From NCBI RefSeq assembly GCF_002367995.1, contig NZ_AP018207.1:2242660-2306659 (forward strand): 64,000 bases of DNA. Direction: 5' to 3'. The translations under genes were made by a program, and so were the position numbers. Positions 1 to 64,000 of the stretch are shown in pieces. The notes under the pieces are model-generated. The model did not search any database. It saw nothing but the letters and a program-made list of their open reading frames with translations, and had not been told where the DNA came from. Each line of letters opens with the position of its first letter. The stretch's first letter is position 1. Source of the DNA: Calothrix brevissima NIES-22. Lineage in GTDB: Bacteria; Cyanobacteriota; Cyanobacteriia; Cyanobacteriales; Nostocaceae.

Positions 1-194
1 TTACCATAGAAACCAATTTAGTGGGCAGTACCTAACCTCTAATTTTCACAAAATGTAAATTAAAGTTAAGTTTTTTGGCTATTTAAAACTTAGTTGGTGA
101 TATGATTTTTGTCTCACGCAGAGGAGGCAGTGCGTTGCGGGGTTCCGCCCGTTGTAGTGACTGCCTGCACGCACCAGGCGCAGAGAGTAAGAGT
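1..194. other. Intergenic region with a dispersed GC-rich repeat
   Basis: No gene is supported here. From about 108 to 187 there is a GC-rich stretch starting GTCTCACGCAGAGG that resembles short palindromic repeats scattered in Nostocales genomes; a related piece in the other orientation lies near 2955-2980. A 69-codon reading frame across it runs into the methyltransferase gene in antisense and is not credible. Confidence 0.5.
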
Positions 195-1157
195 TTACTC
201 GCTAATTCTAATTGGTTTACAACCAAGTTGCTGCAAAACTTCCTCGTCTATTTCTTTCGCCTCACCTGCTGCGGTATTTTGAAAAAGTACGGTAAATGCA
301 CCAGCGCCTAATCTATCTTGAGGGAATAGTCGGTAACAAGGTATATCTGTAAGGTGTGATTGATACGCTTGTAAATGACTAATAGTTAATGCTTGAAACT
401 GGGGAAAGCGTTCTAAAAACCATTGACAAACTTCTTCATTTTCTTCAGGTGAGTAAGTACAAGTCATATAAGCTAGATAACCTTGAGGCGCAACAATTTG
501 GGCAGAGTTAGCAATAATGCGTTTTTGGCGATTGGCACATTTATTAATATTAGTCGGGTGAAAACATCCGGGTGCAGTTTCACCTTTAGCTAATAAAGAT
601 TGTCCTGTACAAGGAGCATCTACTAAAACTAAGTTAGCTGATAAGGGGATAGCTTCTGCAAAAATACTCGAATCTCTATTTGCTACTAAACTGGGGTGAA
701 TTTGGCAACGTTTTAAATTAGAAATTAGCATTCCTAGCCGTTTACCAATTACTTCATTGCTAATAAGTAAATCGGGTTGCAAAGCTTTCCAGGCAAAGAT
801 ACTCTTTCCCCCTGGCGCAGCGCACATATCAAAAATTAACCCCCCAGATGGCTTAATTGCTAATAAGCTAGTGGCTGCAAATACAGAAGAAAAATCTAGA
901 CAGTAAAAATCACCTTGGTCATGTAGCGGATGTTTACCAGGCTTTTCTCCTAATTGTAAACGGTCTACAAATTGCGGTTGCCAATTTGTTGGGGGTTCTA
1001 CTGTAAAAGGAGAAGATTCGGGTCTTGGTTGACACCAAAGAATGCAAGGTGAAAAAGGTTGGGGATTAATTAACGCCTGAATAAACTTTTCTTGAATATC
1101 AAGGTTTGCAAACAAACGGCGCGAGAGTTTAAGTAAGAGATTTGAAGGTTTTTCCAT
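195..1157 (-). CDS. RsmB/NOP-family RNA (cytosine-5) methyltransferase
   Basis: Predicted SAM-dependent m5C methyltransferase acting on RNA, most likely 16S rRNA. The 320-residue protein has the SAM-binding motif CAAPGGKS (112-119), motif IV DAPCTGQ (180-186) with Cys183, and motif VI TCTYSPEEN with Cys233. The family uses the two cysteines for base attack and product release, and both are present. It lacks the N-terminal NusB-like domain of full RsmB (about 430 residues), so the target base cannot be named from sequence. No good ribosome site is visible before the ATG at 1157. The gene stands alone, divergent from the DUF2157 gene. Confidence 0.85.
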   Translation of the reverse strand: MEKPSNLLLKLSRRLFANLDIQEKFIQALINPQPFSPCILWCQPRPESSPFTVEPPTNWQPQFVDRLQLGEKPGKHPLHDQGDFYCLDFSSVFAATSLLAIKPSGGLIFDMCAAPGGKSIFAWKALQPDLLISNEVIGKRLGMLISNLKRCQIHPSLVANRDSSIFAEAIPLSANLVLVDAPCTGQSLLAKGETAPGCFHPTNINKCANRQKRIIANSAQIVAPQGYLAYMTCTYSPEENEEVCQWFLERFPQFQALTISHLQAYQSHLTDIPCYRLFPQDRLGAGAFTVLFQNTAAGEAKEIDEEVLQQLGCKPIRISE

Positions 1158-1263
1158 TGAGAAATGAAACTGTTATAGAAGAACAATGCCATGCCAGGGT
1201 TTGGCTGCATACTGAGAATTAATGACCGCCATTTTCATCATCGCCAAAAGTGCGGACTGCATA

Positions 1264-1288
1264 AGCTTCCAGTTCAAAGCTGGAAGCT
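1264..1288. other. Perfect 9-bp stem-loop between divergent genes
   Basis: AGCTTCCAG at 1264-1272 pairs with CTGGAAGCT at 1280-1288 around a 7-nt loop. It lies in the 188-bp space between the methyltransferase and DUF2157 genes. There is no T-run on either side, so it is unlikely to be an intrinsic terminator; it could be an operator or RNA hairpin. Confidence 0.4.
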
Positions 1289-1345
1289 GTTGCCTTTAGA
1301 AATGCACTCAAGCGCGTTAAACTAACCACTTCACTGGAGATGGTC

Positions 1346-2788
1346 ATGTTCTCAGATAATTTTCAGCGAAAAATACGCAAAGAAGCACAACTATGGAGAG
1401 ACGAAGGGATAATTAGTGCTTCGCAGTACCAACAGTTAGCAGACCGTTATCAATTTAACAATCTAGAAGCTGCGGCGCGCGATCGCTCGCGGATGATTGC
1501 GATCGCGATCGGTGGTATCCTCTTAATATTAGGTGCAATCATCTTTATTGCTGCTAGCTGGCAAGAATGGTCACGGGATGTCAAGTTTATCTTGATGATC
1601 AGTTTGTTTTTCTCCGTTACCATCATTGGTTTTTACACCTGGCGCGAACCCGCACTCAAAAAAGCTGAAGGTAAAAAACCCGAAAAAAGCAAGCGGCTTT
1701 TAGGAGAAGCATTACTGATATTAGGCGCTTTTATTTTAGGTGTAACCATTTTGTTAATGGCGCAAGCCTTTAATATTTCTGGTTCTGCTTCCGAATGGCT
1801 GCTTGCTTGGGGTTTTGGTGTATTGGTGATGGCTTATAGCCTCTCCTTAAATTCCTTGGGTATATTAGCCATTGTCTTAATCCAAATTGGCTATTGGACT
1901 GGACTCGGAGACTGGTGGTACACTCCTAACGAATGGAGTTGGGCGCGGTTAATCGTTCGCCACATGCCTTTGGTATCATGGTTGCTATTCATCCCTTTAG
2001 CTTACATCTGTCGCTCTCGCTGGATTTTTGGATTAGCAATTTTCGCCTTTGCTAGTTCCTTGCAATTCAACCTCAACCCATTGCAAATATTAACCTATGC
2101 GGATATTGCACCTTGGGTAGCTTCCTTTGCCTTTGCACTTCCCCCAGCTTTACTGTGGAGTTACGATGACCTATTATTTCCCACAGTTAATTATAGGTTA
2201 TTTCAACCCCTAGCCAGAACATTAGCCTTTTTCTGTTTTGGCTTTGCCTTTTATATGTTGTCCTTCCGTTGGCAATGGCAATTTCCCGATTACGGTTATT
2301 CGCCACCAACCACTAACAGCAACATCTTGAGAACTCTGCCGATTATTGATGTGGGAATTCTGAGCGGTTTAGCTGTTTTACAATGGTTATTTTTACTGCG
2401 TCAACGCAACAATCCCGCACGCCGAGAAATGGTGTTTACTCTAGTTTTAATCGGCACATTTATTGGCTTAATTCTATTAATACCTTTTTGGCATCAAGGT
2501 ATTACAAGAATTCCTGCTTTAGGAATTTTTGCCTTTAACGTTCTCCTCGCCACCTTAGCTTGGGGACTAATTCAAGAGGGATTGAAATTAAACGATAGAC
2601 GCAGTTTTTGGGGAGGTATGCTATTGTTAACTTTACAGGTTCTCAGCCGGGTGTGGGAGTACAATTCAGACTTACCATTGAAGTCTCTGGTATTTGTGAT
2701 GTGCGGTTCGGCTTTAATTAGCGCTGGACTTTGGTTTGAACGCCGTCTATCGGAATCAAAAAGTAAAAAAAGCAATAGTAATTCGTAA
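1346..2788 (+). CDS. DUF2157 membrane protein
   Basis: Polytopic inner-membrane protein of unknown function. The N-terminal 50 residues (charged, with FSDNFQRKIRKEAQLWRDEG) fit the DUF2157 cytoplasmic region, followed by roughly 10-12 hydrophobic helices and a basic Ser/Lys-rich tail. I prefer the ATG at 1346 to the one at 1340, because the GGAG at 1336-1339 is 6 nt from 1346 and directly touches 1340. The next gene on the same strand is a GDYXXLXY-type protein; these two families are often neighbours and probably act together in the envelope. That link is inferred from family context, not from residues. Confidence 0.85.
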   Translation: MFSDNFQRKIRKEAQLWRDEGIISASQYQQLADRYQFNNLEAAARDRSRMIAIAIGGILLILGAIIFIAASWQEWSRDVKFILMISLFFSVTIIGFYTWREPALKKAEGKKPEKSKRLLGEALLILGAFILGVTILLMAQAFNISGSASEWLLAWGFGVLVMAYSLSLNSLGILAIVLIQIGYWTGLGDWWYTPNEWSWARLIVRHMPLVSWLLFIPLAYICRSRWIFGLAIFAFASSLQFNLNPLQILTYADIAPWVASFAFALPPALLWSYDDLLFPTVNYRLFQPLARTLAFFCFGFAFYMLSFRWQWQFPDYGYSPPTTNSNILRTLPIIDVGILSGLAVLQWLFLLRQRNNPARREMVFTLVLIGTFIGLILLIPFWHQGITRIPALGIFAFNVLLATLAWGLIQEGLKLNDRRSFWGGMLLLTLQVLSRVWEYNSDLPLKSLVFVMCGSALISAGLWFERRLSESKSKKSNSNS

Positions 2789-3044
2789 TTCGTAATGGGT
2801 AATTCGTAATTACGAAGTTTAGTTACTCATAAATATCTCTGCGTATTTCTATATTTAATATTTAGTCAGTACGCCGGAAATCAAGATTTCATTGTACAAA
2901 GTTCAATAGCTAATAAAAAAGCCATTTTGAATTTTGAATGCATGAATTTTGAATTCCGCGTAGCGGTAGTCTCTCTGCGTCAGTCCTAAACCTGGGTATT
3001 TCACCAGACTTTTACCTATTGCCACCTTCTTTAGGACTACGCCC
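2789..3044. repeat. Intergenic region with GTAATTC tandem repeat
   Basis: The segment 2778-2816 repeats GTAATTCGTAAT several times just after the DUF2157 stop. Near 2940-2980 there is a short GC-rich repeat fragment (CCGCGTAGCGGTAG, then CTCTGCG). No gene is supported; the only sizeable frame is antisense to the downstream gene start. Confidence 0.45.
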
Positions 3045-3791
3045 ATGAAAAGTAATTCCTCTGAATCGTCGAATAAATCGAGTACATCTGAATCAAGTAA
3101 ATCCAATAAAAACTTATCTCCTGAAGCTGAATTTTCTGGAAAGTTGACTTTTAGAGATTATCTAATTGCGACTGAACAGAATGCAAATAAACCTTTACCT
3201 TTTTGGCGATTACTAGTTCCTTTAGCGCTGCAAACCGGGTTAATTCTGGCTGTACCTACCCAGGCTTTATATACAGATGTGGCGGGGAAAACGGTAATTT
3301 TGCAAAGTGCGGCTGTAGATGCTGATGATGTGCGGCAAAACTACGCGCTCAATTTGGACTATAACATATCTCGCGTTTCCACGTTGAGACAGATCCCTGG
3401 CTGGGAGGAGTTACTGCGGCAAAATCGCGGCAGAAATAGACAATTGGCGCAAGGAACTAATTTGTATGTGACTTTGCAAGAGAGAGAATCTTTTGAAAGT
3501 CGGGTTCCTCGCGCTTGGCGGTTAGTCAGGGTAAGCGGTAAACGTCCGACAAACTTGCCTAACGATCAAGTAGCCTTAAAAGGTGTATACCGGGACGGTT
3601 TTGTCAACTATGGTGTGGAAACCTATTACATCCCCGAAGAACAAAGAGAACGCATTAGTAGAGATATCTCCCGCACCCTAGAAAGCCGAGAAGGAAGACG
3701 ACGCCCAATAGCAGTTAAAGTCAAAGTCGATCCCCAAGGTAACGCCGTACCTATTAGTTTATGGGTAGGCGATCGCAATTACCGCTTTTAG
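3045..3791 (+). CDS. GDYXXLXY-like envelope protein
   Basis: Protein of 248 residues with a low-complexity Ser/Lys N-terminus (1-30), one transmembrane helix around residues 53-75 (WRLLVPLALQTGLILAVP) and a C-terminal extracytoplasmic domain. The region VRQNYALNLDYNI is a degenerate version of the family signature. The start ATG has AGGA 8 nt upstream. It is the partner gene of DUF2157 just upstream, and together they probably form a small membrane complex of unknown role. A possible duty in envelope homeostasis is a guess. Confidence 0.7.
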   Translation: MKSNSSESSNKSSTSESSKSNKNLSPEAEFSGKLTFRDYLIATEQNANKPLPFWRLLVPLALQTGLILAVPTQALYTDVAGKTVILQSAAVDADDVRQNYALNLDYNISRVSTLRQIPGWEELLRQNRGRNRQLAQGTNLYVTLQERESFESRVPRAWRLVRVSGKRPTNLPNDQVALKGVYRDGFVNYGVETYYIPEEQRERISRDISRTLESREGRRRPIAVKVKVDPQGNAVPISLWVGDRNYRF

Positions 3792-3856
3792 GGGCTAGGG
3801 GCTAGGGGCTAGAGGCTAGGGACTATTAACCAATGCCCAATGCCCCATGCCCAATT
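3792..3856. repeat. GGGGCTA tandem repeat and CCAATGCCC repeat
   Basis: GGGGCTA-type heptamers are repeated about four times (3790-3822), followed by CCAATGCCCAATGCCCCATG-type repeats. This is typical noncoding tandem repeat DNA of filamentous cyanobacteria, lying between two convergent genes. Confidence 0.6.
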
Positions 3857-4096
3857 TTAATCCTGCTGCCGTAACTGCCAAGCTACGCCACAAGCTGCTC
3901 CAGCACCGGCTACCAAGCCGGTACTCATTCCTTGTATAGTTTTTTGTATGGGGTCTTGAGTCAAGCAATCGCTGGTAACTGTCTTGGCTTCCAAGCACAT
4001 ATTGCTTTCTGCCCAGCTGGCAGTTCCGCCTAAAATTACACCTGTCAAACTACAGAAAACAACAAGCAGCAAGAGGCGTTTGGTTTTTCTATCCAT
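3857..4096 (-). CDS. Small secreted or membrane-anchored protein, unknown
   Basis: Predicted 79-residue protein. It begins with a basic start (MDRKTKR) and a hydrophobic stretch (LLLLVVFCSLTGVILGG) ending at a likely signal-peptidase site near ASWA-ES. After it come two Cys residues (NMCLEA and SDCLT) and a Gly/Ala-rich helix (TGLVAGAGAACGVAWQL) that may insert in a membrane. I do not recognise the family. The signal-peptide architecture argues that it is real; codon usage evidence is limited at this size. Confidence 0.45.
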   Translation of the reverse strand: MDRKTKRLLLLVVFCSLTGVILGGTASWAESNMCLEAKTVTSDCLTQDPIQKTIQGMSTGLVAGAGAACGVAWQLRQQD

Positions 4097-4303
4097 ATCA
4101 GGATTGGTTAAATAATTGCAGTTACAAAATAATCCTCAACTACTGTACACACCAAAAGACAGATTGTCAGCTGAGTCGAGTTGTGATAGTTTTTCAGCCA
4201 CAAAAAACCTCAGCAATGTTAGCTGAGGCAAAAAGGAGAAGTCCAATAATGGTGATGGGAGTTTGATACCGATGAACAAATTCTAAAAAAGTCTATATAT
4301 TTT

Positions 4304-4534
4304 TTATGCTGATCTAGCAAAGGCTAAATCGCGTATCAGTTGAGTTCTAGAGAATAGGTAAGCGTTAACAGAATTCATTTCTTCACTGCTGAGTGCTTGT
4401 TTGCTATCCAGCTGTCCCACCAATTGCTTGACTAAATCAGGATCGCTGAGTCCCACAAGAGTACTAGTCTGAGTTTGCTCAACTTCTGACCACAGTTGAC
4501 GCAATATTTTTGAGTTTATCAGGCATATATTCAT
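4304..4534 (-). CDS. Small hypothetical protein (76 aa)
   Basis: Short acidic-to-neutral helical protein with no recognised domain. On the minus strand the sequence GGAGCGGTGGTCATG puts a ribosome site 8 nt before the ATG at 4534. The upstream GTG at 4540 is too close to the GGAG, so ATG 4534 is preferred. The composition (SDPDLVKQLVGQLDSKQALSS) looks like a soluble helical bundle. The gene is monocistronic, with about 290 bp to the DUF928 gene downstream. It is probably a lineage-specific cyanobacterial protein. Confidence 0.5.
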   Translation of the reverse strand: MNICLINSKILRQLWSEVEQTQTSTLVGLSDPDLVKQLVGQLDSKQALSSEEMNSVNAYLFSRTQLIRDLAFARSA

Positions 4535-4669
4535 GACCACCGCTCCAACTCTTGTGAATCCAACACAGTGTTGTGAAGAATCTAAAGAAAATATTAAATC
4601 TAAAATCTAAAGAAAATATTAAATTTTTACGAAACTTAACTATTTAGAGCGGTATCTAAATTTATGCAA

Positions 4670-4824
4670 TGTGGGGCATGGGGCATGGGGTTAGTTAGAA
4701 AGAATTATTTCCCCCTTGTCCCCCTTGTCCCCCTTGTCTCCCTTGTCCCCCTTGTCCCCCTTGTCTCCCTTGTCTCCCTTGTCCCCCTTTTCCCCCTGCC
4801 CCATGCCCAATGCCCAATGCCCAA
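4670..4824. repeat. STRR array (CCCCCTTGT 9-mers) with flanking GGGGCAT repeats
   Basis: About eleven 9-bp units of the CCCCCTTGT/CTCCCTTGT type run from 4711 to 4792, flanked by GTGGGGCATGGGGCATGG on the left and CCCCATGCCCAATGCCCAAT on the right. The flanks are partly complementary, so the whole unit is a loose inverted repeat. This is the classic short tandemly repeated repeat of heterocystous cyanobacteria. Confidence 0.8.
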
Positions 4825-5631
4825 TTAATCAAAACTACCTGGTGGTGAAACAATGGGTTCTGCGGCTACGTCTGGTAAACCGATGCTGGTAATTAAATTG
4901 CGCCATGCTGTTTGCAGCTGGCTATCTTCAGGATTGTTGAGACGCAGTTTGGCTAAGGTTGTGAGTGTTTCGTACCAAATGCCATTTTGGGCATAGATGG
5001 CGGATTTTTGGCGAGGTTTGGCAATTTCGATTTGTTGGGCGATCGCGTTATTTAAATTTACTCGTTGGATGACGCCTTCTACATATATAGGTGGTGAAGA
5101 TTGTTGCGGATCGCAGAAGATGCTGAAAAACCAGCGATAGCGTTTATTTGGTGTCAGTGGCTTGAGATTCTTGGGTAAAGAAATGCCGATGACTCCGGGT
5201 TTTTCTGGGAACGCGATCGCAGTTTTGTAAATCTCGTTTCCTGTATCATCTTGCAGTACAAATTCATTCGTTAATCTGGAACTTTCAGTTATGGGCACAA
5301 AAAACCAAAAGGTGGGATGAGTGGTTGCTGTTAATGCCCAAACATCTACGCTGGAATTAGGTTTTTGCGTAAAAGGCACTAACGCTGTCAGTTGCGGTTG
5401 CACAGCTGGACAAGTACCCCGTTTAGCTCCTCCTAAAACTCTCCCTCCTGGAGGTGGTTCTGGTGGTGGCGCTGGTGGATTATATTGTATGGTGGTGTCT
5501 AAATTTACCGTAGCCTTCATCTGTGCGGTGACTGGTTCTGCCCAGTGCGGTATCTGAATAGCTACTACACTCACGCATCCCACAGCTAGAATTACAGACA
5601 GCTTTACCGACTTGGAGATAGATTTCATCAT
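4825..5631 (-). CDS. DUF928 secreted protein
   Basis: 268-residue protein with an N-terminal signal peptide (KSVKLSVILAVGCVSVVAIQ, cleavage around residues 30-36), a Pro-rich linker (PPAPPPEPPPGGR, 51-63), then the DUF928 domain: the RGTCP start, the FWFFVP and PNKRYRWFFSIFCDP segments with paired cysteines, and a C-terminal helical part. DUF928 proteins are cyanobacterial, probably periplasmic, and commonly lie beside CHASE2/CHAT and DUF1822 genes, as here. The CHASE2 gene ends 49 bp upstream, so the two are likely co-transcribed. The biochemical role is unknown; a sensor accessory or substrate of the neighbouring caspase-like proteins is my inference. Confidence 0.8.
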   Translation of the reverse strand: MMKSISKSVKLSVILAVGCVSVVAIQIPHWAEPVTAQMKATVNLDTTIQYNPPAPPPEPPPGGRVLGGAKRGTCPAVQPQLTALVPFTQKPNSSVDVWALTATTHPTFWFFVPITESSRLTNEFVLQDDTGNEIYKTAIAFPEKPGVIGISLPKNLKPLTPNKRYRWFFSIFCDPQQSSPPIYVEGVIQRVNLNNAIAQQIEIAKPRQKSAIYAQNGIWYETLTTLAKLRLNNPEDSQLQTAWRNLITSIGLPDVAAEPIVSPPGSFD

Positions 5632-5680
5632 ATTTTTCGGGAATAAGTAGATGCAATCTCGGCAAAATTTTGATGATGCC

Positions 5681-8026
5681 TTAAATATTTTCCCGGATTA
5701 ATCTAGAGTTGTGAATTTTAAATGTGTGATTCTGAAATGACAAGGCACCAACTGTACCAATCAAAGCTAGAGCGGCAGGTATAAAAGGTACCCAAATACC
5801 CCCAATTAACAACCCTAAGCTGGAGATATATAAAACACCGCTACTAATAGTTACTGCGATCGCTAAAGTTTTGACTGAGGGTAGACACCAAACCAAAACG
5901 CCGCCAAATATAGCCCAACTCCACATCCAAATTAATTCCAGTTCGCCAGACCAAACCCTAATTAATGGACGCCCATCTAAAGCTGCACTGAGGATTTGGC
6001 TAACCATGTGAGCTTGAACTGTTACACCAGCCATCTGCGCATCTAAGTAATTACCGTATGGTGTCGCCCAGTAATCGGGGAAATCGCCTTTGGCAGATAC
6101 CCCAATGATGACAATTTTGCCTTTGATGGCGTCGGGGTTGACTTGGTCAGATAATAATTGTGTGAGGGTGACCTGTTCGGCTATCTTTTTCGTGGAACGG
6201 TAATTGAGTAAAACTTGACCGCCTTTAGCGTCAATACTTTGATAGCCGCTAGCACGAGGTGATAGGCGGGGAACAATCAACTTACCGAGTTGTAATTCAT
6301 TATTAGCTGTGTATGTGGGGTGAATTCCACGGGGTACAAGATAGCGAAATGCTAGTTGGGTACTGAGTGCATAAGAGGCCGGACATAATGATGCGGCTTC
6401 TTGAGTCATGAATAACAGATGACGACGTACTACCCCATCGCGATCGTGAATGAAGTCGCTGAACCCTAGACGATTTTTCGGTATTTCCTTGGGTGAAGCA
6501 ATCCCTTTGGTTTGTTCTGTGGTATCGCTTCCCTTACAGACGCCAATTAAGTTATCGGTATTTTGCAGCAAGGGGATTAAAGCTGGATTTTTGGCGGGAA
6601 AATCGCGGTAAATATCTAAACCAATGGCTAAGGGTTGATGCTGTTGCAGTTTGACTATGAGTTGAGTTAGGGATTCATCGGAAAGTGAGGTTCCTTTTAA
6701 TTCTTCGCCTTTGTGGCGTTGTACTGCCAAATCAGCATCGTCTATGGTGACTAAGAGTAAGCGGGAATCTTGACCTTCATCAGGACGCGATCGCATCATT
6801 TGGTCATAGGCAATAAATTCCACATTTTGTAACATACCCACATACCTGATACCCCAAACCACAGCTGTCATCAGCAGACTGGAAACGAGAACGCTTTGCA
6901 ATCTCCGTTTGTTAATTATGGGAGCAATGGTACTGAATTGTTTTTTGACACTAGTTAATCCCTGCCAACTCACCGGGTGTTGAGCAGGATTTTGACAAAT
7001 TACTGGTAACCAAGTCGCACAGGGAAATTTATTTTCTAATCCTTGCAGCCGTTCCCTTGCTTGGCGTACCGATTGGTATAAAGATTCACCACTAGCAAAA
7101 CTACTGAGAAAATACTTTAAAAACTCTTGCGCGACGCGATCGGGTACAGGTTCCCGCATGATAATCATTTGGGGAATTTGCAAATCAGCCAGTTCTTGCG
7201 CCAATCCCAAGCCATCACAAGAGTTAAAAATTGCTAATTGTAAACCCCGTTCAATGGCTTTTTTTAAGGCATATTTTAATTCGCCAATCGTTAAACTATC
7301 AGTTTGATTTAAATAAATGCGTCCGCTACCGTCTCTTCCCTGACTGGAACTATGACCGGCAAAGAAGAGAATATCCCAGTTTTTTTCCCAGAGACGATCA
7401 GTTAATTCCTGGCGTTCTGGTTCTACTAACAAACAAACATTAGCAGGACGATAACTTTGCAATAAATCTTGGTCAGCCTTGGTGTCAATTCCCTGACTAT
7501 TACCCACAATTGCCAAAATATTCACCAATTTATTGGGAGTGCGTGGCTTGTGAATGCGTTCGTAACTGGGTGATGCTAGGGCAATTTCTGCCTTGGGGTA
7601 GCGTTCGAGTAAGTCCCAAAGATGCCAAGGTAAGCGTTGCAATTGCCGATTTTCGGCTTGTAAAATTACCCGGACTTCATCAGCAGGCATTAATCTTTCT
7701 AACCATTTCTCCCTAATGGGACGAAATTCTTCTGTTTTTAACCAGGCATTAAAACGTGCGCGTAAAATATGGGATGTGTTAATACAGTCCTGTGTCATGG
7801 ACACATTGGTGATTTGGGCTTTATCTGCATCTAGACGATAACCGTTACCCAAACGCCGATAACTCGATTGCCAATGACTGTAGTATAGGGGTATCTCCGG
7901 GCATGGAGGCAGTTTACCGATGATTTCTGTGGTAGGGCGATCGCACTCTTCACCAATTTGCAGGGTAACAGCAAACCCTTGCTCAAAACTACCGTCTGCA
8001 AATTTCAGAATCACTAACTTGCTCAT
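5681..8026 (-). CDS. CHAT-CHASE2 transmembrane sensor protease
   Basis: 781-residue protein joining a cytoplasmic caspase-like CHAT domain to an extracytoplasmic CHASE2 sensor. The CHAT catalytic pair is visible as His225 in FFAGHSSSQG and Cys270 in FNSCDG. A transmembrane helix follows around 375-395 (SVLVSSLLMTAVVWGIRYVG), then the CHASE2 domain (about 400-690, with DDADLAVQ and VLLNYRS), then three C-terminal membrane helices. The expected output is proteolysis or signalling triggered by an envelope cue, by family knowledge; the substrate is unknown. It lies between DUF1822 (244 bp upstream) and DUF928 (49 bp downstream) on the same strand. AAGG precedes the ATG by 4 nt. Confidence 0.85.
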   Translation of the reverse strand: MSKLVILKFADGSFEQGFAVTLQIGEECDRPTTEIIGKLPPCPEIPLYYSHWQSSYRRLGNGYRLDADKAQITNVSMTQDCINTSHILRARFNAWLKTEEFRPIREKWLERLMPADEVRVILQAENRQLQRLPWHLWDLLERYPKAEIALASPSYERIHKPRTPNKLVNILAIVGNSQGIDTKADQDLLQSYRPANVCLLVEPERQELTDRLWEKNWDILFFAGHSSSQGRDGSGRIYLNQTDSLTIGELKYALKKAIERGLQLAIFNSCDGLGLAQELADLQIPQMIIMREPVPDRVAQEFLKYFLSSFASGESLYQSVRQARERLQGLENKFPCATWLPVICQNPAQHPVSWQGLTSVKKQFSTIAPIINKRRLQSVLVSSLLMTAVVWGIRYVGMLQNVEFIAYDQMMRSRPDEGQDSRLLLVTIDDADLAVQRHKGEELKGTSLSDESLTQLIVKLQQHQPLAIGLDIYRDFPAKNPALIPLLQNTDNLIGVCKGSDTTEQTKGIASPKEIPKNRLGFSDFIHDRDGVVRRHLLFMTQEAASLCPASYALSTQLAFRYLVPRGIHPTYTANNELQLGKLIVPRLSPRASGYQSIDAKGGQVLLNYRSTKKIAEQVTLTQLLSDQVNPDAIKGKIVIIGVSAKGDFPDYWATPYGNYLDAQMAGVTVQAHMVSQILSAALDGRPLIRVWSGELELIWMWSWAIFGGVLVWCLPSVKTLAIAVTISSGVLYISSLGLLIGGIWVPFIPAALALIGTVGALSFQNHTFKIHNSRLIRENI

Positions 8027-8270
8027 GACCTTGGTTACGCTCCTACTGAAAATTCAAAACCAAAATTCGCTATAGTCAGCCAGGAATTTTGCTTTTTGAA
8101 TTTTTAAACTCTTTACTAGTATTCTGCCAGACAAATTTTGCGTAGTGTGTAGTCAGTCGAGAGCGTTTTTTTCAGCTTTCTTGACAATCACTACCTTTCA
8201 GCAAAGTTTCTTAATTTGACTACCAGGTATTTGATGATAATTACGGACGGTAGAGAAAGTAGCTGCACCT

Positions 8271-9236
8271 TTAGATCGTAAACTGTTCTGTAATACTGAT
8301 ATCATTCAATGCCACCCTGATGCTAAATGTTTCTCCTGTATCGCCCCGTAGTTGTAATTGAATGTAATTATCGGCACTGCGTGCTTGAGCTGCCAGAAAC
8401 ACAGCACCAGATTCATCTAAAACAGTAAGTTGGACTCCTTCAGGTAAATAAATTTCATTACCTGTAGGGTGTAACTGCAGACGAATGCTAGTTTTTTCCT
8501 CAGAGAGAGGGCTGATTTCCACAATCAACATCAGGGGTTTGTCAGCGACTTGGATACCCAAATCGAGCAGTTTTGCCCTTCTGGTGACTGGTTGTGAATG
8601 GTCAGGTGTTTGCGGCTCAAACACTTCTGCACTGCGAAACGAGAAGGCTAAGGTGGGTGCTTGGGAATTCCATAAGGCCTCCAGACTTTGCCAACCTGAT
8701 TCAAATATACCAGCAAACCACTGACGTAAATTGACTACACTGGCTTCTGCTTGTTTGAGTTGTTCCAGATGCTCGATCAAAGCTTCGGGAGGTTGGAGTT
8801 GGGTTAAAGGTAAGTCTTCCGTAAATACACTAGGCACAAAACCCAATAACTTTGCTTCTCGTAAAGAATCATCAATTTGCACCACTACATAACCGATTCG
8901 TTCTTCCCATGTTTCCGGGGGAACAAAGCATGTATGGGCATGACTTTTTACAGGGCGACATTCCAAACTACCCAAGGATGGTAGAGCTAAATCTGCGACA
9001 TCTGCAAATAAGCGCATGAGAGAATTCCAACTATCACTAGCGGTGAGATTGGTAGGAATATCCATGAATTGCAAATATTCCTGCACCACCAAGATAGCTA
9101 AGGTATTGAGTTTGACTTGGGCTGCTTTTTCTGGAGTTGGTTGTTGGCTGGCAAAGTTTTGGGCTATTCTGCGGGCTGCTTGCGTAATCGGCAAAGGTAC
9201 AGCGAAATTGTCTTGCTGATATATAGCGTGAGTCAT
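8271..9236 (-). CDS. DUF1822 family protein
   Basis: 321-residue soluble protein. It has the DUF1822 layout: the N-terminal segment FAVPLPITQAARRIAQNFA, the early VKLNTLAILVVQEYLQ helix, the middle WEERIGYVVVQIDDSLREA motif and a C-terminal beta-rich half. The family is restricted largely to cyanobacteria and has no known biochemistry. Elsewhere it is genetically tied to CHASE2/CHAT proteins and sometimes to sigma factors; here it immediately precedes the CHAT-CHASE2 gene. I infer a regulatory or adaptor role in that module. No membrane segment or signal peptide is visible. Confidence 0.82.
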   Translation of the reverse strand: MTHAIYQQDNFAVPLPITQAARRIAQNFASQQPTPEKAAQVKLNTLAILVVQEYLQFMDIPTNLTASDSWNSLMRLFADVADLALPSLGSLECRPVKSHAHTCFVPPETWEERIGYVVVQIDDSLREAKLLGFVPSVFTEDLPLTQLQPPEALIEHLEQLKQAEASVVNLRQWFAGIFESGWQSLEALWNSQAPTLAFSFRSAEVFEPQTPDHSQPVTRRAKLLDLGIQVADKPLMLIVEISPLSEEKTSIRLQLHPTGNEIYLPEGVQLTVLDESGAVFLAAQARSADNYIQLQLRGDTGETFSIRVALNDISITEQFTI

Positions 9237-9341
9237 AAATTTAGTTCCCAGTTTTCGATGCTGCCATACACATATCGGCCTGATTTGCGAGATTTATGCC
9301 ATTAATGTTGAATTATTAAATTTTTGTGATCTTTGGGCAGG

Positions 9342-9446
9342 GAAGGGAAGGGGACAAGGGGGACAAGGAGGACAAGGGGGACAAGGGGGACAAGGGGGAC
9401 AAGGAGGACAAGGAGGACAAGGGGGACAAGGGGGACAAGGAGGACA
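9342..9446. repeat. STRR array (GGACAAGGA/G 9-mers)
   Basis: About eleven head-to-tail copies of GGACAAGGA/GGACAAGGG between DUF1822 and the TPR-CHAT gene. The three overlapping reading frames in this stretch encode only Pro-Cys-Pro, Leu-Val-Pro and Ser-Leu-Ser runs and are repeat artefacts. The same 9-mer array occurs inside the coding sequence of the STAND NTPase at 17902-18006. Confidence 0.85.
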
Positions 9447-9532
9447 AATGACCATTGACCATTGACCATTGACCATTGACCATTGACCATTGACAATTGA
9501 CCATTGACAATTGACCATTGACCATTGACCAT
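9447..9532. repeat. Heptamer repeat (TTGACCA)
   Basis: About twelve tandem copies of ATTGACC/ATTGACA directly abut the 9-mer array and end at the stop codon of the TPR-CHAT gene. The same heptamer family recurs at 13850-13885, 24655-24755, 42320-42480, 44155-44215, 45665-45735 and 53550-53650. Confidence 0.85.
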
Positions 9533-12177
9533 CAAAGCCAATTCCCAATCAAAACATAGGCAGACCAAAAACTAGGGGTGTTGTAGTTGGGATGTTGCAG
9601 TAGTTGTAGTTGGGCGTTGCGTAAGGCTTGGGCTTTGGTGACTTTACCTTCTTTGAGTTGTTTGTAGAAAGCACCGACAAAAAAAGCTGTTGATTGATCG
9701 TCAATTTGCCACAAAGATGCTATTGTACTGCGTGCGCCGGCTCTAACTGCGGTACCGGCTAAACCCAAGGCGGCGCGGTTGTCTCCGGCTGCTGTTTGAC
9801 AAGCACTTAATACTAATAGTTCTACGGGTTGGGGTTTGCTTTCATCGCGGTTACGCAGCAAACTATCAAATTGGGTAACGTTAATTGGCCCGTCAGCAGC
9901 CAAGATAAATGTGTCTTCGGCACGGGAACTAAATTGACCGTGGGTCGCTAGATGCACTACGTTGAAGGGAAAGGTATTCACTTCTTTTTCTAGGGCTGGA
10001 CGGGTAAATTGAGCATCAATGATGCTGGTGGTGGTGACTCCAGATTGAGCTATTGACTCAAATTCCGATTTGATGCCTGGAAGACTAGGAAAATAATTGT
10101 ACCCTGGTGGCGGGTCTGTAAGTCCGGCGGTGAGGGCGCGGATTTGCTGTGTTAATAATGGTTTGGGGTCGAGAAGTTGCAAGCCGACGCTGAGAGCGAT
10201 CGCATATTTCTCAATTAAATATTGTTTACCATCATACAGCGATGCCATTGGGATGTTGCGTAAAGCTCCATCTAAGACAAACACTAAGGTGTTTACTTGT
10301 TTGGCTGGTAATTCCGATTCAATGGGTGCAATCAGCCAGTTGTAAACCTGTTGCGATCGCTTTTTCACTGTATTAGTAGCAGCCGGATTAACCAAGCTTC
10401 TCCGCATTTCTGCTATAACTTGGTTGACTTCTGTTTCGCTAATTGCTGTACTGTAATGCTTTAGCGGTGTTTTGGGAATTTTGGCAATTACTTGAATTTG
10501 ATTTTTAAGTATGATGGGATACAAGATAGCTGTATGAGGATTATCTTGGTCTACAATTTTATCTAAAGGTACATTCTGACCGGAAATACAGGCTTCACGA
10601 AAGAAATTATCTAATTCTGCTAACTGTAACGCTTCAATGCGCTGGCGGGCTTTATCTAATGTGGTTTCATCGGGTTCTTTGCTTTGGGATTGCAGTAATA
10701 ACTCTACAGATTCGCGATACACTGGTTCAACGCTGTCACGAAAGTTAAATTGCACGTTCTGATTAACTGTAACCAAATCACGGCGTAGTAGTTGCAGAGT
10801 ATCTACAGCTGCATCATAAGCAGCGATCGCATTTTTAATCTCATTTTTTGCCCAAAGTAATCTCCCTAGTTGCCAATCTACCCGATAAACAATTTCTGGT
10901 GCATTGCTGGTTTGGGCTAAAACTAAGGCTTGTTGCGTCAGCTTGAGTGCTTCTTGAGTTTGTTGCGTCTGCTCGTACAAATTACCTAAACTCAAAACTG
11001 CATAGGCTTCCGTTTGTCCATCGCCTAAACTGCGAGATTGGGCGATCGCTTTAACTAGTAGGGGGGCGATATCTTGATAACTGATACTAGGGTAAGCATC
11101 AGCATTTTTCACTAACTTATTAAGACTTTGCGCCAGATTAATAGTAGCGTAGATACTACCACGACTGTTAGGCAGTTGCGCCAGTCGAGATTGAATACCT
11201 GGTACTAGAGTTGTCGCTGCTGTCAATTCACCATTTTCAATTAACAGACTGAGGTGATTTAGCTGCGCTTGCACTTTAGTTAAGGGAAAAGGGGATATTT
11301 CCACAGCATTTTGATAATTAGCGATCGCCTCTGCTTTGTTTCGCTGCGTCCGGTAGTTATTGCCTAAACTCAAATAACTAGCGCCAATATCTGCACTCGA
11401 TTGCAGATTTTTGGCGATGTTCAGACTTTGCTGTAACAGAGTTTGCGACTTTTCCCCATCACCCATTGCTAACAGAATATCGCCGAGCGATCGCAATTGC
11501 ACTGCTTTCGCGATTGAATCAGGCTGTAATTGTATTTTTTTATCTACTTCTTTCAGTATTTCTGCGGCTCGTCTATACGCCCCTTGACTGCGCCAAGCTT
11601 GTGATTGATTAATTAGAGACTTGACTACACCATTTTGGTTATTTAATTGTGTATAAATTTTTTCCGCTTGTTGCCAAGTAATTAAAGCCGCCTCAGCTTG
11701 TCCTGTGGAAATTTGCCAGCGTCCTTGAATATCCAGCATTTGCGCAAATATTAATGAATTTTGCTTATTTGCAGATTTTTTGAGTAAATTTAAGCTTTGG
11801 CTAATTACTTGCTGCGCCTGCGTCCAATTACCAACTTGCTGATAAGCTAGAGAAAGATTTCCCAAAGTTGCCGCCAGAGCTAAATTATCACCTTGATTTT
11901 GGTAAGCCTTCACCGCTTGCTGTAATACCTCTACCGCCTCAGCAAACCTCCCTGCATCGTAAAGCAATTTACCTTGTTGCAGTAAAGCATCAGGGCTGGC
12001 GACTTGGTTAATAATAGATTGAGAAGAAGAGTTAACTCCCGGAACCGCCGCCATAATAGGAGTATTCAAGCTGCACAGCAACGCCAACAGAAAGTAAAAC
12101 AGCAGACGTAAAACTTGATAATTTTGCCTGTAAAGTTTGCGCAAATTGAGCAGAGAAAATTGAATTACTTTCCTCAT
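9532..12177 (-). CDS. TPR-CHAT caspase-like protein
   Basis: 881-residue protein. An N-terminal hydrophobic segment (VLRLLFYFLLALLCSLNTPIMA, about 22-43) is a signal peptide or anchor. Residues about 60-470 are tetratricopeptide repeats (e.g. LLYDAGRFAEAVEVLQQA, LGNLSLAYQQVGNWTQAQQV). The C-terminal CHAT domain has the catalytic His746 in VVHLATHGQF and Cys793 in VLSACQTAAG. By family knowledge TPR-CHAT proteins resemble separase-like proteases whose TPRs bind partners. It is the most upstream member of the minus-strand CHAT/DUF1822/CHASE2/DUF928 run; a 295-bp repeat-filled gap separates it from DUF1822, so it may have its own transcript end. Confidence 0.85.
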   Translation of the reverse strand: MRKVIQFSLLNLRKLYRQNYQVLRLLFYFLLALLCSLNTPIMAAVPGVNSSSQSIINQVASPDALLQQGKLLYDAGRFAEAVEVLQQAVKAYQNQGDNLALAATLGNLSLAYQQVGNWTQAQQVISQSLNLLKKSANKQNSLIFAQMLDIQGRWQISTGQAEAALITWQQAEKIYTQLNNQNGVVKSLINQSQAWRSQGAYRRAAEILKEVDKKIQLQPDSIAKAVQLRSLGDILLAMGDGEKSQTLLQQSLNIAKNLQSSADIGASYLSLGNNYRTQRNKAEAIANYQNAVEISPFPLTKVQAQLNHLSLLIENGELTAATTLVPGIQSRLAQLPNSRGSIYATINLAQSLNKLVKNADAYPSISYQDIAPLLVKAIAQSRSLGDGQTEAYAVLSLGNLYEQTQQTQEALKLTQQALVLAQTSNAPEIVYRVDWQLGRLLWAKNEIKNAIAAYDAAVDTLQLLRRDLVTVNQNVQFNFRDSVEPVYRESVELLLQSQSKEPDETTLDKARQRIEALQLAELDNFFREACISGQNVPLDKIVDQDNPHTAILYPIILKNQIQVIAKIPKTPLKHYSTAISETEVNQVIAEMRRSLVNPAATNTVKKRSQQVYNWLIAPIESELPAKQVNTLVFVLDGALRNIPMASLYDGKQYLIEKYAIALSVGLQLLDPKPLLTQQIRALTAGLTDPPPGYNYFPSLPGIKSEFESIAQSGVTTTSIIDAQFTRPALEKEVNTFPFNVVHLATHGQFSSRAEDTFILAADGPINVTQFDSLLRNRDESKPQPVELLVLSACQTAAGDNRAALGLAGTAVRAGARSTIASLWQIDDQSTAFFVGAFYKQLKEGKVTKAQALRNAQLQLLQHPNYNTPSFWSAYVLIGNWL

Positions 12178-12271
12178 GGGATAAATGTCAGCCTAGTTCA
12201 GAGAAGTCTGCATTCAAATAGTACCGGAGATTGGGCGCTCTTGTAGAAACGCGATTCATCGCGTCTGTTTT
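12178..12271. other. Intergenic spacer upstream of TPR-CHAT
   Basis: The likely promoter region of the minus-strand TPR-CHAT gene. It includes a short GCGATTCATCGCGTCT repeat at about 12251-12266, a motif also seen at 12475-12498 and 41632-41667. No clear -10/-35 pair can be defended. Confidence 0.3.
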
Positions 12272-12456
12272 GGGAGCATCCCAATTTTGACGCAATACCC
12301 TTCTAGGGTATTGCTATACCAACAAAGCCTGCCTTCTTTTGCTAAAAGTTTGATAGCCTGCGTTCGTCGAAGACGTTCCCGAAGGGTAGGCAGGCTTTGT
12401 ATTTCTAGCCCCACCCTTATAGGGTGAGGGCGTTTTTGCACATTTGGGATGCTCCC
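12272..12456. mobile_element. MITE-like element with cloverleaf folding, copy 1
   Basis: A 185-bp element bounded by perfect inverted ends GGGAGCATCCCAA (12272-12284) and TTGGGATGCTCCC (12444-12456). Inside are three more inverted repeats: GCAATACCC/GGGTATTGC (12292-12314), GCCTGCC/GGCAGGC arms facing each other, and CCACCCT/AGGGTGA near 12412-12427. Folded, it gives a closing stem with three hairpin arms. A second copy in opposite orientation lies at 39032-39192. This copy has about 25 extra bases in the middle arm. A 71-codon frame across it exists only because of the repeat. Confidence 0.8.
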
Positions 12457-12590
12457 TCTGTTTTGAATCATTGCGTCTGTTTTGAATCATCGCGTCTCCT
12501 GTGTAAAAGTAAACTAAAGTCTAAAACAGTTACACAGAAAGCAGTGACATAATATAGTTAACTAACCAATGTCAAGATGTGAGATGGGCG

Positions 12591-13841
12591 ATGAAAGAAC
12601 GACTGCAAATCCACAAAAAAGCTGACTCATCAAACTCTCAGTTAGAGTCTAGTCTATTCCCATCGCCACAATCCCCTGACAAAACTAAACAAAGTTCTCC
12701 CAAACCGCTTACCCAGCTAGAAATTGCTAACCAACAATTTCAACAACATAAAATAGAAGCGACAAAGTTAGCTATTCAAGCCAAGTATGGTAGCTTAACT
12801 CCAGAAGCACAAGAGCGATTGACTGTATTACAAGCCAAGATGGATAGCTTTTGGGAAAATACAGGCGAACAAGGTTATGGTGTTGGGCATAACTTTGATA
12901 ACATAGCCACAAATCGTCCTCAAGATTCAATTATCCAAGCGCAACTGACTATCGGCAAACCTGGAGACAAATACGAACAAGAAGCTGATAATGTGGCTGC
13001 TAAGGTAGTTAATCAAATAAATACAGCGAATGGAGAAAACCAAATATTACCAGCCAAAGAAGAAGGACAAGCTACTGCTGAAGCCGCAGGAGGAGAAACT
13101 TCTGTCTCTCCCCAAAAACAAAGATTTCTCCAAGATTATTTAGTAGCTAAAGAACTCGTACATGGTATAGATGAAACCTTACCCACAGATAAAATTTTAG
13201 AAGGGCTATTTAACAACTTTAAAAATATCGGCTTTAAATACACAATGGTGAGTAAAAGCGCAGAAAAGTTGTTAACAGGAACCAGAGAAGGTGATTGTCA
13301 AACTTTAGCTGAAGCGTTTAAACGAGTAGCAGAAGGGTATTTTGGGATTCCTAATATCAATATTGAAAAAATTCCCAAACCCTTTTTAAGTGAAGCAGGA
13401 AAAACGCCTTATAGAGGCAGAGAACCGAATTGTGATGATGGTAAACGTTGGTTCTTTCAAAATCATTATTGGGTAACATGGAATAATAAAGTATATGATG
13501 TTTTATTCCTCAGTCATAAGAAAGTAGAAACAGATTTAGCCAGACAAACAGATCCACTAAAATCAATGTTAATGCCAGAGGAAGAATACTTTGAAACCGA
13601 GAAAGGCAAAGTAGTATATCCATATAAAAATCAATACTCTACCGCAGAACTCAGCATGTTTGAAAAGCTGAAAAACTTTATCAAAAATATGGGTAGATGG
13701 TTAGCTAACGATATGGATAATATTACCGCTAAAATTCACGGTTTATTAATTAGAAAAGCTGGTGCTAGCGAATTTGATGCATTGATGCAAGAATTACAAA
13801 ATAATCAAATTAATCAAGCTGCTTCTAGAGATGGGGAATAG
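12591..13841 (+). CDS. eCIS-core-like (DUF4157-type) protein with Cys-protease-like domain
   Basis: Protein of 416 residues (ATG 12591; a GTG at 12579 would add four). Residue numbers here count from the GTG. A polar N-terminus is followed by AQLTIGKPGDKYEQEADNVA (121-140), the signature seen at the start of eCIS core/DUF4157 domains, which tag proteins linked to extracellular contractile injection systems. The usual HExxH that follows is absent. The next domain has GDCQTLAEAF (Cys240), FQNHYW (His296) and KVYDVLF (Asp307), an order and spacing like transglutaminase/papain-fold peptidases. I infer a cargo or effector. No injection genes lie in the window, and the catalytic assignment is untested. 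Confidence 0.6.
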   Translation: MKERLQIHKKADSSNSQLESSLFPSPQSPDKTKQSSPKPLTQLEIANQQFQQHKIEATKLAIQAKYGSLTPEAQERLTVLQAKMDSFWENTGEQGYGVGHNFDNIATNRPQDSIIQAQLTIGKPGDKYEQEADNVAAKVVNQINTANGENQILPAKEEGQATAEAAGGETSVSPQKQRFLQDYLVAKELVHGIDETLPTDKILEGLFNNFKNIGFKYTMVSKSAEKLLTGTREGDCQTLAEAFKRVAEGYFGIPNINIEKIPKPFLSEAGKTPYRGREPNCDDGKRWFFQNHYWVTWNNKVYDVLFLSHKKVETDLARQTDPLKSMLMPEEEYFETEKGKVVYPYKNQYSTAELSMFEKLKNFIKNMGRWLANDMDNITAKIHGLLIRKAGASEFDALMQELQNNQINQAASRDGE

Positions 13842-13847
13842 TTTAGT

Positions 13848-13885
13848 GGTCAATAGTCAATGGTCAATGGTCAATGGTCAATAAT
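13848..13885. repeat. Heptamer repeat (GGTCAAT)
   Basis: About five copies of the GTCAATG heptamer follow the stop of the eCIS-core-like gene. They belong to the same family as the TTGACCA arrays elsewhere in the window, read on the other strand. Confidence 0.75.
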
Positions 13886-13919
13886 TGTGTACATTTAAAG
13901 GTATAATACCAATTTAATC

Positions 13920-14010
13920 AGGACTTACGCAAAAATTACCAGAAAGCTTAATTGATTGAACCGCCAAGACGCCAAGAACGCCAAGAAGTCGTAGAGTGTG
14001 CGTAAGTCCT
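13920..14010. mobile_element. 91-bp MITE with AGGACTTACGCA ends
   Basis: Perfect 12-bp terminal inverted repeats, AGGACTTACGCA at 13920-13931 and TGCGTAAGTCCT at 13999-14010, enclose 67 bp. The interior holds the sequence CCGCCAAGACGCCAAG, which also occurs in reverse in the element at 32735-32854. It carries no coding capacity and depends on an outside transposase. Confidence 0.75.
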
Positions 14011-14148
14011 ATTAATATAAAGATGCACATAATTCTCCTCAAAGATATAGAACAGAAAAAAACTCTGCGTACCTTAGCGTAAACCTTAGCGTACCTTTGC
14101 GTTTAAAAAAATCTACCCTGTACAACTTCACAAATAAATTTTAAATTA
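14011..14148. other. Intergenic region downstream of STAND gene
   Basis: Contains a tandem ACCTTAGCGTA-type repeat (about 14072-14103) and otherwise A/T-rich DNA. It lies between convergent genes, so it should hold transcription ends, but no convincing hairpin with a T-run is visible. Confidence 0.3.
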
Positions 14149-17100
14149 TTAATTATTTCCCTTACCCGCCAAATCCTCAGCTTTAGATTTCGCATCAAAT
14201 TTTAAATTTTCATCCCATTGCTGGGCTTGGCGGAATTTCGTAACAGCACCATTAATATCCCCCATTGGTGCTAACTTCTCACCTTGGTTAACTAATACTG
14301 TAGCTGCTTGGACTCGCAAGAATTGAGTTTGACATAATTCTAATTCTGCTAGGGTTTCGGGATGGAGAATTAAATAATTATCGATTAAATTACAGCCATC
14401 TTTGACTAACTCATCTAAGTTGAAATTCCAGATAATGATTTTGTTATCGCTACTAGCAGAAGCTATGTGTTTACCATCTGGGCTAAAGCTGACGCTATTG
14501 AGTGAATCGCTGTAACCACTAGTTAGGGTTTTAAGAAGTTGACCTGTGGCTACATCCCAGATTTTAATTGTGCTGTCATCGCTCCCAGATACTAGCTGTT
14601 TACCATCAAAGCTAAAGGCGACGCTTCTCACCCAATTAGTATGACCTATTAGGGTTTGCAAAACTTGACCAGTAGCGATATCCCAGATTTTAATGGTGTT
14701 GTTGCTGCTTCCAGAAGCTAATTGTTTACCATCAGGACTGAAGCTAACGCTATTAATAGAATCGCTATTAATAGTGTTAGCGTTGGTTGGTAAATTCAGG
14801 GTTTGCAAAACTTGACCGGTGGAGATATCCCAAAGTTTAATGGTGTTATCGCTGCTTCCAGAGGCTAATTGTTTACCATCGGGACTAAAGCTAACGCTAT
14901 TGACTGCATCGCGATGACCGCTTCTTAAATATACAAAGAAACCTTGGAAGGTACGCAGCAGTTTTCCGGTGGAAACATCCCAAATTTTGATGGTGTGGTT
15001 ACTACTCCCGGAAGCTAATAGTTTACCATCGGGGCTAAAGGCGACGCTGTTAATTTGATTTTTTTGATTTTTGTTGTTATCTGCTGGGGTGACTAGGGTG
15101 TGTAGCAGTTTCCCGGTGGTGACATCCCAAATTTTCACGGTGTTATCGTCACTCCCAGAAGCGGATTTTGTCCCATCGGGGCTAAATGTGACGCTATTGA
15201 CTAATTCACTATGACCGATGAGGGTTTGTAATACTTTACCAGTGGTGACATCCCAAATTTTTACCGTTTTGTCCCAACTTCCAGAGACTATTTGTTTACC
15301 ATCACGGCTAAAAGCGATCGCATTTACCCAAATACTATGACCATTTTCAGGATAAGCTGCACTGGGAAGGGTATCTATAACTTTACCAACGGTGAGATCC
15401 CAGAGTTTAATGTTACTATCATCGCTGGCAGAAGCTAACTTTTTACCATCACGGCTCAAAGCGACGCTATTAACGGAACTGCGATGACCGCCAAGGGTTT
15501 GCAACACTTTACCATTGGTGACATCCCAAATTTTCACGGTTTTGTCTTCACTCCCAGAGACTATTTGTTGATTGTCACTGCTAAACGCGATCGCATTTAC
15601 TTGATCGCTATGGCTGCTAAAATTTTGGATAACTTTGCCTGTAGTAAGATTCCAAAGTTTAACAGTGCGATCGCTACTCCCGGAAACTAGCTTTTGACTA
15701 TCGCTACTAAAAGCAACGCTGGTGACGGAATCGCGATGACTGCTAAGGGTTTGCAAAACTTTACCGCTATTCACTTCCCAAATTTTGATGCTTTTGTCAT
15801 TACTCCCAGAAGCCAAAAGTTTACCATCACTGCTAAAGGTAACACTTAGCACCCAATTTTGATGTCCGGTAAGGGTTCGTAGCAATTTACCAGAGGTGAC
15901 ATCCCAAATTTTAATGCTGTTGTCATCGCTTGCAGAAGCTAATTGTTGACCGTCAGGGCTAAAGCTGACGCTGTTAACCAATTTGCTATGACCGTTGAAA
16001 GTTTTTAGTAATTTACCAGAGGTAACATCCCAAATTTTGATGCTGTTGTCATTTGAGCCAGCAGCTAAGAGTTTACCATCATTGCTAAAGGTAACAGTAT
16101 TCACCTCATCGCTTTGACTGATGCTTTGCAATAATTTAGCGGTAGTGACAGCCCAAATTTTAATGCTGTTATCATTTCCACCAGAAGCCAAAAGTTTACC
16201 ATCACTGCTAAAAGCAACGCTTCTCACTGCTTGATGATGACCGTTGAGGGTTTGTAGTTCTTGGAATTTATTCTGCGGTTGTAAATATACCGCTTCTCGC
16301 AATCTACCAATAACGCGCATTTGGGTAGTCGCTGGTGGTTGGTTTAATTTGTGCAATCTTGTGACAGCTTTTAAGGCTTCAAGAATTGCATCTCTAGTTT
16401 GTCCAGAAGCGGAAAAAGCGCTAGAAGAGTTAGTTAAGGAACTAATTTCATTAATTTCCGCCTGTCTTCTTTGGGCTTCGGCTTCTATCGCCCAACGCCA
16501 GATTCCCGCAGCTAAACCAGCAAAGACTAATCCTGTGAATACCGAACCGATTAAGGCGCGTTTGAGTAAGCGATTGAGTTTTTCTTCTCCTAATTGGCGT
16601 TGAGTTCTTTCTTTATCCAATTCCGCCATTAATTCTTTCAGCTTCGGTTCTTGTTGCTGACGGATAAAGCCGGCTAAATAGTCATGTACCAGCTGATAGC
16701 GATCGCCTGGATTTTCTTTTAACAAAACTACCAAGCCAGATTTGACAAAAATCGCCAAAACTAACTCTAATTTTTCACTCAAAGGTAATTCAGGTTTTAA
16801 CAAAGTAGTTTCTTGGCTAATTTTTTTCCTTCCCCTGAATCTCAGCCGGCGATTTTTTGGCTTATGAATCTGCCGATTTTCCTTAACTAAAACTTTTAAG
16901 TCGCGTTCTAATTCAATTAAAGTTCTCAGAGGGCGAGTACCTTTTTCATCGGTGAGTAAATACAGTAATAAATCTGCTAATTGCTGATTTTCTCCACCGC
17001 AATCGCGAACAACTTCATCTAAATAATGTTCTACCAGTTGTTCTTTAGTACCCCGACGGCGATATTCTGCCAAAGTTGTAATATTCTCGGTTTGCAATTG

Positions 17101-19761
17101 TGCGCCGACTACTTGTAATTCTATAGGGCGCACCTCCCCGATTTCCCTAGCTAAATCTTTAACTAATTGGTCAACTAATTTAGGTTCTAAGCGAAAGCTA
17201 CTATTCTCAGTTAAGCGCTGAATAATAGATTTTGCATCGGTGGGTGAGAAATTACCCAACTTATACAAAACATTTTTGCTGAGAATATCATTACTAATTA
17301 TCTGCATATTTGGCAGATCGTTGCACTCTAGTAAATAATGTAGGTAATCTATCCGCAAGGAGAGAATAACTTTCACAGAGAGGACGTTAAAACATTCACC
17401 CAAGAACTCAAAAAATTCTCGTCTCTGTGCTGGTTCTGGGTAAGTGAAGAAAAATTCTTCAAACTGGTCAAAAATTAAGACAGTGCGAATGTTTTTAGCT
17501 TCATTGTCCCGCAATTGAGCCAGAAGCTTGAGGGAGGAGGGGGAAGAGGGGGACAAGGAAGACAAGGGGGACAGGGGAGAGTGGGGATTGTTGAGTAAAA
17601 AGCTGGAATTGTCTTGTTCTGAAGTCGAAGTATCGAGTAAAAAGCTCGAATTATCATGTTCCGAACTCGAAGTATTGAGTAAAAAGCTCGAATTTCCGTG
17701 TTCCGAACTCGAAGTATCGAGTAAAAAGCTCGAATTGTCGTGTTCCGAACTCGAAGTATCGAGTAAAAAACTCGAATTGTCGTGTTCTAAACTCGAACTA
17801 TCATGTTCCGAACTCGAAGTATCAAGTAAAAAGCTGGAATTGTCATGTTCCAAACTCGAAGTATCGCCTAAAAAACTCAAACCCCCACCCCGTAATTCCC
17901 CCTTCCCTTGTCCCCCTTGTCCTCCTTGTCCTCCTTGTCCCCCTTGTCCCCCTTGTCCCCCTTGTCCTCCTTGTCCTCCTTGTCCCCCTTGTCCTCCTTG
18001 TCCCCCCCATCCCCCATCCCCCAACAATCTCCCCAACTCCTCCTCCCAGTTGGTGTAAAAGCGCATAACAACAGGTAAGTTATCTTGAATACCAATGGCT
18101 TTCTGTTTCAAAGCTGGGACTAATCCCGCATGAATTAAGGAACTTTTCCCCACACCCGATTGCCCATAAATAACTATTAATTTATAATCGGGGCGACCGA
18201 TGCGTTCTAATAAGCGTTCTACATCAAGTTGACGCCCAGACGCAGCGATTTCTGGCGCAATATTTTCTTGTAAACTAGATGCTTGGACAGTTTCCCCAAT
18301 TACTTGCTTAGTTGAAGCTAAACGTCCCGCACCAATAAACGCCCGCAAGCCAAATTGTTGTTCAACGGAACGCTGTTGCTGTTTAACTTCGTAAGCTTTT
18401 AAGTATTCTTTCTGCTCAAAATAAAATTGCTGCAAATAATTAAGTATCTGGAGATAAAGCTTGAGGTCTTTTAAAGGATTAAGTTGTTTCTTAGCAACTT
18501 CTAAGCTACTAATTGCGTCTAGAATTTGCCCCAAGTGGTATTGAGAAAGCGCCAAAATAAATTGATAAAGACTAAAATCATTAGCATTAACTAAATTTTC
18601 TAGTTTCTCAGATAATAAACCAGATTCCAGACTAGGAATATGTGCCCAAATTATCAGCGCTTGCTGAATAAAATCATTTGCTTCTTGCCAAGATTTTTGC
18701 ACGAGAGCAACTTCCGCTAACAGTGCATAATCTTTAGCTAATTCTCGGGGTTGATTATTCGCCTCATGTATGCTTAAAGCTTGTTTGGCAAAGGTTTTTA
18801 ACTGTTCTGCTAAGTTGTGGAACTGTTGCCAAATGCCCACATCACGGAGAATATTACTCAATTGTTCTATAGATTCGGCAATGATATTTTGATTTTGCGT
18901 TTGCGTGAGTAAGTTTATATATTGTTCTAAATAATGTCCTACATTTCGCCAATCGGACTGATTAATATCCAGACATTTAGCAGCTTTGAGGTAATAGCAC
19001 AAAGCTAAATTACCAATTATCTTGATTCGTCGCTCTAAATTATTAGCTCGTTGCCAAAGTATAATAGCTTTTTGATAATGTTCTATGGCTAAATCTATTT
19101 GTTGATTTACCTGTTTAATCCAGCCCAGCAATGAGGCGATATCAGCCTGAATTTCTAAATTATTAAATTGAGCATCTGCAAATAAATCTCTTTGGGCGGC
19201 TGTAAGTTCCGCTTCTAATTTCAGATATCCAGCCAAATTCAAGTTCAAGCGATTATCAAACCATTGATTAGCCGTTACTTGGACAAAATTAACTAAATCT
19301 TGTTTAGAGATAGTAAAGTTTCTGGTAATCGCCCAACTTTCTAAATCAGGTGCAATTTGCATTAATTGCTTGTGAACTTCATCGTTAATCCACAGCACCA
19401 AAGGAAAAGGAAAATGCTTGCGAAATTCTTCCCGCACTTGATTAGCAGAAGTTAACATCTGCGGTAAATCCCGCACTGAATCTAAACCCACAACCATTAA
19501 ACAAGCCGGTAATTGTGCGCTAAACTCCTCACGAATGGCGCTGTAAAGGGTTCTGTTGGTTTCTTGAACTACCAGAATGCTAATTTCGACGCGAGAGATG
19601 GCTTTTAATTGGTCGATCAGGCGATCGCGTAAATTACTATAATTGCACCGTGCCAAAATTAGCTTAAACTGCCCTACAGAAGCTTCTATCGCCCAAGCTA
19701 GTTGTTGCAAAGTGCGATCGCTATTATCATGCATCTTTTCTGGTATCTGTTGATCGCTCAT
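14149..19761 (-). CDS. Giant STAND NTPase with TPRs and 14 WD40 repeats
   Basis: 1870-residue protein. Order: an unrecognised alpha/beta N-terminal domain (about 20-175), TPR-like helices (190-480), a STAND-type NTPase with Walker A GQSGVGKSS (about 533-541) and Walker B VLIFDQFEEFF (about 752-762), a helical region, one membrane-like helix near 1055-1080 (LIGSVFTGLVFAGLAAGIW), then 14 WD40 repeats (about 1165-1775), enough for two seven-blade propellers. Between Walker A and B lie about 140 extra residues of repeat-encoded sequence: a Gly-Gly-Gln run from the STRR, then six SSFLLDTSSSEHDN-like units. By family knowledge such proteins are nucleotide-switched scaffolds in signalling or defence; the trigger is unknown. 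Confidence 0.85.
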   Translation of the reverse strand: MSDQQIPEKMHDNSDRTLQQLAWAIEASVGQFKLILARCNYSNLRDRLIDQLKAISRVEISILVVQETNRTLYSAIREEFSAQLPACLMVVGLDSVRDLPQMLTSANQVREEFRKHFPFPLVLWINDEVHKQLMQIAPDLESWAITRNFTISKQDLVNFVQVTANQWFDNRLNLNLAGYLKLEAELTAAQRDLFADAQFNNLEIQADIASLLGWIKQVNQQIDLAIEHYQKAIILWQRANNLERRIKIIGNLALCYYLKAAKCLDINQSDWRNVGHYLEQYINLLTQTQNQNIIAESIEQLSNILRDVGIWQQFHNLAEQLKTFAKQALSIHEANNQPRELAKDYALLAEVALVQKSWQEANDFIQQALIIWAHIPSLESGLLSEKLENLVNANDFSLYQFILALSQYHLGQILDAISSLEVAKKQLNPLKDLKLYLQILNYLQQFYFEQKEYLKAYEVKQQQRSVEQQFGLRAFIGAGRLASTKQVIGETVQASSLQENIAPEIAASGRQLDVERLLERIGRPDYKLIVIYGQSGVGKSSLIHAGLVPALKQKAIGIQDNLPVVMRFYTNWEEELGRLLGDGGWGGQGGQGGQGGQGGQGGQGGQGGQGGQGGQGGQGKGELRGGGLSFLGDTSSLEHDNSSFLLDTSSSEHDSSSLEHDNSSFLLDTSSSEHDNSSFLLDTSSSEHGNSSFLLNTSSSEHDNSSFLLDTSTSEQDNSSFLLNNPHSPLSPLSSLSPSSPSSLKLLAQLRDNEAKNIRTVLIFDQFEEFFFTYPEPAQRREFFEFLGECFNVLSVKVILSLRIDYLHYLLECNDLPNMQIISNDILSKNVLYKLGNFSPTDAKSIIQRLTENSSFRLEPKLVDQLVKDLAREIGEVRPIELQVVGAQLQTENITTLAEYRRRGTKEQLVEHYLDEVVRDCGGENQQLADLLLYLLTDEKGTRPLRTLIELERDLKVLVKENRQIHKPKNRRLRFRGRKKISQETTLLKPELPLSEKLELVLAIFVKSGLVVLLKENPGDRYQLVHDYLAGFIRQQQEPKLKELMAELDKERTQRQLGEEKLNRLLKRALIGSVFTGLVFAGLAAGIWRWAIEAEAQRRQAEINEISSLTNSSSAFSASGQTRDAILEALKAVTRLHKLNQPPATTQMRVIGRLREAVYLQPQNKFQELQTLNGHHQAVRSVAFSSDGKLLASGGNDNSIKIWAVTTAKLLQSISQSDEVNTVTFSNDGKLLAAGSNDNSIKIWDVTSGKLLKTFNGHSKLVNSVSFSPDGQQLASASDDNSIKIWDVTSGKLLRTLTGHQNWVLSVTFSSDGKLLASGSNDKSIKIWEVNSGKVLQTLSSHRDSVTSVAFSSDSQKLVSGSSDRTVKLWNLTTGKVIQNFSSHSDQVNAIAFSSDNQQIVSGSEDKTVKIWDVTNGKVLQTLGGHRSSVNSVALSRDGKKLASASDDSNIKLWDLTVGKVIDTLPSAAYPENGHSIWVNAIAFSRDGKQIVSGSWDKTVKIWDVTTGKVLQTLIGHSELVNSVTFSPDGTKSASGSDDNTVKIWDVTTGKLLHTLVTPADNNKNQKNQINSVAFSPDGKLLASGSSNHTIKIWDVSTGKLLRTFQGFFVYLRSGHRDAVNSVSFSPDGKQLASGSSDNTIKLWDISTGQVLQTLNLPTNANTINSDSINSVSFSPDGKQLASGSSNNTIKIWDIATGQVLQTLIGHTNWVRSVAFSFDGKQLVSGSDDSTIKIWDVATGQLLKTLTSGYSDSLNSVSFSPDGKHIASASSDNKIIIWNFNLDELVKDGCNLIDNYLILHPETLAELELCQTQFLRVQAATVLVNQGEKLAPMGDINGAVTKFRQAQQWDENLKFDAKSKAEDLAGKGNN
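17596..17880. repeat. 42-bp in-frame repeat inside the STAND NTPase gene
   Basis: Six full and some partial 42-bp units, each with the pattern AGTAAAAAGCTCGAATT then GTTCCGAACTCGAAGTA. Being a multiple of three they keep the frame and encode the 14-residue unit SSFLLDTSSSEHDN. The units also contain TCGAG/CTCGA inverted half-sites. They lie next to the STRR array, inside the NTPase domain. Confidence 0.85.
17902..18006. repeat. STRR array inside a coding sequence
   Basis: About eleven 9-bp units (CCCCCTTGT/CCTCCTTGT) identical to the intergenic arrays at 9342 and 53641, here read in frame on the minus strand as Gly-Gln-Gly. A further short STRR stretch at about 17540-17580 is also in frame (Ser-Pro-Leu). 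All unit changes are in steps of 9 bp, so the array can grow or shrink without breaking the gene. Confidence 0.85.
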
Positions 19762-20073
19762 ATATTAGGGACAAGGAGGACAAGGGAGACAAGGAGGACA
19801 AGGAGGATTATTATTGTACAGACAAGGGTTCATCGCGTTTCTGTCTCTGACAAACGACCAAATTAATAATTATTTACCCTTAATATATATCTTTAGATAT
19901 ATTGTAAAAAATCAATTTCTTTATATCATAAATAATTGCGATCGCTCTGAAGATACAGAATCAGTTATAATCAAACTCTCTTAAATTTAACCAGAGGATA
20001 ATAAATAAGTTATAAATAGTAAGAGTGTTATCTTCAAAGCCAGGTCATTTACTCAATTTTTGAGGAAAAATCT
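19762..20073. promoter_or_regulatory. Divergent intergenic region, STRR plus A/T-rich promoter area
   Basis: Separates the divergent STAND and aldolase genes. 19768-19806 is a short STRR (GGACAAGGA type); 19829-19843 carries a TTCATCGCGTTTCTGTC repeat. From 19860 to 20060 it is strongly A/T-rich, with TTATAATCAAAC near 19965-19976 as a possible -10 region for the aldolase gene. GAGGAAAAA lies 5-13 nt before the aldolase ATG. Confidence 0.35.
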
Positions 20074-21156
20074 ATGACTGCAACGCTCTTAGCAGGTGGT
20101 TCCATTGAGTCTTATTTAGGTGCAGAAGCAGAAGACCTGCTGACATACAAAGCCAAAGTGACTCAAGATTTGTTACATTTACCTGGGCGAGATTTTATTG
20201 ATAGAGTTTGGTTAAATAGCGATCGCAATCCCCAAGTGTTGCGCAATCTCCAACAAATTCATGCTACTGGTCGTTTAGCATATACTGGTTATCTCTCCAT
20301 TCTCCCCGTAGACCAAGGAATTGAGCATTCCGCCGGTGCATCTTTCGCCCCAAATCCGATTTATTTTGACCCAGAAAATATTGTACGGTTAGCAATCGCT
20401 GGTGGTTGTAATGCAGTGGCGACAACTTTGGGAGTATTGGGCAGTGTTTCCCGCAAATATGCTCACAAAATCCCCTTTATCGTCAAATTAAATCACAACG
20501 AATTGTTAACTTTTCCCAATCAATTTGACCAAATATTATTTGCTGATGTCGAACAAGCTTGGAATTTGGGTGCAGCAGCAGTAGGCGCGACAATTTATTT
20601 TGGTTCCGAACAGTCTACCAGACAAATTCAAGAAATTAGCCAAGCTTTTAAATATGCCCATGAATTAGGTTTGGTAACTATTCTTTGGTGCTATCTCAGA
20701 AATAGTGCTTTTAAACAAGATAAAGACTATCATCTTGCAGCCGACCTTACAGGACAAGCTAATCATTTAGGTGTTACCATCGAAGCCGACATTATTAAAC
20801 AGAAGTTACCGGAAAATAATAATGGTTACGGTGCTATAAACAAAGCCACTGGCGAATCTTACGGTAAAACTAACGAACGAATTTACACCGATTTAACTAC
20901 AGATCATCCCATTGATTTAACTCGTTATCAAGTACTAAATTGCTATTGCGGACGCGCCGGATTAATTAATTCTGGTGGCGCTTCTGGTAAAAATGATTTT
21001 GCAGAAGCAGTGCGTACAGCCGTAATTAATAAACGCGCTGGCGGTACGGGATTAATTTCTGGGCGCAAGGCGTTTCAGCGTCCTTTTGAAGAAGGGGTGA
21101 AACTTTTCCATGCGATTCAGGATGTTTATTTATCGCCAGATGTTACTATAGCTTGA
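20074..21156 (+). CDS. fbaB: Class I fructose-bisphosphate aldolase (FbaB/DhnA type)
   Basis: Cleaves fructose 1,6-bisphosphate to triose phosphates, or the reverse, in glycolysis and the Calvin cycle, by a Schiff base and no metal. The 360-residue length fits the FbaB/DhnA family (about 350). Visible motifs are [17 protein letters not shown] (77-93), IVKLNHNE (136-143) and [10 protein letters not shown] (238-247), where Lys242 is the likely Schiff-base lysine. The C-terminal SGGASGK and [15 protein letters not shown] segments match the phosphate-binding part. GAGG stands 9 nt before the ATG. Cyanobacteria also carry a class II enzyme, so this may be the second isozyme. It is transcribed alone. 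Confidence 0.88.
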
Positions 21157-21164
21157 TTGTTAGT

Positions 21165-21215
21165 CAGTTGTCAGTTGTCAGTTGTCAGTTGTCAGTTGTC
21201 AGTTGTCAGTTGTCA
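21165..21215. repeat. TTGTCAG heptamer repeat
   Basis: Seven tandem copies of TCAGTTG follow the aldolase stop. It is noncoding and belongs to the same kind of heptamer array as TTGACCA elsewhere. Confidence 0.8.
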
Positions 21216-21288
21216 TTGTTCAGGGTTTTAAATAATAAGGTGGGCGATTCGTCCACCTTTATTGTATTAACTGATTTTTAGCAAATGA

Positions 21289-21522
21289 TTAGCCATTTAA
21301 CTTAATTACACCTTGATTCACTAAATTTTCCAGTTGAGAATTATCCTGTATTTGGGCGCGGATTAATCTTATCTGCTCGTGGCTGAGAATATGTAGCCCT
21401 GGGCGGATAATATAACCTTTGAGGGTGACACTTGGCGGCTGCTGGCTGTCTGTGCGATTGTAAGTAATGGAAGGCATATTTGCACTAAGTAGTAGAGAAC
21501 TAAGGCAATTGGAATATTTCAC
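21289..21522 (-). CDS. Small hypothetical protein (77 aa)
   Basis: No family recognised. The GTG at 21522 has GGGG 6 nt upstream; an internal ATG at 21477 would give 62 residues and begins the more conserved-looking part (MPSITYNRTDSQQPPS). The core VTLKGYIIRPGLHILSHEQ, followed by an acidic helix and NQGVIKLNG, looks like a compact soluble domain. It lies alone between the aldolase and the RMD1 gene, convergent with the former. Confidence 0.45.
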   Translation of the reverse strand: MKYSNCLSSLLLSANMPSITYNRTDSQQPPSVTLKGYIIRPGLHILSHEQIRLIRAQIQDNSQLENLVNQGVIKLNG

Positions 21523-21712
21523 TGTTACCCCTACAGCTTGACACAGCTTCTCAAACCAGAGGAATTTTTAAGACTAATTACTGGTAAAGTGTTCAACGAG
21601 CAACAAATTAGCTGCTAGTCATTGATTGGTAGCGGTGGACAGGTTTATTGGTAAGCTGAGATTGTGTTGATATCCGAAAATCTCGAAGCAATTGCGATCG
21701 CTACCATAATAA

Positions 21713-22540
21713 ATGAACAGGCAGAGTATTAGCGCAACAATGCAAAAAATCCTTTTTAATGAAAGAGGTAGCTTGAAAGCGCAAGCTTTATTCCTTGGTA
21801 AGAAAATTAACTTACAATCATTGGAGAATTACGTTTCCTTGGCGACTATGCCATTAATGGTTTCAGTAGGTGAACATGGCTGTGCGGTACTGTTGAGCTA
21901 TGGTGCAGTTGTCTTGTTTAACCTTGAGCCTGTAGAAAAGATAGACTTCTTGACTAAACTCTCCCCTCAAGTTATTGACGCTTTTGCTAGCCCAGAAACA
22001 GAAGAGGTAGAAATTCAACTCAAACTAGCTGAAAGTGAGAGAGTTAAGGAAGGAAAAATTTTACTCCATGATTTTAATGTAGAACGCTTGCAAATCGTGG
22101 CTGATATTCTCGCTAAAAGTGTTGTACTCTCTCATTATGAAACTAGCCTAGCTACTGTATTCGATCAAATTGAACCGTTTGCAGCTAGTCTTCAAAGCGA
22201 ACATAGAAGTAAACGCCAAAGTCGGGAATTATTGCGTCAACTCGGTACTACGTTGTTAGTTCAACATAAAATTGTGGGACGAGTAGAGATAATTGATAAG
22301 CCAGAGTTGTTGTGGGAATCTCCACAACTAGAAAATTTATATTTACGCTTGGAAGATGAATACGAAATTCGTGAGCGTCACAATGCTTTAGAACGTAAAT
22401 TAGAGCTAATTTCCCAAACTGCACAAACAGTTCTGGAGTTCATGCAACATAGCAGTAGTCAACGAGTAGAGTGGTATGTGGTAATTCTCATTGTGGTGGA
22501 GATTTTGCTGTCACTGTACGATATCTTTTTTAAAGGCTAA
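21713..22540 (+). CDS. RMD1/YagE (DUF155) family protein
   Basis: 275-residue protein with the DUF155 layout: an N-terminal alpha/beta domain (VSVGEHGCAVLLSYGAVVLFNL, 55-76), a long helical middle (LAESERVKEGKILLHDFNVERLQ), the EHRSKRQSRELLR motif and a C-terminal membrane helix (WYVVILIVVEILLSLYDIFF). The family includes yeast Rmd1 and mitochondrial RMND1, linked to membrane-associated and translation-related roles; the bacterial function is unknown. An internal ATG at 21740 is an alternative start. It has its own promoter region on the plus strand. Confidence 0.8.
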   Translation: MNRQSISATMQKILFNERGSLKAQALFLGKKINLQSLENYVSLATMPLMVSVGEHGCAVLLSYGAVVLFNLEPVEKIDFLTKLSPQVIDAFASPETEEVEIQLKLAESERVKEGKILLHDFNVERLQIVADILAKSVVLSHYETSLATVFDQIEPFAASLQSEHRSKRQSRELLRQLGTTLLVQHKIVGRVEIIDKPELLWESPQLENLYLRLEDEYEIRERHNALERKLELISQTAQTVLEFMQHSSSQRVEWYVVILIVVEILLSLYDIFFKG

Positions 22541-22766
22541 GGTATCCAGTAAAAATAAGTAGTGCGAGCATCTTGCTCGCGCGGGCAAGACTTCGGCGTG
22601 AGCGCTCAGTCGAACGCTGCCCGCACTACAAATATTAAATTGTTCAACTTATTTTTATACGACTCCTAACGTACCACCTAAAGGTTGTGGGGCGCTAAGG
22701 TTTGGTTCGATTCAAAATTGTTTGTGATATGTGAATTGTCGCGAGGAAGGGCGGGGTTTCCCATTG
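22541..22766. repeat. Palindromic REP-like repeat between genes
   Basis: 22548-22660 holds AGTAGTGCGAGCATCTTGCT, a CGCGCGGGCAAG arm and a GCCCGCACTACAA end, forming a large hairpin with TGCGAGCATCTTGCTCGC. A related copy is inverted at 27397-27455. The rest is unremarkable. Confidence 0.6.
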
Positions 22767-22950
22767 GTGTCAACTTAACGTGAAACCCGCTTGGTGGCAA
22801 GGTTTTGCCCTCACCCCCAGCCCCTCTCCCAGAGGGAGAGGGGAGCCTTTTATTAAATTCCCCTTCTCCCTTGGGAGAAGGGGTTAGGGGATGAGGGCGA
22901 GGGTTTTTGTACAACGCCTGCCCTATATAGCTTTTAGCTTAAGTTGACAC
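22767..22950. mobile_element. 184-bp MITE with GTGTCAACTTAA ends, copy 1
   Basis: Inverted ends GTGTCAACTTAA (22767-22778) and TTAAGTTGACAC (22939-22950) enclose CCCTCACCCCCAGCCCC, GGGAGAGGGG and GGGGTTAGGGGATGAGGGC segments that pair into a long inner hairpin. The flanks extend the symmetry (GCGGGG...CATTG against CAATG...CCCCGC). Copy 2 is at 51791-51975. A 78-codon frame inside is a repeat artefact. Confidence 0.8.
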
Positions 22951-22984
22951 CAATGGGGGTTTCCCCGCCCCTACGGGTTTGCAT

Positions 22985-24595
22985 TTAACCGCCGAAAACT
23001 TTTTTTTCAAAACCTACCCATTCTTTTTCACGTAATAAATATTTTTGAATTTTACCTGTGCTGGTTTTGGGTAAATTTGTAAATTCAATCTTTGTCGGAC
23101 ATTTAAATGCTGCTATGTGCTGGCGACAAAATTGGATTAATTCTTGTTCTGTAATTTCCACTCCCTCCTTCAGGGTGACAAACGCTTTGGGGACTTCGCC
23201 GCGTTTGGGATGGGGTATGGCAATTACTGCACACTCTAACACGGCTTCATGGCGATAAAGGCATTGTTCAACTTCAATACTAGAGACATTTTCGCCGCTA
23301 GTAATGATGATATCTTTCATGCGATCGCGAATTTCAATATAACCATCAGGATGCATCACCGCTAAATCCCCGCTATGAAACCATCCGCCTCTAAATGCCC
23401 TTTCTGTGGCTTCTGCATCGTTATAATAGCCTGTCATCACCATATTTCCTTGCATCACCACCTCCCCCATTGTTTGTCCATCTGCGGGGACATCATGCAT
23501 ATTTGCATCGACTACTCGCAAGCCATCTGCACCTATATAAGGTACGCCTTGACGCGCTAAAAGTTTGGCTTTTTCTGCAATATCTAAATCTTGCCAATCT
23601 GCTTGATATTCGCCCACGGTATAAGGGCCATAAACTTCTGTTAAACCGTAAACATGGATAATCTTCGCACCAATTTCGCTAATTTTGGCAATTAATGTAG
23701 GCGAAGGTGGTGCGCCGGCTGTGGTGATGGTGAGAGGTGTTTTTAATAATGATGGACAGTCGCGATTATTTAATAGCGAAATTAAAATTACAGGTGCAGC
23801 ATTTAAATGTGTGACCCTCTCTTGTTGAATTAATTCCCAGACATGGCTAGGGTTAAATTTCCGCAAACAAATATGAGTCCCACCAATAGCAGTTACCGCC
23901 CAAGTAAAACACCAGCCATTGCAGTGAAACATCGGCAAAGTCCAGAGATAAACTGAGTCTGGTATTAATGTAGTTTCAATGATTTCGCCTAAAGAATTAA
24001 TATATGCGCCTCGGTGAGAATACATGACACCTTTGGGCTGACCGGAAGTACCGCTAGTATAATTGATTGAAATTGTTTCCATTTCATCAGTAATTACCCA
24101 AGGTACAGGCTCAGGATTACCAGTTTGTAGAAATGCTTCATAATCTTCACCAACCAAAGGTGTGAATTCGGCTACATCGCTGATATTAATAATATGTTTT
24201 ACCGTCTCTAAACTATCTTGAATTGGTCGAATAATATTAGCTAACTCTGTATCGACAAACAAAAATTTAGCCCCGCAATCATTCAAAATATAGGCAACTT
24301 CTTGAGGCGCTAATCGAGTATTAATAGCTACTAAAATACCACCCGCCAAAGGTACGGCAAAATGAGCTTCTAGCATGGGGGGAGTATTAAAACAAAAAAA
24401 GGCGACGCGATCGCCTTTTTCTAATCCACTATGACGCAATGCTGAGGCTAGACAATTTATCCTGGCTGCAAATTCGCCGTAAGTGAAGCGTTTTTGTTGA
24501 TATATAATCGCAACTTTATGACTATATACTTTAGCATTGCGTTGAATAAAGGTTAACGGAGTAAGAAGGCTGCGATAAACTAATTCAGGGTTCAT
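22985..24595 (-). CDS. Acyl-CoA ligase / AMP-binding enzyme
   Basis: Activates a carboxylic acid to an acyl-adenylate and then a CoA thioester. The 536-residue protein has the ATP-binding motif INYTSGTSGQPKGVMYSH (about 176-193), the A5 motif YGLTEVYGP, the A7 motif HSGDLAVMHPDGYIEIRDR, the hinge DRMKDIIITSGENVS and the A10 lysine in PKTSTGKIQKYLLR. The IRDRMKDII and NGWCFTW features resemble medium/long-chain acyl-CoA synthetases and the dimethylsulfoniopropionate- or fatty-acid-type FadD group; the exact acid cannot be read from sequence. It is monocistronic, with a repeat-filled downstream region. Confidence 0.85.
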   Translation of the reverse strand: MNPELVYRSLLTPLTFIQRNAKVYSHKVAIIYQQKRFTYGEFAARINCLASALRHSGLEKGDRVAFFCFNTPPMLEAHFAVPLAGGILVAINTRLAPQEVAYILNDCGAKFLFVDTELANIIRPIQDSLETVKHIINISDVAEFTPLVGEDYEAFLQTGNPEPVPWVITDEMETISINYTSGTSGQPKGVMYSHRGAYINSLGEIIETTLIPDSVYLWTLPMFHCNGWCFTWAVTAIGGTHICLRKFNPSHVWELIQQERVTHLNAAPVILISLLNNRDCPSLLKTPLTITTAGAPPSPTLIAKISEIGAKIIHVYGLTEVYGPYTVGEYQADWQDLDIAEKAKLLARQGVPYIGADGLRVVDANMHDVPADGQTMGEVVMQGNMVMTGYYNDAEATERAFRGGWFHSGDLAVMHPDGYIEIRDRMKDIIITSGENVSSIEVEQCLYRHEAVLECAVIAIPHPKRGEVPKAFVTLKEGVEITEQELIQFCRQHIAAFKCPTKIEFTNLPKTSTGKIQKYLLREKEWVGFEKKVFGG

Positions 24596-24642
24596 GGCTA
24601 ATGCTAATTGTGAGGATTCACAAGCAGCATATCATTTGTTAG

Positions 24643-24756
24643 GAGTCAAGAGTCCAGGGTCAATAGTCAAGAGTCAATAGTCCAAAGTCAATCGTTCAAA
24701 TTATAAATTTTATTGACAACTAACAACTGACAACTGACAACTGACAACTGACTATC
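24643..24756. repeat. Heptamer repeats (GTCAAGA, TGACAAC)
   Basis: AGAGTCAATAGTC-type units are followed by four TGACAAC heptamers ending at the RNase T2 stop codon. It is noncoding repeat DNA of the same style as the other heptamer arrays. Confidence 0.7.
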
Positions 24757-25420
24757 TAACATTTCTTACCAGAAAATCTGCTTGTCCGCAGCTTTTTTTA
24801 GATCTGTTGAGAATTTCTTCGCTGCAAATACCTGGTTTACCGTCTTTAGAGTAGCAGAAGAAAACTTCTTGTAAAAATCTACCAGAACCAGAACAGTAAG
24901 GAGAAATGCTATTAGTATTTAATGCTGGATTAGCGTTGACAAACGTATTTTTTAGTCCTTGAATTGTAGTGCGAAAAGGTTTAACAGGACGGTTATAAGC
25001 TGGGGGAATAGCCACAGAATCTTTTAACTGTTTAGATAATGCTAAATATTCTGCAGGCGTTTTCCCAGAACAGGTACCATGTTTTTCCCATTCATGGCTG
25101 TAAAGCTTATCGCTAGGGAATAAACCTGGAAATTTCTGTTTTACTGTGGCAGGTAATTTTTCTACTGTACAATTAGCTGGATAACCTTTTTGATACTGAG
25201 GCCAAAGTCCGTGTAAGACAAAACTAAGTTTCTTGCCGGCTTTGCATTGCTGTGGATCGCGATTATTATTTTTGGCACAATAATCAGGCGACCAAGATAA
25301 AGTTAATACGTAAAAGTCAAACTGTCCAGGAGTTCCGCGATTTTGGGCGCTAACGGCGTTAGGTATCGCCAAGCTGGTAATTACTAGAGAAGATGCAACC
25401 AGGATTTTCTTCAACTGCAT
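24752..25420 (-). CDS. Ribonuclease T2 family enzyme
   Basis: Secreted or periplasmic RNase that cleaves RNA to 3'-phosphates through a 2',3'-cyclic intermediate. The 222-residue protein has a signal peptide (ILVASSLVITSLAIPNAVSA, cleavage after about residue 25) and both catalytic segments: CAS-1 FVLHGLWPQ and CAS-2 HEWEKHGTC, each with its histidine, plus Cys residues expected to form disulfides. The WSPDYC segment near the start is also typical. The family is common in eukaryotes and scattered in bacteria. It stands alone and divergent from the CAP-domain gene, with a 244-bp spacer. Confidence 0.9.
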   Translation of the reverse strand: MQLKKILVASSLVITSLAIPNAVSAQNRGTPGQFDFYVLTLSWSPDYCAKNNNRDPQQCKAGKKLSFVLHGLWPQYQKGYPANCTVEKLPATVKQKFPGLFPSDKLYSHEWEKHGTCSGKTPAEYLALSKQLKDSVAIPPAYNRPVKPFRTTIQGLKNTFVNANPALNTNSISPYCSGSGRFLQEVFFCYSKDGKPGICSEEILNRSKKSCGQADFLVRNVR

Positions 25421-25664
25421 ATCAGGCGTCAGTATTTGGTGTAATTTAATTTACGCCATCTACCTTAACTCAGTTGCCTCAAAATGGGAAAAATATGAAA
25501 ATATTGCAAAATTCTCCTTGCCAGTATTCATAAAGACTACTTTTCTGGGAAAATGCATAGAATACATTGGTTATGAATATTGCTCAGGGTTTGCGAAGTT
25601 GAACCGCACACAACTGTAGCATCTACTAAATTGTCTGTGCATCCCTAAGCCTTGGATAACTACA

Positions 25665-26327
25665 ATGAGGACAGAAAGCAAAGTTAATATTTGGTGGCGA
25701 TACGTTCTCTTATTTACGGCGCTTTTAATTTATAGCCCGACTTTTCATTTTGTTAACCAGGCTTTACGAGGACATCCACTCGATGTTAACTATTTTGCTA
25801 GCGAACTTTCTCCCAAGAAAATTTTTTCTGGTGGTTTGGATAATGGCGATGGTGGTGCAGACTGGAAAATAGGCAAACCAAAAGCTACAATCTGGAATGC
25901 AGAACAGTTGCGTTCTCTAGCAGAAATCAGAACGTTTGCTTTAGTTTTAGTAAACCGCGATCGCAATTTAAATAGTTTGTCAGCTTTACAGGAAGATCCT
26001 CTACTTTCTTTAGCCGCCCAACTTCATGCAATAGATATGCTCAAGCGCAATTATTTCGATCATACCTCTCCTGAAGGTATGCGTCCGCGCGATCGCTATC
26101 TTGCATTAGGTGGTAATCACCGGGTTGCGGTTGGCGAAAATATTGTCAAGGGAAAAACCCAAGGTTTTGGTTTAACCTACGGAGAAGCAGAAAAGTTTCA
26201 ACGGGGTTGGATGTATAGTAATGGACACCGGGAAAACCTTCTGACAGTGGAATACAGCAAATTTGGTTATGGAATTGCCACTGGCTTAGATGGCAGAATT
26301 TATGCAGTGCAAATGTTTGCTGAGTAG
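25665..26327 (+). CDS. CAP-domain (SCP/PR-1-like) secreted protein
   Basis: 220-residue protein. An N-terminal membrane/signal segment (YVLLFTALLIYSPTFHFVN, 13-31) is followed by a CAP domain (about 85-218): FALVLVNRDRNLNSL, LAAQLHAIDMLKRNYFDHTS with the conserved HxxDM/FxH elements, VAVGENIVKG and the C-terminal NGHRENLL. CAP proteins act outside the cytoplasm, often binding lipids or having protease-inhibitor or adhesion roles; no activity can be assigned here. It is expected to be envelope-anchored. Short sequence repeats are absent and codon use looks like its neighbours. Confidence 0.85.
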   Translation: MRTESKVNIWWRYVLLFTALLIYSPTFHFVNQALRGHPLDVNYFASELSPKKIFSGGLDNGDGGADWKIGKPKATIWNAEQLRSLAEIRTFALVLVNRDRNLNSLSALQEDPLLSLAAQLHAIDMLKRNYFDHTSPEGMRPRDRYLALGGNHRVAVGENIVKGKTQGFGLTYGEAEKFQRGWMYSNGHRENLLTVEYSKFGYGIATGLDGRIYAVQMFAE

Positions 26328-26372
26328 TGAGGACTAAAGTACTCACTACAAACCTTTAATTATTTATCTTAG

Positions 26373-26576
26373 CTATAAACCTCTATCTGCTGCTAGCTGA
26401 CGCAGTTTTTGCACTAATTCTCTACCGTTATCTAACTTACGTTTAGTCCCTAAATCGATCAATTCACGTTCAATTTGCTGCCTATCGATAGCGTCTCCAT
26501 CGAGGTAAAATCCACGCACTATATCTACCATAGCATCTGTATTTTGGTTAGTTAAGCGTATCAAACTTTCTATCAT
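26373..26576 (-). CDS. Small helical hypothetical protein (67 aa)
   Basis: Highly charged and predicted fully helical (MIESLIRLTNQNTDAMVDIV, then RQQIERELIDLGTKRKLDNG). No membrane segment and no known domain. The lack of low complexity and the orderly heptad-like hydrophobic pattern suggest a real gene. It is convergent with the CAP gene. The ~1.07-kb region on its upstream side has no other gene. Confidence 0.5.
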   Translation of the reverse strand: MIESLIRLTNQNTDAMVDIVRGFYLDGDAIDRQQIERELIDLGTKRKLDNGRELVQKLRQLAADRGL

Positions 26577-27569
26577 GCCTAATCTCCAGAATTACTTGTA
26601 GTTAGCCTGGAGTAGGTAACAAAACATAGTATAATCATCGGTCTACCTGCCCAGACTTTTATTATCTTTCCCGTGATTGTACTGAAACTAACAAATTCCT
26701 GTGTTAAGAAATGTTCTAGCGATCGTTAAAATCACTCACACCCCGAGAAAATATTTAGTTAGATTGTGTAATATTTCTTTACGCTTACACAAATCTTGGT
26801 AGAAAGCATCCGATTACTTTTAGGTAATATAAAACCCTGAGTCACCCCAGGGTAGGCTAAAAAGTAATATACCAGCAATCTAAATTATCGAACTGCTGAC
26901 CGTAAAATCTTCTCGTCCGTTTGGTATATTTAACTATCTATCTAAAGGCTTAAATAGTCCGTATCAAATATATGTAACAAATATCACATATAAAGATAAA
27001 TTTTGAGATACAACAGATTAAGCTGCTGTGCAGCTAAATTATATAAGTCAAAAACGCAAAATAATTGTAGTGCGGGCATCTTGCCCGCGTCTTATATACA
27101 AATTAGATGCGTCGCAGCTTATCAGTTGGTGAGGTACAGATGATTGTTGATTGTAGGGGCACTGGCACTGCCATGCCCCGAAGCGCTTCATTAAATAACC
27201 AACATCGCGAGCAAATCCCATCTCTCAACTTTTTTTAATTAATGCTTTAGGTAGATATTGGATTGTCTAGCTAATTCTAAACTCATGTTTGGTAGGACAC
27301 TTATGTAACGACTCACACGTATTTCCTCACATTAATTATGTGGGGATTTTATTTTGTCTAATAATTTGATGTGATGATTAGAACTATTTTTAATATTTGT
27401 AGTTTGGGCATCTTGCCCGCGCGAGCAAGATGCTCGCACTACTTATTTTTACTTGATGCTTAACTACAAACTCTAAGTCACAATTTCCGCATGGGGTGAT
27501 TATATCGCAATATCATTGCAATACATAAGGGTGAATATAGCTATCAAAAGAATAAAATAGAAAAATATT
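26577..27569. other. Long intergenic region with hairpins and repeat fragments
   Basis: About 1 kb without a credible gene. It holds a stem-loop ACCCTG/CAGGGT at 26834-26853; a REP-like fragment GTGCGGGCATCTTGCCCGC near 27070-27090; a GGGGCACTGGCACTGCCATG fragment at 27156-27176; a candidate small RNA or terminator at 27290-27355; and a REP-like hairpin at 27397-27455, inverted relative to the copy at 22548. The remainder is A/T-rich. Confidence 0.4.
27290..27355 (+). ncRNA. Candidate small RNA ending in an intrinsic terminator
   Basis: The segment GACTCACACGTATTTCCT leads into a stem CCTCACAT/ATGTGGGG (27325-27345, one G-T pair, 5-nt loop) followed by ATTTTATTTTGTC. A stem plus T-rich tail far from any protein gene suggests a short transcript end. 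It resembles Yfr1 in layout only; the Yfr1 core ACTCCTCACAC is not intact. Treat it as a hypothesis. Confidence 0.25.
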
Positions 27570-27602
27570 AAGCTTCCCATAGTATTAAACTATAGGAAGC
27601 TT
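27570..27602 (-). terminator. Intrinsic terminator of the HCP gene
   Basis: The 13-bp stem AAGCTTCCCATAG/CTATAGGAAGCTT (one mismatch) has a 7-nt loop. Read on the minus strand it is followed by an AATATTTTTCTATTTT tract. It lies 41 bp past the stop of the helical carotenoid protein gene, in the correct orientation. Confidence 0.75.
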
Positions 27603-27643
27603 GTGTTCTGTTAAAGACTAAAACAGAGGCAAAAGGTTAATTT

Positions 27644-28135
27644 TTAAAGTCCCGCACCGGCTTTTGCTTCAGCACCCATTGGTGCAACATAATCGCGGAA
27701 CAAGGTAATTTGTTGCTCAAAAGCTAGATTTTTAATTCTATCTAACAAAGCTTGAGCTTGGGAGGGAAGTTGATAATCTCCAGGTACAGGAATGATAGTA
27801 CCGTTATCCATACCTTGAGATAAGCGATACCAAAATAGTAGCTTAGTTGTTTCGCCTAAAGAACCATATTGGCGAGAAATTTGGGTATCAACTTTGTTAA
27901 TTAAATCCCGTTGAATTTGTAATTGTTCTTCGTGGGATAGTTCTTGAACTTGGTTGAACAAACCTTCAGCAATTTCTGGGGAAACGGTGCTAGCGCCGGG
28001 TGCTGCTGGTGTAATTGCTTTACCCATTTCTTTGTAGATGAACCAAAACAAAGCGAGTTGTTGATCTACATCTAATTGTCGCCAAGCTTGAACATGTTCT
28101 CTGATAGTTGGATCGCCAGTTTGGGTGTATGTCAT
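27644..28135 (-). CDS. Helical carotenoid protein (OCP N-terminal domain homologue)
   Basis: A carotenoid-binding all-helical protein homologous to the N-terminal domain of orange carotenoid protein. Such proteins quench singlet oxygen or phycobilisome excitation, depending on clade. The 163-residue length is that of the isolated domain, with no NTF2-like C-terminal half. Carotenoid-contact residues are recognisable: Trp31 and Tyr34 in ALFWFIYKEMG (OCP Trp41/Tyr44), the ITPAAPGAS segment and Trp102 in LLFWYRLSQGMDNG (OCP Trp110). The clade cannot be fixed by eye. It is divergent from a CruP-like gene 219 bp away and has its own terminator. Confidence 0.9.
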   Translation of the reverse strand: MTYTQTGDPTIREHVQAWRQLDVDQQLALFWFIYKEMGKAITPAAPGASTVSPEIAEGLFNQVQELSHEEQLQIQRDLINKVDTQISRQYGSLGETTKLLFWYRLSQGMDNGTIIPVPGDYQLPSQAQALLDRIKNLAFEQQITLFRDYVAPMGAEAKAGAGL

Positions 28136-28182
28136 TACAAACTCCGCTTGTGATTTCTCTTTGTTTTATGTCACAAATAACG

Positions 28183-28195
28183 GTAACAAAGTTAC
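28183..28195. promoter_or_regulatory. Palindrome GTAACAAAGTTAC between HCP and cruP-like genes
   Basis: A perfect 5-bp inverted repeat GTAAC-AAA-GTTAC, 48 bp upstream of the HCP start. It recalls an NtcA box (GTA-N8-TAC), but the spacing here is seven, so it should not be called one. It may be an operator for the divergent pair; the evidence is only the symmetry and position. Confidence 0.3.
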
Positions 28196-28354
28196 ATCTG
28201 TGCTTTAACCCTACTGAAGATAGAACATTAGGTATTAGTCATTAGTCATTTGTCTTTATTCATTGGACTTTTGACGGTTGACTTTTGATCTGGCAAAGAT
28301 ATAAGAAGATTCAATTTACCCTCTATGCTGAGAATTAAGCATTACAGAGGGTTT

Positions 28355-29899
28355 ATGAGCATCACTGAAGATATTCTTTCCCAATTACCAGGGGATGTGA
28401 TGGCTGGTTTACGTAAAAGCGATCGCATTTTAGCATCCCTGCGAGCCGATCAAGCACCAATCCCATCGGTAGTGAAGGAGAACAATCAACTTTTAGATAC
28501 CGTAGACTGGGATGTAATTGTTTGCGGTGGAACCTTAGGGATTTTAATTGGCTGTGCTTTGGCTGTTAGGGGTGTGAAAGTCGGGTTAATTGAACGGGGG
28601 ATTCTCCGAGGTAGAGAACAGGAGTGGAATATCTCCCGTAAAGAGTTAGAGGTGTTTGTCGAATTAAATCTGCTAACTCATGCAGAATTAGAAACAGCGA
28701 TCGCTACTGAATATAACCCAGCGAGAGTCAGTTTTTCTGGTGGTACGGAAGTTTGGGTAGAAGATGTTCTCAATATTGGTATCGATCCTGTATATCTATT
28801 AGACACATTAAAAAGCAAATTTGTAGCTGCTGGGGGTGAATTATGGGAAAACACCCCGTTAACGGAAGCTGTGGTTCATCCTAATGGGGTGGTGGTAAAT
28901 AATCAACTCAAAACTCGGTTATTAATCGATGCGATGGGACATTTTTCGCCAATTGCCCAGCAAGCCCGTCAAGGAGAAAAACCCGATGCTTTATGCTTAG
29001 TTGTGGGAAGTTGCGCTCAAGGTTTTCCGGAAAATAACACTGGTGACTTGTTGTTATCATTTACATCCTTGCACAATCAGTGCCAGTACTTCTGGGAAGC
29101 TTTTCCCGCTAGGGATGGAAGAACCACCTACTTGTTTACCTACATGGATGCGCACCCACAACGTATAGGTTTAGAAGATTTATTTGCCGAATATCTCCGC
29201 CTTTTACCAGAATATCAGGGTGTGGAATTACATCAGTTAAAGTTTCAACGGGTACTTTATGGCTTCTTTCCTACATATCGCCAAAGTCCCCTAAAAACTC
29301 CGTGGAATCGCATTCTCCCAGTAGGGGATAGTAGCGGTAGTCAATCACCTTTAAGTTTTGGTGGTTTTGGCGCGATGGTGCGTCACCTCAAACGCTTAAC
29401 TTTGGGGATTGAAGAAGCATTACAAACGAATCAATTATCTGCAAAGGCGTTGAGTTTACTGCAACCTTATCAACCTAGTTTAGCCGTAACTTGGCTATTT
29501 CAAAAAGCCATGAGTGTGGGGATAAATCAAAATATTTCCCCAGAGCAAATTAACCAACTACTTGCAGTTGTGTTTGCACAAATGCAAAAACTAGGAACAA
29601 CAGTACTCAAGCCTTTTTTGCAAGATATCGTGCAGTTTCCAGCTTTAACTAAAACCCTTGTAACAACAGCTTTGGCAAATCCCGGATTAATTGTCAAAAT
29701 AATTCCCCAAGTTGGTTTGCTGAATTTATTAGATTGGGTGGTGCATTACATTAATTTAAGTGTTTATACTGCCTTATTTTCCTTGAGTACAATGTTAGAA
29801 ACATGGATGAAGTATCTACCACAGCAACAACAATATTATTGGCATCGTTTGGTTGATAGCTGGAAATATGGCTCTGGTAGTGACTATCAAGACGGGTAA
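28355..29899 (+). CDS. cruP: CruP-like flavoprotein (lycopene cyclase CruA/CruP family)
   Basis: FAD-dependent protein of the CruA/CruP family, paralogous to lycopene cyclases. It has the dinucleotide-binding motif DVIVCGGTLGILIGCALA, the following GREQEWNISRKEL segment characteristic of the family, and GDSSGSQSPLSFGGFGAM in the C-terminal half. The length of about 514 residues fits CruP rather than the longer CruA. CruP is universal in oxygenic phototrophs; weak or no cyclase activity and a role under oxidative stress are known for the family. I chose ATG 28355 because GAGGG lies 4 nt upstream and homologues start near here; 28325 is the longer alternative. The divergent HCP neighbour supports a carotenoid context. 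Confidence 0.8.
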   Translation: MSITEDILSQLPGDVMAGLRKSDRILASLRADQAPIPSVVKENNQLLDTVDWDVIVCGGTLGILIGCALAVRGVKVGLIERGILRGREQEWNISRKELEVFVELNLLTHAELETAIATEYNPARVSFSGGTEVWVEDVLNIGIDPVYLLDTLKSKFVAAGGELWENTPLTEAVVHPNGVVVNNQLKTRLLIDAMGHFSPIAQQARQGEKPDALCLVVGSCAQGFPENNTGDLLLSFTSLHNQCQYFWEAFPARDGRTTYLFTYMDAHPQRIGLEDLFAEYLRLLPEYQGVELHQLKFQRVLYGFFPTYRQSPLKTPWNRILPVGDSSGSQSPLSFGGFGAMVRHLKRLTLGIEEALQTNQLSAKALSLLQPYQPSLAVTWLFQKAMSVGINQNISPEQINQLLAVVFAQMQKLGTTVLKPFLQDIVQFPALTKTLVTTALANPGLIVKIIPQVGLLNLLDWVVHYINLSVYTALFSLSTMLETWMKYLPQQQQYYWHRLVDSWKYGSGSDYQDG

Positions 29900-30000
29900 C
29901 TTAACAGCTAAGTTAACAGCTAATTTAACAAAACTCAAGACGCGACGATCTGATTAGCGATCGCTCGCGTTTTTCTCAAAAACCTGGTGTGAGGATTAAG

Positions 30001-30708
30001 ATGATTGAACGGCAATCTTCCGGTATAAAATACTTTACAGTCTTGATTGGCTTATTGCGCGATCGCCAAAATTTTTTAGAAGAAATTACCCAAGGGATTA
30101 GATTACCCAATAAAATCATTTCCCTATTGGTTTGCAGTTCCTTATTTCTCGCTATCTATGGCGGTATTATTGGTGCGTATCATAGCTGGATGCAAGCTTT
30201 ATCATCAGCAGTAAAACTCCCAGCACTTTATTTAATTACTCTGCTGATTTGTTTACCAACGCTGTACTTTTCTAATATTATTTTCGGTTCTAAGCGCACT
30301 TTTGGACAGCATTTCGCCCTAGTATTAACAGCAGTATCAGTCACTAGTGTATTATTATTTAGCTTTGCACCAATTACGCTGTTTTTCTTAATTACCACCA
30401 ATAATTATCAATTTTTAATTTTGCTCAATGTTGTGATATTTTCCTTTACCGGATTTATCGGCATTTCTTCCTTATATCAAGCTACAAGCGTGGTATTAGA
30501 ACAAAATGATGATGAAAGTACTAAAACACGCCGGAAAATTATATTTTCCTGGCTATTTTTATATGCTTTCGTTGGTAGTCAATTAGGATGGACTCTCAGG
30601 CCTTTTTTTGGTACACCCGGTTCTGTATTTCAACTATTTAGAGATAGAGAAGGTAGTTTTTACCTCAGCGTTTTACAAGCTATCGGCTATCTTTTAGGAA
30701 TTCGTTAG
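30001..30708 (+). CDS. Polytopic membrane protein, paralogue 1
   Basis: A 235-residue membrane protein with about six predicted helices (IISLLVCSSLFLAIYGGIIG, then LPALYLITLLICLPTLYFSN, and others). Recognisable landmarks are LLRDRQNFLEEITQGIRL near the start, AYHSWMQALSSAVKLPALYL, and LGWTLRPFFGTPGS near the end. The family occurs in cyanobacteria and other bacteria, some members under an uninformative WH2-domain name; no function is known. The ATG at 30001 has GAGG 6 nt upstream, so the GTG at 29989 is not used. It forms a tandem duplicate with the next gene. Confidence 0.7.
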   Translation: MIERQSSGIKYFTVLIGLLRDRQNFLEEITQGIRLPNKIISLLVCSSLFLAIYGGIIGAYHSWMQALSSAVKLPALYLITLLICLPTLYFSNIIFGSKRTFGQHFALVLTAVSVTSVLLFSFAPITLFFLITTNNYQFLILLNVVIFSFTGFIGISSLYQATSVVLEQNDDESTKTRRKIIFSWLFLYAFVGSQLGWTLRPFFGTPGSVFQLFRDREGSFYLSVLQAIGYLLGIR

Positions 30709-30810
30709 GGGCTAGGGGCATTGAAACAATTTTGGATTTTGGATTTTAGATTTTAGATTGAAATCCAAAATCGCAAATCTAAAATTCCTTGTCACCCTTG
30801 TCTTCCTTGT
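30709..30810. repeat. Composite repeat: GATTTTGG hairpin plus STRR, copy A
   Basis: GGGGCTAGGGGCATTGAAAC leads into ATTTTGGATTTTAGATT repeats that pair with AATCCAAAATCGCAAATC, then CTAAAATTCCTTGTC joins TTGTCTTCC-type STRR units. The same module, in the same order, occurs at 40431, and inverted at 43072 and 58860. Confidence 0.75.
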
Positions 30811-30882
30811 CCTCTTTATCCTCTTCTCTGCCTTCTTTTCAAGACACATTTTAACAACAACGTACTTAATAAATTTATCCAC

Positions 30883-31590
30883 ATGCTTGACAAGCCATCT
30901 TACAAAAATCAACAGTTTGCCATCCTCATCAGTTTACTGCGCGATCGCCAAGGTTTCTTAGAGGAAATTAGCCAGGGAATAAGATTACAAAGTAAAATCA
31001 GCGCTTTATTTGTTTCTAGTTCCGTATGCTTTGCAATTTACGGTGCTATTATCGGCGCATCTCACAGTTGGGGACAAGCAATATCTAGTGCAATCAAGCT
31101 TCCCGCATTTTATTTATTAACATTAATAATTTGTTTTCCTACTCTCTTCTTTTTTAACGTTCTCTTTGGTTCTCGCAGCAGTTTTCAACAGCATTTCGTC
31201 GTATTGCTCACGGCTGTATCAGTAATTAGCGTGCTGTTATTTAGCTTGGCTCCCGTGACGCTATTTTTTATGATTACTGCACCCAATTCTTACCAATTTT
31301 TCAAACTATTAAACGTGTTAATTTTTGGTATCACGGGTATTTTTGGTATCAAGTTTTTGTATGAAGGAATGCAATTACTTTCTAAACAAGATGAAGTAGG
31401 AAAGAAAACCCGCACGACTATTTTAAGATCCTGGTTATTTTTATATGCTTTTGTTGGGATGCAATTGGGATGGTTTTTAAGACCATTTTTTGGTGCGCCT
31501 GGTTCTAAATTTGAGCTATTCCGCGCTGTCAGTGGTAATTTTTATCTAGATATTGTTGCCGCAATTTCCGAAATTTTAGGAGCACGTTAA
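30883..31590 (+). CDS. Polytopic membrane protein, paralogue 2
   Basis: 235 residues, clearly homologous along its full length to the gene 175 bp upstream (shared LLRDRQ.FLEEI.QGIRL, SHSWGQAISSAIKLPAFYLL, QLGWFLRPFFGAPGS). Six transmembrane helices are predicted in the same places. A tandem duplication is the simplest explanation, and the spacer between the copies has since acquired a composite repeat module. Function unknown; the two products could form a heteromer. Confidence 0.7.
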   Translation: MLDKPSYKNQQFAILISLLRDRQGFLEEISQGIRLQSKISALFVSSSVCFAIYGAIIGASHSWGQAISSAIKLPAFYLLTLIICFPTLFFFNVLFGSRSSFQQHFVVLLTAVSVISVLLFSLAPVTLFFMITAPNSYQFFKLLNVLIFGITGIFGIKFLYEGMQLLSKQDEVGKKTRTTILRSWLFLYAFVGMQLGWFLRPFFGAPGSKFELFRAVSGNFYLDIVAAISEILGAR

Positions 31591-31666
31591 ACAATTGTCA
31601 TGATGCTCTTTACTGACTAGCAATGCAATAACACAATACATAATTCAGAAAACCAGTAATTGTAGA

Positions 31667-31710
31667 GTGGGTAATGCCGAGTATACCTATGTTTAGGTGG
31701 CATTACCCAC
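31667..31710. terminator. Perfect 12-bp stem-loop after the duplicated membrane genes
   Basis: GTGGGTAATGCC (31667-31678) pairs exactly with GGCATTACCCAC (31699-31710) around a 20-nt loop. It is followed by TTTAGTTATTTATTC. It may act as a terminator for the upstream gene or be a dispersed repeat; a related GGGCATTACCC hairpin lies at 38444. Confidence 0.5.
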
Positions 31711-31826
31711 TTTAGTTATTTATTCAAAAATCATATAGTAATCTATTAACATTTCTCTCTCATGCCTATATAGGATACTAGTAATTCACTTAGCAAAATA
31801 AATTCAAATAGAGAGAGTTTGAATTA

Positions 31827-32246
31827 ATGAATTTTGAAATGCTTTCTTTACAGATGCAAGTACGCCCAAATGATTTAGATAGTTTTGGGCATGTTAATAA
31901 TGCTACTGTTTTAGAGTATTTAGAAACTGGACGTTGGGATTGGCTCAAGCAGAGCAACTTACATAAAAAGCAGCAAATTTTTCCAGTTGTTGCTCGGATT
32001 GAAGTTAATTATCGTAAAGAAATTATCCAAGAAAATGTGGTAATTAATACCAGGTTGGAACAAGCCGATAAAGCATCTCAATACCAAGCAAATTTTTGGC
32101 AATCAATTGAGATTATCAAAGCAGGAAATCCCTTAGTTGCTGTTGAGGCTCGCATCAAAATAGTATTCATTGATTCAATTGAACGTACTTTACGCACATT
32201 AGAAGATTTTTTAGCAGGCGCAAATCAGCAAGAATCAATCAATTAA
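31827..32246 (+). CDS. Acyl-CoA thioesterase (hotdog fold, 4HBT/YbgC-like)
   Basis: A hydrolase that releases acids from acyl-CoA or acyl-ACP. The 139-residue length fits the single-hotdog family. The catalytic segment is VRPNDLDSFGHVNNATVLEY (residues 11-30) with the Asp, His and Asn expected of the YbgC/FadM type, followed by the long central helix (ETGRWDWL) and the RIEVNYRKEI strand. Its substrate may be phylloquinone-pathway DHNA-CoA or a fatty acyl-CoA; the sequence does not decide. It stands alone, with MITE-like DNA directly downstream. Confidence 0.8.
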   Translation: MNFEMLSLQMQVRPNDLDSFGHVNNATVLEYLETGRWDWLKQSNLHKKQQIFPVVARIEVNYRKEIIQENVVINTRLEQADKASQYQANFWQSIEIIKAGNPLVAVEARIKIVFIDSIERTLRTLEDFLAGANQQESIN

Positions 32247-32252
32247 TTGTGC

Positions 32253-32399
32253 TAATACCAATTTTATGTGAGGCTGCACATTAAAACCTCAGGTATCAGT
32301 AGCCACTGGTTATAATGACTGAGATGCGTAGCTGTTTTCCCCAGGGTAGCCTGCCTACTCAGGTAAATTATATGCATCTTCATATTAAATTGGTATTAA
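32253..32399. mobile_element. MITE-like element with TAATACCAATTT ends
   Basis: Left end TAATACCAATTTTATGTGAG (32253-32272) and right end CTTCATATTAAATTGGTATTA (to 32399) form imperfect inverted repeats of about 20 bp around an interior with GGGTAGCCTGCCTACT. A TAATACCAATTTAA fragment also stands at 13906-13918 beside another MITE. It is noncoding and abuts the IS607 element. Confidence 0.65.
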
Positions 32400-32470
32400 C
32401 TCTGTTCTTTATGTTGTAAATATTGATTGAAAATATACCCGTATATACCCAATTGATGTAATATGGGTGC

Positions 32471-33219
32471 ATGAAATTATCAGAATATGCAAAAAAAGCA
32501 GGAGTAAGTTATAAAACAGCACATCGTTGGTGGAAAGCAGGTCAGTTAAAGGGTTATCAGATCCAGGCAACTGGCACAATCATTGTAGACACTGACGAGC
32601 CAGTAGAATCAGAACCAGTGGCATTGATTTATGCAAGAGTTTCGTCTGCTGAGGCAAAACCAAACTTGGAAAGACAAGCCACAAGATTGTCCGACTATGC
32701 AACAGCTAGAGGATATCGAATCTATAAGGTTGTATAGCAATCCTAAATCATTTATGAAATTTGCTAACTCTCAGTTTTTTCTCTGAACTTGGCGTACTTG
32801 GCGTCTTGGCGGTTCATCAAAAAAAATATTTTCACAACTCAGATAGGATTGCTATAAAAGAAGTTGGCAGTGGTCTTAATGATAATAGAAAATTACTAAC
32901 CAATGCCTTGCAAGATAAAGATTACAATATCTTGATTGCAGAGCATCGAGATAGAGTAACAAGGTTTGGACTAAATTACATCAAGCTTCTGTTATCGGCG
33001 ACAGGTAAACGATTAGAGATTGTAAACGACGCTGACAACGGAAAAGATGAGTTGATGCAAGACTTGGTATCTGTAATTACTTCATTTGTGCAGCGAATTT
33101 ATGGATTAAGGAGACTTGAAGAAAGACAGAGAAAATTATCGCAGAATTACACAACAATAGGGGAGAAGAATGAGATTAGTAGAGCGTCATGTCATAAAAA
33201 TAGGTCATCAATTCTATAA
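32471..33219 (+). pseudogene. tnpA: IS607-type serine recombinase TnpA, split by a MITE
   Basis: The first part (32471-32737) has a MerR-like helix-turn-helix (MKLSEYAKKAGVSYKTAHRW) and the start of the resolvase fold with the nucleophile region LIYARVSSAEAKPNLERQ, ending RGYRIYKVV then a stop. The second part (from 32857) continues KEVGSGLNDNRKLL and runs through EHRDRVTRFG to 33219. The 120-bp insert 32735-32854 plus one TA copy causes the break; removing it gives KVV-KEVGSG in frame. So the recombinase was whole before a MITE entered. Its 3' end overlaps tnpB by 50 bp, as in other IS607 elements. Now inactive unless the insert is lost. Confidence 0.9.
32735..32854. mobile_element. 120-bp MITE inserted in tnpA with TA duplication
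   Basis: The ends TAGCAATCCTA (32735-32745) and TAGGATTGCTA (32844-32854) are inverted repeats. They are bordered by TA on both sides (32733-32734 and 32855-32856), a target duplication typical of IS630/Tc1-mariner elements. The interior contains CTTGGCGTACTTGGCGTC. A lone end of the same family (TAGCAATCCTATTTGAG) appears near 58837. Confidence 0.9.
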
Positions 33220-34393
33220 AGAAATTGATGACCTAGCATGGCGTTCCAAAAATCTCTACAACTACGCCAATTATTTAGTAAGACAGTCATTTATTTTTGA
33301 AGATAAATACCTGAATAATGCTGCTATTTTCCACTTGGTAAAACATCATGAGTCATACAGTGCTTTGCCAAGAAAAGTTAGTAATCAGGTATTGATGGTT
33401 TTGCATCGAAACTGGAAGTCGTTCTTTGAGGCACAAAAGTCTTACAAACAAAACCCATCAAAGTTCAAAGGTCGTCCGAAGTTACCCAAATACAAGGATA
33501 AAGATAAAGGACGAAATATTGTAATCTATGAACTTGGCGCAATCTCTAAACCATTGCTAACAAAAGGAGTGATTAAATTATCACAAACCGAAATTACTTT
33601 TCCTACAAAAGCAAGTGATGTCAAGGAAGTACGTTTAATTCCCCAGTGTGGGCAGTATGTAATTGAGGTGGTATATTCTCAAGATGTAAAACCACAGCAA
33701 TTAAATCAGAACTGGATAGCGGGTATTGATATTGGATTAGATAATTTAGCAGCGTTAACTTCAAACAAGTCGGGATTTAAACCAGTTCTTGTTAACGGAC
33801 GACCACTAAAATCTATTAACCAACAATACAACAAAACCAAATCTCATTTGCAATCTCAACTCAAAGGTAACACTAAAATATCAAAACGTATTCAGGCATT
33901 AACTTGTAAGCGCAACAACCGAGTAGATAACTATCTACACAATGCTAGTAGATGGATTATCAATCATTTGGTTAATGAAGGGATTAGTACATTGGTAATT
34001 GGCAAAAACGACCAATGGAAGCAAGAAATTAATCTAGGTACAATAACTAATCAGAACTTCGTGAGTATTCCTCATGCACGATTTATCGAGCAGTTGAAAT
34101 ACAAAGCTGAATTAGTTGGTATGACTGTTTTGATTAATGAAGAGAGCTATACATCAGCTTCATCGTTCTTAGACTTAGACCCAATCCCAGTTTACAAAGA
34201 AGGCGTAAAACATAGCTTTAGTGGTAAACGCATTAAAAGGGCTTGGTATAAATCGAAGAATGGAAAGCTTATTCATGCAGATATCAATGCAAGTCTAAAT
34301 ATAACAAGAAAGGTAGTCCCTGCGGCTTTTAGCTTAGGGATAGTGGGTATTGCAGTTTGCCCTTCTCGGATTACTCCGGGTCAAGTAGTTTAG
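33170..34393 (+). CDS. tnpB: TnpB RNA-guided nuclease of IS607-type element
   Basis: A 407-residue TnpB, ancestor-type of Cas12 nucleases, expected to use an RNA from the element's 3' end to cleave DNA. RuvC-I is GIDIGLDNLA (Asp187) and RuvC-III is HADINASLNI (Asp371). The usual RuvC-II Glu motif is replaced by LVIGKNDQWKQE (275-286); the following EESYTSASSFLD (324-335) lacks the CxxC zinc finger but holds glutamates that could take over. This matches a TnpB branch with a rearranged active site. The gene overlaps tnpA by 50 bp. The end of the element, and so the guide, should lie near 34394-34430. Confidence 0.85.
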   Translation: MRLVERHVIKIGHQFYKEIDDLAWRSKNLYNYANYLVRQSFIFEDKYLNNAAIFHLVKHHESYSALPRKVSNQVLMVLHRNWKSFFEAQKSYKQNPSKFKGRPKLPKYKDKDKGRNIVIYELGAISKPLLTKGVIKLSQTEITFPTKASDVKEVRLIPQCGQYVIEVVYSQDVKPQQLNQNWIAGIDIGLDNLAALTSNKSGFKPVLVNGRPLKSINQQYNKTKSHLQSQLKGNTKISKRIQALTCKRNNRVDNYLHNASRWIINHLVNEGISTLVIGKNDQWKQEINLGTITNQNFVSIPHARFIEQLKYKAELVGMTVLINEESYTSASSFLDLDPIPVYKEGVKHSFSGKRIKRAWYKSKNGKLIHADINASLNITRKVVPAAFSLGIVGIAVCPSRITPGQVV

Positions 34394-34404
34394 GATATTT
34401 GTCC

Positions 34405-34682
34405 ATAAAACTATTAACTGTCCTCTGCTGTGAAAAAATTATTTTTGGCAGAATTTGCGCGGCTGGGTAGGTGTTAAAAAAGGAGTTTTCTCAAAAATGC
34501 CTGGAACTCCTTTAGTATAAGGTTTTTAAATGTTAATCCCTATTCAAGCACTCGCGCACCTTACACAGCCTAGTTTTCAGCGATTTCAGTTTTGCTTTTT
34601 CACTCTAGCTTGTGCTATTATTTTCTTATTCGCGCACCAGAACCTTGAAAACCTTATATCACTTGGCTTTGAAACTGTTGCT
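34405..34682 (+). promoter_or_regulatory. Probable CRISPR leader
   Basis: About 280 bp of A/T-rich DNA just before the first repeat, with no credible gene. It contains a perfect 9-bp stem AAAGGAGTT/AACTCCTTT (34479-34513), a TTAATCCCTATT piece (34533-34544) that matches the heart of the CRISPR repeat, and two CGCGCACC boxes (near 34553 and 34634). Leader polarity is inferred because the repeats end in ATTGAAAC, the usual 3' end of cyanobacterial repeats. Confidence 0.6.
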
Positions 34683-36613
34683 ATTGCAATTTCTCTTAAT
34701 CCCTATGAGGGATTGAAACTAGGGCTGAGATTTCCTAAATCAAGCTAGGCTTGGGCATTGCAATTTCTCTTAATCCCTATGAGGGATTGAAACCCAGCTG
34801 TGCCAAAACCTACTTGTAAAGGTGGCATTGCAATTTCTCTTAATCCCTATGAGGGATTGAAACTCACCTATTTCTGACGTATGAGCATAAATTTGTAAAA
34901 TTGCAATTTCTCTTAATCCCTATGAGGGATTGAAACCGTTTTTGCGATCGCCATAACTATCGAGTGAGCAATTGCAATTTCTCTTAATCCCTATGAGGGA
35001 TTGAAACGTCGTCCCACGTTACGCTGATAGTGCCGCCTAATACTTCAAATTGCAATTTCTCTTAATCCCTATGAGGGATTGAAACTGGTGTGTACATATT
35101 ACTTACCCCCTGTGTACTTGATTGCAATTTCTCTTAATCCCTATGAGGGATTGAAACTTCCAGCGCTGTGGTTAATTCCTGCTTGATTTCCATTGCAATT
35201 TCTCTTAATCCCTATGAGGGATTGAAACCTTGTGGCATTTCTGATGGCAGTAGATTTTCATCATATTGCAATTTCTCTTAATCCCTATGAGGGATTGAAA
35301 CAGCGTCTTCCTCTATCTTTTTAGCTTCATTTCTTAATTGCAATTTCTCTTAATCCCTATGAGGGATTGAAACGGGAATAAGATTAACACTTAAGCAGAG
35401 CGAAAAGCCTTATTGCAATTTCTCTTAATCCCTATGAGGGATTGAAACGCAGCAAATTTTGGATGAAGGTGAGGCGAATGGGATTGCAATTTCTCTTAAT
35501 CCCTATGAGGGATTGAAACTCGTCGGACTCTCAATCAACCTTGGCGACATTTAATCATTGCAATTTCTCTTAATCCCTATGAGGGATTGAAACCATATAC
35601 TGATAGCTATTGGCAGCATGAAGATGCATTGCAATTTCTCTTAATCCCTATGAGGGATTGAAACAAACAGAAAACCCGATGCATCGCAATGCACCGGGTT
35701 CAAAATTGCAATTTCTCTTAATCCCTATGAGGGATTGAAACTCCAGGTGTAAGCTCCATAAGCTATTAATTCATCTAAAATTGCAATTTCTCTTAATCCC
35801 TATGAGGGATTGAAACCATAGTCCCTTTCTCAATGGACAAATGATATGCAAATTGCAATTTCTCTTAATCCCTATGAGGGATTGAAACATAGACTGCCTC
35901 GCACTCTTCTTTTGTGCCGACGCAGATATGATTGCAATTTCTCTTAATCCCTATGAGGGATTGAAACGGGTATTATTTTTACTTATCAATAAGGCAAATC
36001 AGATTGCAATTTCTCTTAATCCCTATGAGGGATTGAAACTGACCAGAAGTATTAGAAACAATACTACCCCCAGATTGCAATTTCTCTTAATCCCTATGAG
36101 GGATTGAAACTGAAAAACAAATAGATTCAGCTATTAAAGTTTTGGATTGCAATTTCTCTTAATCCCTATGAGGGATTGAAACGTGGGTGTGGGTTGCTCC
36201 CATGCAGGATTGCGATCGGATTGCAATTTCTCTTAATCCCTATGAGGGATTGAAACATTGAGTACACTAGCGTGTCCGGGTTTAGCCCATAATTGCAATT
36301 TCTCTTAATCCCTATGAGGGATTGAAACGTTGGCTATCTAAGTATTTAGCAGCTTCTACTGTATTGCAATTTCTCTTAATCCCTATGAGGGATTGAAACA
36401 TCTTCCCGGCTTTTGACTTAGTTTTACCGTTCGATTGCAATTTCTCTTAATCCCTATGAGGGATTGAAACTGCTGAGTGGTGAAAGTTCCCGCCGGAGAT
36501 GATGATTGCAATTTCTCTTAATCCCTATGAGGGATTGAAACTTAGCTTCGATTAGTTCTTGTTCGCGCACTTTTAGATTGCAATTTCTCTTAATCCCTAT
36601 GAGGGATTGAAAC
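34683..36613 (+). CRISPR. CRISPR array, 27 repeats and 26 spacers
   Basis: The 37-bp repeat starts ATTGCAATTTCTCTTAATCC and ends CTATGAGGGATTGAAAC. I count 27 copies, identical as far as I can see, from 34683-34719 to 36577-36613. The 26 spacers are 33-42 bp. The repeat holds a short palindrome (AATCCCTATGAGGGATT). The ATTGAAAC end is typical of cyanobacterial I-D or III-type repeats, but without cas genes in the window the type is open. No decayed last repeat is seen, so the trailer end may be recent or clipped. The array is flanked by an IS607-type transposon on the leader side and a 62-bp tandem repeat on the other. Confidence 0.98.
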
Positions 36614-36943
36614 TTAAAAACTCATTATCAGAATTCAGTTCTCAAACAGGGGTTTGAGTTCTCAAACTGAAAATTGAGTTCTCAAACTGGGGTTTAAGAA
36701 CTCATTTCAGTATATTCAGCAGGCAAAAGTTAATATTGCCTTCTCAAACTGGGATTTGAGAACTCATTTGAGTATATTCCGCAGGCAAAAGTTAATATTG
36801 CCTTCTCAAACTGGGGTTTGAGAACTCATTTGAGTATATTCCGCAGGCAAAAGTTAATATTGCTTTCTCAAACTGGGGTTTGAGAACTCATTTGAGTATA
36901 TTCCGCAGGCAATCGTCAATTGTCAACCGTCAACAGTCAACCA
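36614..36943. repeat. Tandem repeats after the CRISPR array (22-bp and 62-bp units)
   Basis: From 36640 to 36690 there are GAGTTCTCAAACTG-type units of about 21 bp. From about 36700 to 36915 a 62-bp unit is repeated nearly four times; each has CTTCTCAAACTGGGGTTTGA (a near palindrome), then AACTCATTTGAGTATATTCC and GCAGGCAAAAGTTAATATTG. After it comes a TCAACCGTCAACAG heptamer run reaching the next gene. No coding capacity. Confidence 0.85.
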
Positions 36944-37888
36944 TCAACCATCAACCGTCAATCTCCCATCCAAAAACTTGAGTTGCTGATATAAACAGTT
37001 AATCTGCGGTAAATATACACCCGCAGCTTGGGCTTTGCGTAATGGAGTACCAAAAATTGCTTCTACTTCTAAAGGACGCCCTTCATCAGCGTCAATTTTC
37101 ATGCTGGTACGATAAGGCTTCATCTTCACAGTATAGTCGAGCATCAGTTGAATAAAGCTTTCGGGAATTATGCGATCGCAACTTTTCGCCCCAGCAGCAA
37201 CTTCATACATCAACTGTTCCGCTAATTTGCGCGTATGTTCATAAGCCATTAATTCATCGGTTCTGGCGTTAAGAATCACAGATAGCCCATTATAAGGGAT
37301 ATTCCATACCAGCTTTTTCCATCGCCCCAATAATAAATCTTCAGTTAATTCGATGGAAATACCCGCATGAATCAAATCATCAGCTACTTGCTGCATCTTC
37401 TCGGTAATTCCGCAAGCCTGATAACCTGAGGTATATTCCCCTAAGGTAATTTGTCCATAATCTAGGTGACGAATATGTCCAGCACCGACTTTATTAGAAC
37501 AAAGGAAACACAACCCACCGATAATGGTAACATTGCTAACTATCGCTGCAACTTCTTCTTCCACAGCTAACCCGTTTTGCAATATCAACACCACCCCACC
37601 CGCTTTGACAATCGAGGGTAACATCTGTGGTAATAAATGATTTTGTGTCGTTTTCAATGCCACAACTACCACATCGCACTTGGGCATTTTTGCGACATCA
37701 TTATAAGCATTAACTTGGGGTAGGGTAAAATCGCCATCTACAGATTCCACCACTAAACCAAAGTCTCTTACATATTCATAATCACTCTTAAGCAAAAAGT
37801 GGACATCTAAACCAGCTTTTTGCAATTTCGCACCATAAAAGCCACCTAATGCACCAGTTCCTAGAATGGCGTAACTACGCTCGGACAT
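36944..37888 (-). CDS. 2-dehydropantoate 2-reductase-like (PanE/ApbA) enzyme
   Basis: NADPH-dependent ketopantoate-reductase family protein, possibly acting in pantothenate synthesis. It has the N-terminal Rossmann motif ILGTGALGGFYG, the middle VVALKTTQN and LILQNGLAVEE segments, and WKKLVWNIPYNGL with the conserved Lys and Asn of the catalytic C-terminal half. The ATG at 37888 puts the protein start just before beta-1; an in-frame ATG at 37909 would add seven residues without a better ribosome site. Family members vary in substrate, so panE is not asserted. It is a single gene whose stop lies against a heptamer repeat. Confidence 0.8.
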   Translation of the reverse strand: MSERSYAILGTGALGGFYGAKLQKAGLDVHFLLKSDYEYVRDFGLVVESVDGDFTLPQVNAYNDVAKMPKCDVVVVALKTTQNHLLPQMLPSIVKAGGVVLILQNGLAVEEEVAAIVSNVTIIGGLCFLCSNKVGAGHIRHLDYGQITLGEYTSGYQACGITEKMQQVADDLIHAGISIELTEDLLLGRWKKLVWNIPYNGLSVILNARTDELMAYEHTRKLAEQLMYEVAAGAKSCDRIIPESFIQLMLDYTVKMKPYRTSMKIDADEGRPLEVEAIFGTPLRKAQAAGVYLPQINCLYQQLKFLDGRLTVDG

Positions 37889-38034
37889 TTTGCTTACACA
37901 GAGATTCATCTATGACAATCATAGGGCGATCGCGCTATATACTTGCAGCCCTATTTACCGCTAAATTTATTTAATATAGCTTAAAAATAGTTTACTATCC
38001 TTTAAGATAACATACATAGATTCAGGTGAAAAAT

Positions 38035-38436
38035 ATGCCCGATATTGTTGATATTGCTGTTTCGGCTGACTCTTTTAAAACCCTAGTAACTGCCGTCCAA
38101 GTTGCAGGTTTAGTAGAAACATTAAAAAGTCCTGGCCCCTTCACAGTTTTTGCACCAAATGATGATGCTTTTGCTAAGTTACCACCAGGAACTATTCAAA
38201 CTCTTGTGCAGAACATTCCTCAATTAGCACGGATTTTAACATTTCATGTAGTGCCTGGAAAGCTTTTCAAGGCTGACTTAGAGAAACTGGGAACAGTGAC
38301 TTCCGTCGAAGGTTCACCAATTAAAATTGACTGTTCTGAGGGTTTTGAAGTGAAAAACGCCACCGTCTTAGCAGCCGATATCGAAGCAGATAATGGCGTA
38401 ATTCATGTCATTGATACAGTGATTTTAATGGGTTAG
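38035..38436 (+). CDS. Fasciclin-domain protein
   Basis: A 133-residue single FAS1 domain, a fold used in adhesion. H1 is [17 protein letters not shown] (family FTVFAPTDDAF) and H2 is [11 protein letters not shown] (family IHVID.VLLP), with HVVPGKL between them. There is no signal peptide, so it is cytoplasmic or exported by other means; similar short cyanobacterial FAS1 proteins are common. ATG 38035 is chosen over GTG 38026 because AGGTG lies 6 nt before it and homologues start MPDIV. A stem-loop follows the stop. Confidence 0.88.
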
Positions 38437-38443
38437 TTTCACG

Positions 38444-38464
38444 ATGCTGGGCATTACCCAGCAT
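38444..38464 (+). terminator. Stem-loop after the fasciclin gene
   Basis: ATGCTGGG pairs with CCCAGCAT around CATTA, eight nt past the stop codon. There is no clear T-run, so termination would be weak or Rho-dependent; the GGGCATTACCC core is also found in a hairpin near 31670. Confidence 0.4.
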
Positions 38465-38629
38465 ACCCACTATTAAATATTCACAATTGCAGAGATAAAT
38501 TTAAATTATGTAACATATTTGATGCGCTCACTGCAATCTGATGCTAAGGTAAGTTCAATTATTTATAAATATATTAAATTTAAATATATTAAATTTGTTA
38601 GTATATGCGAACATTATCCCCACACATTG

Positions 38630-38971
38630 ATGCTCGATTTCCATACCTTAGCTGAGTTCTCCCGCACCAACTGCGTAAGTATTTGCGCATTTTTAGTGCC
38701 AGCCAATTTACTAACCACAATCCTGACAATGTTTCTGGTTGCATTCCGTCGCCCATCACATCATGTATGGCTATCGGCGGGAATTGCCAGTATTTTTGCC
38801 TCGATCATGGTAATGCATGTCTATAGCTGGTTTCTCGTCGGCGTAGTCATGTTACCGACTTATATCTTGTTAGCTTTAGCAATTACTTGCTTATTAATAA
38901 ATTCCGCAGCAATTATATGGCTGAGACTAACCCCTAATTTTACTGTCGCCATTAATACCGCCTCTAAGTAA
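38630..38971 (+). CDS. Small membrane protein, unknown
   Basis: A 113-residue protein with three predicted helices (VSICAFLVPANLLTTILTMF, LSAGIASIFASIMVMHVYSW and VVMLPTYILLALAITCLLIN). The region between 38519 and 38630 is an in-frame extension made of a TATTAAATTTAAA repeat and is probably not translated. No family is recognised with confidence. No strong ribosome site precedes either start. It stands alone between the fasciclin gene and a MITE. Confidence 0.5.
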   Translation: MLDFHTLAEFSRTNCVSICAFLVPANLLTTILTMFLVAFRRPSHHVWLSAGIASIFASIMVMHVYSWFLVGVVMLPTYILLALAITCLLINSAAIIWLRLTPNFTVAINTASK

Positions 38972-39031
38972 AAATAGTAGTCAACTAGAATTGTTGATGG
39001 TTGACCTTTGAGGCGCAATCCTATCCTTTTT

Positions 39032-39192
39032 GGGAGCATCCCAAATGTGCAAAAACGCCCTCACCTTATAAGGGTGGGGCTAGAAATACGAAGCCTGCCA
39101 AGGCAGGCTAAAAGTTTGATAGCCTGCCAAGGCAGGCTTTGTTGGTATAGCAATACCCTTCTAGGGTATTGCGTCAAAATTGGGATGCTCCC
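39032..39192. mobile_element. MITE-like element with cloverleaf folding, copy 2
   Basis: A 161-bp element with ends GGGAGCATCCCAA (39032-39044) and TTGGGATGCTCCC (39180-39192). It is the reverse complement of the copy at 12272-12456, with the same arms: CACCTTATAAGGGTG (39062-39076), GCCTGCCAAGGCAGGC (twice, about 39092 and 39122) and GCAATACCC/GGGTATTGC (39150-39172). It lacks the insertion present in copy 1. Confidence 0.8.
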
Positions 39193-39266
39193 TCCTTTTT
39201 TAGGGTGGGCTTGTTTTAGGTTTGGATTTCCATTACTGAAATTCTGGTTAAAAATACTACTTAATA

Positions 39267-40421
39267 ATGGCGATCGCTAAAGTGAGTGCAAACCTGAATT
39301 TTAACAATCAAGTTAATCACAAAGCCAATCATGTATTTGTATTTTTAGAAATTTTTGTACATGAGGGTGGTATTCAGTCCTACGTTAAAGATATTTTCCG
39401 TGCCTATCAAAAATTAAATCCCCGGTATCAAGCAGAGGTATTCGTGCTGCGCGATCGCCCCAATTCTACACCTAACTGGGATGAAAAACTGCGATTTTAT
39501 GGCTTTCAAAACCAATCGTCCCTTCTGGGTAGATTAAAAATGACATTGGCGCTATTGAAGTGTCTGCTGCTACAACGTCCCCAACATGTTTTTTGCGGTC
39601 ACATTTACTTAGCCAAACTGGTGCAAACTCTTTGTCAACCTTTAGGAATTCCTTACACAGTCTTAACTTACGGCAAAGAAGTTTGGGAACCGCTACCTAA
39701 TAGAGAACGTCAGGCACTTAGATCGGCATCAGGGATTTGGACAATTAGCCGTTACAGTCGCGATCGCTGCTGTGCGGCTAATTTTATCAATCCAAGCCAA
39801 GTAAAGATACTGCCATGCGCTATTGATGGCAATAAATTTACACCAGGAATTAAACAGCCAGAATTGATAGCTAAGTATGGTTTAGATAATACCAGAGTTT
39901 TGCTCACAGTCGCTAGGCTATGGTCGGGAGATATATATAAAGGTGTTGATGTGACAATTCGGGCATTACCGCAAATTCTGCAAGTTTTCCCCGATGTCAA
40001 ATACTTAGTCATTGGTCGTGGCGATGACCAACCAAGATTAGCCCAACTGGCTCAAGATTTAGCTGTAAGCGATCGCGTTATCTTTGCCGGCTTCGTCCCC
40101 ACAGAGGAATTAATGGCACATTACCGCCTAGCTGACGCCTACATTATGCCTTCTCAAGAAGGTTTTGGTATTGTATATTTAGAAGCAATGGCTTGCGGCA
40201 TACCCGTACTCTCCGGTGATAGTGATGGTTCTGCCGACCCCTTACAAGATGGTAATTTAGGCTGGCGCGTTCCCCACCGCGACCCCAACGCCGTAGCAAA
40301 TGCTTGTATAGAAATACTCACAGGAGTTGACCAACGTTGTGACGGACATTGGCTCAGAGAACAAGCGATCGCCCTTTTTGGTATGGATGCTTTGCAAAAA
40401 CGGTTACAAGAGTTAATTTGA
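39267..40421 (+). CDS. Glycosyltransferase family 4
   Basis: A 384-residue GT-B retaining glycosyltransferase that transfers sugar from a nucleotide sugar to an unknown acceptor, probably a polysaccharide or glycolipid. The N-terminal acceptor domain has HEGGIQSYVKDI (the GG loop). The C-terminal donor domain has LLTVARLWSGDIYKGVD, VIGRGDDQPRL and the EX7E motif in PSQEGFGIVYLEAMACG (Glu residues about 297 and 305). No membrane segments. No other polysaccharide genes are adjacent, so the pathway cannot be told. The ORF begins directly after a MITE. Confidence 0.88.
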   Translation: MAIAKVSANLNFNNQVNHKANHVFVFLEIFVHEGGIQSYVKDIFRAYQKLNPRYQAEVFVLRDRPNSTPNWDEKLRFYGFQNQSSLLGRLKMTLALLKCLLLQRPQHVFCGHIYLAKLVQTLCQPLGIPYTVLTYGKEVWEPLPNRERQALRSASGIWTISRYSRDRCCAANFINPSQVKILPCAIDGNKFTPGIKQPELIAKYGLDNTRVLLTVARLWSGDIYKGVDVTIRALPQILQVFPDVKYLVIGRGDDQPRLAQLAQDLAVSDRVIFAGFVPTEELMAHYRLADAYIMPSQEGFGIVYLEAMACGIPVLSGDSDGSADPLQDGNLGWRVPHRDPNAVANACIEILTGVDQRCDGHWLREQAIALFGMDALQKRLQELI

Positions 40422-40430
40422 TGGGCATTG

Positions 40431-40532
40431 GGCATTGAAACAATTTTGGATTTTGGATTTTGGATTTTAGATTGGAATCCAAAATCGCAAATCTAAAATC
40501 TAAAATTCCTTGTCTTCCTTGTCCCCCTTCCC
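40431..40532. repeat. Composite repeat: GATTTTGG hairpin plus STRR, copy B
   Basis: The same order of parts as the copy at 30709: GGGCATTGAAACAATTTTGG, GATTTTGGATTTTAGATT paired with AATCCAAAATC, then AAATTCCTTGTC and STRR 9-mers. It sits between the convergent glycosyltransferase and Rpn genes. Confidence 0.75.
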
Positions 40533-41357
40533 TTACGTCCCTTTCTCCTGTGCAGCTAGGCGAACAGCTTCTAGATTCACATTTAGTTGTTGTGCAATCT
40601 GTTCTATAGTCATTCCCGTTTTGAGTAACAAAGGCACGGTAACTTTCAGTATTTCTACTTCCCGTTCTTCTCGTCCTTCTTCTCGTCCTTCTTCTCGTCC
40701 CTCAGCTTTTGCTTCCTGGTAAATCCTGGTTTGCTCTAAACTTAGTCCGAGCATAGCTTCCACTTCCTCTCTACTCAAAGATGAAAACTTGTAAACAGCA
40801 ATTGTTGTGATGATATCGATAATTTCCGTTTTCGGCAGTGGGTCTGTTTGTTCTAATTTTACCCGTTGAATTAATTGCTTGGCTTGTTCGGCGATCGCTT
40901 CATCGGATGCAATTGTTAGCTGGAATAAATTTATACCTATTGGCTGCTGATTGGAGCTACCTAACTCATCCAAATAAATGCGCTGTACTTGGTCGCTGTT
41001 TAAAAATATACGATGAGTGGTAGTATCGCTTGGTTCTAGGCTGCGGGATGGAAAAATTACCACACAATACCAGTCATCATATTGAGACTGATTGCGGTTC
41101 AAATACATCATTGATTCGGTAAAGAACCGATGATAAAGACCTTCGTCTTTCTGAAATTGCACTTCTGCAAACAATATTATCTTGGGTTTTGCATCTTCTG
41201 GCGGTAAGAACACCCCATCAATACGAAAGGTAGTTTCTTTGACCTCCACTGACTCAAATCGATAGTTTTGCGCTTGCTCAGGACGGTAATCAATGAGTTC
41301 AAAAATTAATCCGGGAAAGCGTTTAAAAATTTGGTAATAAATCGAGTCGCGCTTCAC
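40533..41357 (-). CDS. Rpn-family recombination-promoting nuclease (DUF2887 type)
   Basis: Cytoplasmic PD-(D/E)XK-fold protein related to transposase-derived Rpn nucleases. The 274 residues begin with DSIYYQIFKRFPGLIFELI and carry the catalytic-type segment FRIDGVFLPP...ILFAEVQFQKDEG (Asp at about 47, Glu-x-Gln at about 64-66). The C-terminal third has a run of acidic repeats (AEGREEGREEGREEREVE, from a short tandem repeat in DNA) and a small helix-turn-helix-like end (MTIEQIAQQLNVNLEAVR). Such genes are numerous in filamentous cyanobacteria. The start lies near 41357. Activity untested. Confidence 0.8.
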   Translation of the reverse strand: MKRDSIYYQIFKRFPGLIFELIDYRPEQAQNYRFESVEVKETTFRIDGVFLPPEDAKPKIILFAEVQFQKDEGLYHRFFTESMMYLNRNQSQYDDWYCVVIFPSRSLEPSDTTTHRIFLNSDQVQRIYLDELGSSNQQPIGINLFQLTIASDEAIAEQAKQLIQRVKLEQTDPLPKTEIIDIITTIAVYKFSSLSREEVEAMLGLSLEQTRIYQEAKAEGREEGREEGREEREVEILKVTVPLLLKTGMTIEQIAQQLNVNLEAVRLAAQEKGT

Positions 41358-41717
41358 TCAAATATCCGAAAATATGGCTAAATTACGTCAACTTAATAGT
41401 TAAACTTTTAATACACAAGTACTATAAAATATAGATGTAATCAAGTAGTTTCTCTAAAAATTCACTATATCCAGCCATTAAACAACAATGACTTTGGTGA
41501 GATTTTACCCAGCGCTCATAATCACAGCCAAAGGGAAATTAGCTCTCAAGAGCGATCGCTAAAAAATTATAGGTTTCCAAATATACTTAATTTACCAACC
41601 ATTGACCATTGACCATTGACTCTTGTACAGACGCGATTCATCGCGTCTCTAATGATTCATCGCGTCTCTAATGACCAAACTCGCTATCCTAGAAACAGAG
41701 CAACAAGATATTTAAAA
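41358..41717. other. Intergenic region with GCGATTCATCGCGTCT repeat
   Basis: About 360 bp. It holds three TTGACCA heptamers (41597-41622) and two copies of GATTCATCGCGTCTCTAATG (41635-41675), a repeat also present near 12250 and 12480. Reading upstream of ATG 41718 gives 34 extra codons made of these repeats, which I do not accept. Confidence 0.5.
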
Positions 41718-42089
41718 ATGAGCCTTAAATCTTTTCCATCACAGCTTGAAAGTCTTCGCCCTTGGCTAACAACGTTAGCAGTGTTTTGGTTGCTAGCATC
41801 CTTAGGCTTGGGTTGGTTAGTAAATTCACTACTGTTTATTTTTGGACTGTTACTATTAGCACCCGTAATCGCCTTTTTGGGATTTCGCTGGTGGTTGCAA
41901 CGGAACTTAGTTGTCGATCAATGTCCTGTATGCCGATATGAGTTTACAGGCTTAAATAATAGTCAATTGCAATGTCCTAACTGTGGTGAGCAATTGTTAG
42001 TCCAAAATCGTCATTTTCGCCGTTTTACTCCCGATGGCACAATTGATGTCACAGCAGTTGAGGTACCGACAAAATCATTGGAAGATTAA
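41718..42089 (+). CDS. Membrane protein with zinc ribbon
   Basis: 123 residues: two close membrane helices (LTTLAVFWLLASLGLGWLVN and LLFIFGLLLLAPVIAFLGF), then a C4 zinc ribbon CPVC...CPNC on the cytoplasmic side, followed by a polar tail (HFRRFTPDGTIDVTAVEVP). The pattern is seen in small cyanobacterial proteins of unknown role. ATG 41718 is supported by family-like composition; the longer frame includes intergenic repeat DNA. A 77-codon frame after the stop is not convincing. Confidence 0.6.
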   Translation: MSLKSFPSQLESLRPWLTTLAVFWLLASLGLGWLVNSLLFIFGLLLLAPVIAFLGFRWWLQRNLVVDQCPVCRYEFTGLNNSQLQCPNCGEQLLVQNRHFRRFTPDGTIDVTAVEVPTKSLED

Positions 42090-42475
42090 AGCCACAAAGC
42101 TTTGGCTGTCTCTCATGGTGTCGCAATTAGCGTTATTGTTTGCCATTTGCTGAAATTCAGCCAGATTAAGTTTCATACTTTGTCTGAAGATGCGATCGCT
42201 TCTCAATGTTTACTCAATTTCCTAAAGCATGACCTAAATTATACCGAGCTTCCTATGGTTCTAGGATGCGATCGCATCTTCACATTGACCTCAATTCAAC
42301 CCTTCCGCCAATTCTTGCTAAATTTAGCAATTTGACTATTGACTATTGACTATTGACCATTGACCATTGACCATTGACCATTGACCATTGACTATTGACT
42401 GTTGACCATTGACCATTGACCATTGACCATTGACTATTGACTGTTGACCATTGACCATTGACCATTGACCATTGA
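42090..42475. repeat. Intergenic region ending in a long TTGACCA heptamer array
   Basis: 42090-42320 is plain DNA with two HIP1 sites and no convincing gene. 42320-42475 is one of the longest heptamer arrays here: about 21 units of TTGACCA mixed with TTGACTA and TTGACTG, with an internal higher-order duplication (a block ending TTGACTGTTGACC occurs twice). It runs up to the pyrR stop codon. Confidence 0.8.
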
Positions 42476-43018
42476 CTAATCCCCAATCAACTCCACCGCA
42501 TCTTTACCATCCCAATCTTGTAAATAAACTTTCACAACCTCTTCTTTGGCTGTAGGTAGCTGCTTACCAGTAAAATCAGGATGTATTGGTACTTCTCGAT
42601 GACCTCTATCTACCAAAACAGCTAAACGAATTACCTCAGGTCTACCGTATTCATTTACCGCATTCAACGCCGCACGAATTGTTCTCCCTTTAAATATCAC
42701 ATCATCAACCAAGACAACAGTTTGATCTGTCAAGTCAAAGGAGATATTGGTTTTGGCTGGAGTTCGCAACCCAATTTGATCTAAATCATCGCGATAAAAT
42801 GTAATATCTAATGCTCCCACCTTAACAGTCACGCCTTCTAATATCTCAATTTGACGAGCCAATAACTCAGCTAATATTACACCCCTAGTATAAATACCTA
42901 GCAAAACCAGCCCAGATAAATCGCGCGTCCGCTCCACAATTTCCGAAGCTAGGCGATTTACAGTACGACGAAGTTCTTCTGCTGAGAGAATTTCAACTAC
43001 TTTTACAGACATAGTCAT
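42476..43018 (-). CDS. pyrR: PyrR bifunctional regulator / uracil phosphoribosyltransferase
   Basis: 180-residue phosphoribosyltransferase of the PyrR family. In other bacteria it binds pyr mRNA to control pyrimidine genes and has uracil phosphoribosyltransferase activity. The PRPP-binding loop is [18 protein letters not shown] (101-118) and [17 protein letters not shown] is the typical start. The family residue YTR (43-45) in [10 protein letters not shown] is present. No pyr operon gene is next to it, and I see no PyrR-binding leader, so its role here may be mainly enzymatic. An in-frame ATG at 43012 is an alternative start. Confidence 0.88.
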
Positions 43019-43071
43019 AGACCGATACCCCTGAGTAATGCATGATACCAGATATTTAAGGCGACTGGAGG

Positions 43072-43180
43072 AGGATAAGGAGGACAGGGAATTTTAGATT
43101 TTAGATTTGCGATTTTGGATTCCAATCTAAAATTTAAAATCCAAAATCTAAAATTGTTTCAATGCCCAATGCCCTATATC
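43072..43180. repeat. Composite repeat, copy C (inverted)
   Basis: Reverse complement of the modules at 30709 and 40431: GGAGGATAAGGAGGACAGGG, then ATTTTAGATTTTAGATTTGC, GATTTTGGATTCCAATC, and an end with GTTTCAATGCCCAATGCCC. It lies between pyrR and cbiB. Confidence 0.75.
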
Positions 43181-43185
43181 TATGA

Positions 43186-44157
43186 TTACCTGTTTAGGTG
43201 AATTAAGAGTAGAGCGATCGCTACTCCTAACCAAAGTAAAAAACAATATCTGGTTAATTGCAAAGCAGATTCAATAGTTTGCGGTGTAATCGGATAAATC
43301 TCATCGCCTAAAAGTGGTTTATGTTTAGCTACGCCGCGATACCAATTTGTTCCACCCATCTGCACGCCTAAAATCGCTGCATAGGCGCACTCACTCCAAC
43401 CAGAATTAGGACTAGGATCTTTGACAGCATCTCGGCGACAAATTCGCCACACATGTAGGGGTTTACCTGAGAACACAGCTAAAGTCATGACTGTTAACCG
43501 ACAAGGAAGCCAAGTTAAATAATCTTCTAACCGCGCGCTAAACCAACCCAAATAAGTATAAGGTGCTTCTTTATAACCCACCATTGAATCTAAAGTACTG
43601 CTAGCTTTGTATGCTAAAGCTAAGGGTGCAGCGCCAATAAAGGGAATGAATGCACCAACAATTGCATAAAACAACGGAGCAGTTACCCCATCAGTTGCAT
43701 TTTCGGTGACAGTTTCTAAAATCGCTCGCAAAATTTCTGCTGCGTCAAGGTCTTTGGTATCTCGACCTACATAATTACTTAAAGTATCGCGAGCCTCTGT
43801 TAAATTTCCGCCTGTGAGAGGTTTTAAAATAGTGACTGCTGCTGTTCTCAAACTTTTAAGCGCAAAACAACTAGCTAAAATTATGCTTTCTGTGATAATT
43901 CCCAATATGGGATGCAGCCATCTAGCAATGTGAATGATTAACCAGCAGCTAACTCCACTACCCATTACTAAAATAATGCCGAGGAAAATTCCTGCGATTC
44001 GTTGGCTGTCAGGATGGTGAAAATATTTCCCAGATACTTTAGTAAACCAAGAAATTGCCCATCCCATTACTTGTACTGGATGAGGCCAACCCCAAGGATC
44101 GCCAATTATATAATCTAAAATTGCCGCAACAATTAATATATAAATGTTATTAGTCAT
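43186..44157 (-). CDS. cbiB: Adenosylcobinamide-phosphate synthase CbiB/CobD
   Basis: Membrane enzyme of the cobalamin pathway that attaches aminopropanol (or its phosphate) to adenosylcobyric acid. The 323-residue protein starts with the family signature LDYIIGDPWGWPHPVQVMG and has several hydrophobic helices. SNYVGRDTKDLD, ENATDGVTAPLFY and KASSTLDSMVGYK are conserved blocks (family SxxVGRDT, ENxxDG, KaxNTLDSMVGY). Seems complete. No other cob genes neighbour it, as is usual in cyanobacteria. Its upstream side is a heptamer repeat. Confidence 0.9.
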   Translation of the reverse strand: MTNNIYILIVAAILDYIIGDPWGWPHPVQVMGWAISWFTKVSGKYFHHPDSQRIAGIFLGIILVMGSGVSCWLIIHIARWLHPILGIITESIILASCFALKSLRTAAVTILKPLTGGNLTEARDTLSNYVGRDTKDLDAAEILRAILETVTENATDGVTAPLFYAIVGAFIPFIGAAPLALAYKASSTLDSMVGYKEAPYTYLGWFSARLEDYLTWLPCRLTVMTLAVFSGKPLHVWRICRRDAVKDPSPNSGWSECAYAAILGVQMGGTNWYRGVAKHKPLLGDEIYPITPQTIESALQLTRYCFLLWLGVAIALLLIHLNR

Positions 44158-44345
44158 TAGTCAATGGTCAATGGTCATTAATCAATGGTCATTAGTCAAT
44201 GGTCAACTGTCATTAGTCCAGAAATTGTTAACTATAGACTTTTGACTATGGACTTTTGATTCTAGACTTTTGTAGGGGCGGGTTTAACCAACATATTTCA
44301 TTTCCCAAGGAAAATTTGATAAAATCCAACCCTACTGACTTTTGA
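44155..44345. repeat. Heptamer repeats and dispersed-repeat DNA
   Basis: Units of GTCAATGGTCATTAGTC from 44155 to 44215, then ACTTTTGACTATGGACTTTT and GTAGGGGCGGGTTTAACCAA. A similar GGGTAGGTTTAACCAATT lies near 44865 on the other side of the Rrf2 gene. No gene. Confidence 0.6.
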
Positions 44346-44789
44346 CTAAACTACAAAATTTGCTTCTTCTCCTAGTGAAGCCTGCCTACTGCGAGCATCG
44401 TAATAGAGATCGGCTAAGGTAATACTATATATAGCTTCTTTTAATTTTTGGTTGAGTCTTTGCCAAAGTGTAAATGTGACCCAATCTTCAGCTTGTGCCG
44501 ATGTTGGGGCGCGATCGGGTAAATAAGCGATCGTTTCACCCACAGACTCTAAAATTTGGCCTATAGATATTTTTACAGGTTCTCGTGCCAATTGGTAACC
44601 GCCAACACTACCACGAATTGATTTTACCAATCCAGCACGACGCATTTCTATTAATAATTTTTCTAGGTAAGGAGCAGGAATATCTTGGCGATTGGCAATT
44701 GCTCTCACCGATACAGGGCCATACTTTGGCTGTAAACTTAAATCTAGTAAAGCCTTTACACTGTATTGTCCTCTCGTTGTTAGTTTCAT
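44346..44789 (-). CDS. Rrf2-family transcriptional regulator
   Basis: A 147-residue winged-helix DNA-binding protein. The start MKLTTRGQYSVKALLDLSL and the segments QDIPAPYLEKLLIEMRRAGLV and RGSVGGYQLAREP are the Rrf2 signature. Unlike IscR and NsrR it has no cysteine at all, so it cannot carry the iron-sulfur cluster of those members; it is closer to CymR-type cysteine-metabolism regulators, by inference. No target gene is obvious next to it: the cyAbrB gene lies divergently 457 bp away. Confidence 0.88.
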   Translation of the reverse strand: MKLTTRGQYSVKALLDLSLQPKYGPVSVRAIANRQDIPAPYLEKLLIEMRRAGLVKSIRGSVGGYQLAREPVKISIGQILESVGETIAYLPDRAPTSAQAEDWVTFTLWQRLNQKLKEAIYSITLADLYYDARSRQASLGEEANFVV

Positions 44790-45246
44790 TGTTAGCAGCT
44801 TTCTTATTTAGTCTAGAGTCAATGGTCAATGGTCAAAAAACTTTGGACTTGACAGTCTTGTATGGGTAGGTTTAACCAATTATCTCTCGTTACCAAATGG
44901 ATATTTTGCAAAACCCACCTTTACTGACTCAGGATTGGTTTTGGCGATCGCTCTCTACCTCAATTCTCTATATCAGCAACTAGACAACTTTTTTCGGCAT
45001 ACTTTAGAAAACTTAAACAAGTATAGTTTAGCAGTAATTTACAACCTATATATAGTTATCACTATTGCCAGCATTCTACAAAATAGATTGTCATAATATT
45101 GAAAATCTAGTAACAATTCTGCCAATGAATGTAATATACTTGGCAAGGCTGAAATAAAAACTAAAGGATTTTGTTCCTACTAGCTCAATGTCAGCTAAAA
45201 TAAAATCGATTCAAAGACTTGAAACATTCGTTTTCGACCTAAGTTG
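44790..45246. promoter_or_regulatory. Divergent promoter region, Rrf2 / cyAbrB
   Basis: A/T-rich stretch with a heptamer run (44818-44840) near the Rrf2 side. TATATATAGTTATCACTATT (about 45047-45066) and TTGTCATAATATTG (45088-45101) could belong to cyAbrB promoters, but no single pair is compelling. AAGGATTTTG (45164) is not a ribosome site for the ATG at 45247. No coding potential. Confidence 0.3.
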
Positions 45247-45660
45247 ATGGCTAAACAGAAAAAAATTGAACCACTAGTCGGTGAAGATCTGCTCAAAAAA
45301 GTCAAAGAGCTAGAGAACGAGAGCAAAGAAGACAAAGCTAAGAAGTGCGGCTACTATACCGTTACAAAAAATGGTATAGAGCGCGTCAATATGATGAAGT
45401 TCTTAAACGCCCTAATTGATGCTGAAGGCATTCAATTAGACAGTACACCTAGTGCTAATGGGCGTGGTGGACGCAGTGCTAGCTATAGAATTAGCGTGCA
45501 ATCTAACGGTAACTTGCTGATAGGTTCAGCTTATACAAAACAGATGAATCTCAAACCTGGAGATGAGTTTCTCATCACTTTAGGGAAAAAGCACATTCGT
45601 CTCCGCCAAGTAGATCCAGAAGATAGAGAAGATATCGAAGATATAGAAGCCACAGCTTAA
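45247..45660 (+). CDS. cyAbrB-type transcriptional regulator
   Basis: 137-residue cyanobacterial AbrB protein. Conserved parts are the N-terminal PLVGEDLLKKVKEL, the KAKKCGYYTVTKNGIERVNM helix-strand region, and the C-terminal AbrB DNA-binding domain YTKQMNLKPGDEFLITLGKK (the GDEF/KKHIRL end resembles the CalA/cyAbrB1 type more than cyAbrB2). These proteins regulate carbon/nitrogen and hydrogenase genes and differentiation, and cyAbrB1 is usually essential. An acidic tail (EDREDIEDIEATA) follows. ATG 45247 is used; the TTG at 45244 adds one residue. Which paralogue it is remains uncertain. Confidence 0.88.
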   Translation: MAKQKKIEPLVGEDLLKKVKELENESKEDKAKKCGYYTVTKNGIERVNMMKFLNALIDAEGIQLDSTPSANGRGGRSASYRISVQSNGNLLIGSAYTKQMNLKPGDEFLITLGKKHIRLRQVDPEDREDIEDIEATA

Positions 45661-45754
45661 TAAATTAGTCAAGAGTCAAAAGTCCATAGTCAAAAGTCCC
45701 AAGTCTATTGACTGTTGACTATTGACCATTGACTAATCAGGAGTTACCACGTAT

Positions 45755-47638
45755 TTATAAAAGCTGCATGGATAAATACTGGTGAATTGCCTGATTTGTA
45801 ACAGCTAAACTACAAGTCAATGCAATTTGCTCCTTTTCTAGTAGACCTAAAATGCGCTCGTGATTATCTCTGGCGACAACAGGTAATTGATGCAAACCTC
45901 TCAGCGCCATTCGGTCTAAAGCTTCAGATAAAGGTTCATCCATCCAAGCATAAAGAATTTCCGTGGTACAAATATCTAGCAAAGTTTTGCTAGATAAATC
46001 GCTCTGAATTTCGATGGGCAAATTTTGATAGTTTTGCCTGCGACGAAGAGTACGGTTAATATCTTCTAAAGAAATAATCCCTACTAATTGCTCGGCTTCA
46101 TTAATTACTAAAGCATGATGGCAGCGATCGCGGATCATTTCCTTGGCTGCCTCTAATACTCCTAATGTAGCTGCTAATTTTTTCGGGCAAGTCAAGACTG
46201 CATCTTTAACTAAAATTTGCTGCAACATTTCTGTCTTCTCATCTTTCAATTCCGACAGCCCAATCTGTTGCAGATTAGAATTAGAACTAGAATTTGGTTT
46301 GAGGCGTTCGATTAACCAAACACTCAAACCCACAGCCGCCATTAAAGGTAAGACAATGCGGTAGTCGCGAGTTAATTCAAATAGCATGATAATTGCTGTT
46401 AACGGCGCTCTGACGCTAGCCGCTAAAACAGCTGCCATACCTACCATTGCATAAGCTGGGGGAGCCGCCATTTGGGCACCAATGGTGGGAGAAATTACCG
46501 CAACAATTTTGGCATAAGCGGAACCAAAGGAAGCACCTAAAAACATTGCAGGTGCAAACAAACCGCCAACAAAACCACTTCCGCTACTAATCGCTGTCAT
46601 CAGCAGCTTGAGAATTAACAGTACCAGCAATAAGGGCAAAGAAAACTCCACATCTTGCAGCATGGCTTGGACTGTGCCATAACCAATACCCAAAATTTGC
46701 GGATAATATAAAGCTGTTATCCCCACGATCGCACCACCAATGAGCGGATGGATGTACCTGGGAATTCGTCCTAAAAACGCCACCACAGGAACTTGTCCGA
46801 CAAAGCAAGCTTTAGCGATGCGAATTGACTCCTTGTAAGCCAGCGCCACCAGACTTGCACCTAAGCCCAATCCGAGATAAATTGGCAATTCTAAAGGACT
46901 GCGGACTTGATAGACAGGTAAAGCAAACGCAGGTTGGGCACCCAACCCAATTTGAGCAATTAAGGCTGCAACTACAGCAGCTAATAGCACCACACTCACC
47001 GCCGAAGTGGCAAAAGAAGTAGCTCCGATTACCACCTCTAGGGCAAAAAATACCCCAGCAATGGGAGCATTAAACCCGGCTGCTAATCCTGCTGCTGCAC
47101 CCGCACCTAAAAGTAAGCGTTGTTGTTCTTGGGATACTTGCAGCACCAAAGACAACAGCATCCCAAAATTAGCACCTATTTCGACGCTTGGCCCCTCCGG
47201 CCCCAAAGAAGCACCACTCCCCAAGGATACCGAAGCGGCTAGCATTTTCGTGACTGGGCGCAGTGGCTGCTTAATTTCTTTACCCTGAGAAGCAGCAATT
47301 AAAGAAGCCAATCCAGGGCCAAAATCTTGGGTGCGCCAGCGCATTAATCCCACAATTAAGCCACCAAGAATCGGAACGCAGGCTAAAGTCCAAGCACCCC
47401 AGGTACCGATCGCGCCCATAAAGTTTTCCAGCATCAAATCGTGAATCAGCTGGATTAAATAATGAAAAGTAACTACACCCATACCCGTACCGCCGCCAAT
47501 TAATACGGCTAAAAGCAGCACAACGGTTTCTAACGATGGTTGAAAACGATTAATTAAGCGAGCTAAACGAGTGGAAAGAGAAGGAAAAGCAGGTGGTTCC
47601 GTCACCTTCCTCAGTTCTTTGGGCGGCAAGAGAGTCAT
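45755..47638 (-). CDS. ClC-type chloride channel/antiporter with CBS pair
   Basis: 627-residue membrane protein for chloride (or chloride/proton) movement. The ClC core spans about residues 35-450 and has the signatures GSGASLGPEGPSVEIGANFG (the GxEGP loop with the gating Glu) and SSGSGFVGGLFAPAMFLGAS. The C-terminus (about 475-620) holds two CBS domains (VKDAVLTCPKKL, HALVINEAEQLVGIISLEDI, LHQLPVVARDNHERILGLLE), which in this family bind adenine nucleotides. The Tyr of the usual anion site is near MAAVLAASVRAPLTAIIMLFEL. The gene is monocistronic. Confidence 0.88.
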   Translation of the reverse strand: MTLLPPKELRKVTEPPAFPSLSTRLARLINRFQPSLETVVLLLAVLIGGGTGMGVVTFHYLIQLIHDLMLENFMGAIGTWGAWTLACVPILGGLIVGLMRWRTQDFGPGLASLIAASQGKEIKQPLRPVTKMLAASVSLGSGASLGPEGPSVEIGANFGMLLSLVLQVSQEQQRLLLGAGAAAGLAAGFNAPIAGVFFALEVVIGATSFATSAVSVVLLAAVVAALIAQIGLGAQPAFALPVYQVRSPLELPIYLGLGLGASLVALAYKESIRIAKACFVGQVPVVAFLGRIPRYIHPLIGGAIVGITALYYPQILGIGYGTVQAMLQDVEFSLPLLLVLLILKLLMTAISSGSGFVGGLFAPAMFLGASFGSAYAKIVAVISPTIGAQMAAPPAYAMVGMAAVLAASVRAPLTAIIMLFELTRDYRIVLPLMAAVGLSVWLIERLKPNSSSNSNLQQIGLSELKDEKTEMLQQILVKDAVLTCPKKLAATLGVLEAAKEMIRDRCHHALVINEAEQLVGIISLEDINRTLRRRQNYQNLPIEIQSDLSSKTLLDICTTEILYAWMDEPLSEALDRMALRGLHQLPVVARDNHERILGLLEKEQIALTCSLAVTNQAIHQYLSMQLL

Positions 47639-48120
47639 TGAGAGGCGAGGTAAATGTAAGAAAAAATTTAAATTTTTATCTGTTACTTCTCATTGTGAGC
47701 CATGATTTAGCAACCAGACAAGTATGCGAGATTCAAGAGTTTTACAAAGTTTCAGTTAAAAAAGATTCCACTATGCAAAATTTTGATGGGGAGAATGATT
47801 AAATGGGAGAGAATTATTATAGTTAATGATAAACCAGCAGTGTTAAAGTGTAATTCAGTATAAAATTAAGCCGTATAATAATTGTACAGTACGGAGGATG
47901 TTGGTGATTGCACCAACGGCAAACACTAACCAAAAGCATCCTTTGCTAAAGCTAGCTATACTCGTGTTGCAGTCATTGAACTAACTTGAGTAGCAAGAAT
48001 ACTGTATGTGTAATTAAAAACGGATGTTAGACCACATCGGTGAGTCGATTCAGGGTGAAACGGGAATTCACTATAACTATTGTTTATAGAGCGAGTCAAG
48101 GGACTAGGCGGATAAATTAG
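47639..48120. other. Intergenic region with a possible tiny ORF
   Basis: 480 bp between the ClC gene and a zinc-ribbon gene. It holds only the possible 26-codon frame at 47904-47984 and A/T-rich DNA. No stem-loop terminator is clear. Confidence 0.35.
47904..47984 (+). CDS. Possible micro-protein (26 aa), uncertain
   Basis: GTG start with GGAGG 6 nt upstream (an ATG at 47898 touches the GGAGG). It would encode a peptide with a polar N-terminus (VIAPTANTNQKHP) and a hydrophobic C-terminal half (LLKLAILVLQSLN). The good ribosome site is the only positive sign; no homologue is recognised. Confidence 0.2.
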   Translation: MIAPTANTNQKHPLLKLAILVLQSLN

Positions 48121-48498
48121 ATGAATACACACATATTTGATAATCATTATGTTACTTGTCCGATTTGCCAAAGAAATGCCACACCTAAACCTTTAAAGTC
48201 TTGTGTTGGCTTGTATAGTTGTCCTTATTGCCAAGAAAAACTGGTAGTTTGTCCTAGCGGTCATTATGTCCGCGATCCATTTACCATTAAGCAAATGATG
48301 GTTTCTGCGGAACTGCGGCGTCAGAGCAGTCCTTTAGCCAGGATAGTGCGAGATTTTCTGTTTCTCAAGCGTCCGGCGATCGCATTAGCTGTGGGTAGTA
48401 TGATGCTCTTCGGCACGATCGCTCTCACCCAACAAAATACCAACTACGAACAGTCAATTACTCCCACCACAGAAAACTTGAATGAAAAACTTTATTAA
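48121..48498 (+). CDS. Zinc-ribbon protein with C-terminal membrane helix
   Basis: 125 residues. The N-terminal half has two CxxC pairs, CPIC (13-16) and CPYC (34-37), plus a third Cys/His set (VVCPSGHYVRDP), fitting a zinc ribbon. A basic linker (RRQSSPLARIVRDFLFLKR) precedes one membrane helix (AIALAVGSMMLFGTIAL) and a short polar tail. Similar single-helix zinc-ribbon proteins are common in cyanobacteria, without known function. It lies alone in a gene-poor stretch. Confidence 0.6.
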   Translation: MNTHIFDNHYVTCPICQRNATPKPLKSCVGLYSCPYCQEKLVVCPSGHYVRDPFTIKQMMVSAELRRQSSPLARIVRDFLFLKRPAIALAVGSMMLFGTIALTQQNTNYEQSITPTTENLNEKLY

Positions 48499-48873
48499 GT
48501 AAAAATACTCTATTAAATGTAATATTATATACTTTTAATAGATTTTTCCAGTATAGCACTAATCACACCGTATACTATCCCCATGAGGATGTATACGGTT
48601 GAATTTTGTCAACACTTTAAATTAAGTGGTTCAAGTTAGAGCGATCGTAACCCTAACTCAATGTGAGTTCAATGCACAGGTTCTATTGGTGTTGCTGTGT
48701 GATTTATTACATGAACATCTAGCTTTTGTTGCCTACCAAAACCTGGTTTTTCACCAAGCTTTGTAGTTAAATTTTGCAAGCAGAAACAAAATTTTTGCAT
48801 AAGCTCACTAGGCGTGAGAGATATAGAGAAATAGCCAGTAATTTACTCTCACCTGCTTGAAGGACTACTTATT
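48499..48873. other. Intergenic region upstream of TPR-CHAT gene
   Basis: 375 bp, no credible gene. GTATACTATCCCCATGAGGA and TGTATACGGTTG near 48568-48600 form a rough inverted repeat (GTATAC). AAGGA at 48859-48863 is the ribosome site of the next gene. It probably holds that gene's promoter. Confidence 0.35.
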
Positions 48874-51726
48874 GTGCATAATCGTCTCAAATCTCTCTCT
48901 CTTGCTAGTTTAGTGCTGTACCTGTCTTTATCTGTAGGGGTTGCTGAATCACAGACAAAGGAAAATGTGCAAACTAGCCTGACTGCACAAACACAAACAA
49001 CCCAAGAATTGAGGAATGAAGCATTGCGCCTCAAGCAATTAGGCGATCATCAATTTAATAGAGGTCAGTTTCAAGAAGCTTTAAAGTCTTTTGAGCAGTG
49101 TTTAATTATTTTAAAAAAAATTGGAGAACATCAAGGTGAAGGTATTGTTCTCACAAATATTGGGGCAGTTTACCGGAGTCAGGGACAGTATAGTGAAGCC
49201 TTAGACTATTATCAGCAAGCTTTATCCATTTTCAAACAATTAAATGATCGTAATTCACAAGGAGATACTCTTGCTTTAATTGGATCTATACACTACCAGT
49301 TAACTGATTATGTCAAAGCGTTAGAGTTCTATCAACAAGCTTTAGCCATTTATAAACAAAATAATGATGAACTGCTAGAAGGAGTGGTTCTTGGAAGTAT
49401 GGCAACAATTTATGCTGACCAAGGTGATTATTCACAAGCATTGAACCTCTATGAGCAAGCTTTAACCATTTCTCGAAGAATTAATGACAAAGTTGGGGAA
49501 ACAAAAAGACTTAATAATCTCGGAACAGTTTATAGTGAGTTAGGAAATTATTCCAAAGCACTAGAGTTATTCCAACAGTCACTAGCAATTAGTATAAAAC
49601 TTGATGACAAGGCTGGAGAAGCGAATAATCTCAATAATATAGCATCAGTTTATATAGATATGGGAGATTATTCCAAAGCCTTATATTTAGCACAGCAAGC
49701 TTTAGCTATTCAGACTAAAATTGGTAACCAAGCTGCATTGCCAGATACTTTTATTATTTTTGGAAATATATATTTAGAATTAGGTCAGTATGCTACAGCA
49801 TTAGAAAAATATAATCAAGCTTTAGGGATTATTGAAACAAGTGGTAATCCAGCATCTAAGGCAAATATTCTCCAAAAAATTGCCGGACTTTATACTAAAT
49901 TAGGACAGTATGAAAAAGCTTTAGATTTAAATTCACAAGCCTTAAATATTTACTCAAAAATAGATAGTAAATCAGGAATGGTGAATATTTTTAACAATAT
50001 AGGGCGAATTTATGAACAAATAGGAAAGTACGAGGAAGCTTTAAAGTTGTATCAAAACGCTTTAAATATTCTCAATGTAACTGGTGCCAATCCCGCTAAA
50101 GCAAGAACTTTCAATAATATTGGTTCTGCTTATTGGAATTTACGACAGTATGATCAAGCCTTGAATTATTATCAGCAAGCTTTAGTAATTCGTCAAGAAA
50201 GTGGAATCAAAGAAGGACAAGCAAAAACTTTAAATAACATAGCATTAGTTTATTACAACCAAGGTAAATACACTCAAGCTTTGAACTACTACCAGCAAGC
50301 TTTAGTTATAGCTAGACAACTAAAAGACCAAGAATCGGAAGCAATAACTCTTACAAATATTGGAGAGGTTTACAATGCTTTGGGTAACTATTCTGATGCA
50401 GAAACAAATTTATTTTCAGCAATTGAAGTTTGGAACAAATTACGACTTATATTAAAGGATGATGAAAAAATTTCCCTGTTTGAACGGCAAACTTTCACCT
50501 ATCTCTTACTACAACAAGTACTGATAGCACAAAATAAAATTAATATTGCCTTAGAAGTTTCTGAACAAGCGCGGGCTAGAGCTTTTGTAGAGTTATTAGC
50601 TTCCAGGATTTCTGGTAATATTGCTAATCAACAGCTTATCAAGCCACCTAATTTTGAGAAGATTAAGCAAATTGCTAAATCACAAAATGCTACTCTCGTT
50701 GAATACTCAATTCTTGGTGAATCAAATCTCTATATTTGGGTTGTAAAGCCAACAGGTGAAGTTGGATTTAAGCAAGAAGACTTGAAATCATTAAATACGC
50801 CACTCGCACAGCTAGTAAACAAAACCCGTATCGCCATTGGTGCTGGAGGTCGAGGTATTTTTTCAGAAGTTAAGGATACAGATGCTCAAAAGCAAAATTT
50901 GCAGAAATTACATGAGGTATTGATTGAACCTATAGCCTCTCTTCTTCCGACTAACCCAGACGAGAAAGTTATATTTATACCTCATGATGCACTGTTTTTA
51001 GTTCCATTTGTAGCACTGCAAGATAAAGATGGCAAATACTTAATTGAAAAACACACTATCCTCACTGCACCATCAATTCAAGTTCTAGATTTGACTCGTC
51101 AACAACGCCAAAAGGTAACGGGTAAAGATGTGTTAGTTATGGGTAATCCTATCATGCCAAAAGTGGGGATTCCGCCTGTACAACTTCCATCATTAGCAGG
51201 TGCAGAAAAGGAAGCAGTGACAGTTGCAAGTTTATTCAAAACTAAAGCTATCACTGGCAAAGATGCCACAGAAACAGCGTTTAAAGAAAAGTTATCTTCT
51301 GCCAGAATGATTCATTTAGCAACGCATGGGTTGTTAGATGATGCTGATAAGAGTATACCGAGTGCGATCGCTCTTACACCCACCAGTAACGATGATGGTT
51401 TACTCACCCCGGCGGAAATAGTTAATTTACGCATTAACGCTGAACTCGTAGTTTTGAGTGCTTGCGACACTGGTAGAGGAAAAATTACTGGTGATGGGGT
51501 AATTGGGTTGTCTCGTTCTTTAATTACTGCTGGTGCGCCTAGTGTGATTGTTTCATTATGGGCGGTTCCTGATTCACCCACATCAGAATTAATGACGGAG
51601 TTTTATCAACAGTGGCAAAAAAATCCTGATAAGGCTGTGGCTTTACGTAATGCTATGTTGATAACGATGAAGAAGCATCCTCGCCCTATTGATTGGGCGG
51701 CGTTTACCTTAATTGGTGAGTCTTAG
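48874..51726 (+). CDS. TPR-CHAT caspase-like protein, second copy type
   Basis: 950-residue secreted or lumenal protein. It starts with GTG, AAGGA lying about 10 nt upstream. The signal-like segment LSLASLVLYLSLSVGVAES (8-26) is followed by about 12 TPR units of 40 residues (pattern A.TLNNIA.VYYNQGKYTQAL, period 40 as in kinesin-light-chain-like TPRs), then a linker and the CHAT domain with His818 in MIHLATHGLL and Cys864 in VLSACDTGRG. This is the separase/caspase clan fold, by family knowledge. It is not adjacent to the DUF1822/CHASE2 module and may answer to other partners. Confidence 0.85.
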   Translation: MHNRLKSLSLASLVLYLSLSVGVAESQTKENVQTSLTAQTQTTQELRNEALRLKQLGDHQFNRGQFQEALKSFEQCLIILKKIGEHQGEGIVLTNIGAVYRSQGQYSEALDYYQQALSIFKQLNDRNSQGDTLALIGSIHYQLTDYVKALEFYQQALAIYKQNNDELLEGVVLGSMATIYADQGDYSQALNLYEQALTISRRINDKVGETKRLNNLGTVYSELGNYSKALELFQQSLAISIKLDDKAGEANNLNNIASVYIDMGDYSKALYLAQQALAIQTKIGNQAALPDTFIIFGNIYLELGQYATALEKYNQALGIIETSGNPASKANILQKIAGLYTKLGQYEKALDLNSQALNIYSKIDSKSGMVNIFNNIGRIYEQIGKYEEALKLYQNALNILNVTGANPAKARTFNNIGSAYWNLRQYDQALNYYQQALVIRQESGIKEGQAKTLNNIALVYYNQGKYTQALNYYQQALVIARQLKDQESEAITLTNIGEVYNALGNYSDAETNLFSAIEVWNKLRLILKDDEKISLFERQTFTYLLLQQVLIAQNKINIALEVSEQARARAFVELLASRISGNIANQQLIKPPNFEKIKQIAKSQNATLVEYSILGESNLYIWVVKPTGEVGFKQEDLKSLNTPLAQLVNKTRIAIGAGGRGIFSEVKDTDAQKQNLQKLHEVLIEPIASLLPTNPDEKVIFIPHDALFLVPFVALQDKDGKYLIEKHTILTAPSIQVLDLTRQQRQKVTGKDVLVMGNPIMPKVGIPPVQLPSLAGAEKEAVTVASLFKTKAITGKDATETAFKEKLSSARMIHLATHGLLDDADKSIPSAIALTPTSNDDGLLTPAEIVNLRINAELVVLSACDTGRGKITGDGVIGLSRSLITAGAPSVIVSLWAVPDSPTSELMTEFYQQWQKNPDKAVALRNAMLITMKKHPRPIDWAAFTLIGES

Positions 51727-51736
51727 GTTTGTATAT

Positions 51737-52053
51737 GGGAACTCCAGAAAATAAATTATCCCAAATTGTAGGGACGGAGGTAACCCATACGTGTCAACTT
51801 AAGGTGAAACCCGCTTTGTAGCAAGCTTTTTGCCCTCACCCCCAGCCCCTCTCCCACCGGGAGAGGGGAGCAAGAGATCTAATTCCCCTTCTCCTGGGGG
51901 AGAAGGGGTTAGGGGATGAGGGCGAAAGTTTTTGTACAACACGCGCCGTATATAGCTTTTAGCTTAAGTTGACACCTATGGAGGTAACCCCGCCCCTACG
52001 AGTTGCGAGCTTGGTAAATTAATGATTGGGATGTTTTTTTATTTGGAAGTCCC
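51737..52053. mobile_element. MITE with GGGAACTCC ends, interrupted by another MITE
   Basis: The left end GGGAACTCCAGAAAATAAAT (from 51737) and the right end TTTTTTTATTTGGAAGTCCC (to 52053) are imperfect inverted repeats. Inside lies the second MITE, 51791-51975, with its own flanking symmetry. A shorter relative is at 60080-60193. This is a nested insertion and shows the relative age of the two families. Confidence 0.65.
51791..51975. mobile_element. 185-bp MITE with GTGTCAACTTAA ends, copy 2
   Basis: The ends GTGTCAACTTAA (51791-51802) and TTAAGTTGACAC (51964-51975) and the same inner CCTCACCCCCAGCCCCTCTC and GGGTTAGGGGATGAGGGC pairing arms as the copy at 22767-22950. Outer flanks (GTAGGGACGGAGG against its partner CCGCCCCTAC) extend the symmetry as in copy 1. 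Confidence 0.85.
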
Positions 52054-52159
52054 TATGAGGAACAACTGACAACTGACAGTAAAAAGCTAATGACTAATTT
52101 GCACCTTTAGCCATTAGCGATTTTTCATTACCTATAACCCATTTTGGTGACTACAAATC

Positions 52160-53515
52160 TCAGTTAGCGAATTCCGCACGCAACTGGTTAACAACTTGAT
52201 CCAATCCCACGGAATGAGCGGCTTTAAACAATAAACGATCGCCTGCTTGCACAAATGTCTTTAATCTCGCCACTAATTCCGCATGGGTGGCAAAGCATTC
52301 TGAGGGGATACCCTGAGCACTTTTGGCGATCGCTTCGGCATCGGTACCATCAACTAACACCAATAACCCATCTAATTGCAATTTCTGCACCGTTTCGCCG
52401 ACTCGCTGGTGCAATTGCGGCGATCGCTCTCCTAATTCTTTCATTGCGCCTAAAACTGCAATTTTGCGCTTTCCTGGGGTATCTGCTAATAATTGCAAGG
52501 CTGCCAGCATAGCTTCTGGTGCAGCATTGTATGTTTCATCTAAGATTACCACATCGTTGGGTAAAGCAAAACGCTGCGATCGCCCGGTAGGCATGTCAAC
52601 TTTAACACCAGATTGCAAGCTAGCCCAATCAATACCCACAACCTGAGCCACTGCTAAAGCTGCTAAGAAATTTGTGGCATTGTGACGACCGGGTAAAGGT
52701 AGCGGTAGTTGCATATCTCCTAGTGTCAGGGTTTGATTATCTACCACCTTTCCTGAGATATCGCCGCCAGATAAGCCGTAAGTGATGACTTTTCCTTGCC
52801 AAACCTTTGTGGCTGTGGACATTAGTAAGGGATGATCCTGATTGAGAATGGCGACGCTATTTTGAGGCATTTCGGCTAATAACTCACATTTAGCTTCAGC
52901 GATCGCAACTTCTGAACCAAGTAATTCAATATGTGCCGTCCCGACGTTAGTAATAACGCCAATTGTCGGATTAGCAATATGAGTGAGTTCAGCAATTTGT
53001 CCCTTACCTCGCATCGCCATTTCAATTACAGCGAAATCATGTTCTGGGGCGAGTTCTAAGAGAGTTTTCGGCACACCAATTTCGTTATTGTAATTTCCAT
53101 AAGTTTTATGGACTCGTCCTTGAGTGGCTAAAACTGCGGCGATCAGTTCTTTAGTAGTAGTTTTACCGACAGAACCAGTAACACCAATTACCGGGATGTT
53201 AAAGCGATCGCGCCACCAACGAGCAATTTTTTGATAAGCTTCTAGAGTATTTTTGACTTGTAATACTGGTAATCCGGGATTTTCATATTCAAAATCAACA
53301 ATCGCCGCGATCGCACCTTTAGCGATAGCAGCTGCAACAAACTCATGTCCGTCAAACTTTTCACCTCGCAAAGCCACAAATACCTCACCTGGCTTGAGGA
53401 TACGAGTGTCTGTTTGGATACCGCTACCCAACTGTGCTAAAGCCGCAGTTGATAAGTTTACAGGCTGTGCTAAAAGAATTTCCACCAGTTGATTTAAAGT
53501 CGCAGAACAAGGCAT
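52160..53515 (-). CDS. murF: MurF, UDP-MurNAc-tripeptide-D-Ala-D-Ala ligase
   Basis: Cytoplasmic ATP-dependent ligase adding D-Ala-D-Ala to UDP-MurNAc-tripeptide, the last soluble step of peptidoglycan precursor synthesis. The 451-residue length is normal. The N-terminal substrate domain has SGIQTDTRILKPGEVFVALRG, the central P-loop is VIGVTGSVGKTTTKELIAAV, and then come YGNYNNEIGVPKTLLEL and VILDETYNAAPEAMLAAL; the C-terminal domain contains VLGAMKELG. All are Mur-ligase signatures. A convergent TetR-fusion gene is separated from it by repeat DNA at 53553-53722. Confidence 0.92.
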   Translation of the reverse strand: MPCSATLNQLVEILLAQPVNLSTAALAQLGSGIQTDTRILKPGEVFVALRGEKFDGHEFVAAAIAKGAIAAIVDFEYENPGLPVLQVKNTLEAYQKIARWWRDRFNIPVIGVTGSVGKTTTKELIAAVLATQGRVHKTYGNYNNEIGVPKTLLELAPEHDFAVIEMAMRGKGQIAELTHIANPTIGVITNVGTAHIELLGSEVAIAEAKCELLAEMPQNSVAILNQDHPLLMSTATKVWQGKVITYGLSGGDISGKVVDNQTLTLGDMQLPLPLPGRHNATNFLAALAVAQVVGIDWASLQSGVKVDMPTGRSQRFALPNDVVILDETYNAAPEAMLAALQLLADTPGKRKIAVLGAMKELGERSPQLHQRVGETVQKLQLDGLLVLVDGTDAEAIAKSAQGIPSECFATHAELVARLKTFVQAGDRLLFKAAHSVGLDQVVNQLRAEFAN

Positions 53516-53549
53516 AAGCGAGGAACTGTTTTAAAGCATAAATTATTGA

Positions 53550-53722
53550 AATATGGTCAATGGTCAAGGGTCATTAGTCAATAGTCAGTTGTCAGTTGTC
53601 ATTTGTCAGTTGTCATTTGTCAGTTGTCAGTTGTCATTTGTCCTCCTTGTCCCCCTTGTCCCCCTTGTCCCCCTTGTCCTCCTTGTCCCCCTTCCCTTGT
53701 CCCCCTTGTCTCCCTTGTCCTC
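53550..53722. repeat. Heptamer array joined to STRR array
   Basis: Heptamers of the TCAGTTGTCA/TCATTTGTCA type (53553-53640) run into about eight CCCCCTTGT 9-mers (53641-53725) that end at the stop codon of the TetR-fusion gene. A 61-codon frame across it is a repeat artefact. Confidence 0.8.
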
Positions 53723-54952
53723 TCAATTCGGTTTATGATCCAACCTAGTAGCTTGCTCTAATGCGGCTTTTTCTTTGGATCTGCGCGCGTAGGGTTGTAA
53801 TTGAGTGCGATCGCAACCGGTGAGGATGCTCAAGTTTTCTAAGGTAATTCCGCGCATTAACATTTCTACGCGCCAAGTATGTTGTGCTTGAGCGATCGCT
53901 GGGGGTTGTCCTTGGGGTGTTAACATTCCTGCTGTCCAGATTTCCCAATGGCTGTTAATTTCTGAGGAGGAAATTGCTTCGCCTAAGCTGTTGAGAAACA
54001 TCGCTGTTTGCCGATCCTTGCGACTCTTGAGCCATTTAGTTAAGGGATTGTTAGTATAAGAGCCGTACTGTTTCCCTAAAATCCATTGATTTACAGGGAC
54101 TTGGCGGACTAATCCGGGAGTGGTAATTTGCAAAAAGTGTCCTTGATCGTCGTAGATTTGATGCGATCGCTGTAAGTTAACTATTTCTGTAGGCAATAAG
54201 CCAGCTGCAAATAATATATAAGCTAAAGCCAAATCTTGTAGTCCTAATCTCCTGGCTTGGCGCAAAATTTCATGGACTAACGCCGCAGGTAAATCAGCTA
54301 CCTCTATACTGACATCATGTTCTACACCATGATTAATTGCTAATTCTGGTGAAGGTGACATCGCACCGCGTAAAAATAATTCCACCAAGTTCTCTAAAAA
54401 ATCATCTCTGTCTTCCCAGAGTTCGTGAAATTCGCTAGTAAACTCGATTACGGCGTAGCCTAACAGCATCCCATTCAGCAAACTGGCTAATTTTTCTGCC
54501 GGTAGATAGGTATTTAAGTGTCCTTGCTCAATTACTGTAGCTAAGTATTGAGCGACATAGCGGTTAGCTTCCGTTAAACCCCTACCCAAAGCGCGACGAT
54601 TTTCGGCTGGGTATCGATCGGCTTCACCCACTACAGATCTGACAAATTCCGGTACCCGCTCTAGTGCAAGCAAGCTATCACTTGCATAATCTTTCAGGGC
54701 TTGGTAAACGCTACCTGGGGGACTAGCGCGACGTACTAAAGATTCGCCTAAGTTCTTAAAAGCCGCAGATTCTTCCAAAACAGCTAACATCAGCCCATTT
54801 TTATTACCAAAGTGGCGAAATAATGTGACTTCATTTACTTCAGCTTTTTCGGCGATTTGCCGGGTAGTAGTATTGCTGACTCCTTGGGCTGTAAATAGTT
54901 CCAGCGCTGCTTGAATCAGGCGTTGACGAGCTGAATGGGTGGGAGATGCCAT
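53723..54952 (-). CDS. TetR/AcrR regulator fused to degenerate tyrosine-recombinase-like domain
   Basis: 409 residues. The N-terminal TetR part has ARQRLIQAALELFTAQGVSN and the HTH TTTRQIAEKAEVNEVTLFRH (28-47), with a ligand-binding helical domain to about 195. The C-terminal part (about 220-390) looks like a phage-integrase catalytic fold: AYILFAAGLLPTEIVNLQ (normal GLRxxEI, the first Arg lost), HTWRVEMLMRGITLENLSIL (HxxR kept, 358-361) and LQPYAR (Tyr388). Without the first Arg it should not recombine and may only bind DNA. ATG 54952 is chosen because the longer start covers an operator-like palindrome. Confidence 0.75.
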   Translation of the reverse strand: MASPTHSARQRLIQAALELFTAQGVSNTTTRQIAEKAEVNEVTLFRHFGNKNGLMLAVLEESAAFKNLGESLVRRASPPGSVYQALKDYASDSLLALERVPEFVRSVVGEADRYPAENRRALGRGLTEANRYVAQYLATVIEQGHLNTYLPAEKLASLLNGMLLGYAVIEFTSEFHELWEDRDDFLENLVELFLRGAMSPSPELAINHGVEHDVSIEVADLPAALVHEILRQARRLGLQDLALAYILFAAGLLPTEIVNLQRSHQIYDDQGHFLQITTPGLVRQVPVNQWILGKQYGSYTNNPLTKWLKSRKDRQTAMFLNSLGEAISSSEINSHWEIWTAGMLTPQGQPPAIAQAQHTWRVEMLMRGITLENLSILTGCDRTQLQPYARRSKEKAALEQATRLDHKPN

Positions 54953-54965
54953 AAAAATCAAGAAT

Positions 54966-54980
54966 GCAAGTAGCACTTGC
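54966..54980. promoter_or_regulatory. Candidate TetR operator 1
   Basis: GCAAGT-AGC-ACTTGC, a perfect 6-bp inverted repeat, 14 bp before the TetR-fusion start. A nearly identical site stands 46 bp further on. Two matched palindromes in the spacer between a TetR gene and its divergent neighbour suggest autoregulation; the assignment is inference. Confidence 0.6.
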
Positions 54981-55011
54981 AGATAAAAAAAGAAGTTGTT
55001 AGAATACAAAT

Positions 55012-55026
55012 GTAAGTGATACTTGC
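55012..55026. promoter_or_regulatory. Candidate TetR operator 2
   Basis: GTAAGT-GAT-ACTTGC, same arms and spacing as operator 1 with a single change. It lies 110 bp upstream of the desC start and 60 bp from the TetR start, so it could block either promoter. Confidence 0.6.
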
Positions 55027-55135
55027 TCTACTTTACTGTAACCAACTTATACAGAACGGGTAATTCCCTTGTCACCAATGCAAGAGTACATCCGCAAAAA
55101 GCAGATCGCTTAATTCATCATCAACAGGAATTTTT

Positions 55136-55990
55136 ATGACTGCAAAATCTCTGACGTTCACCCCCGAACAAGGAACGTCAAAGCTCAGTTGGACGAACGT
55201 ATTATTTTTTGGTACAGTTCATCTATTAGCGCTCTTAGCGCCTTGGTTTTTTTCTTGGTCAGCATTAGGTGTACTGCTGTTTTTGCACTGGTTACTCGGC
55301 AGCATTGGGATTTGTCTGGGATATCACCGACTTTTGAGCCATCGGAGTTTCCAAGTACCGAAATGGTTAGAATATGCGATCGCTACCATTGGTGCTTTAG
55401 CATTACAAGGCGGGCCGATTTTCTGGGTAGGTGGACACCGTCAGCATCACGCCCATACTGAAGATATCAACTTAGATCCTTACTCTGCCACAAAAGGGTT
55501 TTGGTGGAGTCACATGTTATGGATTTTTTACCCCCGTACAGAATTCTTTGATGCGGAAATATATCAAAAATATGCACCAGATTTAGCTCGTCAACCATTT
55601 TATCGTTGGTTAGATCGCTACTTTTTGCTGTTGCAAATACCCTTGGGTGTGTTGTTATATGCTTTAGGCGGTTGGTCTTTCGTAATATATGGTATGTTTG
55701 TCCGCGCCGTCTTATTATGGCACTCCACTTGGTTTGTTAACTCAGCAACTCACAAATGGGGTTATCGTACCTTCGATCATACGGATGATTCCCGCAATCT
55801 TTGGTGGGTATCCTTGGTAACTTATGGCGAAGGATGGCACAACAACCATCATACTTATCCCCATGTTGCCAAATCTGGATTTGCTTGGTGGGAAATCGAT
55901 ATTACTTGGTGGAGTATTAAAGCGCTGAAGACTTTAGGTTTAGCGAAAAAAGTCATTATGCCACCTTCGAGTAGCGCTAGCCAAGGATAA
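55136..55990 (+). CDS. desC: Delta-9 acyl desaturase DesC
   Basis: Membrane di-iron enzyme that introduces a double bond at position 9 of acyl chains, in cyanobacteria on lipids, supporting membrane fluidity in cold or light stress. The 284-residue protein carries the three histidine boxes: HRLLSH (64-69), HRQHH (101-105) and HNNHH (235-239), with two pairs of hydrophobic segments between. These boxes are those of the stearoyl-CoA/DesC family rather than delta-12 or delta-6 enzymes. A divergent TetR-fusion gene with paired operator-like palindromes lies upstream and may control it. Confidence 0.88.
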   Translation: MTAKSLTFTPEQGTSKLSWTNVLFFGTVHLLALLAPWFFSWSALGVLLFLHWLLGSIGICLGYHRLLSHRSFQVPKWLEYAIATIGALALQGGPIFWVGGHRQHHAHTEDINLDPYSATKGFWWSHMLWIFYPRTEFFDAEIYQKYAPDLARQPFYRWLDRYFLLLQIPLGVLLYALGGWSFVIYGMFVRAVLLWHSTWFVNSATHKWGYRTFDHTDDSRNLWWVSLVTYGEGWHNNHHTYPHVAKSGFAWWEIDITWWSIKALKTLGLAKKVIMPPSSSASQG

Positions 55991-56142
55991 ATTGTCAGCA
56001 AATTAAAGTTTATCTCCTATGCCCACAGTGCGATCGCACTGTGGGCAAAATTATCTCGATCAATTTCAGCACATAATACTTACAGCGATTACGGGAATAC
56101 TGAAATAAAGACGAATCGCCAGATTTGGCTAATTTGCATTTT

Positions 56143-58806
56143 ATGAATTCGCCCTTTATTCTCACTATTGCTGGAATAGTTACTACTGTACATCTGGTAT
56201 TGACTCAACCTTGTTACCCTCAAGCGATCGCCCCAGATGGTAGTCTGAATACAAATGTTACTTCTACTGATGGGTTAAATTTTTCCATTACAGGTGGTAA
56301 TCAAGCTGGCGGTAATCTTTTTCATAGCTTTAGCGAATTCTCTGTACCTAATGGTGGTTCTGCTAATTTTAATCATGCTGCCTTCATTCAAAATATTATC
56401 AGTCGCGTGACTGGGATAATGCCTTCTCATATCAATGGCATAATCCATACTCAGGGAAATGCTAATTTATTCTTAATTAATCCTAATGGCATTATTTTTG
56501 GTGCTAATGCCCAATTAGATATTGGCGGCTCATTTTTAGCAACTACTGCTAAAAGTTTACAGTTTGCCGATGGCAAAGAATTTACTACAAATATAGATAA
56601 AAATCCTCCTTTATTAAGTATCAATGTTCCTATCGGATTACAATTTTCTAGTAATTCAAAACCTATCCAAGTACAAGCAGCTAATCTGAAAGTTCCCATC
56701 AATCAAACTCTTGCACTGATTGGTGGCGAAATTAATATTAATAGCAGTCAATTAACTGCCGATAGCGGTCATATTGAACTCGGTGGAATAGCCGATGCAG
56801 CTACGATTGGATTTTCATTAAACGCGAATCGGTCACAATTCAATTTTCCAGACAATATTACCAGAGCTAATATATCAATCACAGATAATTCTTTAGTCAC
56901 AACCAGTGGTGATGGTGGAGGTAGTATTCAAATAACAGGAAAACAGTTGTTCATTGAGAATTCTTGGGTAAAAGCGGATACATTAAGTGATATTTCTGGT
57001 GCAAATTTAAAATTAAATGCTTCAGATTCAATCATAGTCTCAAGCAACAGAACAACCGGACTGTTTACAGATGGATTATTTGCCACAACTAGTGGTAGTG
57101 GTGATAGCTTAGGCATCACAATCAATACTAACAATCTTCAGGTTCAAGGTGAAGCTCGTATCTCTACAGCAACGTTAGAAAACTCTTCCGGTAAAGGAGG
57201 TAATTTAACCATTAATGCTAAAGCAGCAGTTGAATTAATTGGTACTGATTCTGATAAGTTTGATTTATTTACTGGGTTATTAGCAGATACTTCTGGTACT
57301 GGTAGCGGGGGAAATTTAACAGTAAATACCGGGCGATTATTCGTGCATCACGGAGCGCAAATATCTGCTGCAACTATAGGAGATGCCACAGGTGGAAACT
57401 TGACGATTAATGCTGCTAATAGTGTGGAATTAATCGGAGTCACAGATTCTGATTCTTTCAGTAGTGGCTTGTTTACAGCAGTTCAAGAAGGTAAGGGACA
57501 AGGTGGTGATTTAATAGTTAACACTAAGAAGTTAATTATTCATGATGGGGCACAAATTTTTGCAGGTACTACAGCAGCAGGAAATAGTGGAAATATTATC
57601 ATTAATGCTAGAGACTCTGTCAACGTTAGCGGAGTATCCCTAATTCAGAAAATTCCTGGTGGTGTTTTCAGTGGTAGCAATCCCAATACTACTGGCAATG
57701 CCGGGAATATAATCATTAATACGCACCAATTAATAGTAGAAAATGGAGGTAATATTGCTGTTGAAACCCTTGGTTCTGGTAAGGGAGGAGTCGTAAAAAT
57801 TAATGCCACTGATTCTATTAAATTGCTAGGGCAAGGCCCTCTCAGAACAGATCCGTTAGACGAAAGCAAATTAATCCCAACATTTAGTAGCTTATCTGCT
57901 AGTGTTTTAGATATTGAAAATAATAATCCTGCTGGTAACTTAGAAATTTCCACAGGTAAATTATTAGTCCAAGGTGGTGGTAGGTTAAGCGTGGATAATG
58001 AAGGTAAGGGTAAGGGGGGAAATATTAATATTCAAGCTGACTCTATAGAACTAGATAATAGAGGTAATCTACAACAAGATTCTGGAGGAATTCAAGCTAC
58101 AACTAAATCGGGTGAGGGAGGTAATATTGTCTTACATCTTCAAGATATTTTATTAATGCGAAACGGTAGCAAAATTACTACTGATTCTACAGGTGGTAAT
58201 GGTAATGGTGGAGATATTAATATTACTTCTGGGTTGTTAGTTGCTGCTGATAATAGCGATATTACAGCTAATGCAATTGCTGGTAGAGGTGGGAATGTGC
58301 AAATTACAACGCAAGGAATATTTGGGATTGAATTTCGTCCCGAACTCACGGCTAACAGCGAGATTACAGCTAGTTCTCAGTTTGGTTTAAGTGGAACTGT
58401 AGAAATTACAACTTTAGCTGTAGATCCTACCAAAGGAATTGCTGTTTTACCAACGCAGCCAAATGATGCTTCAACATTAATTACTCAAAGTTGTGGACAA
58501 AATAATCCCGCAACATCCAGCAGTTTAACTGTGATTGGACGAGGTGGTTTACCACAAAATCCTGAGGTGGCTTTGAGTGGCGATTTCACTTTGCAAGATA
58601 TCCAAACAGTCCCCATTTATAGCAGTAGCGATCGCACTAAAGGAGTTACTGCTTTTGCCAGTCTACCACTACCTCACTCTGATGAACTTGTCGAAGCTCA
58701 AGGACTGATAATAACGCCCCAAGGAGATGTGGTTTTAACTGCACAGGTACTAGTAAATACCCCTCATAATTCTGGATTACCCTCAACTACTTGTAATTCA
58801 AATTAG
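56143..58806 (+). CDS. Two-partner-secretion exoprotein (filamentous haemagglutinin N-terminal domain)
   Basis: 887-residue secreted beta-helix protein. A signal peptide (SPFILTIAGIVTTVHLVL, cleavage near CYPQA) precedes the TPS domain: SFSEFSVPNGGSANFNH, ISRVTGIMPSHINGIIHTQG and ANLFLINPNGIIFGANAQLD. The middle is Gly/Asn-rich repeated beta-strands (GKGGNLTINA...). The C-terminal GRGGLPQNPEVALSGDFTLQ block is conserved in cyanobacterial members. ATG 56143 is preferred to the TTG at 56125. No TpsB (outer-membrane transporter) gene is in the window, so it must use one from elsewhere. Role in adhesion is family inference. Confidence 0.85.
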   Translation: MNSPFILTIAGIVTTVHLVLTQPCYPQAIAPDGSLNTNVTSTDGLNFSITGGNQAGGNLFHSFSEFSVPNGGSANFNHAAFIQNIISRVTGIMPSHINGIIHTQGNANLFLINPNGIIFGANAQLDIGGSFLATTAKSLQFADGKEFTTNIDKNPPLLSINVPIGLQFSSNSKPIQVQAANLKVPINQTLALIGGEININSSQLTADSGHIELGGIADAATIGFSLNANRSQFNFPDNITRANISITDNSLVTTSGDGGGSIQITGKQLFIENSWVKADTLSDISGANLKLNASDSIIVSSNRTTGLFTDGLFATTSGSGDSLGITINTNNLQVQGEARISTATLENSSGKGGNLTINAKAAVELIGTDSDKFDLFTGLLADTSGTGSGGNLTVNTGRLFVHHGAQISAATIGDATGGNLTINAANSVELIGVTDSDSFSSGLFTAVQEGKGQGGDLIVNTKKLIIHDGAQIFAGTTAAGNSGNIIINARDSVNVSGVSLIQKIPGGVFSGSNPNTTGNAGNIIINTHQLIVENGGNIAVETLGSGKGGVVKINATDSIKLLGQGPLRTDPLDESKLIPTFSSLSASVLDIENNNPAGNLEISTGKLLVQGGGRLSVDNEGKGKGGNINIQADSIELDNRGNLQQDSGGIQATTKSGEGGNIVLHLQDILLMRNGSKITTDSTGGNGNGGDINITSGLLVAADNSDITANAIAGRGGNVQITTQGIFGIEFRPELTANSEITASSQFGLSGTVEITTLAVDPTKGIAVLPTQPNDASTLITQSCGQNNPATSSSLTVIGRGGLPQNPEVALSGDFTLQDIQTVPIYSSSDRTKGVTAFASLPLPHSDELVEAQGLIITPQGDVVLTAQVLVNTPHNSGLPSTTCNSN

Positions 58807-59512
58807 TCAATCACGAGAAAATCTCACAACCAAATATAGCAATCCTATTTGAGATACCAACAAAAAGGACAAGGGAGACAAGGAGGACAAGGAATTTTAG
58901 ATTTTAGATTTGCGATGCGTGGATTTCAATCTAAAATCTAAAATCCAAAATCCAAAATTGAATTGCCCCATGCCCCATGCCCATTTTCAAACTAGATAAT
59001 TGAGTAACTTTACTTAGCAGATAGTTGAAATGTCAAATGTTAGAGATTGAATAAAGTTACGAGCTAACGATAACAGTATGATTACTGAGATAAAATTTCT
59101 GGAAACTGGGTAAAATAAATTTATCTTAAAGAAAAAATAATTGTATAGCAATTATATATTGCACCACCAAATCAGGATTTTTATGGCTTTCACAGCTAAT
59201 ATACATTAATTGCTAATGTAACAAACAGCAATTTCAGTAATTCTATTTTAAAGCATAGATAAACTCTACATAGTGCTAGTAGCTTGCTATTACCATGTTT
59301 GCCTTAAAGTTGATTTAAAAATAGAGAATTTACAGGGAAGCAGAAATTGTCAACAATATGATTAAATAACGATTGTACGGGGTTATAACTATTTCAATCT
59401 GAAAAAAATATCAGCATGAGTTAATACCTCCTTGCTGATATAAATGATGACTGCAAAATAAATTTGCTGAGTTTTTTGTTGGCAATTAGTTTATAAATAA
59501 AAGGTTCAATGT
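58807..59512. repeat. Long intergenic region before the precursor genes, with repeats
   Basis: About 700 bp. It has a lone TAGCAATCCTATTTGAG end of a MITE (58837-58853), an inverted copy of the composite repeat (58860-58985: STRR units, then AATTTTAGATTTTAG...GATTTTGG-type arms and CCCCATGCCCC) and about 500 bp of A/T-rich DNA to 59512 that probably holds the promoter of the first precursor gene. No gene is seen. Confidence 0.55.
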
Positions 59513-60079
59513 ATGCTAAGTAACTCCCATAACTTAACTAGTACAGAAAGTTTGATTGCAGATCTCAACGATGAAGAATTAGCCGCTTGTGTCGGTGGCT
59601 GTGATATTGCAGTTACTTTTGGGAAAAAGGCGTTGCTAACAGTTCCACTAGTTGAATCAAAATTATTAGGCTATACGAGTGTCAATGCAGGCGTGAAAAT
59701 TATCGATCAAGCTCTAGATCTAGGAGTCACTTACGATCCTAATGGCTCAAAGCGCTTCTTGAGCGATCGCAATGTCAAAGAAGCAGTCGCTGAGATTGAT
59801 GTTCACGATATCCTCAAGGGAATTGTGGATTTACCCATTACCACTTGGAAATATAAAAACCAAGATGAAACAATTCGTCATATAGGCCCGATGGCGCAAG
59901 ACTTTGCAGCAACGTTTAACTGCGGTGAAAGCGATCGCTTTATCAATGCTGTAGATGCTAATGGTGTGGCTTTAGCCGCAATTCAAGCACTGTACCAACT
60001 GATGCAGCAAAAAGATTCCCAAATCAGAGAACTGCAAATACAGTTACTGCAACTACAGCAACAGATAACTGATAAATAA
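59513..60079 (+). CDS. RiPP-like precursor: double-Gly leader plus peptidase S74 domain (1)
   Basis: 188 residues in three parts. Leader (1-29): TESLIADLNDEELAACVGG, an acidic leader ending in a Gly-Gly processing site, like Nif11/NHLP-type leaders. Middle (30-83): starts with Cys30 (GGCDIAVTFGKK) and is variable. C-terminal domain (about 76-165): the S74 (chaperone of endosialidase) fold, with DPNGSKRFLSDRNVKEAVAE (Ser84, Asp85, Lys89), TWKYKNQDETIRHIGPMAQD and GVALAAIQALYQL, then a Gln-rich coiled coil. In phage tail spikes this domain trimerises and cuts itself off at the Ser. The next gene is a relative and a YcaO enzyme follows. Confidence 0.75.
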   Translation: MLSNSHNLTSTESLIADLNDEELAACVGGCDIAVTFGKKALLTVPLVESKLLGYTSVNAGVKIIDQALDLGVTYDPNGSKRFLSDRNVKEAVAEIDVHDILKGIVDLPITTWKYKNQDETIRHIGPMAQDFAATFNCGESDRFINAVDANGVALAAIQALYQLMQQKDSQIRELQIQLLQLQQQITDK

Positions 60080-60193
60080 GGGAACTCCAAAAAATAAATT
60101 ATTTCGTTTAAGTCGTTGACTGTTGACAGTTAACAGTTAACAGTCAACAATCAACAATCATTAGGGAATATTTTTTTACGTGGAAATCTCTAA
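60080..60193. mobile_element. Short MITE with GGGAACTCC ends containing heptamers
   Basis: GGGAACTCCAAAAAATAAAT at the left (from 60080) and TTTTTTTACGTGGAAATCTC at the right (to about 60193) are imperfect inverted repeats matching the family at 51737. Inside is a run of GACTGTTGACAGTTAACAGT heptamers (60117-60165) that is itself partly palindromic (GTTAAC). It lies between the two precursor genes. Confidence 0.6.
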
Positions 60194-60268
60194 GCTCGAT
60201 TTATCGCAAAATATCAGTAATTAGCCAATATTGCCCATATCTAATTTCAGACGCTCATCAGGAAAATT

Positions 60269-60799
60269 ATGTACAATAATGACCAAAACCCGTTACCAAC
60301 AGCCAGCTTAATTGAAGAATTAACGGATGATGAATTAGCAAATTACATGGGCGGTACTGGCTATATTAATCCAGCACGACAAGAAATTCCTGGAAATAGC
60401 GGAACATTAAATGCACCAGGGTTACAAAATAACGCCAATTTTTATCTAGATCCCAATGGCTCAAAACGCTTTATCAGCGATCGCCATGTCAAAGAAGTTG
60501 TAGCTGAGGTGGATGTTCAGGCTATTCTTTTGGGAATTGCCAATTTACCCATAACTTCTTGGAAGTATAAAAACCAGGATGAAACAATTCGTCATATAGG
60601 CCCGATGGCGCAAGACTTTGCGGCAATTTTTAACTGTGGTGAAAGCGATCGCTTTATTAATACTGTAGATGCTAATGGTGTGGCTTTAGCCGCAATTCAA
60701 GCACTTTACCAAAAATTGCAAGCTCAAGATTTAGAAATAAATAGCCTAAGTCAGCAAATTAGCGAAATAAAACAGCATCTATTAATCAAGTCCCAATAA
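60269..60799 (+). CDS. RiPP-like precursor: double-Gly leader plus peptidase S74 domain (2)
   Basis: 176 residues, same build as the gene 189 bp upstream. Leader TASLIEELTDDELANYMGG puts the Gly-Gly at 28-29, exactly as in the first. The middle (30-69) is different: TGYINPARQEIPGNSGTLNA, with no Cys but Thr, Ser and Asn. The S74 part has SKRFISDRHVKEVVAE (Ser70, Asp71, Lys75) and IRHIGPMAQDFAA, nearly identical to the sister. A coiled-coil end (INSLSQQISEIKQHLL) follows. Conserved leader and tail around a divergent middle is the pattern expected of a paralogous precursor pair. It lies 53 bp before the YcaO gene. Confidence 0.75.
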   Translation: MYNNDQNPLPTASLIEELTDDELANYMGGTGYINPARQEIPGNSGTLNAPGLQNNANFYLDPNGSKRFISDRHVKEVVAEVDVQAILLGIANLPITSWKYKNQDETIRHIGPMAQDFAAIFNCGESDRFINTVDANGVALAAIQALYQKLQAQDLEINSLSQQISEIKQHLLIKSQ

Positions 60800-60852
60800 A
60801 TTCTTGTTTTCGTAAAAAACCTTTACTGTGTTTATATTGCACAGCAAAAATT

Positions 60853-63078
60853 ATGCTCATCCAGCCGAAGTTTTACGAGCATTTTCATGTTGAATTATCT
60901 CCTCCTAAAACTGTATTTTTATTAAGTGAAAAAGGTCATTTTGTCTTGAATGGGCGTTTATATTACCTTTTAGCACCCCTACTTAATGGACTTTACACAG
61001 TAGAGGAAATCATTCAACAATTGCAAGGACAAGCTAAGGCTGATGAAATTCTTTATGGTTTAGAACAATTGCATCGTAAAGGTTATATTACCAACGCAGA
61101 TAACATCTCGCATCAGGAATCTGCTTTTTGGGGACTGCTAAATCAAGATGGTAACTCGGTTACCCAAGCGCAAAAAGCAGCTAAAGTTAGCATTACCACC
61201 TTTGGTAGCGTCAAATCACAGCCATTAACTGCAATTTTAGAATCTCTGAATATTTCTGTGGCGGATTCTGGTAAATTTGCTGTGGTGCTTACAGATGACT
61301 ATCTTCAACCAGGATTAGCAAAATTTAACCACGAAGCTTTACAACAGCAGCTTCCTTGGTTATTAGTCAAACCTGTAGGCAGTGTAATTTGGATTGGCCC
61401 TATTTTTCGTCCTGGCGTGACAGGTTGCTGGGAATGTCTCGCACAGCGTTTGAGAATGAATCGTGAGGTTGAATCTTTTTTACAAGAACAAAAGCAAACC
61501 CTCAACCCGGTTTTGATTTCTCGTGCGGCGTTACCTTCAACTGTAGATACTGCGCTGAATTTAGCAGCTACAGAAATTGCTAAATGGTTAAGTAATCCCG
61601 AACAGCATACCCTAGAAGGGACATTATTAACTTTTGATTTAATTAATCTCAACATCCAACGCCATACTTTAGTTCGTCGTCCCCAATGCGATTGTTGCGG
61701 CGAAATAGCCTATCAGCAACCAGAACCTCAACCATTGGTATTAACTAGCCAACCCAAGCAATTAAGCGATGATGGTGGGTATCGCAGTTGTTTACCAGAA
61801 CAAGCTTGGCAAAATTACGAACATCATATTAGCCCAGTAACTGGCGTAATTAAAAGTATCTTTCAACCTTTCCAGAACAACGAGCTGATTCACGCCTATG
61901 TTGTTGAGCATAGTTTACCGTACAAAGGCAGAAGATTAGAGGATTTACGCCAAAAAAGCTTTGGTAAAGGGAAAACAGCCGCTCAAGCGAAGATGAGCGC
62001 CTTAGGCGAAGCAATTGAGCGCTATTGCGGAGCTTTTACAGGAGAAGAACCAAGGGTGAAAGCTGCTTATGCTAATTTGCAAGAATTGGCGATTCATCCT
62101 GATAAGTTTATGCACTATAGCGCTAATCAATACCGCGATCGCCAAATTTGGAATCAGCAACACCATGTTATTCAATGGATACCCGATCCTTTTGATGAAA
62201 GTCAAGAAATTGAATGGTCGCCTTTTTGGTCGCTAAATCAGCAACAATTTAAATATCTACCAACAGCCTATTGTTATTATGGTTATCCTCTCCCGGAAAA
62301 CCACAACTTTTGTTTTGCAGATACTAATGGTACAGCTGCGGGAAGTTGTAAAGAAGAGGCTATTCTTCAGGGCTTTATGGAGTTAGTTGAGCGGGATGCA
62401 GTAGCAATTTGGTGGTATAATCGACTCGCTAAACCTGGGGTAAATTTTCATAGTTTTGACGAGCCGTATCTAAATAAATTACATACATACTATAAATTTA
62501 TCGGTCGTGATTTCTGGGTATTAGACTTAACTACTGATTTAAATATTCCCACCTTCGCCGCAATTTCTCGCCGCTACAATCAACAGCCGGAAGATATTTT
62601 ATTTGGCTTTGGTACTCACTTTGATGCCAAAATTGCTCTGTTACGTGCTGTCACAGAAATGAATCAAATGGTATTTCTCTCTAGTAATGGAAATCCTCAA
62701 TCTTCTGCCAAATTTAGCCGTCAAGATATGCAGCATTGGTGTACAACTGCTACATTAGAAAATCAACCTTATTTATCACCGGATATTAATGCCATCCCCA
62801 AAGTTTACACAGATTATGCTCTCTACCAAAGTAATGATTTGCAACAAGATGTAATTAATTGTGTAAATTTAGCTGCAACAAAAGAGCTAGAAATATTGGT
62901 TCTAGAGCAAACACGCCCAGATATTGCTATACCTGTTGTGAAAGTTGTGGTTCCCGGTTTGCGTCACTTTTGGGCACAGTTTGCACCAGGACGATTATAT
63001 GAAGTTCCCGTAAACATGGGATGGTTAAAAGCAGAACTTCCAGAAACTCAGCTTAATCCAATTCCTATGTTTTTGTAA
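60853..63078 (+). CDS. Fused TOMM cyclodehydratase (E1-like partner plus YcaO)
   Basis: 741-residue enzyme expected to bind a peptide leader and make azoline or related backbone changes using ATP. Residues about 1-300 are the E1/ThiF-like leader-binding part (start VELSPPKTVFLLSEKGHFVL, zinc Cys in GCWECLAQ 192-195 and CDCC 279-282). Residues about 310-741 are YcaO: SALGEAIERYCGAF (383-396), MELVERDAVAIWW and ETQLNPIPMFL, the Pro-rich C-terminal end needed for activity in this family. This C-D fusion is as in PatD/TruD-type enzymes. It follows two leader-bearing genes on the same strand, so it is the likely modifying enzyme. No protease or transporter gene is seen next to it. Confidence 0.85.
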   Translation: MLIQPKFYEHFHVELSPPKTVFLLSEKGHFVLNGRLYYLLAPLLNGLYTVEEIIQQLQGQAKADEILYGLEQLHRKGYITNADNISHQESAFWGLLNQDGNSVTQAQKAAKVSITTFGSVKSQPLTAILESLNISVADSGKFAVVLTDDYLQPGLAKFNHEALQQQLPWLLVKPVGSVIWIGPIFRPGVTGCWECLAQRLRMNREVESFLQEQKQTLNPVLISRAALPSTVDTALNLAATEIAKWLSNPEQHTLEGTLLTFDLINLNIQRHTLVRRPQCDCCGEIAYQQPEPQPLVLTSQPKQLSDDGGYRSCLPEQAWQNYEHHISPVTGVIKSIFQPFQNNELIHAYVVEHSLPYKGRRLEDLRQKSFGKGKTAAQAKMSALGEAIERYCGAFTGEEPRVKAAYANLQELAIHPDKFMHYSANQYRDRQIWNQQHHVIQWIPDPFDESQEIEWSPFWSLNQQQFKYLPTAYCYYGYPLPENHNFCFADTNGTAAGSCKEEAILQGFMELVERDAVAIWWYNRLAKPGVNFHSFDEPYLNKLHTYYKFIGRDFWVLDLTTDLNIPTFAAISRRYNQQPEDILFGFGTHFDAKIALLRAVTEMNQMVFLSSNGNPQSSAKFSRQDMQHWCTTATLENQPYLSPDINAIPKVYTDYALYQSNDLQQDVINCVNLAATKELEILVLEQTRPDIAIPVVKVVVPGLRHFWAQFAPGRLYEVPVNMGWLKAELPETQLNPIPMFL

Positions 63079-63174
63079 AACTTCGATTAAGAAGATTAGT
63101 AAAATAACTTATCTGGAATGTTATAGGTATTAATAAAATTATCGATATTTATATAATACCTTATATTTTAAATT

Positions 63175-64000
63175 ATGAAGTTTAAGATAGCTAGCGATCG
63201 AGCTGGTATTTTTACATCTCAAAGACAACCATTTATCGGCAACAGTTATCAAGAAAATTTTGTGAATATTTTTGATGCTTATCCCGATTTAATTTTGTTA
63301 ACAACCTTGGGTAAGGGTTATTGCGTAGAAGTAAATCAAACTTTTTTAAATGTCACCGGCTACAGCCGGGAAAATGTCATAGGTACGCCCATTACAGTTT
63401 TGGATATGGGATTAACAGTTGACAGTTATACGCAAATCAAAAAAAAGTCCCAGACACAGGATTTTATCCAAAATTTAGAAATTGAATTTTGTTTAAAGTC
63501 TGGGGAAAAACGCATCGGTTTACTATCTGTTAAGCGCTTAGAATGGTTCGGTAAAACTTATTTACTGAATGTGATTCGTGATATTACAGAGCGGAAACAA
63601 ATAGAAGATGATTTACGCCGAATTGCCATGCACGATCCCTTGACAGGGTTACCCAATCGGGCTTACTTTATGCAGCAATTAGATTATGTTATTGAATCTC
63701 TGCAATATCATCCTGATTCTTGTTCTTATATTCTCTTTTTAGATTTGGATGCATTTAAAGCAATTAATGACAATTTTGGTCATGCTATGGGAGATAAATT
63801 ATTAATTGAAATTAGTCAGAGGCTCAGAGCTATACTCAGATGGGGAGATTTTATTGCCCGTCTTGGTGGTGATGAATTTGTGATTCTGCTGGAGGATGTG
63901 CAAAATTTTCGTTATGCTACGCGCATTGCTAATCAAGTAATTACTGCTCTCAAAAAACCAATGTTATTGAATGGGAAGAAAATTTCTTGTTCGGTGAGTA
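63175..64000 (+). CDS. PAS-GGDEF diguanylate cyclase (cut by window end)
   Basis: Starts ATGAAGTTTAAGATAG at 63175 and stays open to the edge. The first half is a PAS domain (IFDAYPDLILLTTLGKGYCV, NVTGYSRENVIGTPI) with a PAC end NVIRDITERKQIEDDL. Then MHDPLTGLPNRAYF opens a GGDEF domain: FLDLDAFKAINDNFGHAMGD, and RLGGDEF with an RxxD (RWGD) inhibitory site five residues before it. It should make cyclic-di-GMP and be feedback inhibited. An EAL domain could follow beyond the window. The -10-like TATAAT at about 63153 is upstream. Confidence 0.88.
   Translation, partial: MKFKIASDRAGIFTSQRQPFIGNSYQENFVNIFDAYPDLILLTTLGKGYCVEVNQTFLNVTGYSRENVIGTPITVLDMGLTVDSYTQIKKKSQTQDFIQNLEIEFCLKSGEKRIGLLSVKRLEWFGKTYLLNVIRDITERKQIEDDLRRIAMHDPLTGLPNRAYFMQQLDYVIESLQYHPDSCSYILFLDLDAFKAINDNFGHAMGDKLLIEISQRLRAILRWGDFIARLGGDEFVILLEDVQNFRYATRIANQVITALKKPMLLNGKKISCSVS

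What the first reader, a model, noticed from the sequence alone, without database searches (positions are those of the whole stretch)
59513..63078. RiPP-like locus with self-cleaving S74 chaperone precursors and a YcaO enzyme
Seen: two adjacent genes share a 29-residue leader ending in Gly-Gly at the same position, a divergent 40-54 residue middle, and a near-identical peptidase S74 domain with Ser-Asp-x3-Lys and a coiled-coil end. 53 bp later comes a 741-residue fused E1-like/YcaO cyclodehydratase. Known: S74 domains trimerise phage tail proteins and cut themselves off at the Ser; YcaO fusions modify leader-bearing peptides. Inference: the middle segment is released by two cuts, one at Gly-Gly and one by S74 self-cleavage, perhaps after YcaO modification and trimer assembly. 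I know of no described system of this type.
Basis: partly seen in the sequence, partly recalled or inferred. Interest (0 to 1): 0.92.

Follow-up and report, generated by a model that had tools for sequence, protein, structure and literature searches.

The report
Peptide precursors with self-cleaving chaperone tails
A cyanobacterial gene cluster encodes two precursor proteins that look like peptide natural-product precursors with a phage-type, self-cleaving trimerising domain as a removable tail, next to an enzyme related to those that build ring-containing peptides; this arrangement appears undescribed.

Summary
Two adjacent genes (59513-60079, 60269-60799) encode a leader ending in Gly-Gly at residues 28-29, a 54- or 40-residue middle, and a peptidase S74 domain with Ser-Asp-x3-Lys. 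A 741-residue enzyme follows 53 bp later: a full-length relative of the cyanobactin cyclodehydratases LynD, TruD and MusD.

The arrangement is conserved. In 10 of 10 genomes where I found leader-S74 proteins, this YcaO lies beside them. All 19 such proteins keep the Ser and Lys. Two related genomes have S74-less precursors in the same place. These four and five unlinked ones stop 4-9 residues after a conserved DPNGSxR motif; the predicted S74 cut lies 2 residues after it (5 in one protein). The leaders carry a cyanobactin-like recognition element. C39 peptidase-transporters lie at 4 of 12 loci.

Best reading: a RiPP-type precursor with a self-removing, trimerising C-terminal follower. Self-cleavage, Gly-Gly cleavage and heterocyclisation are inferred, not shown. 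A ring at residue +1 would block the Gly-Gly cut. A biofilm or adhesive role is a serious rival. S74 on lasso-like precursors, and apparently split S74 systems in actinobacteria, suggest a wider phenomenon.

The parts
59513..60079 (+). S74a precursor gene, 188 aa
   Evidence: ORF; Pfam Peptidase_S74 8.9e-11; S74a-type gene in 9 of 9 loci of the main group
59513..59599 (+). leader of S74a, ends Gly28-Gly29; contains LIADLNDEEL
   Evidence: Leu at -12 and -7 and both Gly invariant in 14 of 14 aligned proteins
59600..59761 (+). middle (candidate core) of S74a, 54 aa, starts with Cys30, ends DPNGSKRFL
59762..60076 (+). S74 domain and coiled coil of S74a; Ser84, Asp85, Lys89; predicted self-cut just before Ser84
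   Evidence: mechanism from passages of PMC3742443 and PMC10769870
60269..60799 (+). S74b precursor gene, 176 aa
   Evidence: ORF; Pfam Peptidase_S74 2.2e-10
60269..60355 (+). leader of S74b, ends Gly28-Gly29; contains LIEELTDDEL
60356..60475 (+). middle (candidate core) of S74b, 40 aa, starts with Thr30, ends DPNGSKRFI
60476..60796 (+). S74 domain and coiled coil of S74b; Ser70, Asp71, Lys75; predicted self-cut just before Ser70
60853..63078 (+). cyanobactin-type cyclodehydratase, 741 aa: winged-helix (RRE-like) part (60877-61092), E1-like leader-binding part (61354-61851), YcaO domain (61963-62964)
   Evidence: Pfam and NCBIfam; full-length homology to MusD 7u58, LynD 4v1t, TruD 4bs9; that the winged helix acts as an RRE is recalled
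56125..58806 (+). TPS (filamentous-haemagglutinin-type secreted) protein, 893 aa; conserved neighbour, link to the system uncertain
   Evidence: Pfam TPS 6.7e-63; next to the locus in 12 of 12 loci compared (9 main-group loci, L139, L178, and divergent in L138)
63175..64000 (+). PAS-GGDEF diguanylate cyclase gene (313 aa, continues past the window); conserved neighbour in the main group only
   Evidence: orthologue L005:13652-14590 has PAS and GGDEF; present in 9 of 9 main-group loci, no hit in the stretches L138, L139, L178

Best explanation
The locus makes ribosomal peptides by a cyanobactin-like route with a new precursor layout. (1) The enzyme's N-terminal winged-helix and E1-like parts bind the leader element L-[IL]-x-[ED]-L-[STNH]-[DE]-x-x-L (inferred from homology). 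(2) Its YcaO domain cyclodehydrates Cys, Thr or Ser in the middle segment; the candidates present in every precursor are residue +1 after Gly-Gly (Cys or Thr) and the Ser of [DN]PxGS (inferred). (3) The C-terminal S74 domains trimerise, possibly mixing a and b, and cut themselves off just before Ser84/Ser70, leaving a middle that ends ...PNGSxR[FY]x (inferred from conserved catalytic residues and from S74-less relatives that end near there). (4) A C39 peptidase-transporter removes the leader after Gly-Gly and exports the 40-54-residue product (inferred from transporter genes at some relatives). The S74 domain is thus a self-removing follower that can be dispensed with, since two related genomes have the same kind of precursors without it.
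For: YcaO beside leader-S74 genes in 10 of 10 genomes. Full-length LynD/TruD/MusD homology, including the regions around the nucleotide-binding motifs and the Cys pairs of the E1-like part (that these are catalytic or zinc sites is recalled). Leader element like the LAELSEEAL of PatE, a chain in LynD entries 4v1t and 4v1u, and like the LAELSEEVL of a cyanobactin-like precursor in this same genome. My regular expression for that element hits 30 of 11,667 distinct small ORFs in 181 sequences, all 30 being these precursors (27) or cyanobactin-like precursors (3); I wrote it with both in view and it misses one precursor, L139:9301-9579. Ser and Lys of S74 kept in 19 of 19 (18 counted, the 19th, L006a). 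S74-less precursors in G107 and G1172 beside a 70-71% identical YcaO, and five unlinked ones, all nine ending 4-9 residues after DPNGSxR (eight counted as 4-8; L139:9301-9579 has 9 by inspection). Distance from [DN]PxGSxR to the S74 Ser is 2 residues in 18 of 19 and 5 in G378 (L006a). C39-transporter in the G378 and G107 loci and at L006, L007. Gene conversion between a and b concentrated in S74: dS 0.25-0.99 there in 7 of 7 genomes, against above 1 or saturated in 7 of 7 cores, 5 of 7 leaders and 4 of 7 tails.
Against: No product, cleavage or modification is shown. A ring formed from residue +1 would use the carbonyl of Gly29 and mask the C39 site, so if both that cut and a +1 ring are claimed one must give way. 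The middles are conserved, not hypervariable as in cyanobactins, and are poor in Cys/Ser/Thr in the b form. No dehydrogenase, PatA or PatG seen at the locus (by eye). In this genome and in 6 other main-group loci no C39-transporter was found in the stretch examined; this genome has nine C39 domains elsewhere. The residue at -4 is Cys or Tyr in 14 of 14, not the usual hydrophobic one. The nearest NCBIfam hit of S74b and two short precursors is a lantibiotic (plantaricin C) model below its cut-off. S74 can be absent (G107, G1172), so it is not needed for whatever the middle does there. The dS contrast has exceptions: leader dS is 0.75 in L009 and 0.44 in L010, and tail dS is 0.5-0.8 in L008-L010; dN equals or exceeds dS in a few low-divergence segments.
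Confidence: 0.52

Rival explanations
1. The S74 proteins are secreted adhesive or biofilm-matrix proteins. Gly-Gly leaders serve export by a C39-transporter, S74 trimerises short fibres and then leaves, and the YcaO adds a structural modification. The neighbouring TPS adhesin and diguanylate cyclase belong to the same surface programme.
For: TPS gene adjacent in 12 of 12 loci and PAS-GGDEF in 9 of 9 main-group loci. Conserved rather than hypervariable middles. Double-Gly proteins EbfG1-4 of Synechococcus elongatus take part in biofilm formation and their efficient secretion needs a C39 protein (passages of PMC4997328). S74 proteins of Bdellovibrio are trimeric adhesive fibres (passages of PMC10769870).
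Against: Middles of 40-54 residues are short for a fibre; residues 1-80 of the model have low confidence, so no fibre fold is predicted either way. A dedicated cyanobactin-type cyclodehydratase is not expected for a plain fibre. S74-less relatives keep the YcaO.
Confidence: 0.27
2. The YcaO really serves the short, unlinked precursors or others, and the S74 proteins merely borrow the leader, for example as carriers or decoys that hold the enzyme or co-transport it.
For: Five of 8 genus members carry an unlinked short precursor with the same kind of leader. G107 and G1172 have only short ones at the locus.
Against: This genome and two other genus members (G392, G393) gave no short precursor in the same search, yet keep YcaO and both S74 genes. 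The middles of S74 genes are under constraint.
Confidence: 0.1
3. S74 here is only an oligomerising tag that no longer cuts; the product is the whole middle-S74 protein after Gly-Gly cleavage.
For: Trimer formation alone could matter. No cleavage was tested.
Against: Ser, Asp and Lys kept in 19 of 19. S74-less relatives have no such tag.
Confidence: 0.09

Closest known systems
Cyanobactin pathways (LynD/TruD/PatD-type cyclodehydratase with PatE-type precursors)
   Same: Enzyme homologous over its full length; leader element alike
   Different: No PatA/PatG proteases seen, no flanking RSII/RSIII cassettes that I recognise, Gly-Gly leader end, conserved 40-54-residue middle, S74 domain behind it
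NHLP/Nif11 and other double-glycine bacteriocin clusters of cyanobacteria (Haft 2010, seen only as a reference in PMC4603692; Wang 2011, PMC3140520, passages)
   Same: Gly-Gly leader; C39-transporter and HlyD in the G107 and G378 loci
   Different: No hit to a Nif11 or NHLP precursor model (NCBIfam); S74 not seen in the passages shown
S74/ICA proteins: phage endosialidases, T5 L-shaped fibre, MYRF, Bdellovibrio MAT fibres
   Same: S74 fold and Ser-Asp-x3-Lys
   Different: Small precursor with a RiPP-like leader instead of a fibre or transcription factor; beside a cyclodehydratase
RiPPs with follower peptides (bottromycin, AIP)
   Same: C-terminal part removed from the core
   Different: Bottromycin's follower is removed by a separate amidohydrolase (passage of PMC10885120); here the follower would remove itself and is a folded trimerising domain

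Membership tests
Peptidase S74 / intramolecular chaperone auto-processing domain | profile match above the curated cut-off | tested here: met
   42.4 and 41.1 bits against 22
Peptidase S74 / intramolecular chaperone auto-processing domain | Ser-Asp-x3-Lys catalytic motif | tested here: met
   19 of 19 leader-S74 proteins
Peptidase S74 / intramolecular chaperone auto-processing domain | fold and C-terminal coiled coil | tested here: met
   best PDB match 7dc3, E 9.7e-4, probability 1.00, TM 0.41/0.51; helix 146-187; monomer model only
Peptidase S74 / intramolecular chaperone auto-processing domain | self-cleavage and trimer | not testable with these tools
   needs expression
TOMM / azol(in)e-forming RiPP | leader-binding E1-like part plus YcaO cyclodehydratase next to precursor | tested here: met
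TOMM / azol(in)e-forming RiPP | heterocyclised Cys/Ser/Thr in the product | not testable with these tools
   needs mass spectrometry
Cyanobactin | cyclodehydratase of LynD type | tested here: met
   8.4e-217 to LynD
Cyanobactin | PatA/PatG subtilisin-like proteases at the locus | tested here: not met
   none recognised by eye in the ORF lists of the window end, L005-L010, L138, L139, L178; not every ORF was searched against profiles. Therefore not filed as a cyanobactin
Double-glycine C39-processed precursor | Gly-Gly with hydrophobic residues at -4, -7, -12 | tested here: inconclusive
   Leu at -7 and -12 invariant in 14 of 14; -4 is Cys or Tyr in 14 of 14
Double-glycine C39-processed precursor | cognate C39 transporter at the locus | tested here: inconclusive
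   at L006, L007 and L138 among the 10 leader-S74 loci (3 of 10), and at short-type L139 but not seen in L178; this genome has nine C39 domains elsewhere
Nif11 / NHLP precursor | Nif11-like or nitrile-hydratase-like leader | tested here: not met
   no NCBIfam hit to such a model at E up to 1 for S74a, S74b and up to 0.1 for three short precursors and the G378 protein

The most novel reading that the evidence does not exclude
The S74 self-cutting module is a portable, self-excising C-terminal follower for small ribosomal peptides, used in several unrelated pathways: on cyclodehydratase substrates in cyanobacteria, on lasso-type precursors in an acidimicrobial genome (two precursors, each with a candidate 16-17-residue core with Asp at position 8 directly before the S74 Ser), and as a split two-gene system in actinobacteria, where tiny peptides carry Ser-Asp-x3-Lys, sometimes as tandem units, and a second gene supplies the rest of the fold.
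Probability: 0.33. Interest if true: 0.92.

Novelty: new variant of a known kind. Interest (0 to 1): 0.78.

Why it matters
If right, it shows a way to finish a ribosomal peptide without a separate protease at its C-terminus: a trimerising domain acts as a folding or assembly sensor and then removes itself, leaving a defined C-terminus. It would link phage-fibre assembly chemistry to natural-product maturation, raise the possibility of trimeric or mixed a/b peptide products, and provide a follower that could be put to use. It also makes a testable prediction for a set of small S74 proteins that tend to be annotated only as tail fiber domain-containing proteins (as most of the plasmid hits are).

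Tried and rejected
A phage or prophage origin of the locus: no phage genes recognised by eye in the ORF list around it; PHROG hits concern the S74 part only, and a scan of viral contigs with the alignment gave no confirmed relative of 105 pattern matches. The idea that the leaders are Nif11 or NHLP leaders: no profile hit. The idea that the extra 400-550 bp before YcaO in L008-L010 hides a third full precursor: only a leader-like scrap next to the YcaO start. A decayed S74 behind all short genes: only behind the second short gene of G107 is there a trace (the profile match runs through two stops about 20 positions into the S74 part; the local score was reached by 1 of 500 shuffles). Behind its first short gene 42 of 500 shuffles reached the score, behind the two of G1172 75 and 255 of 500, behind three of the five unlinked ones 121-131 of 200 (the other two were not tested). 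The alignment printed lay in another part of the domain than the one I saw by eye, so loss of S74 in G107 and G1172 rests mostly on the YcaO tree, in which G378 (with S74) branches outside both groups; two gains are not excluded. A clean gene-conversion tree: the S74 tree separates a from b in 8% of bootstrap trees, the leader-core tree in 100%; both have many weakly supported forks. Residue-level comparison with the PDB by sequence profile was weak (7dc3 at E 0.61, behind three unrelated chains) and was followed by fold comparison. Further searches for lasso-S74 genes: 2 of 296 and 4 of 298 genomes matched, but only the starting genome over the leader part. A search of plasmids found 15 records with S74 parts, none covering 80% of S74a.

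Limits: at most the 8 best first-look candidates per genome were scored, and at most two, so those tallies are lower bounds. The 24 actinobacterial loci were picked by eye from the 70; L063, L038 and others were not in that set.
Full report
WHAT IS THERE. The window is from a large genome (G000, 9.26 Mb) of cyanobacterial kinship. The closest named match to S74a is in Tolypothrix sp. FACHB-123, 88% identical. Both small proteins have a leader ending in Gly28-Gly29, a middle of 54 or 40 residues, and an S74 domain beginning at Ser84 or Ser70. The AlphaFold model made with 44 sequences is poor for residues 1-80 but confident for the S74 part, and its four best distinct structures are S74/ICA domains (7dc3, 3gud, 3gw6, 4uw8). 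Only 7dc3 has a strong E-value (9.7e-4); the others are 0.3 or worse.

THE ENZYME. The 741-residue protein is not a generic YcaO: it aligns over its whole length with the cyanobactin cyclodehydratases MusD, LynD and TruD. The stretches KSFGKGKT...LGEAIERY and NGTAAG...EEAILQGFMELVERDAVAIWWYN correspond closely to LynD; that these form the ATP site is recalled. The same genome has a separate cyanobactin-like cluster with its own LynD-type enzyme, 50-51% identical to this one.

CONSERVATION. Leader-S74 genes were found in 10 genomes: this one, L005, the seven other genus members (G388-G394; 8 of 8), and the more distant G378. L006-L010 appear to be five of those genus members, by equal contig lengths; the other two are L147 and L148. 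In 10 of 10 the YcaO is adjacent. In nine the order TPS, S74a, S74b, YcaO, PAS-GGDEF is the same; G378 has a single S74 gene, then YcaO, a CHASE2-cyclase, HlyD and a C39-transporter in one direction, with the TPS gene divergent. In a sample of 388 genomes of the class, 8 matched the profile: 2 with leader plus S74 (G000, G378), 1 with short precursors (G107), and 5 with matches to the S74 part only. In a sample of 388 of the order, 9 matched: 4 with leader plus S74, 2 short, 3 S74 part only. The YcaO itself is commoner: 38 of 388 at E<=1e-20. Four of its nearer relatives outside the group (G088, G304, G116, G161) have no S74 gene that I see beside them; each has a small ORF that looks Nif11-like to me (recalled, not searched against profiles). 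So the enzyme family has other partners, but every leader-S74 protein found has this one.

S74-LESS COUSINS. In G107 and G1172 the same TPS-precursor-precursor-YcaO order holds, but both precursors are short (85-98 aa). The second short precursor of each is the S74a counterpart (GGC[DN]IQITT... to ...YDPNGSIRYQS or YDPNGSARYES) and stops a few residues past the place where S74 would begin. G107 also has HlyD and a C39-transporter after the YcaO; none was seen in the stretch fetched for G1172. Five genus members have an additional short precursor with no YcaO in the stretch fetched, near ribosomal-protein genes in the three whose neighbours I listed (by eye). These five are under constraint (dN 0.03-0.08, dS 0.17-0.43). 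All 28 precursors (19 with S74, 9 short) have Cys or Thr right after Gly-Gly (with S74: 14 Cys, 5 Thr; short: 9 Cys) and a [DN]PxGSxR motif (one search counted 18 and 8, and L006a and L139:9301-9579 were added by inspection). In 18 of 19 the S74 Ser lies two residues after that motif, five in G378. The short forms stop 4-9 residues after it. The place where nature stops the short forms is therefore close to where S74 would cut the long ones. This is the best evidence that the middle, not the whole protein, is the common product; it is indirect.

LEADERS. The leaders carry L-[IL]-x-[ED]-L-[STNH]-[DE]-x-x-L (one short precursor has Ile at the end). Cyanobactin leaders carry LAELSEE[AV]L, including PatE in the LynD structures and precursors in this genome and in L126. 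A pattern covering both hits 30 of 11,667 distinct small ORFs, all precursors. The pattern was written after seeing them, so this shows specificity, not prediction. The same stretch also fits a double-Gly leader (Leu at -7 and -12), except at -4.

MOSAIC EVOLUTION. Within each of the 7 genomes tested, the a and b copies have dS 0.25-0.99 in the two S74 segments, while the core is above 1 or saturated in 7 of 7, the leader in 5 of 7 and the tail in 4 of 7. In this genome the second S74 segment of a and b (dS 0.25) is closer than either is to its orthologue in L005 (0.96 and 0.59). The S74 domains are thus kept alike, plausibly by gene conversion. That would suit mixed trimers but needs no function.

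MECHANISM. S74 domains trimerise and then cut before the Ser; Ser and Lys form the dyad (MYRF passages, PMC3742443; Bdellovibrio Bd3182, cut at S782 and blocked in S782A, passages of PMC10769870). The cyclodehydratase acts while the leader is attached (PMC4663559 passage), so modification should precede Gly-Gly cleavage. The order relative to S74 cutting is open. Two residue positions can be cyclised in every precursor; in four b cores (L008, L009, L010, L148) they are the only ones. If residue +1 is cyclised, Gly29-Cys30 is no longer an ordinary peptide bond, so C39 should not cut there. I therefore favour the Ser of DPNGS, or Cys30 with cleavage elsewhere, and would not assert both.

BEYOND THE LOCUS. 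Among the relatives, L064 (acidimicrobial MAG) has two S74 proteins in a cluster with an asparagine-synthase/lasso-cyclase-like gene, a transglutaminase-core (B2-like) gene, a nucleotidyltransferase and a gene with only weak HprK-like similarity. Both have a lasso-like ...EPP[SA]LVWLG...T-x, then 16-17 residues with Asp at position 8, then the S74 Ser; that this is lasso-like is recalled. For the first of the two I did not settle the start codon. It is one genome. In 24 actinobacterial loci, picked by eye because the S74 gene seems to lack the Ser-Asp-x3-Lys segment, 23 have that motif in a reading frame within 930 bp upstream, against 0 of 24 downstream and 4 of 386 other windows. Of the 22 loci printed, 19 show it at the end of a 32-53-residue, often Gly-rich hydrophobic ORF; for L039 and L066 the script took another motif (one search shows the Gly-rich one) and in L069 the start is unsettled. 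L065 has three and L063 eight such units in tandem, each near a gene resembling daptide-type HExxH proteases (far below the curated cut-off). These are leads, not tests.

LITERATURE. I found no paper joining S74 with RiPPs, YcaO or lasso peptides in the held library. Searches returned none; one search returned one, seen as a listing only, which looked unrelated; two searches returned 63 and 757 papers of which 15 each were listed, and none of those listed held both an S74 term and YcaO; one search returned two on followers and autoproteolysis. A 2023 review of RiPP proteases has no occurrence of S74 or chaperone (PMC10885120, passages and term counts); Cox 2015 has no occurrence of S74, chaperone or endosialidase (PMC4603692); in Wang 2011 chaperone, YcaO and hemagglutin gave none, and S74 itself was not searched (PMC3140520). 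Papers outside this library were not seen.

VERDICT. Observation confirmed. The pairing of a leader-bearing, S74-tailed precursor with a cyanobactin-type cyclodehydratase is conserved and, as far as searched, undescribed. Chemistry, cleavage and biological role are inference.

Noticed in passing
L064:9791-10763 and neighbours 7305-12957: Two S74 proteins with lasso-like leaders and candidate 16-17-residue cores in a lasso-type gene cluster of an acidimicrobial MAG; no other genome of the class and order samples (296 and 298 searched) matched over the leader part.
   Followed up: partly
24 actinobacterial loci among L036-L069 (for example L036:9664-10261, L043:9672-10264): Apparently split S74: a tiny, mostly Gly-rich hydrophobic ORF carries Ser-Asp-x3-Lys and the next gene the rest of the domain; motif upstream in 23 of 24 loci against 0 of 24 downstream controls.
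   Followed up: partly
L063:1-900 and L065:9538-9747: Small ORFs with tandem units ending in Ser-Asp-x3-Lys (eight and three units), near an S74 remainder gene and a daptide-HExxH-like protease gene.
   Followed up: partly
L140 (G000:C1:8405000-8424999): The same genome has a cyanobactin-like cluster with LAELSEE leaders, a second LynD-type enzyme and, by eye, subtilisin-like genes.
   Followed up: no
window 56125-58806: The TPS secreted-protein gene stays next to the precursor genes in 12 of 12 loci compared; why is unknown.
   Followed up: partly
L008, L009, L010 just before the YcaO start: A leader-like scrap overlaps or abuts the YcaO start, perhaps a relic of a third precursor.
   Followed up: no
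L006:4386-4523 and L007:503-634: HlyD fragments beside the C39-transporter, suggesting decay of the export genes at some loci.
   Followed up: no
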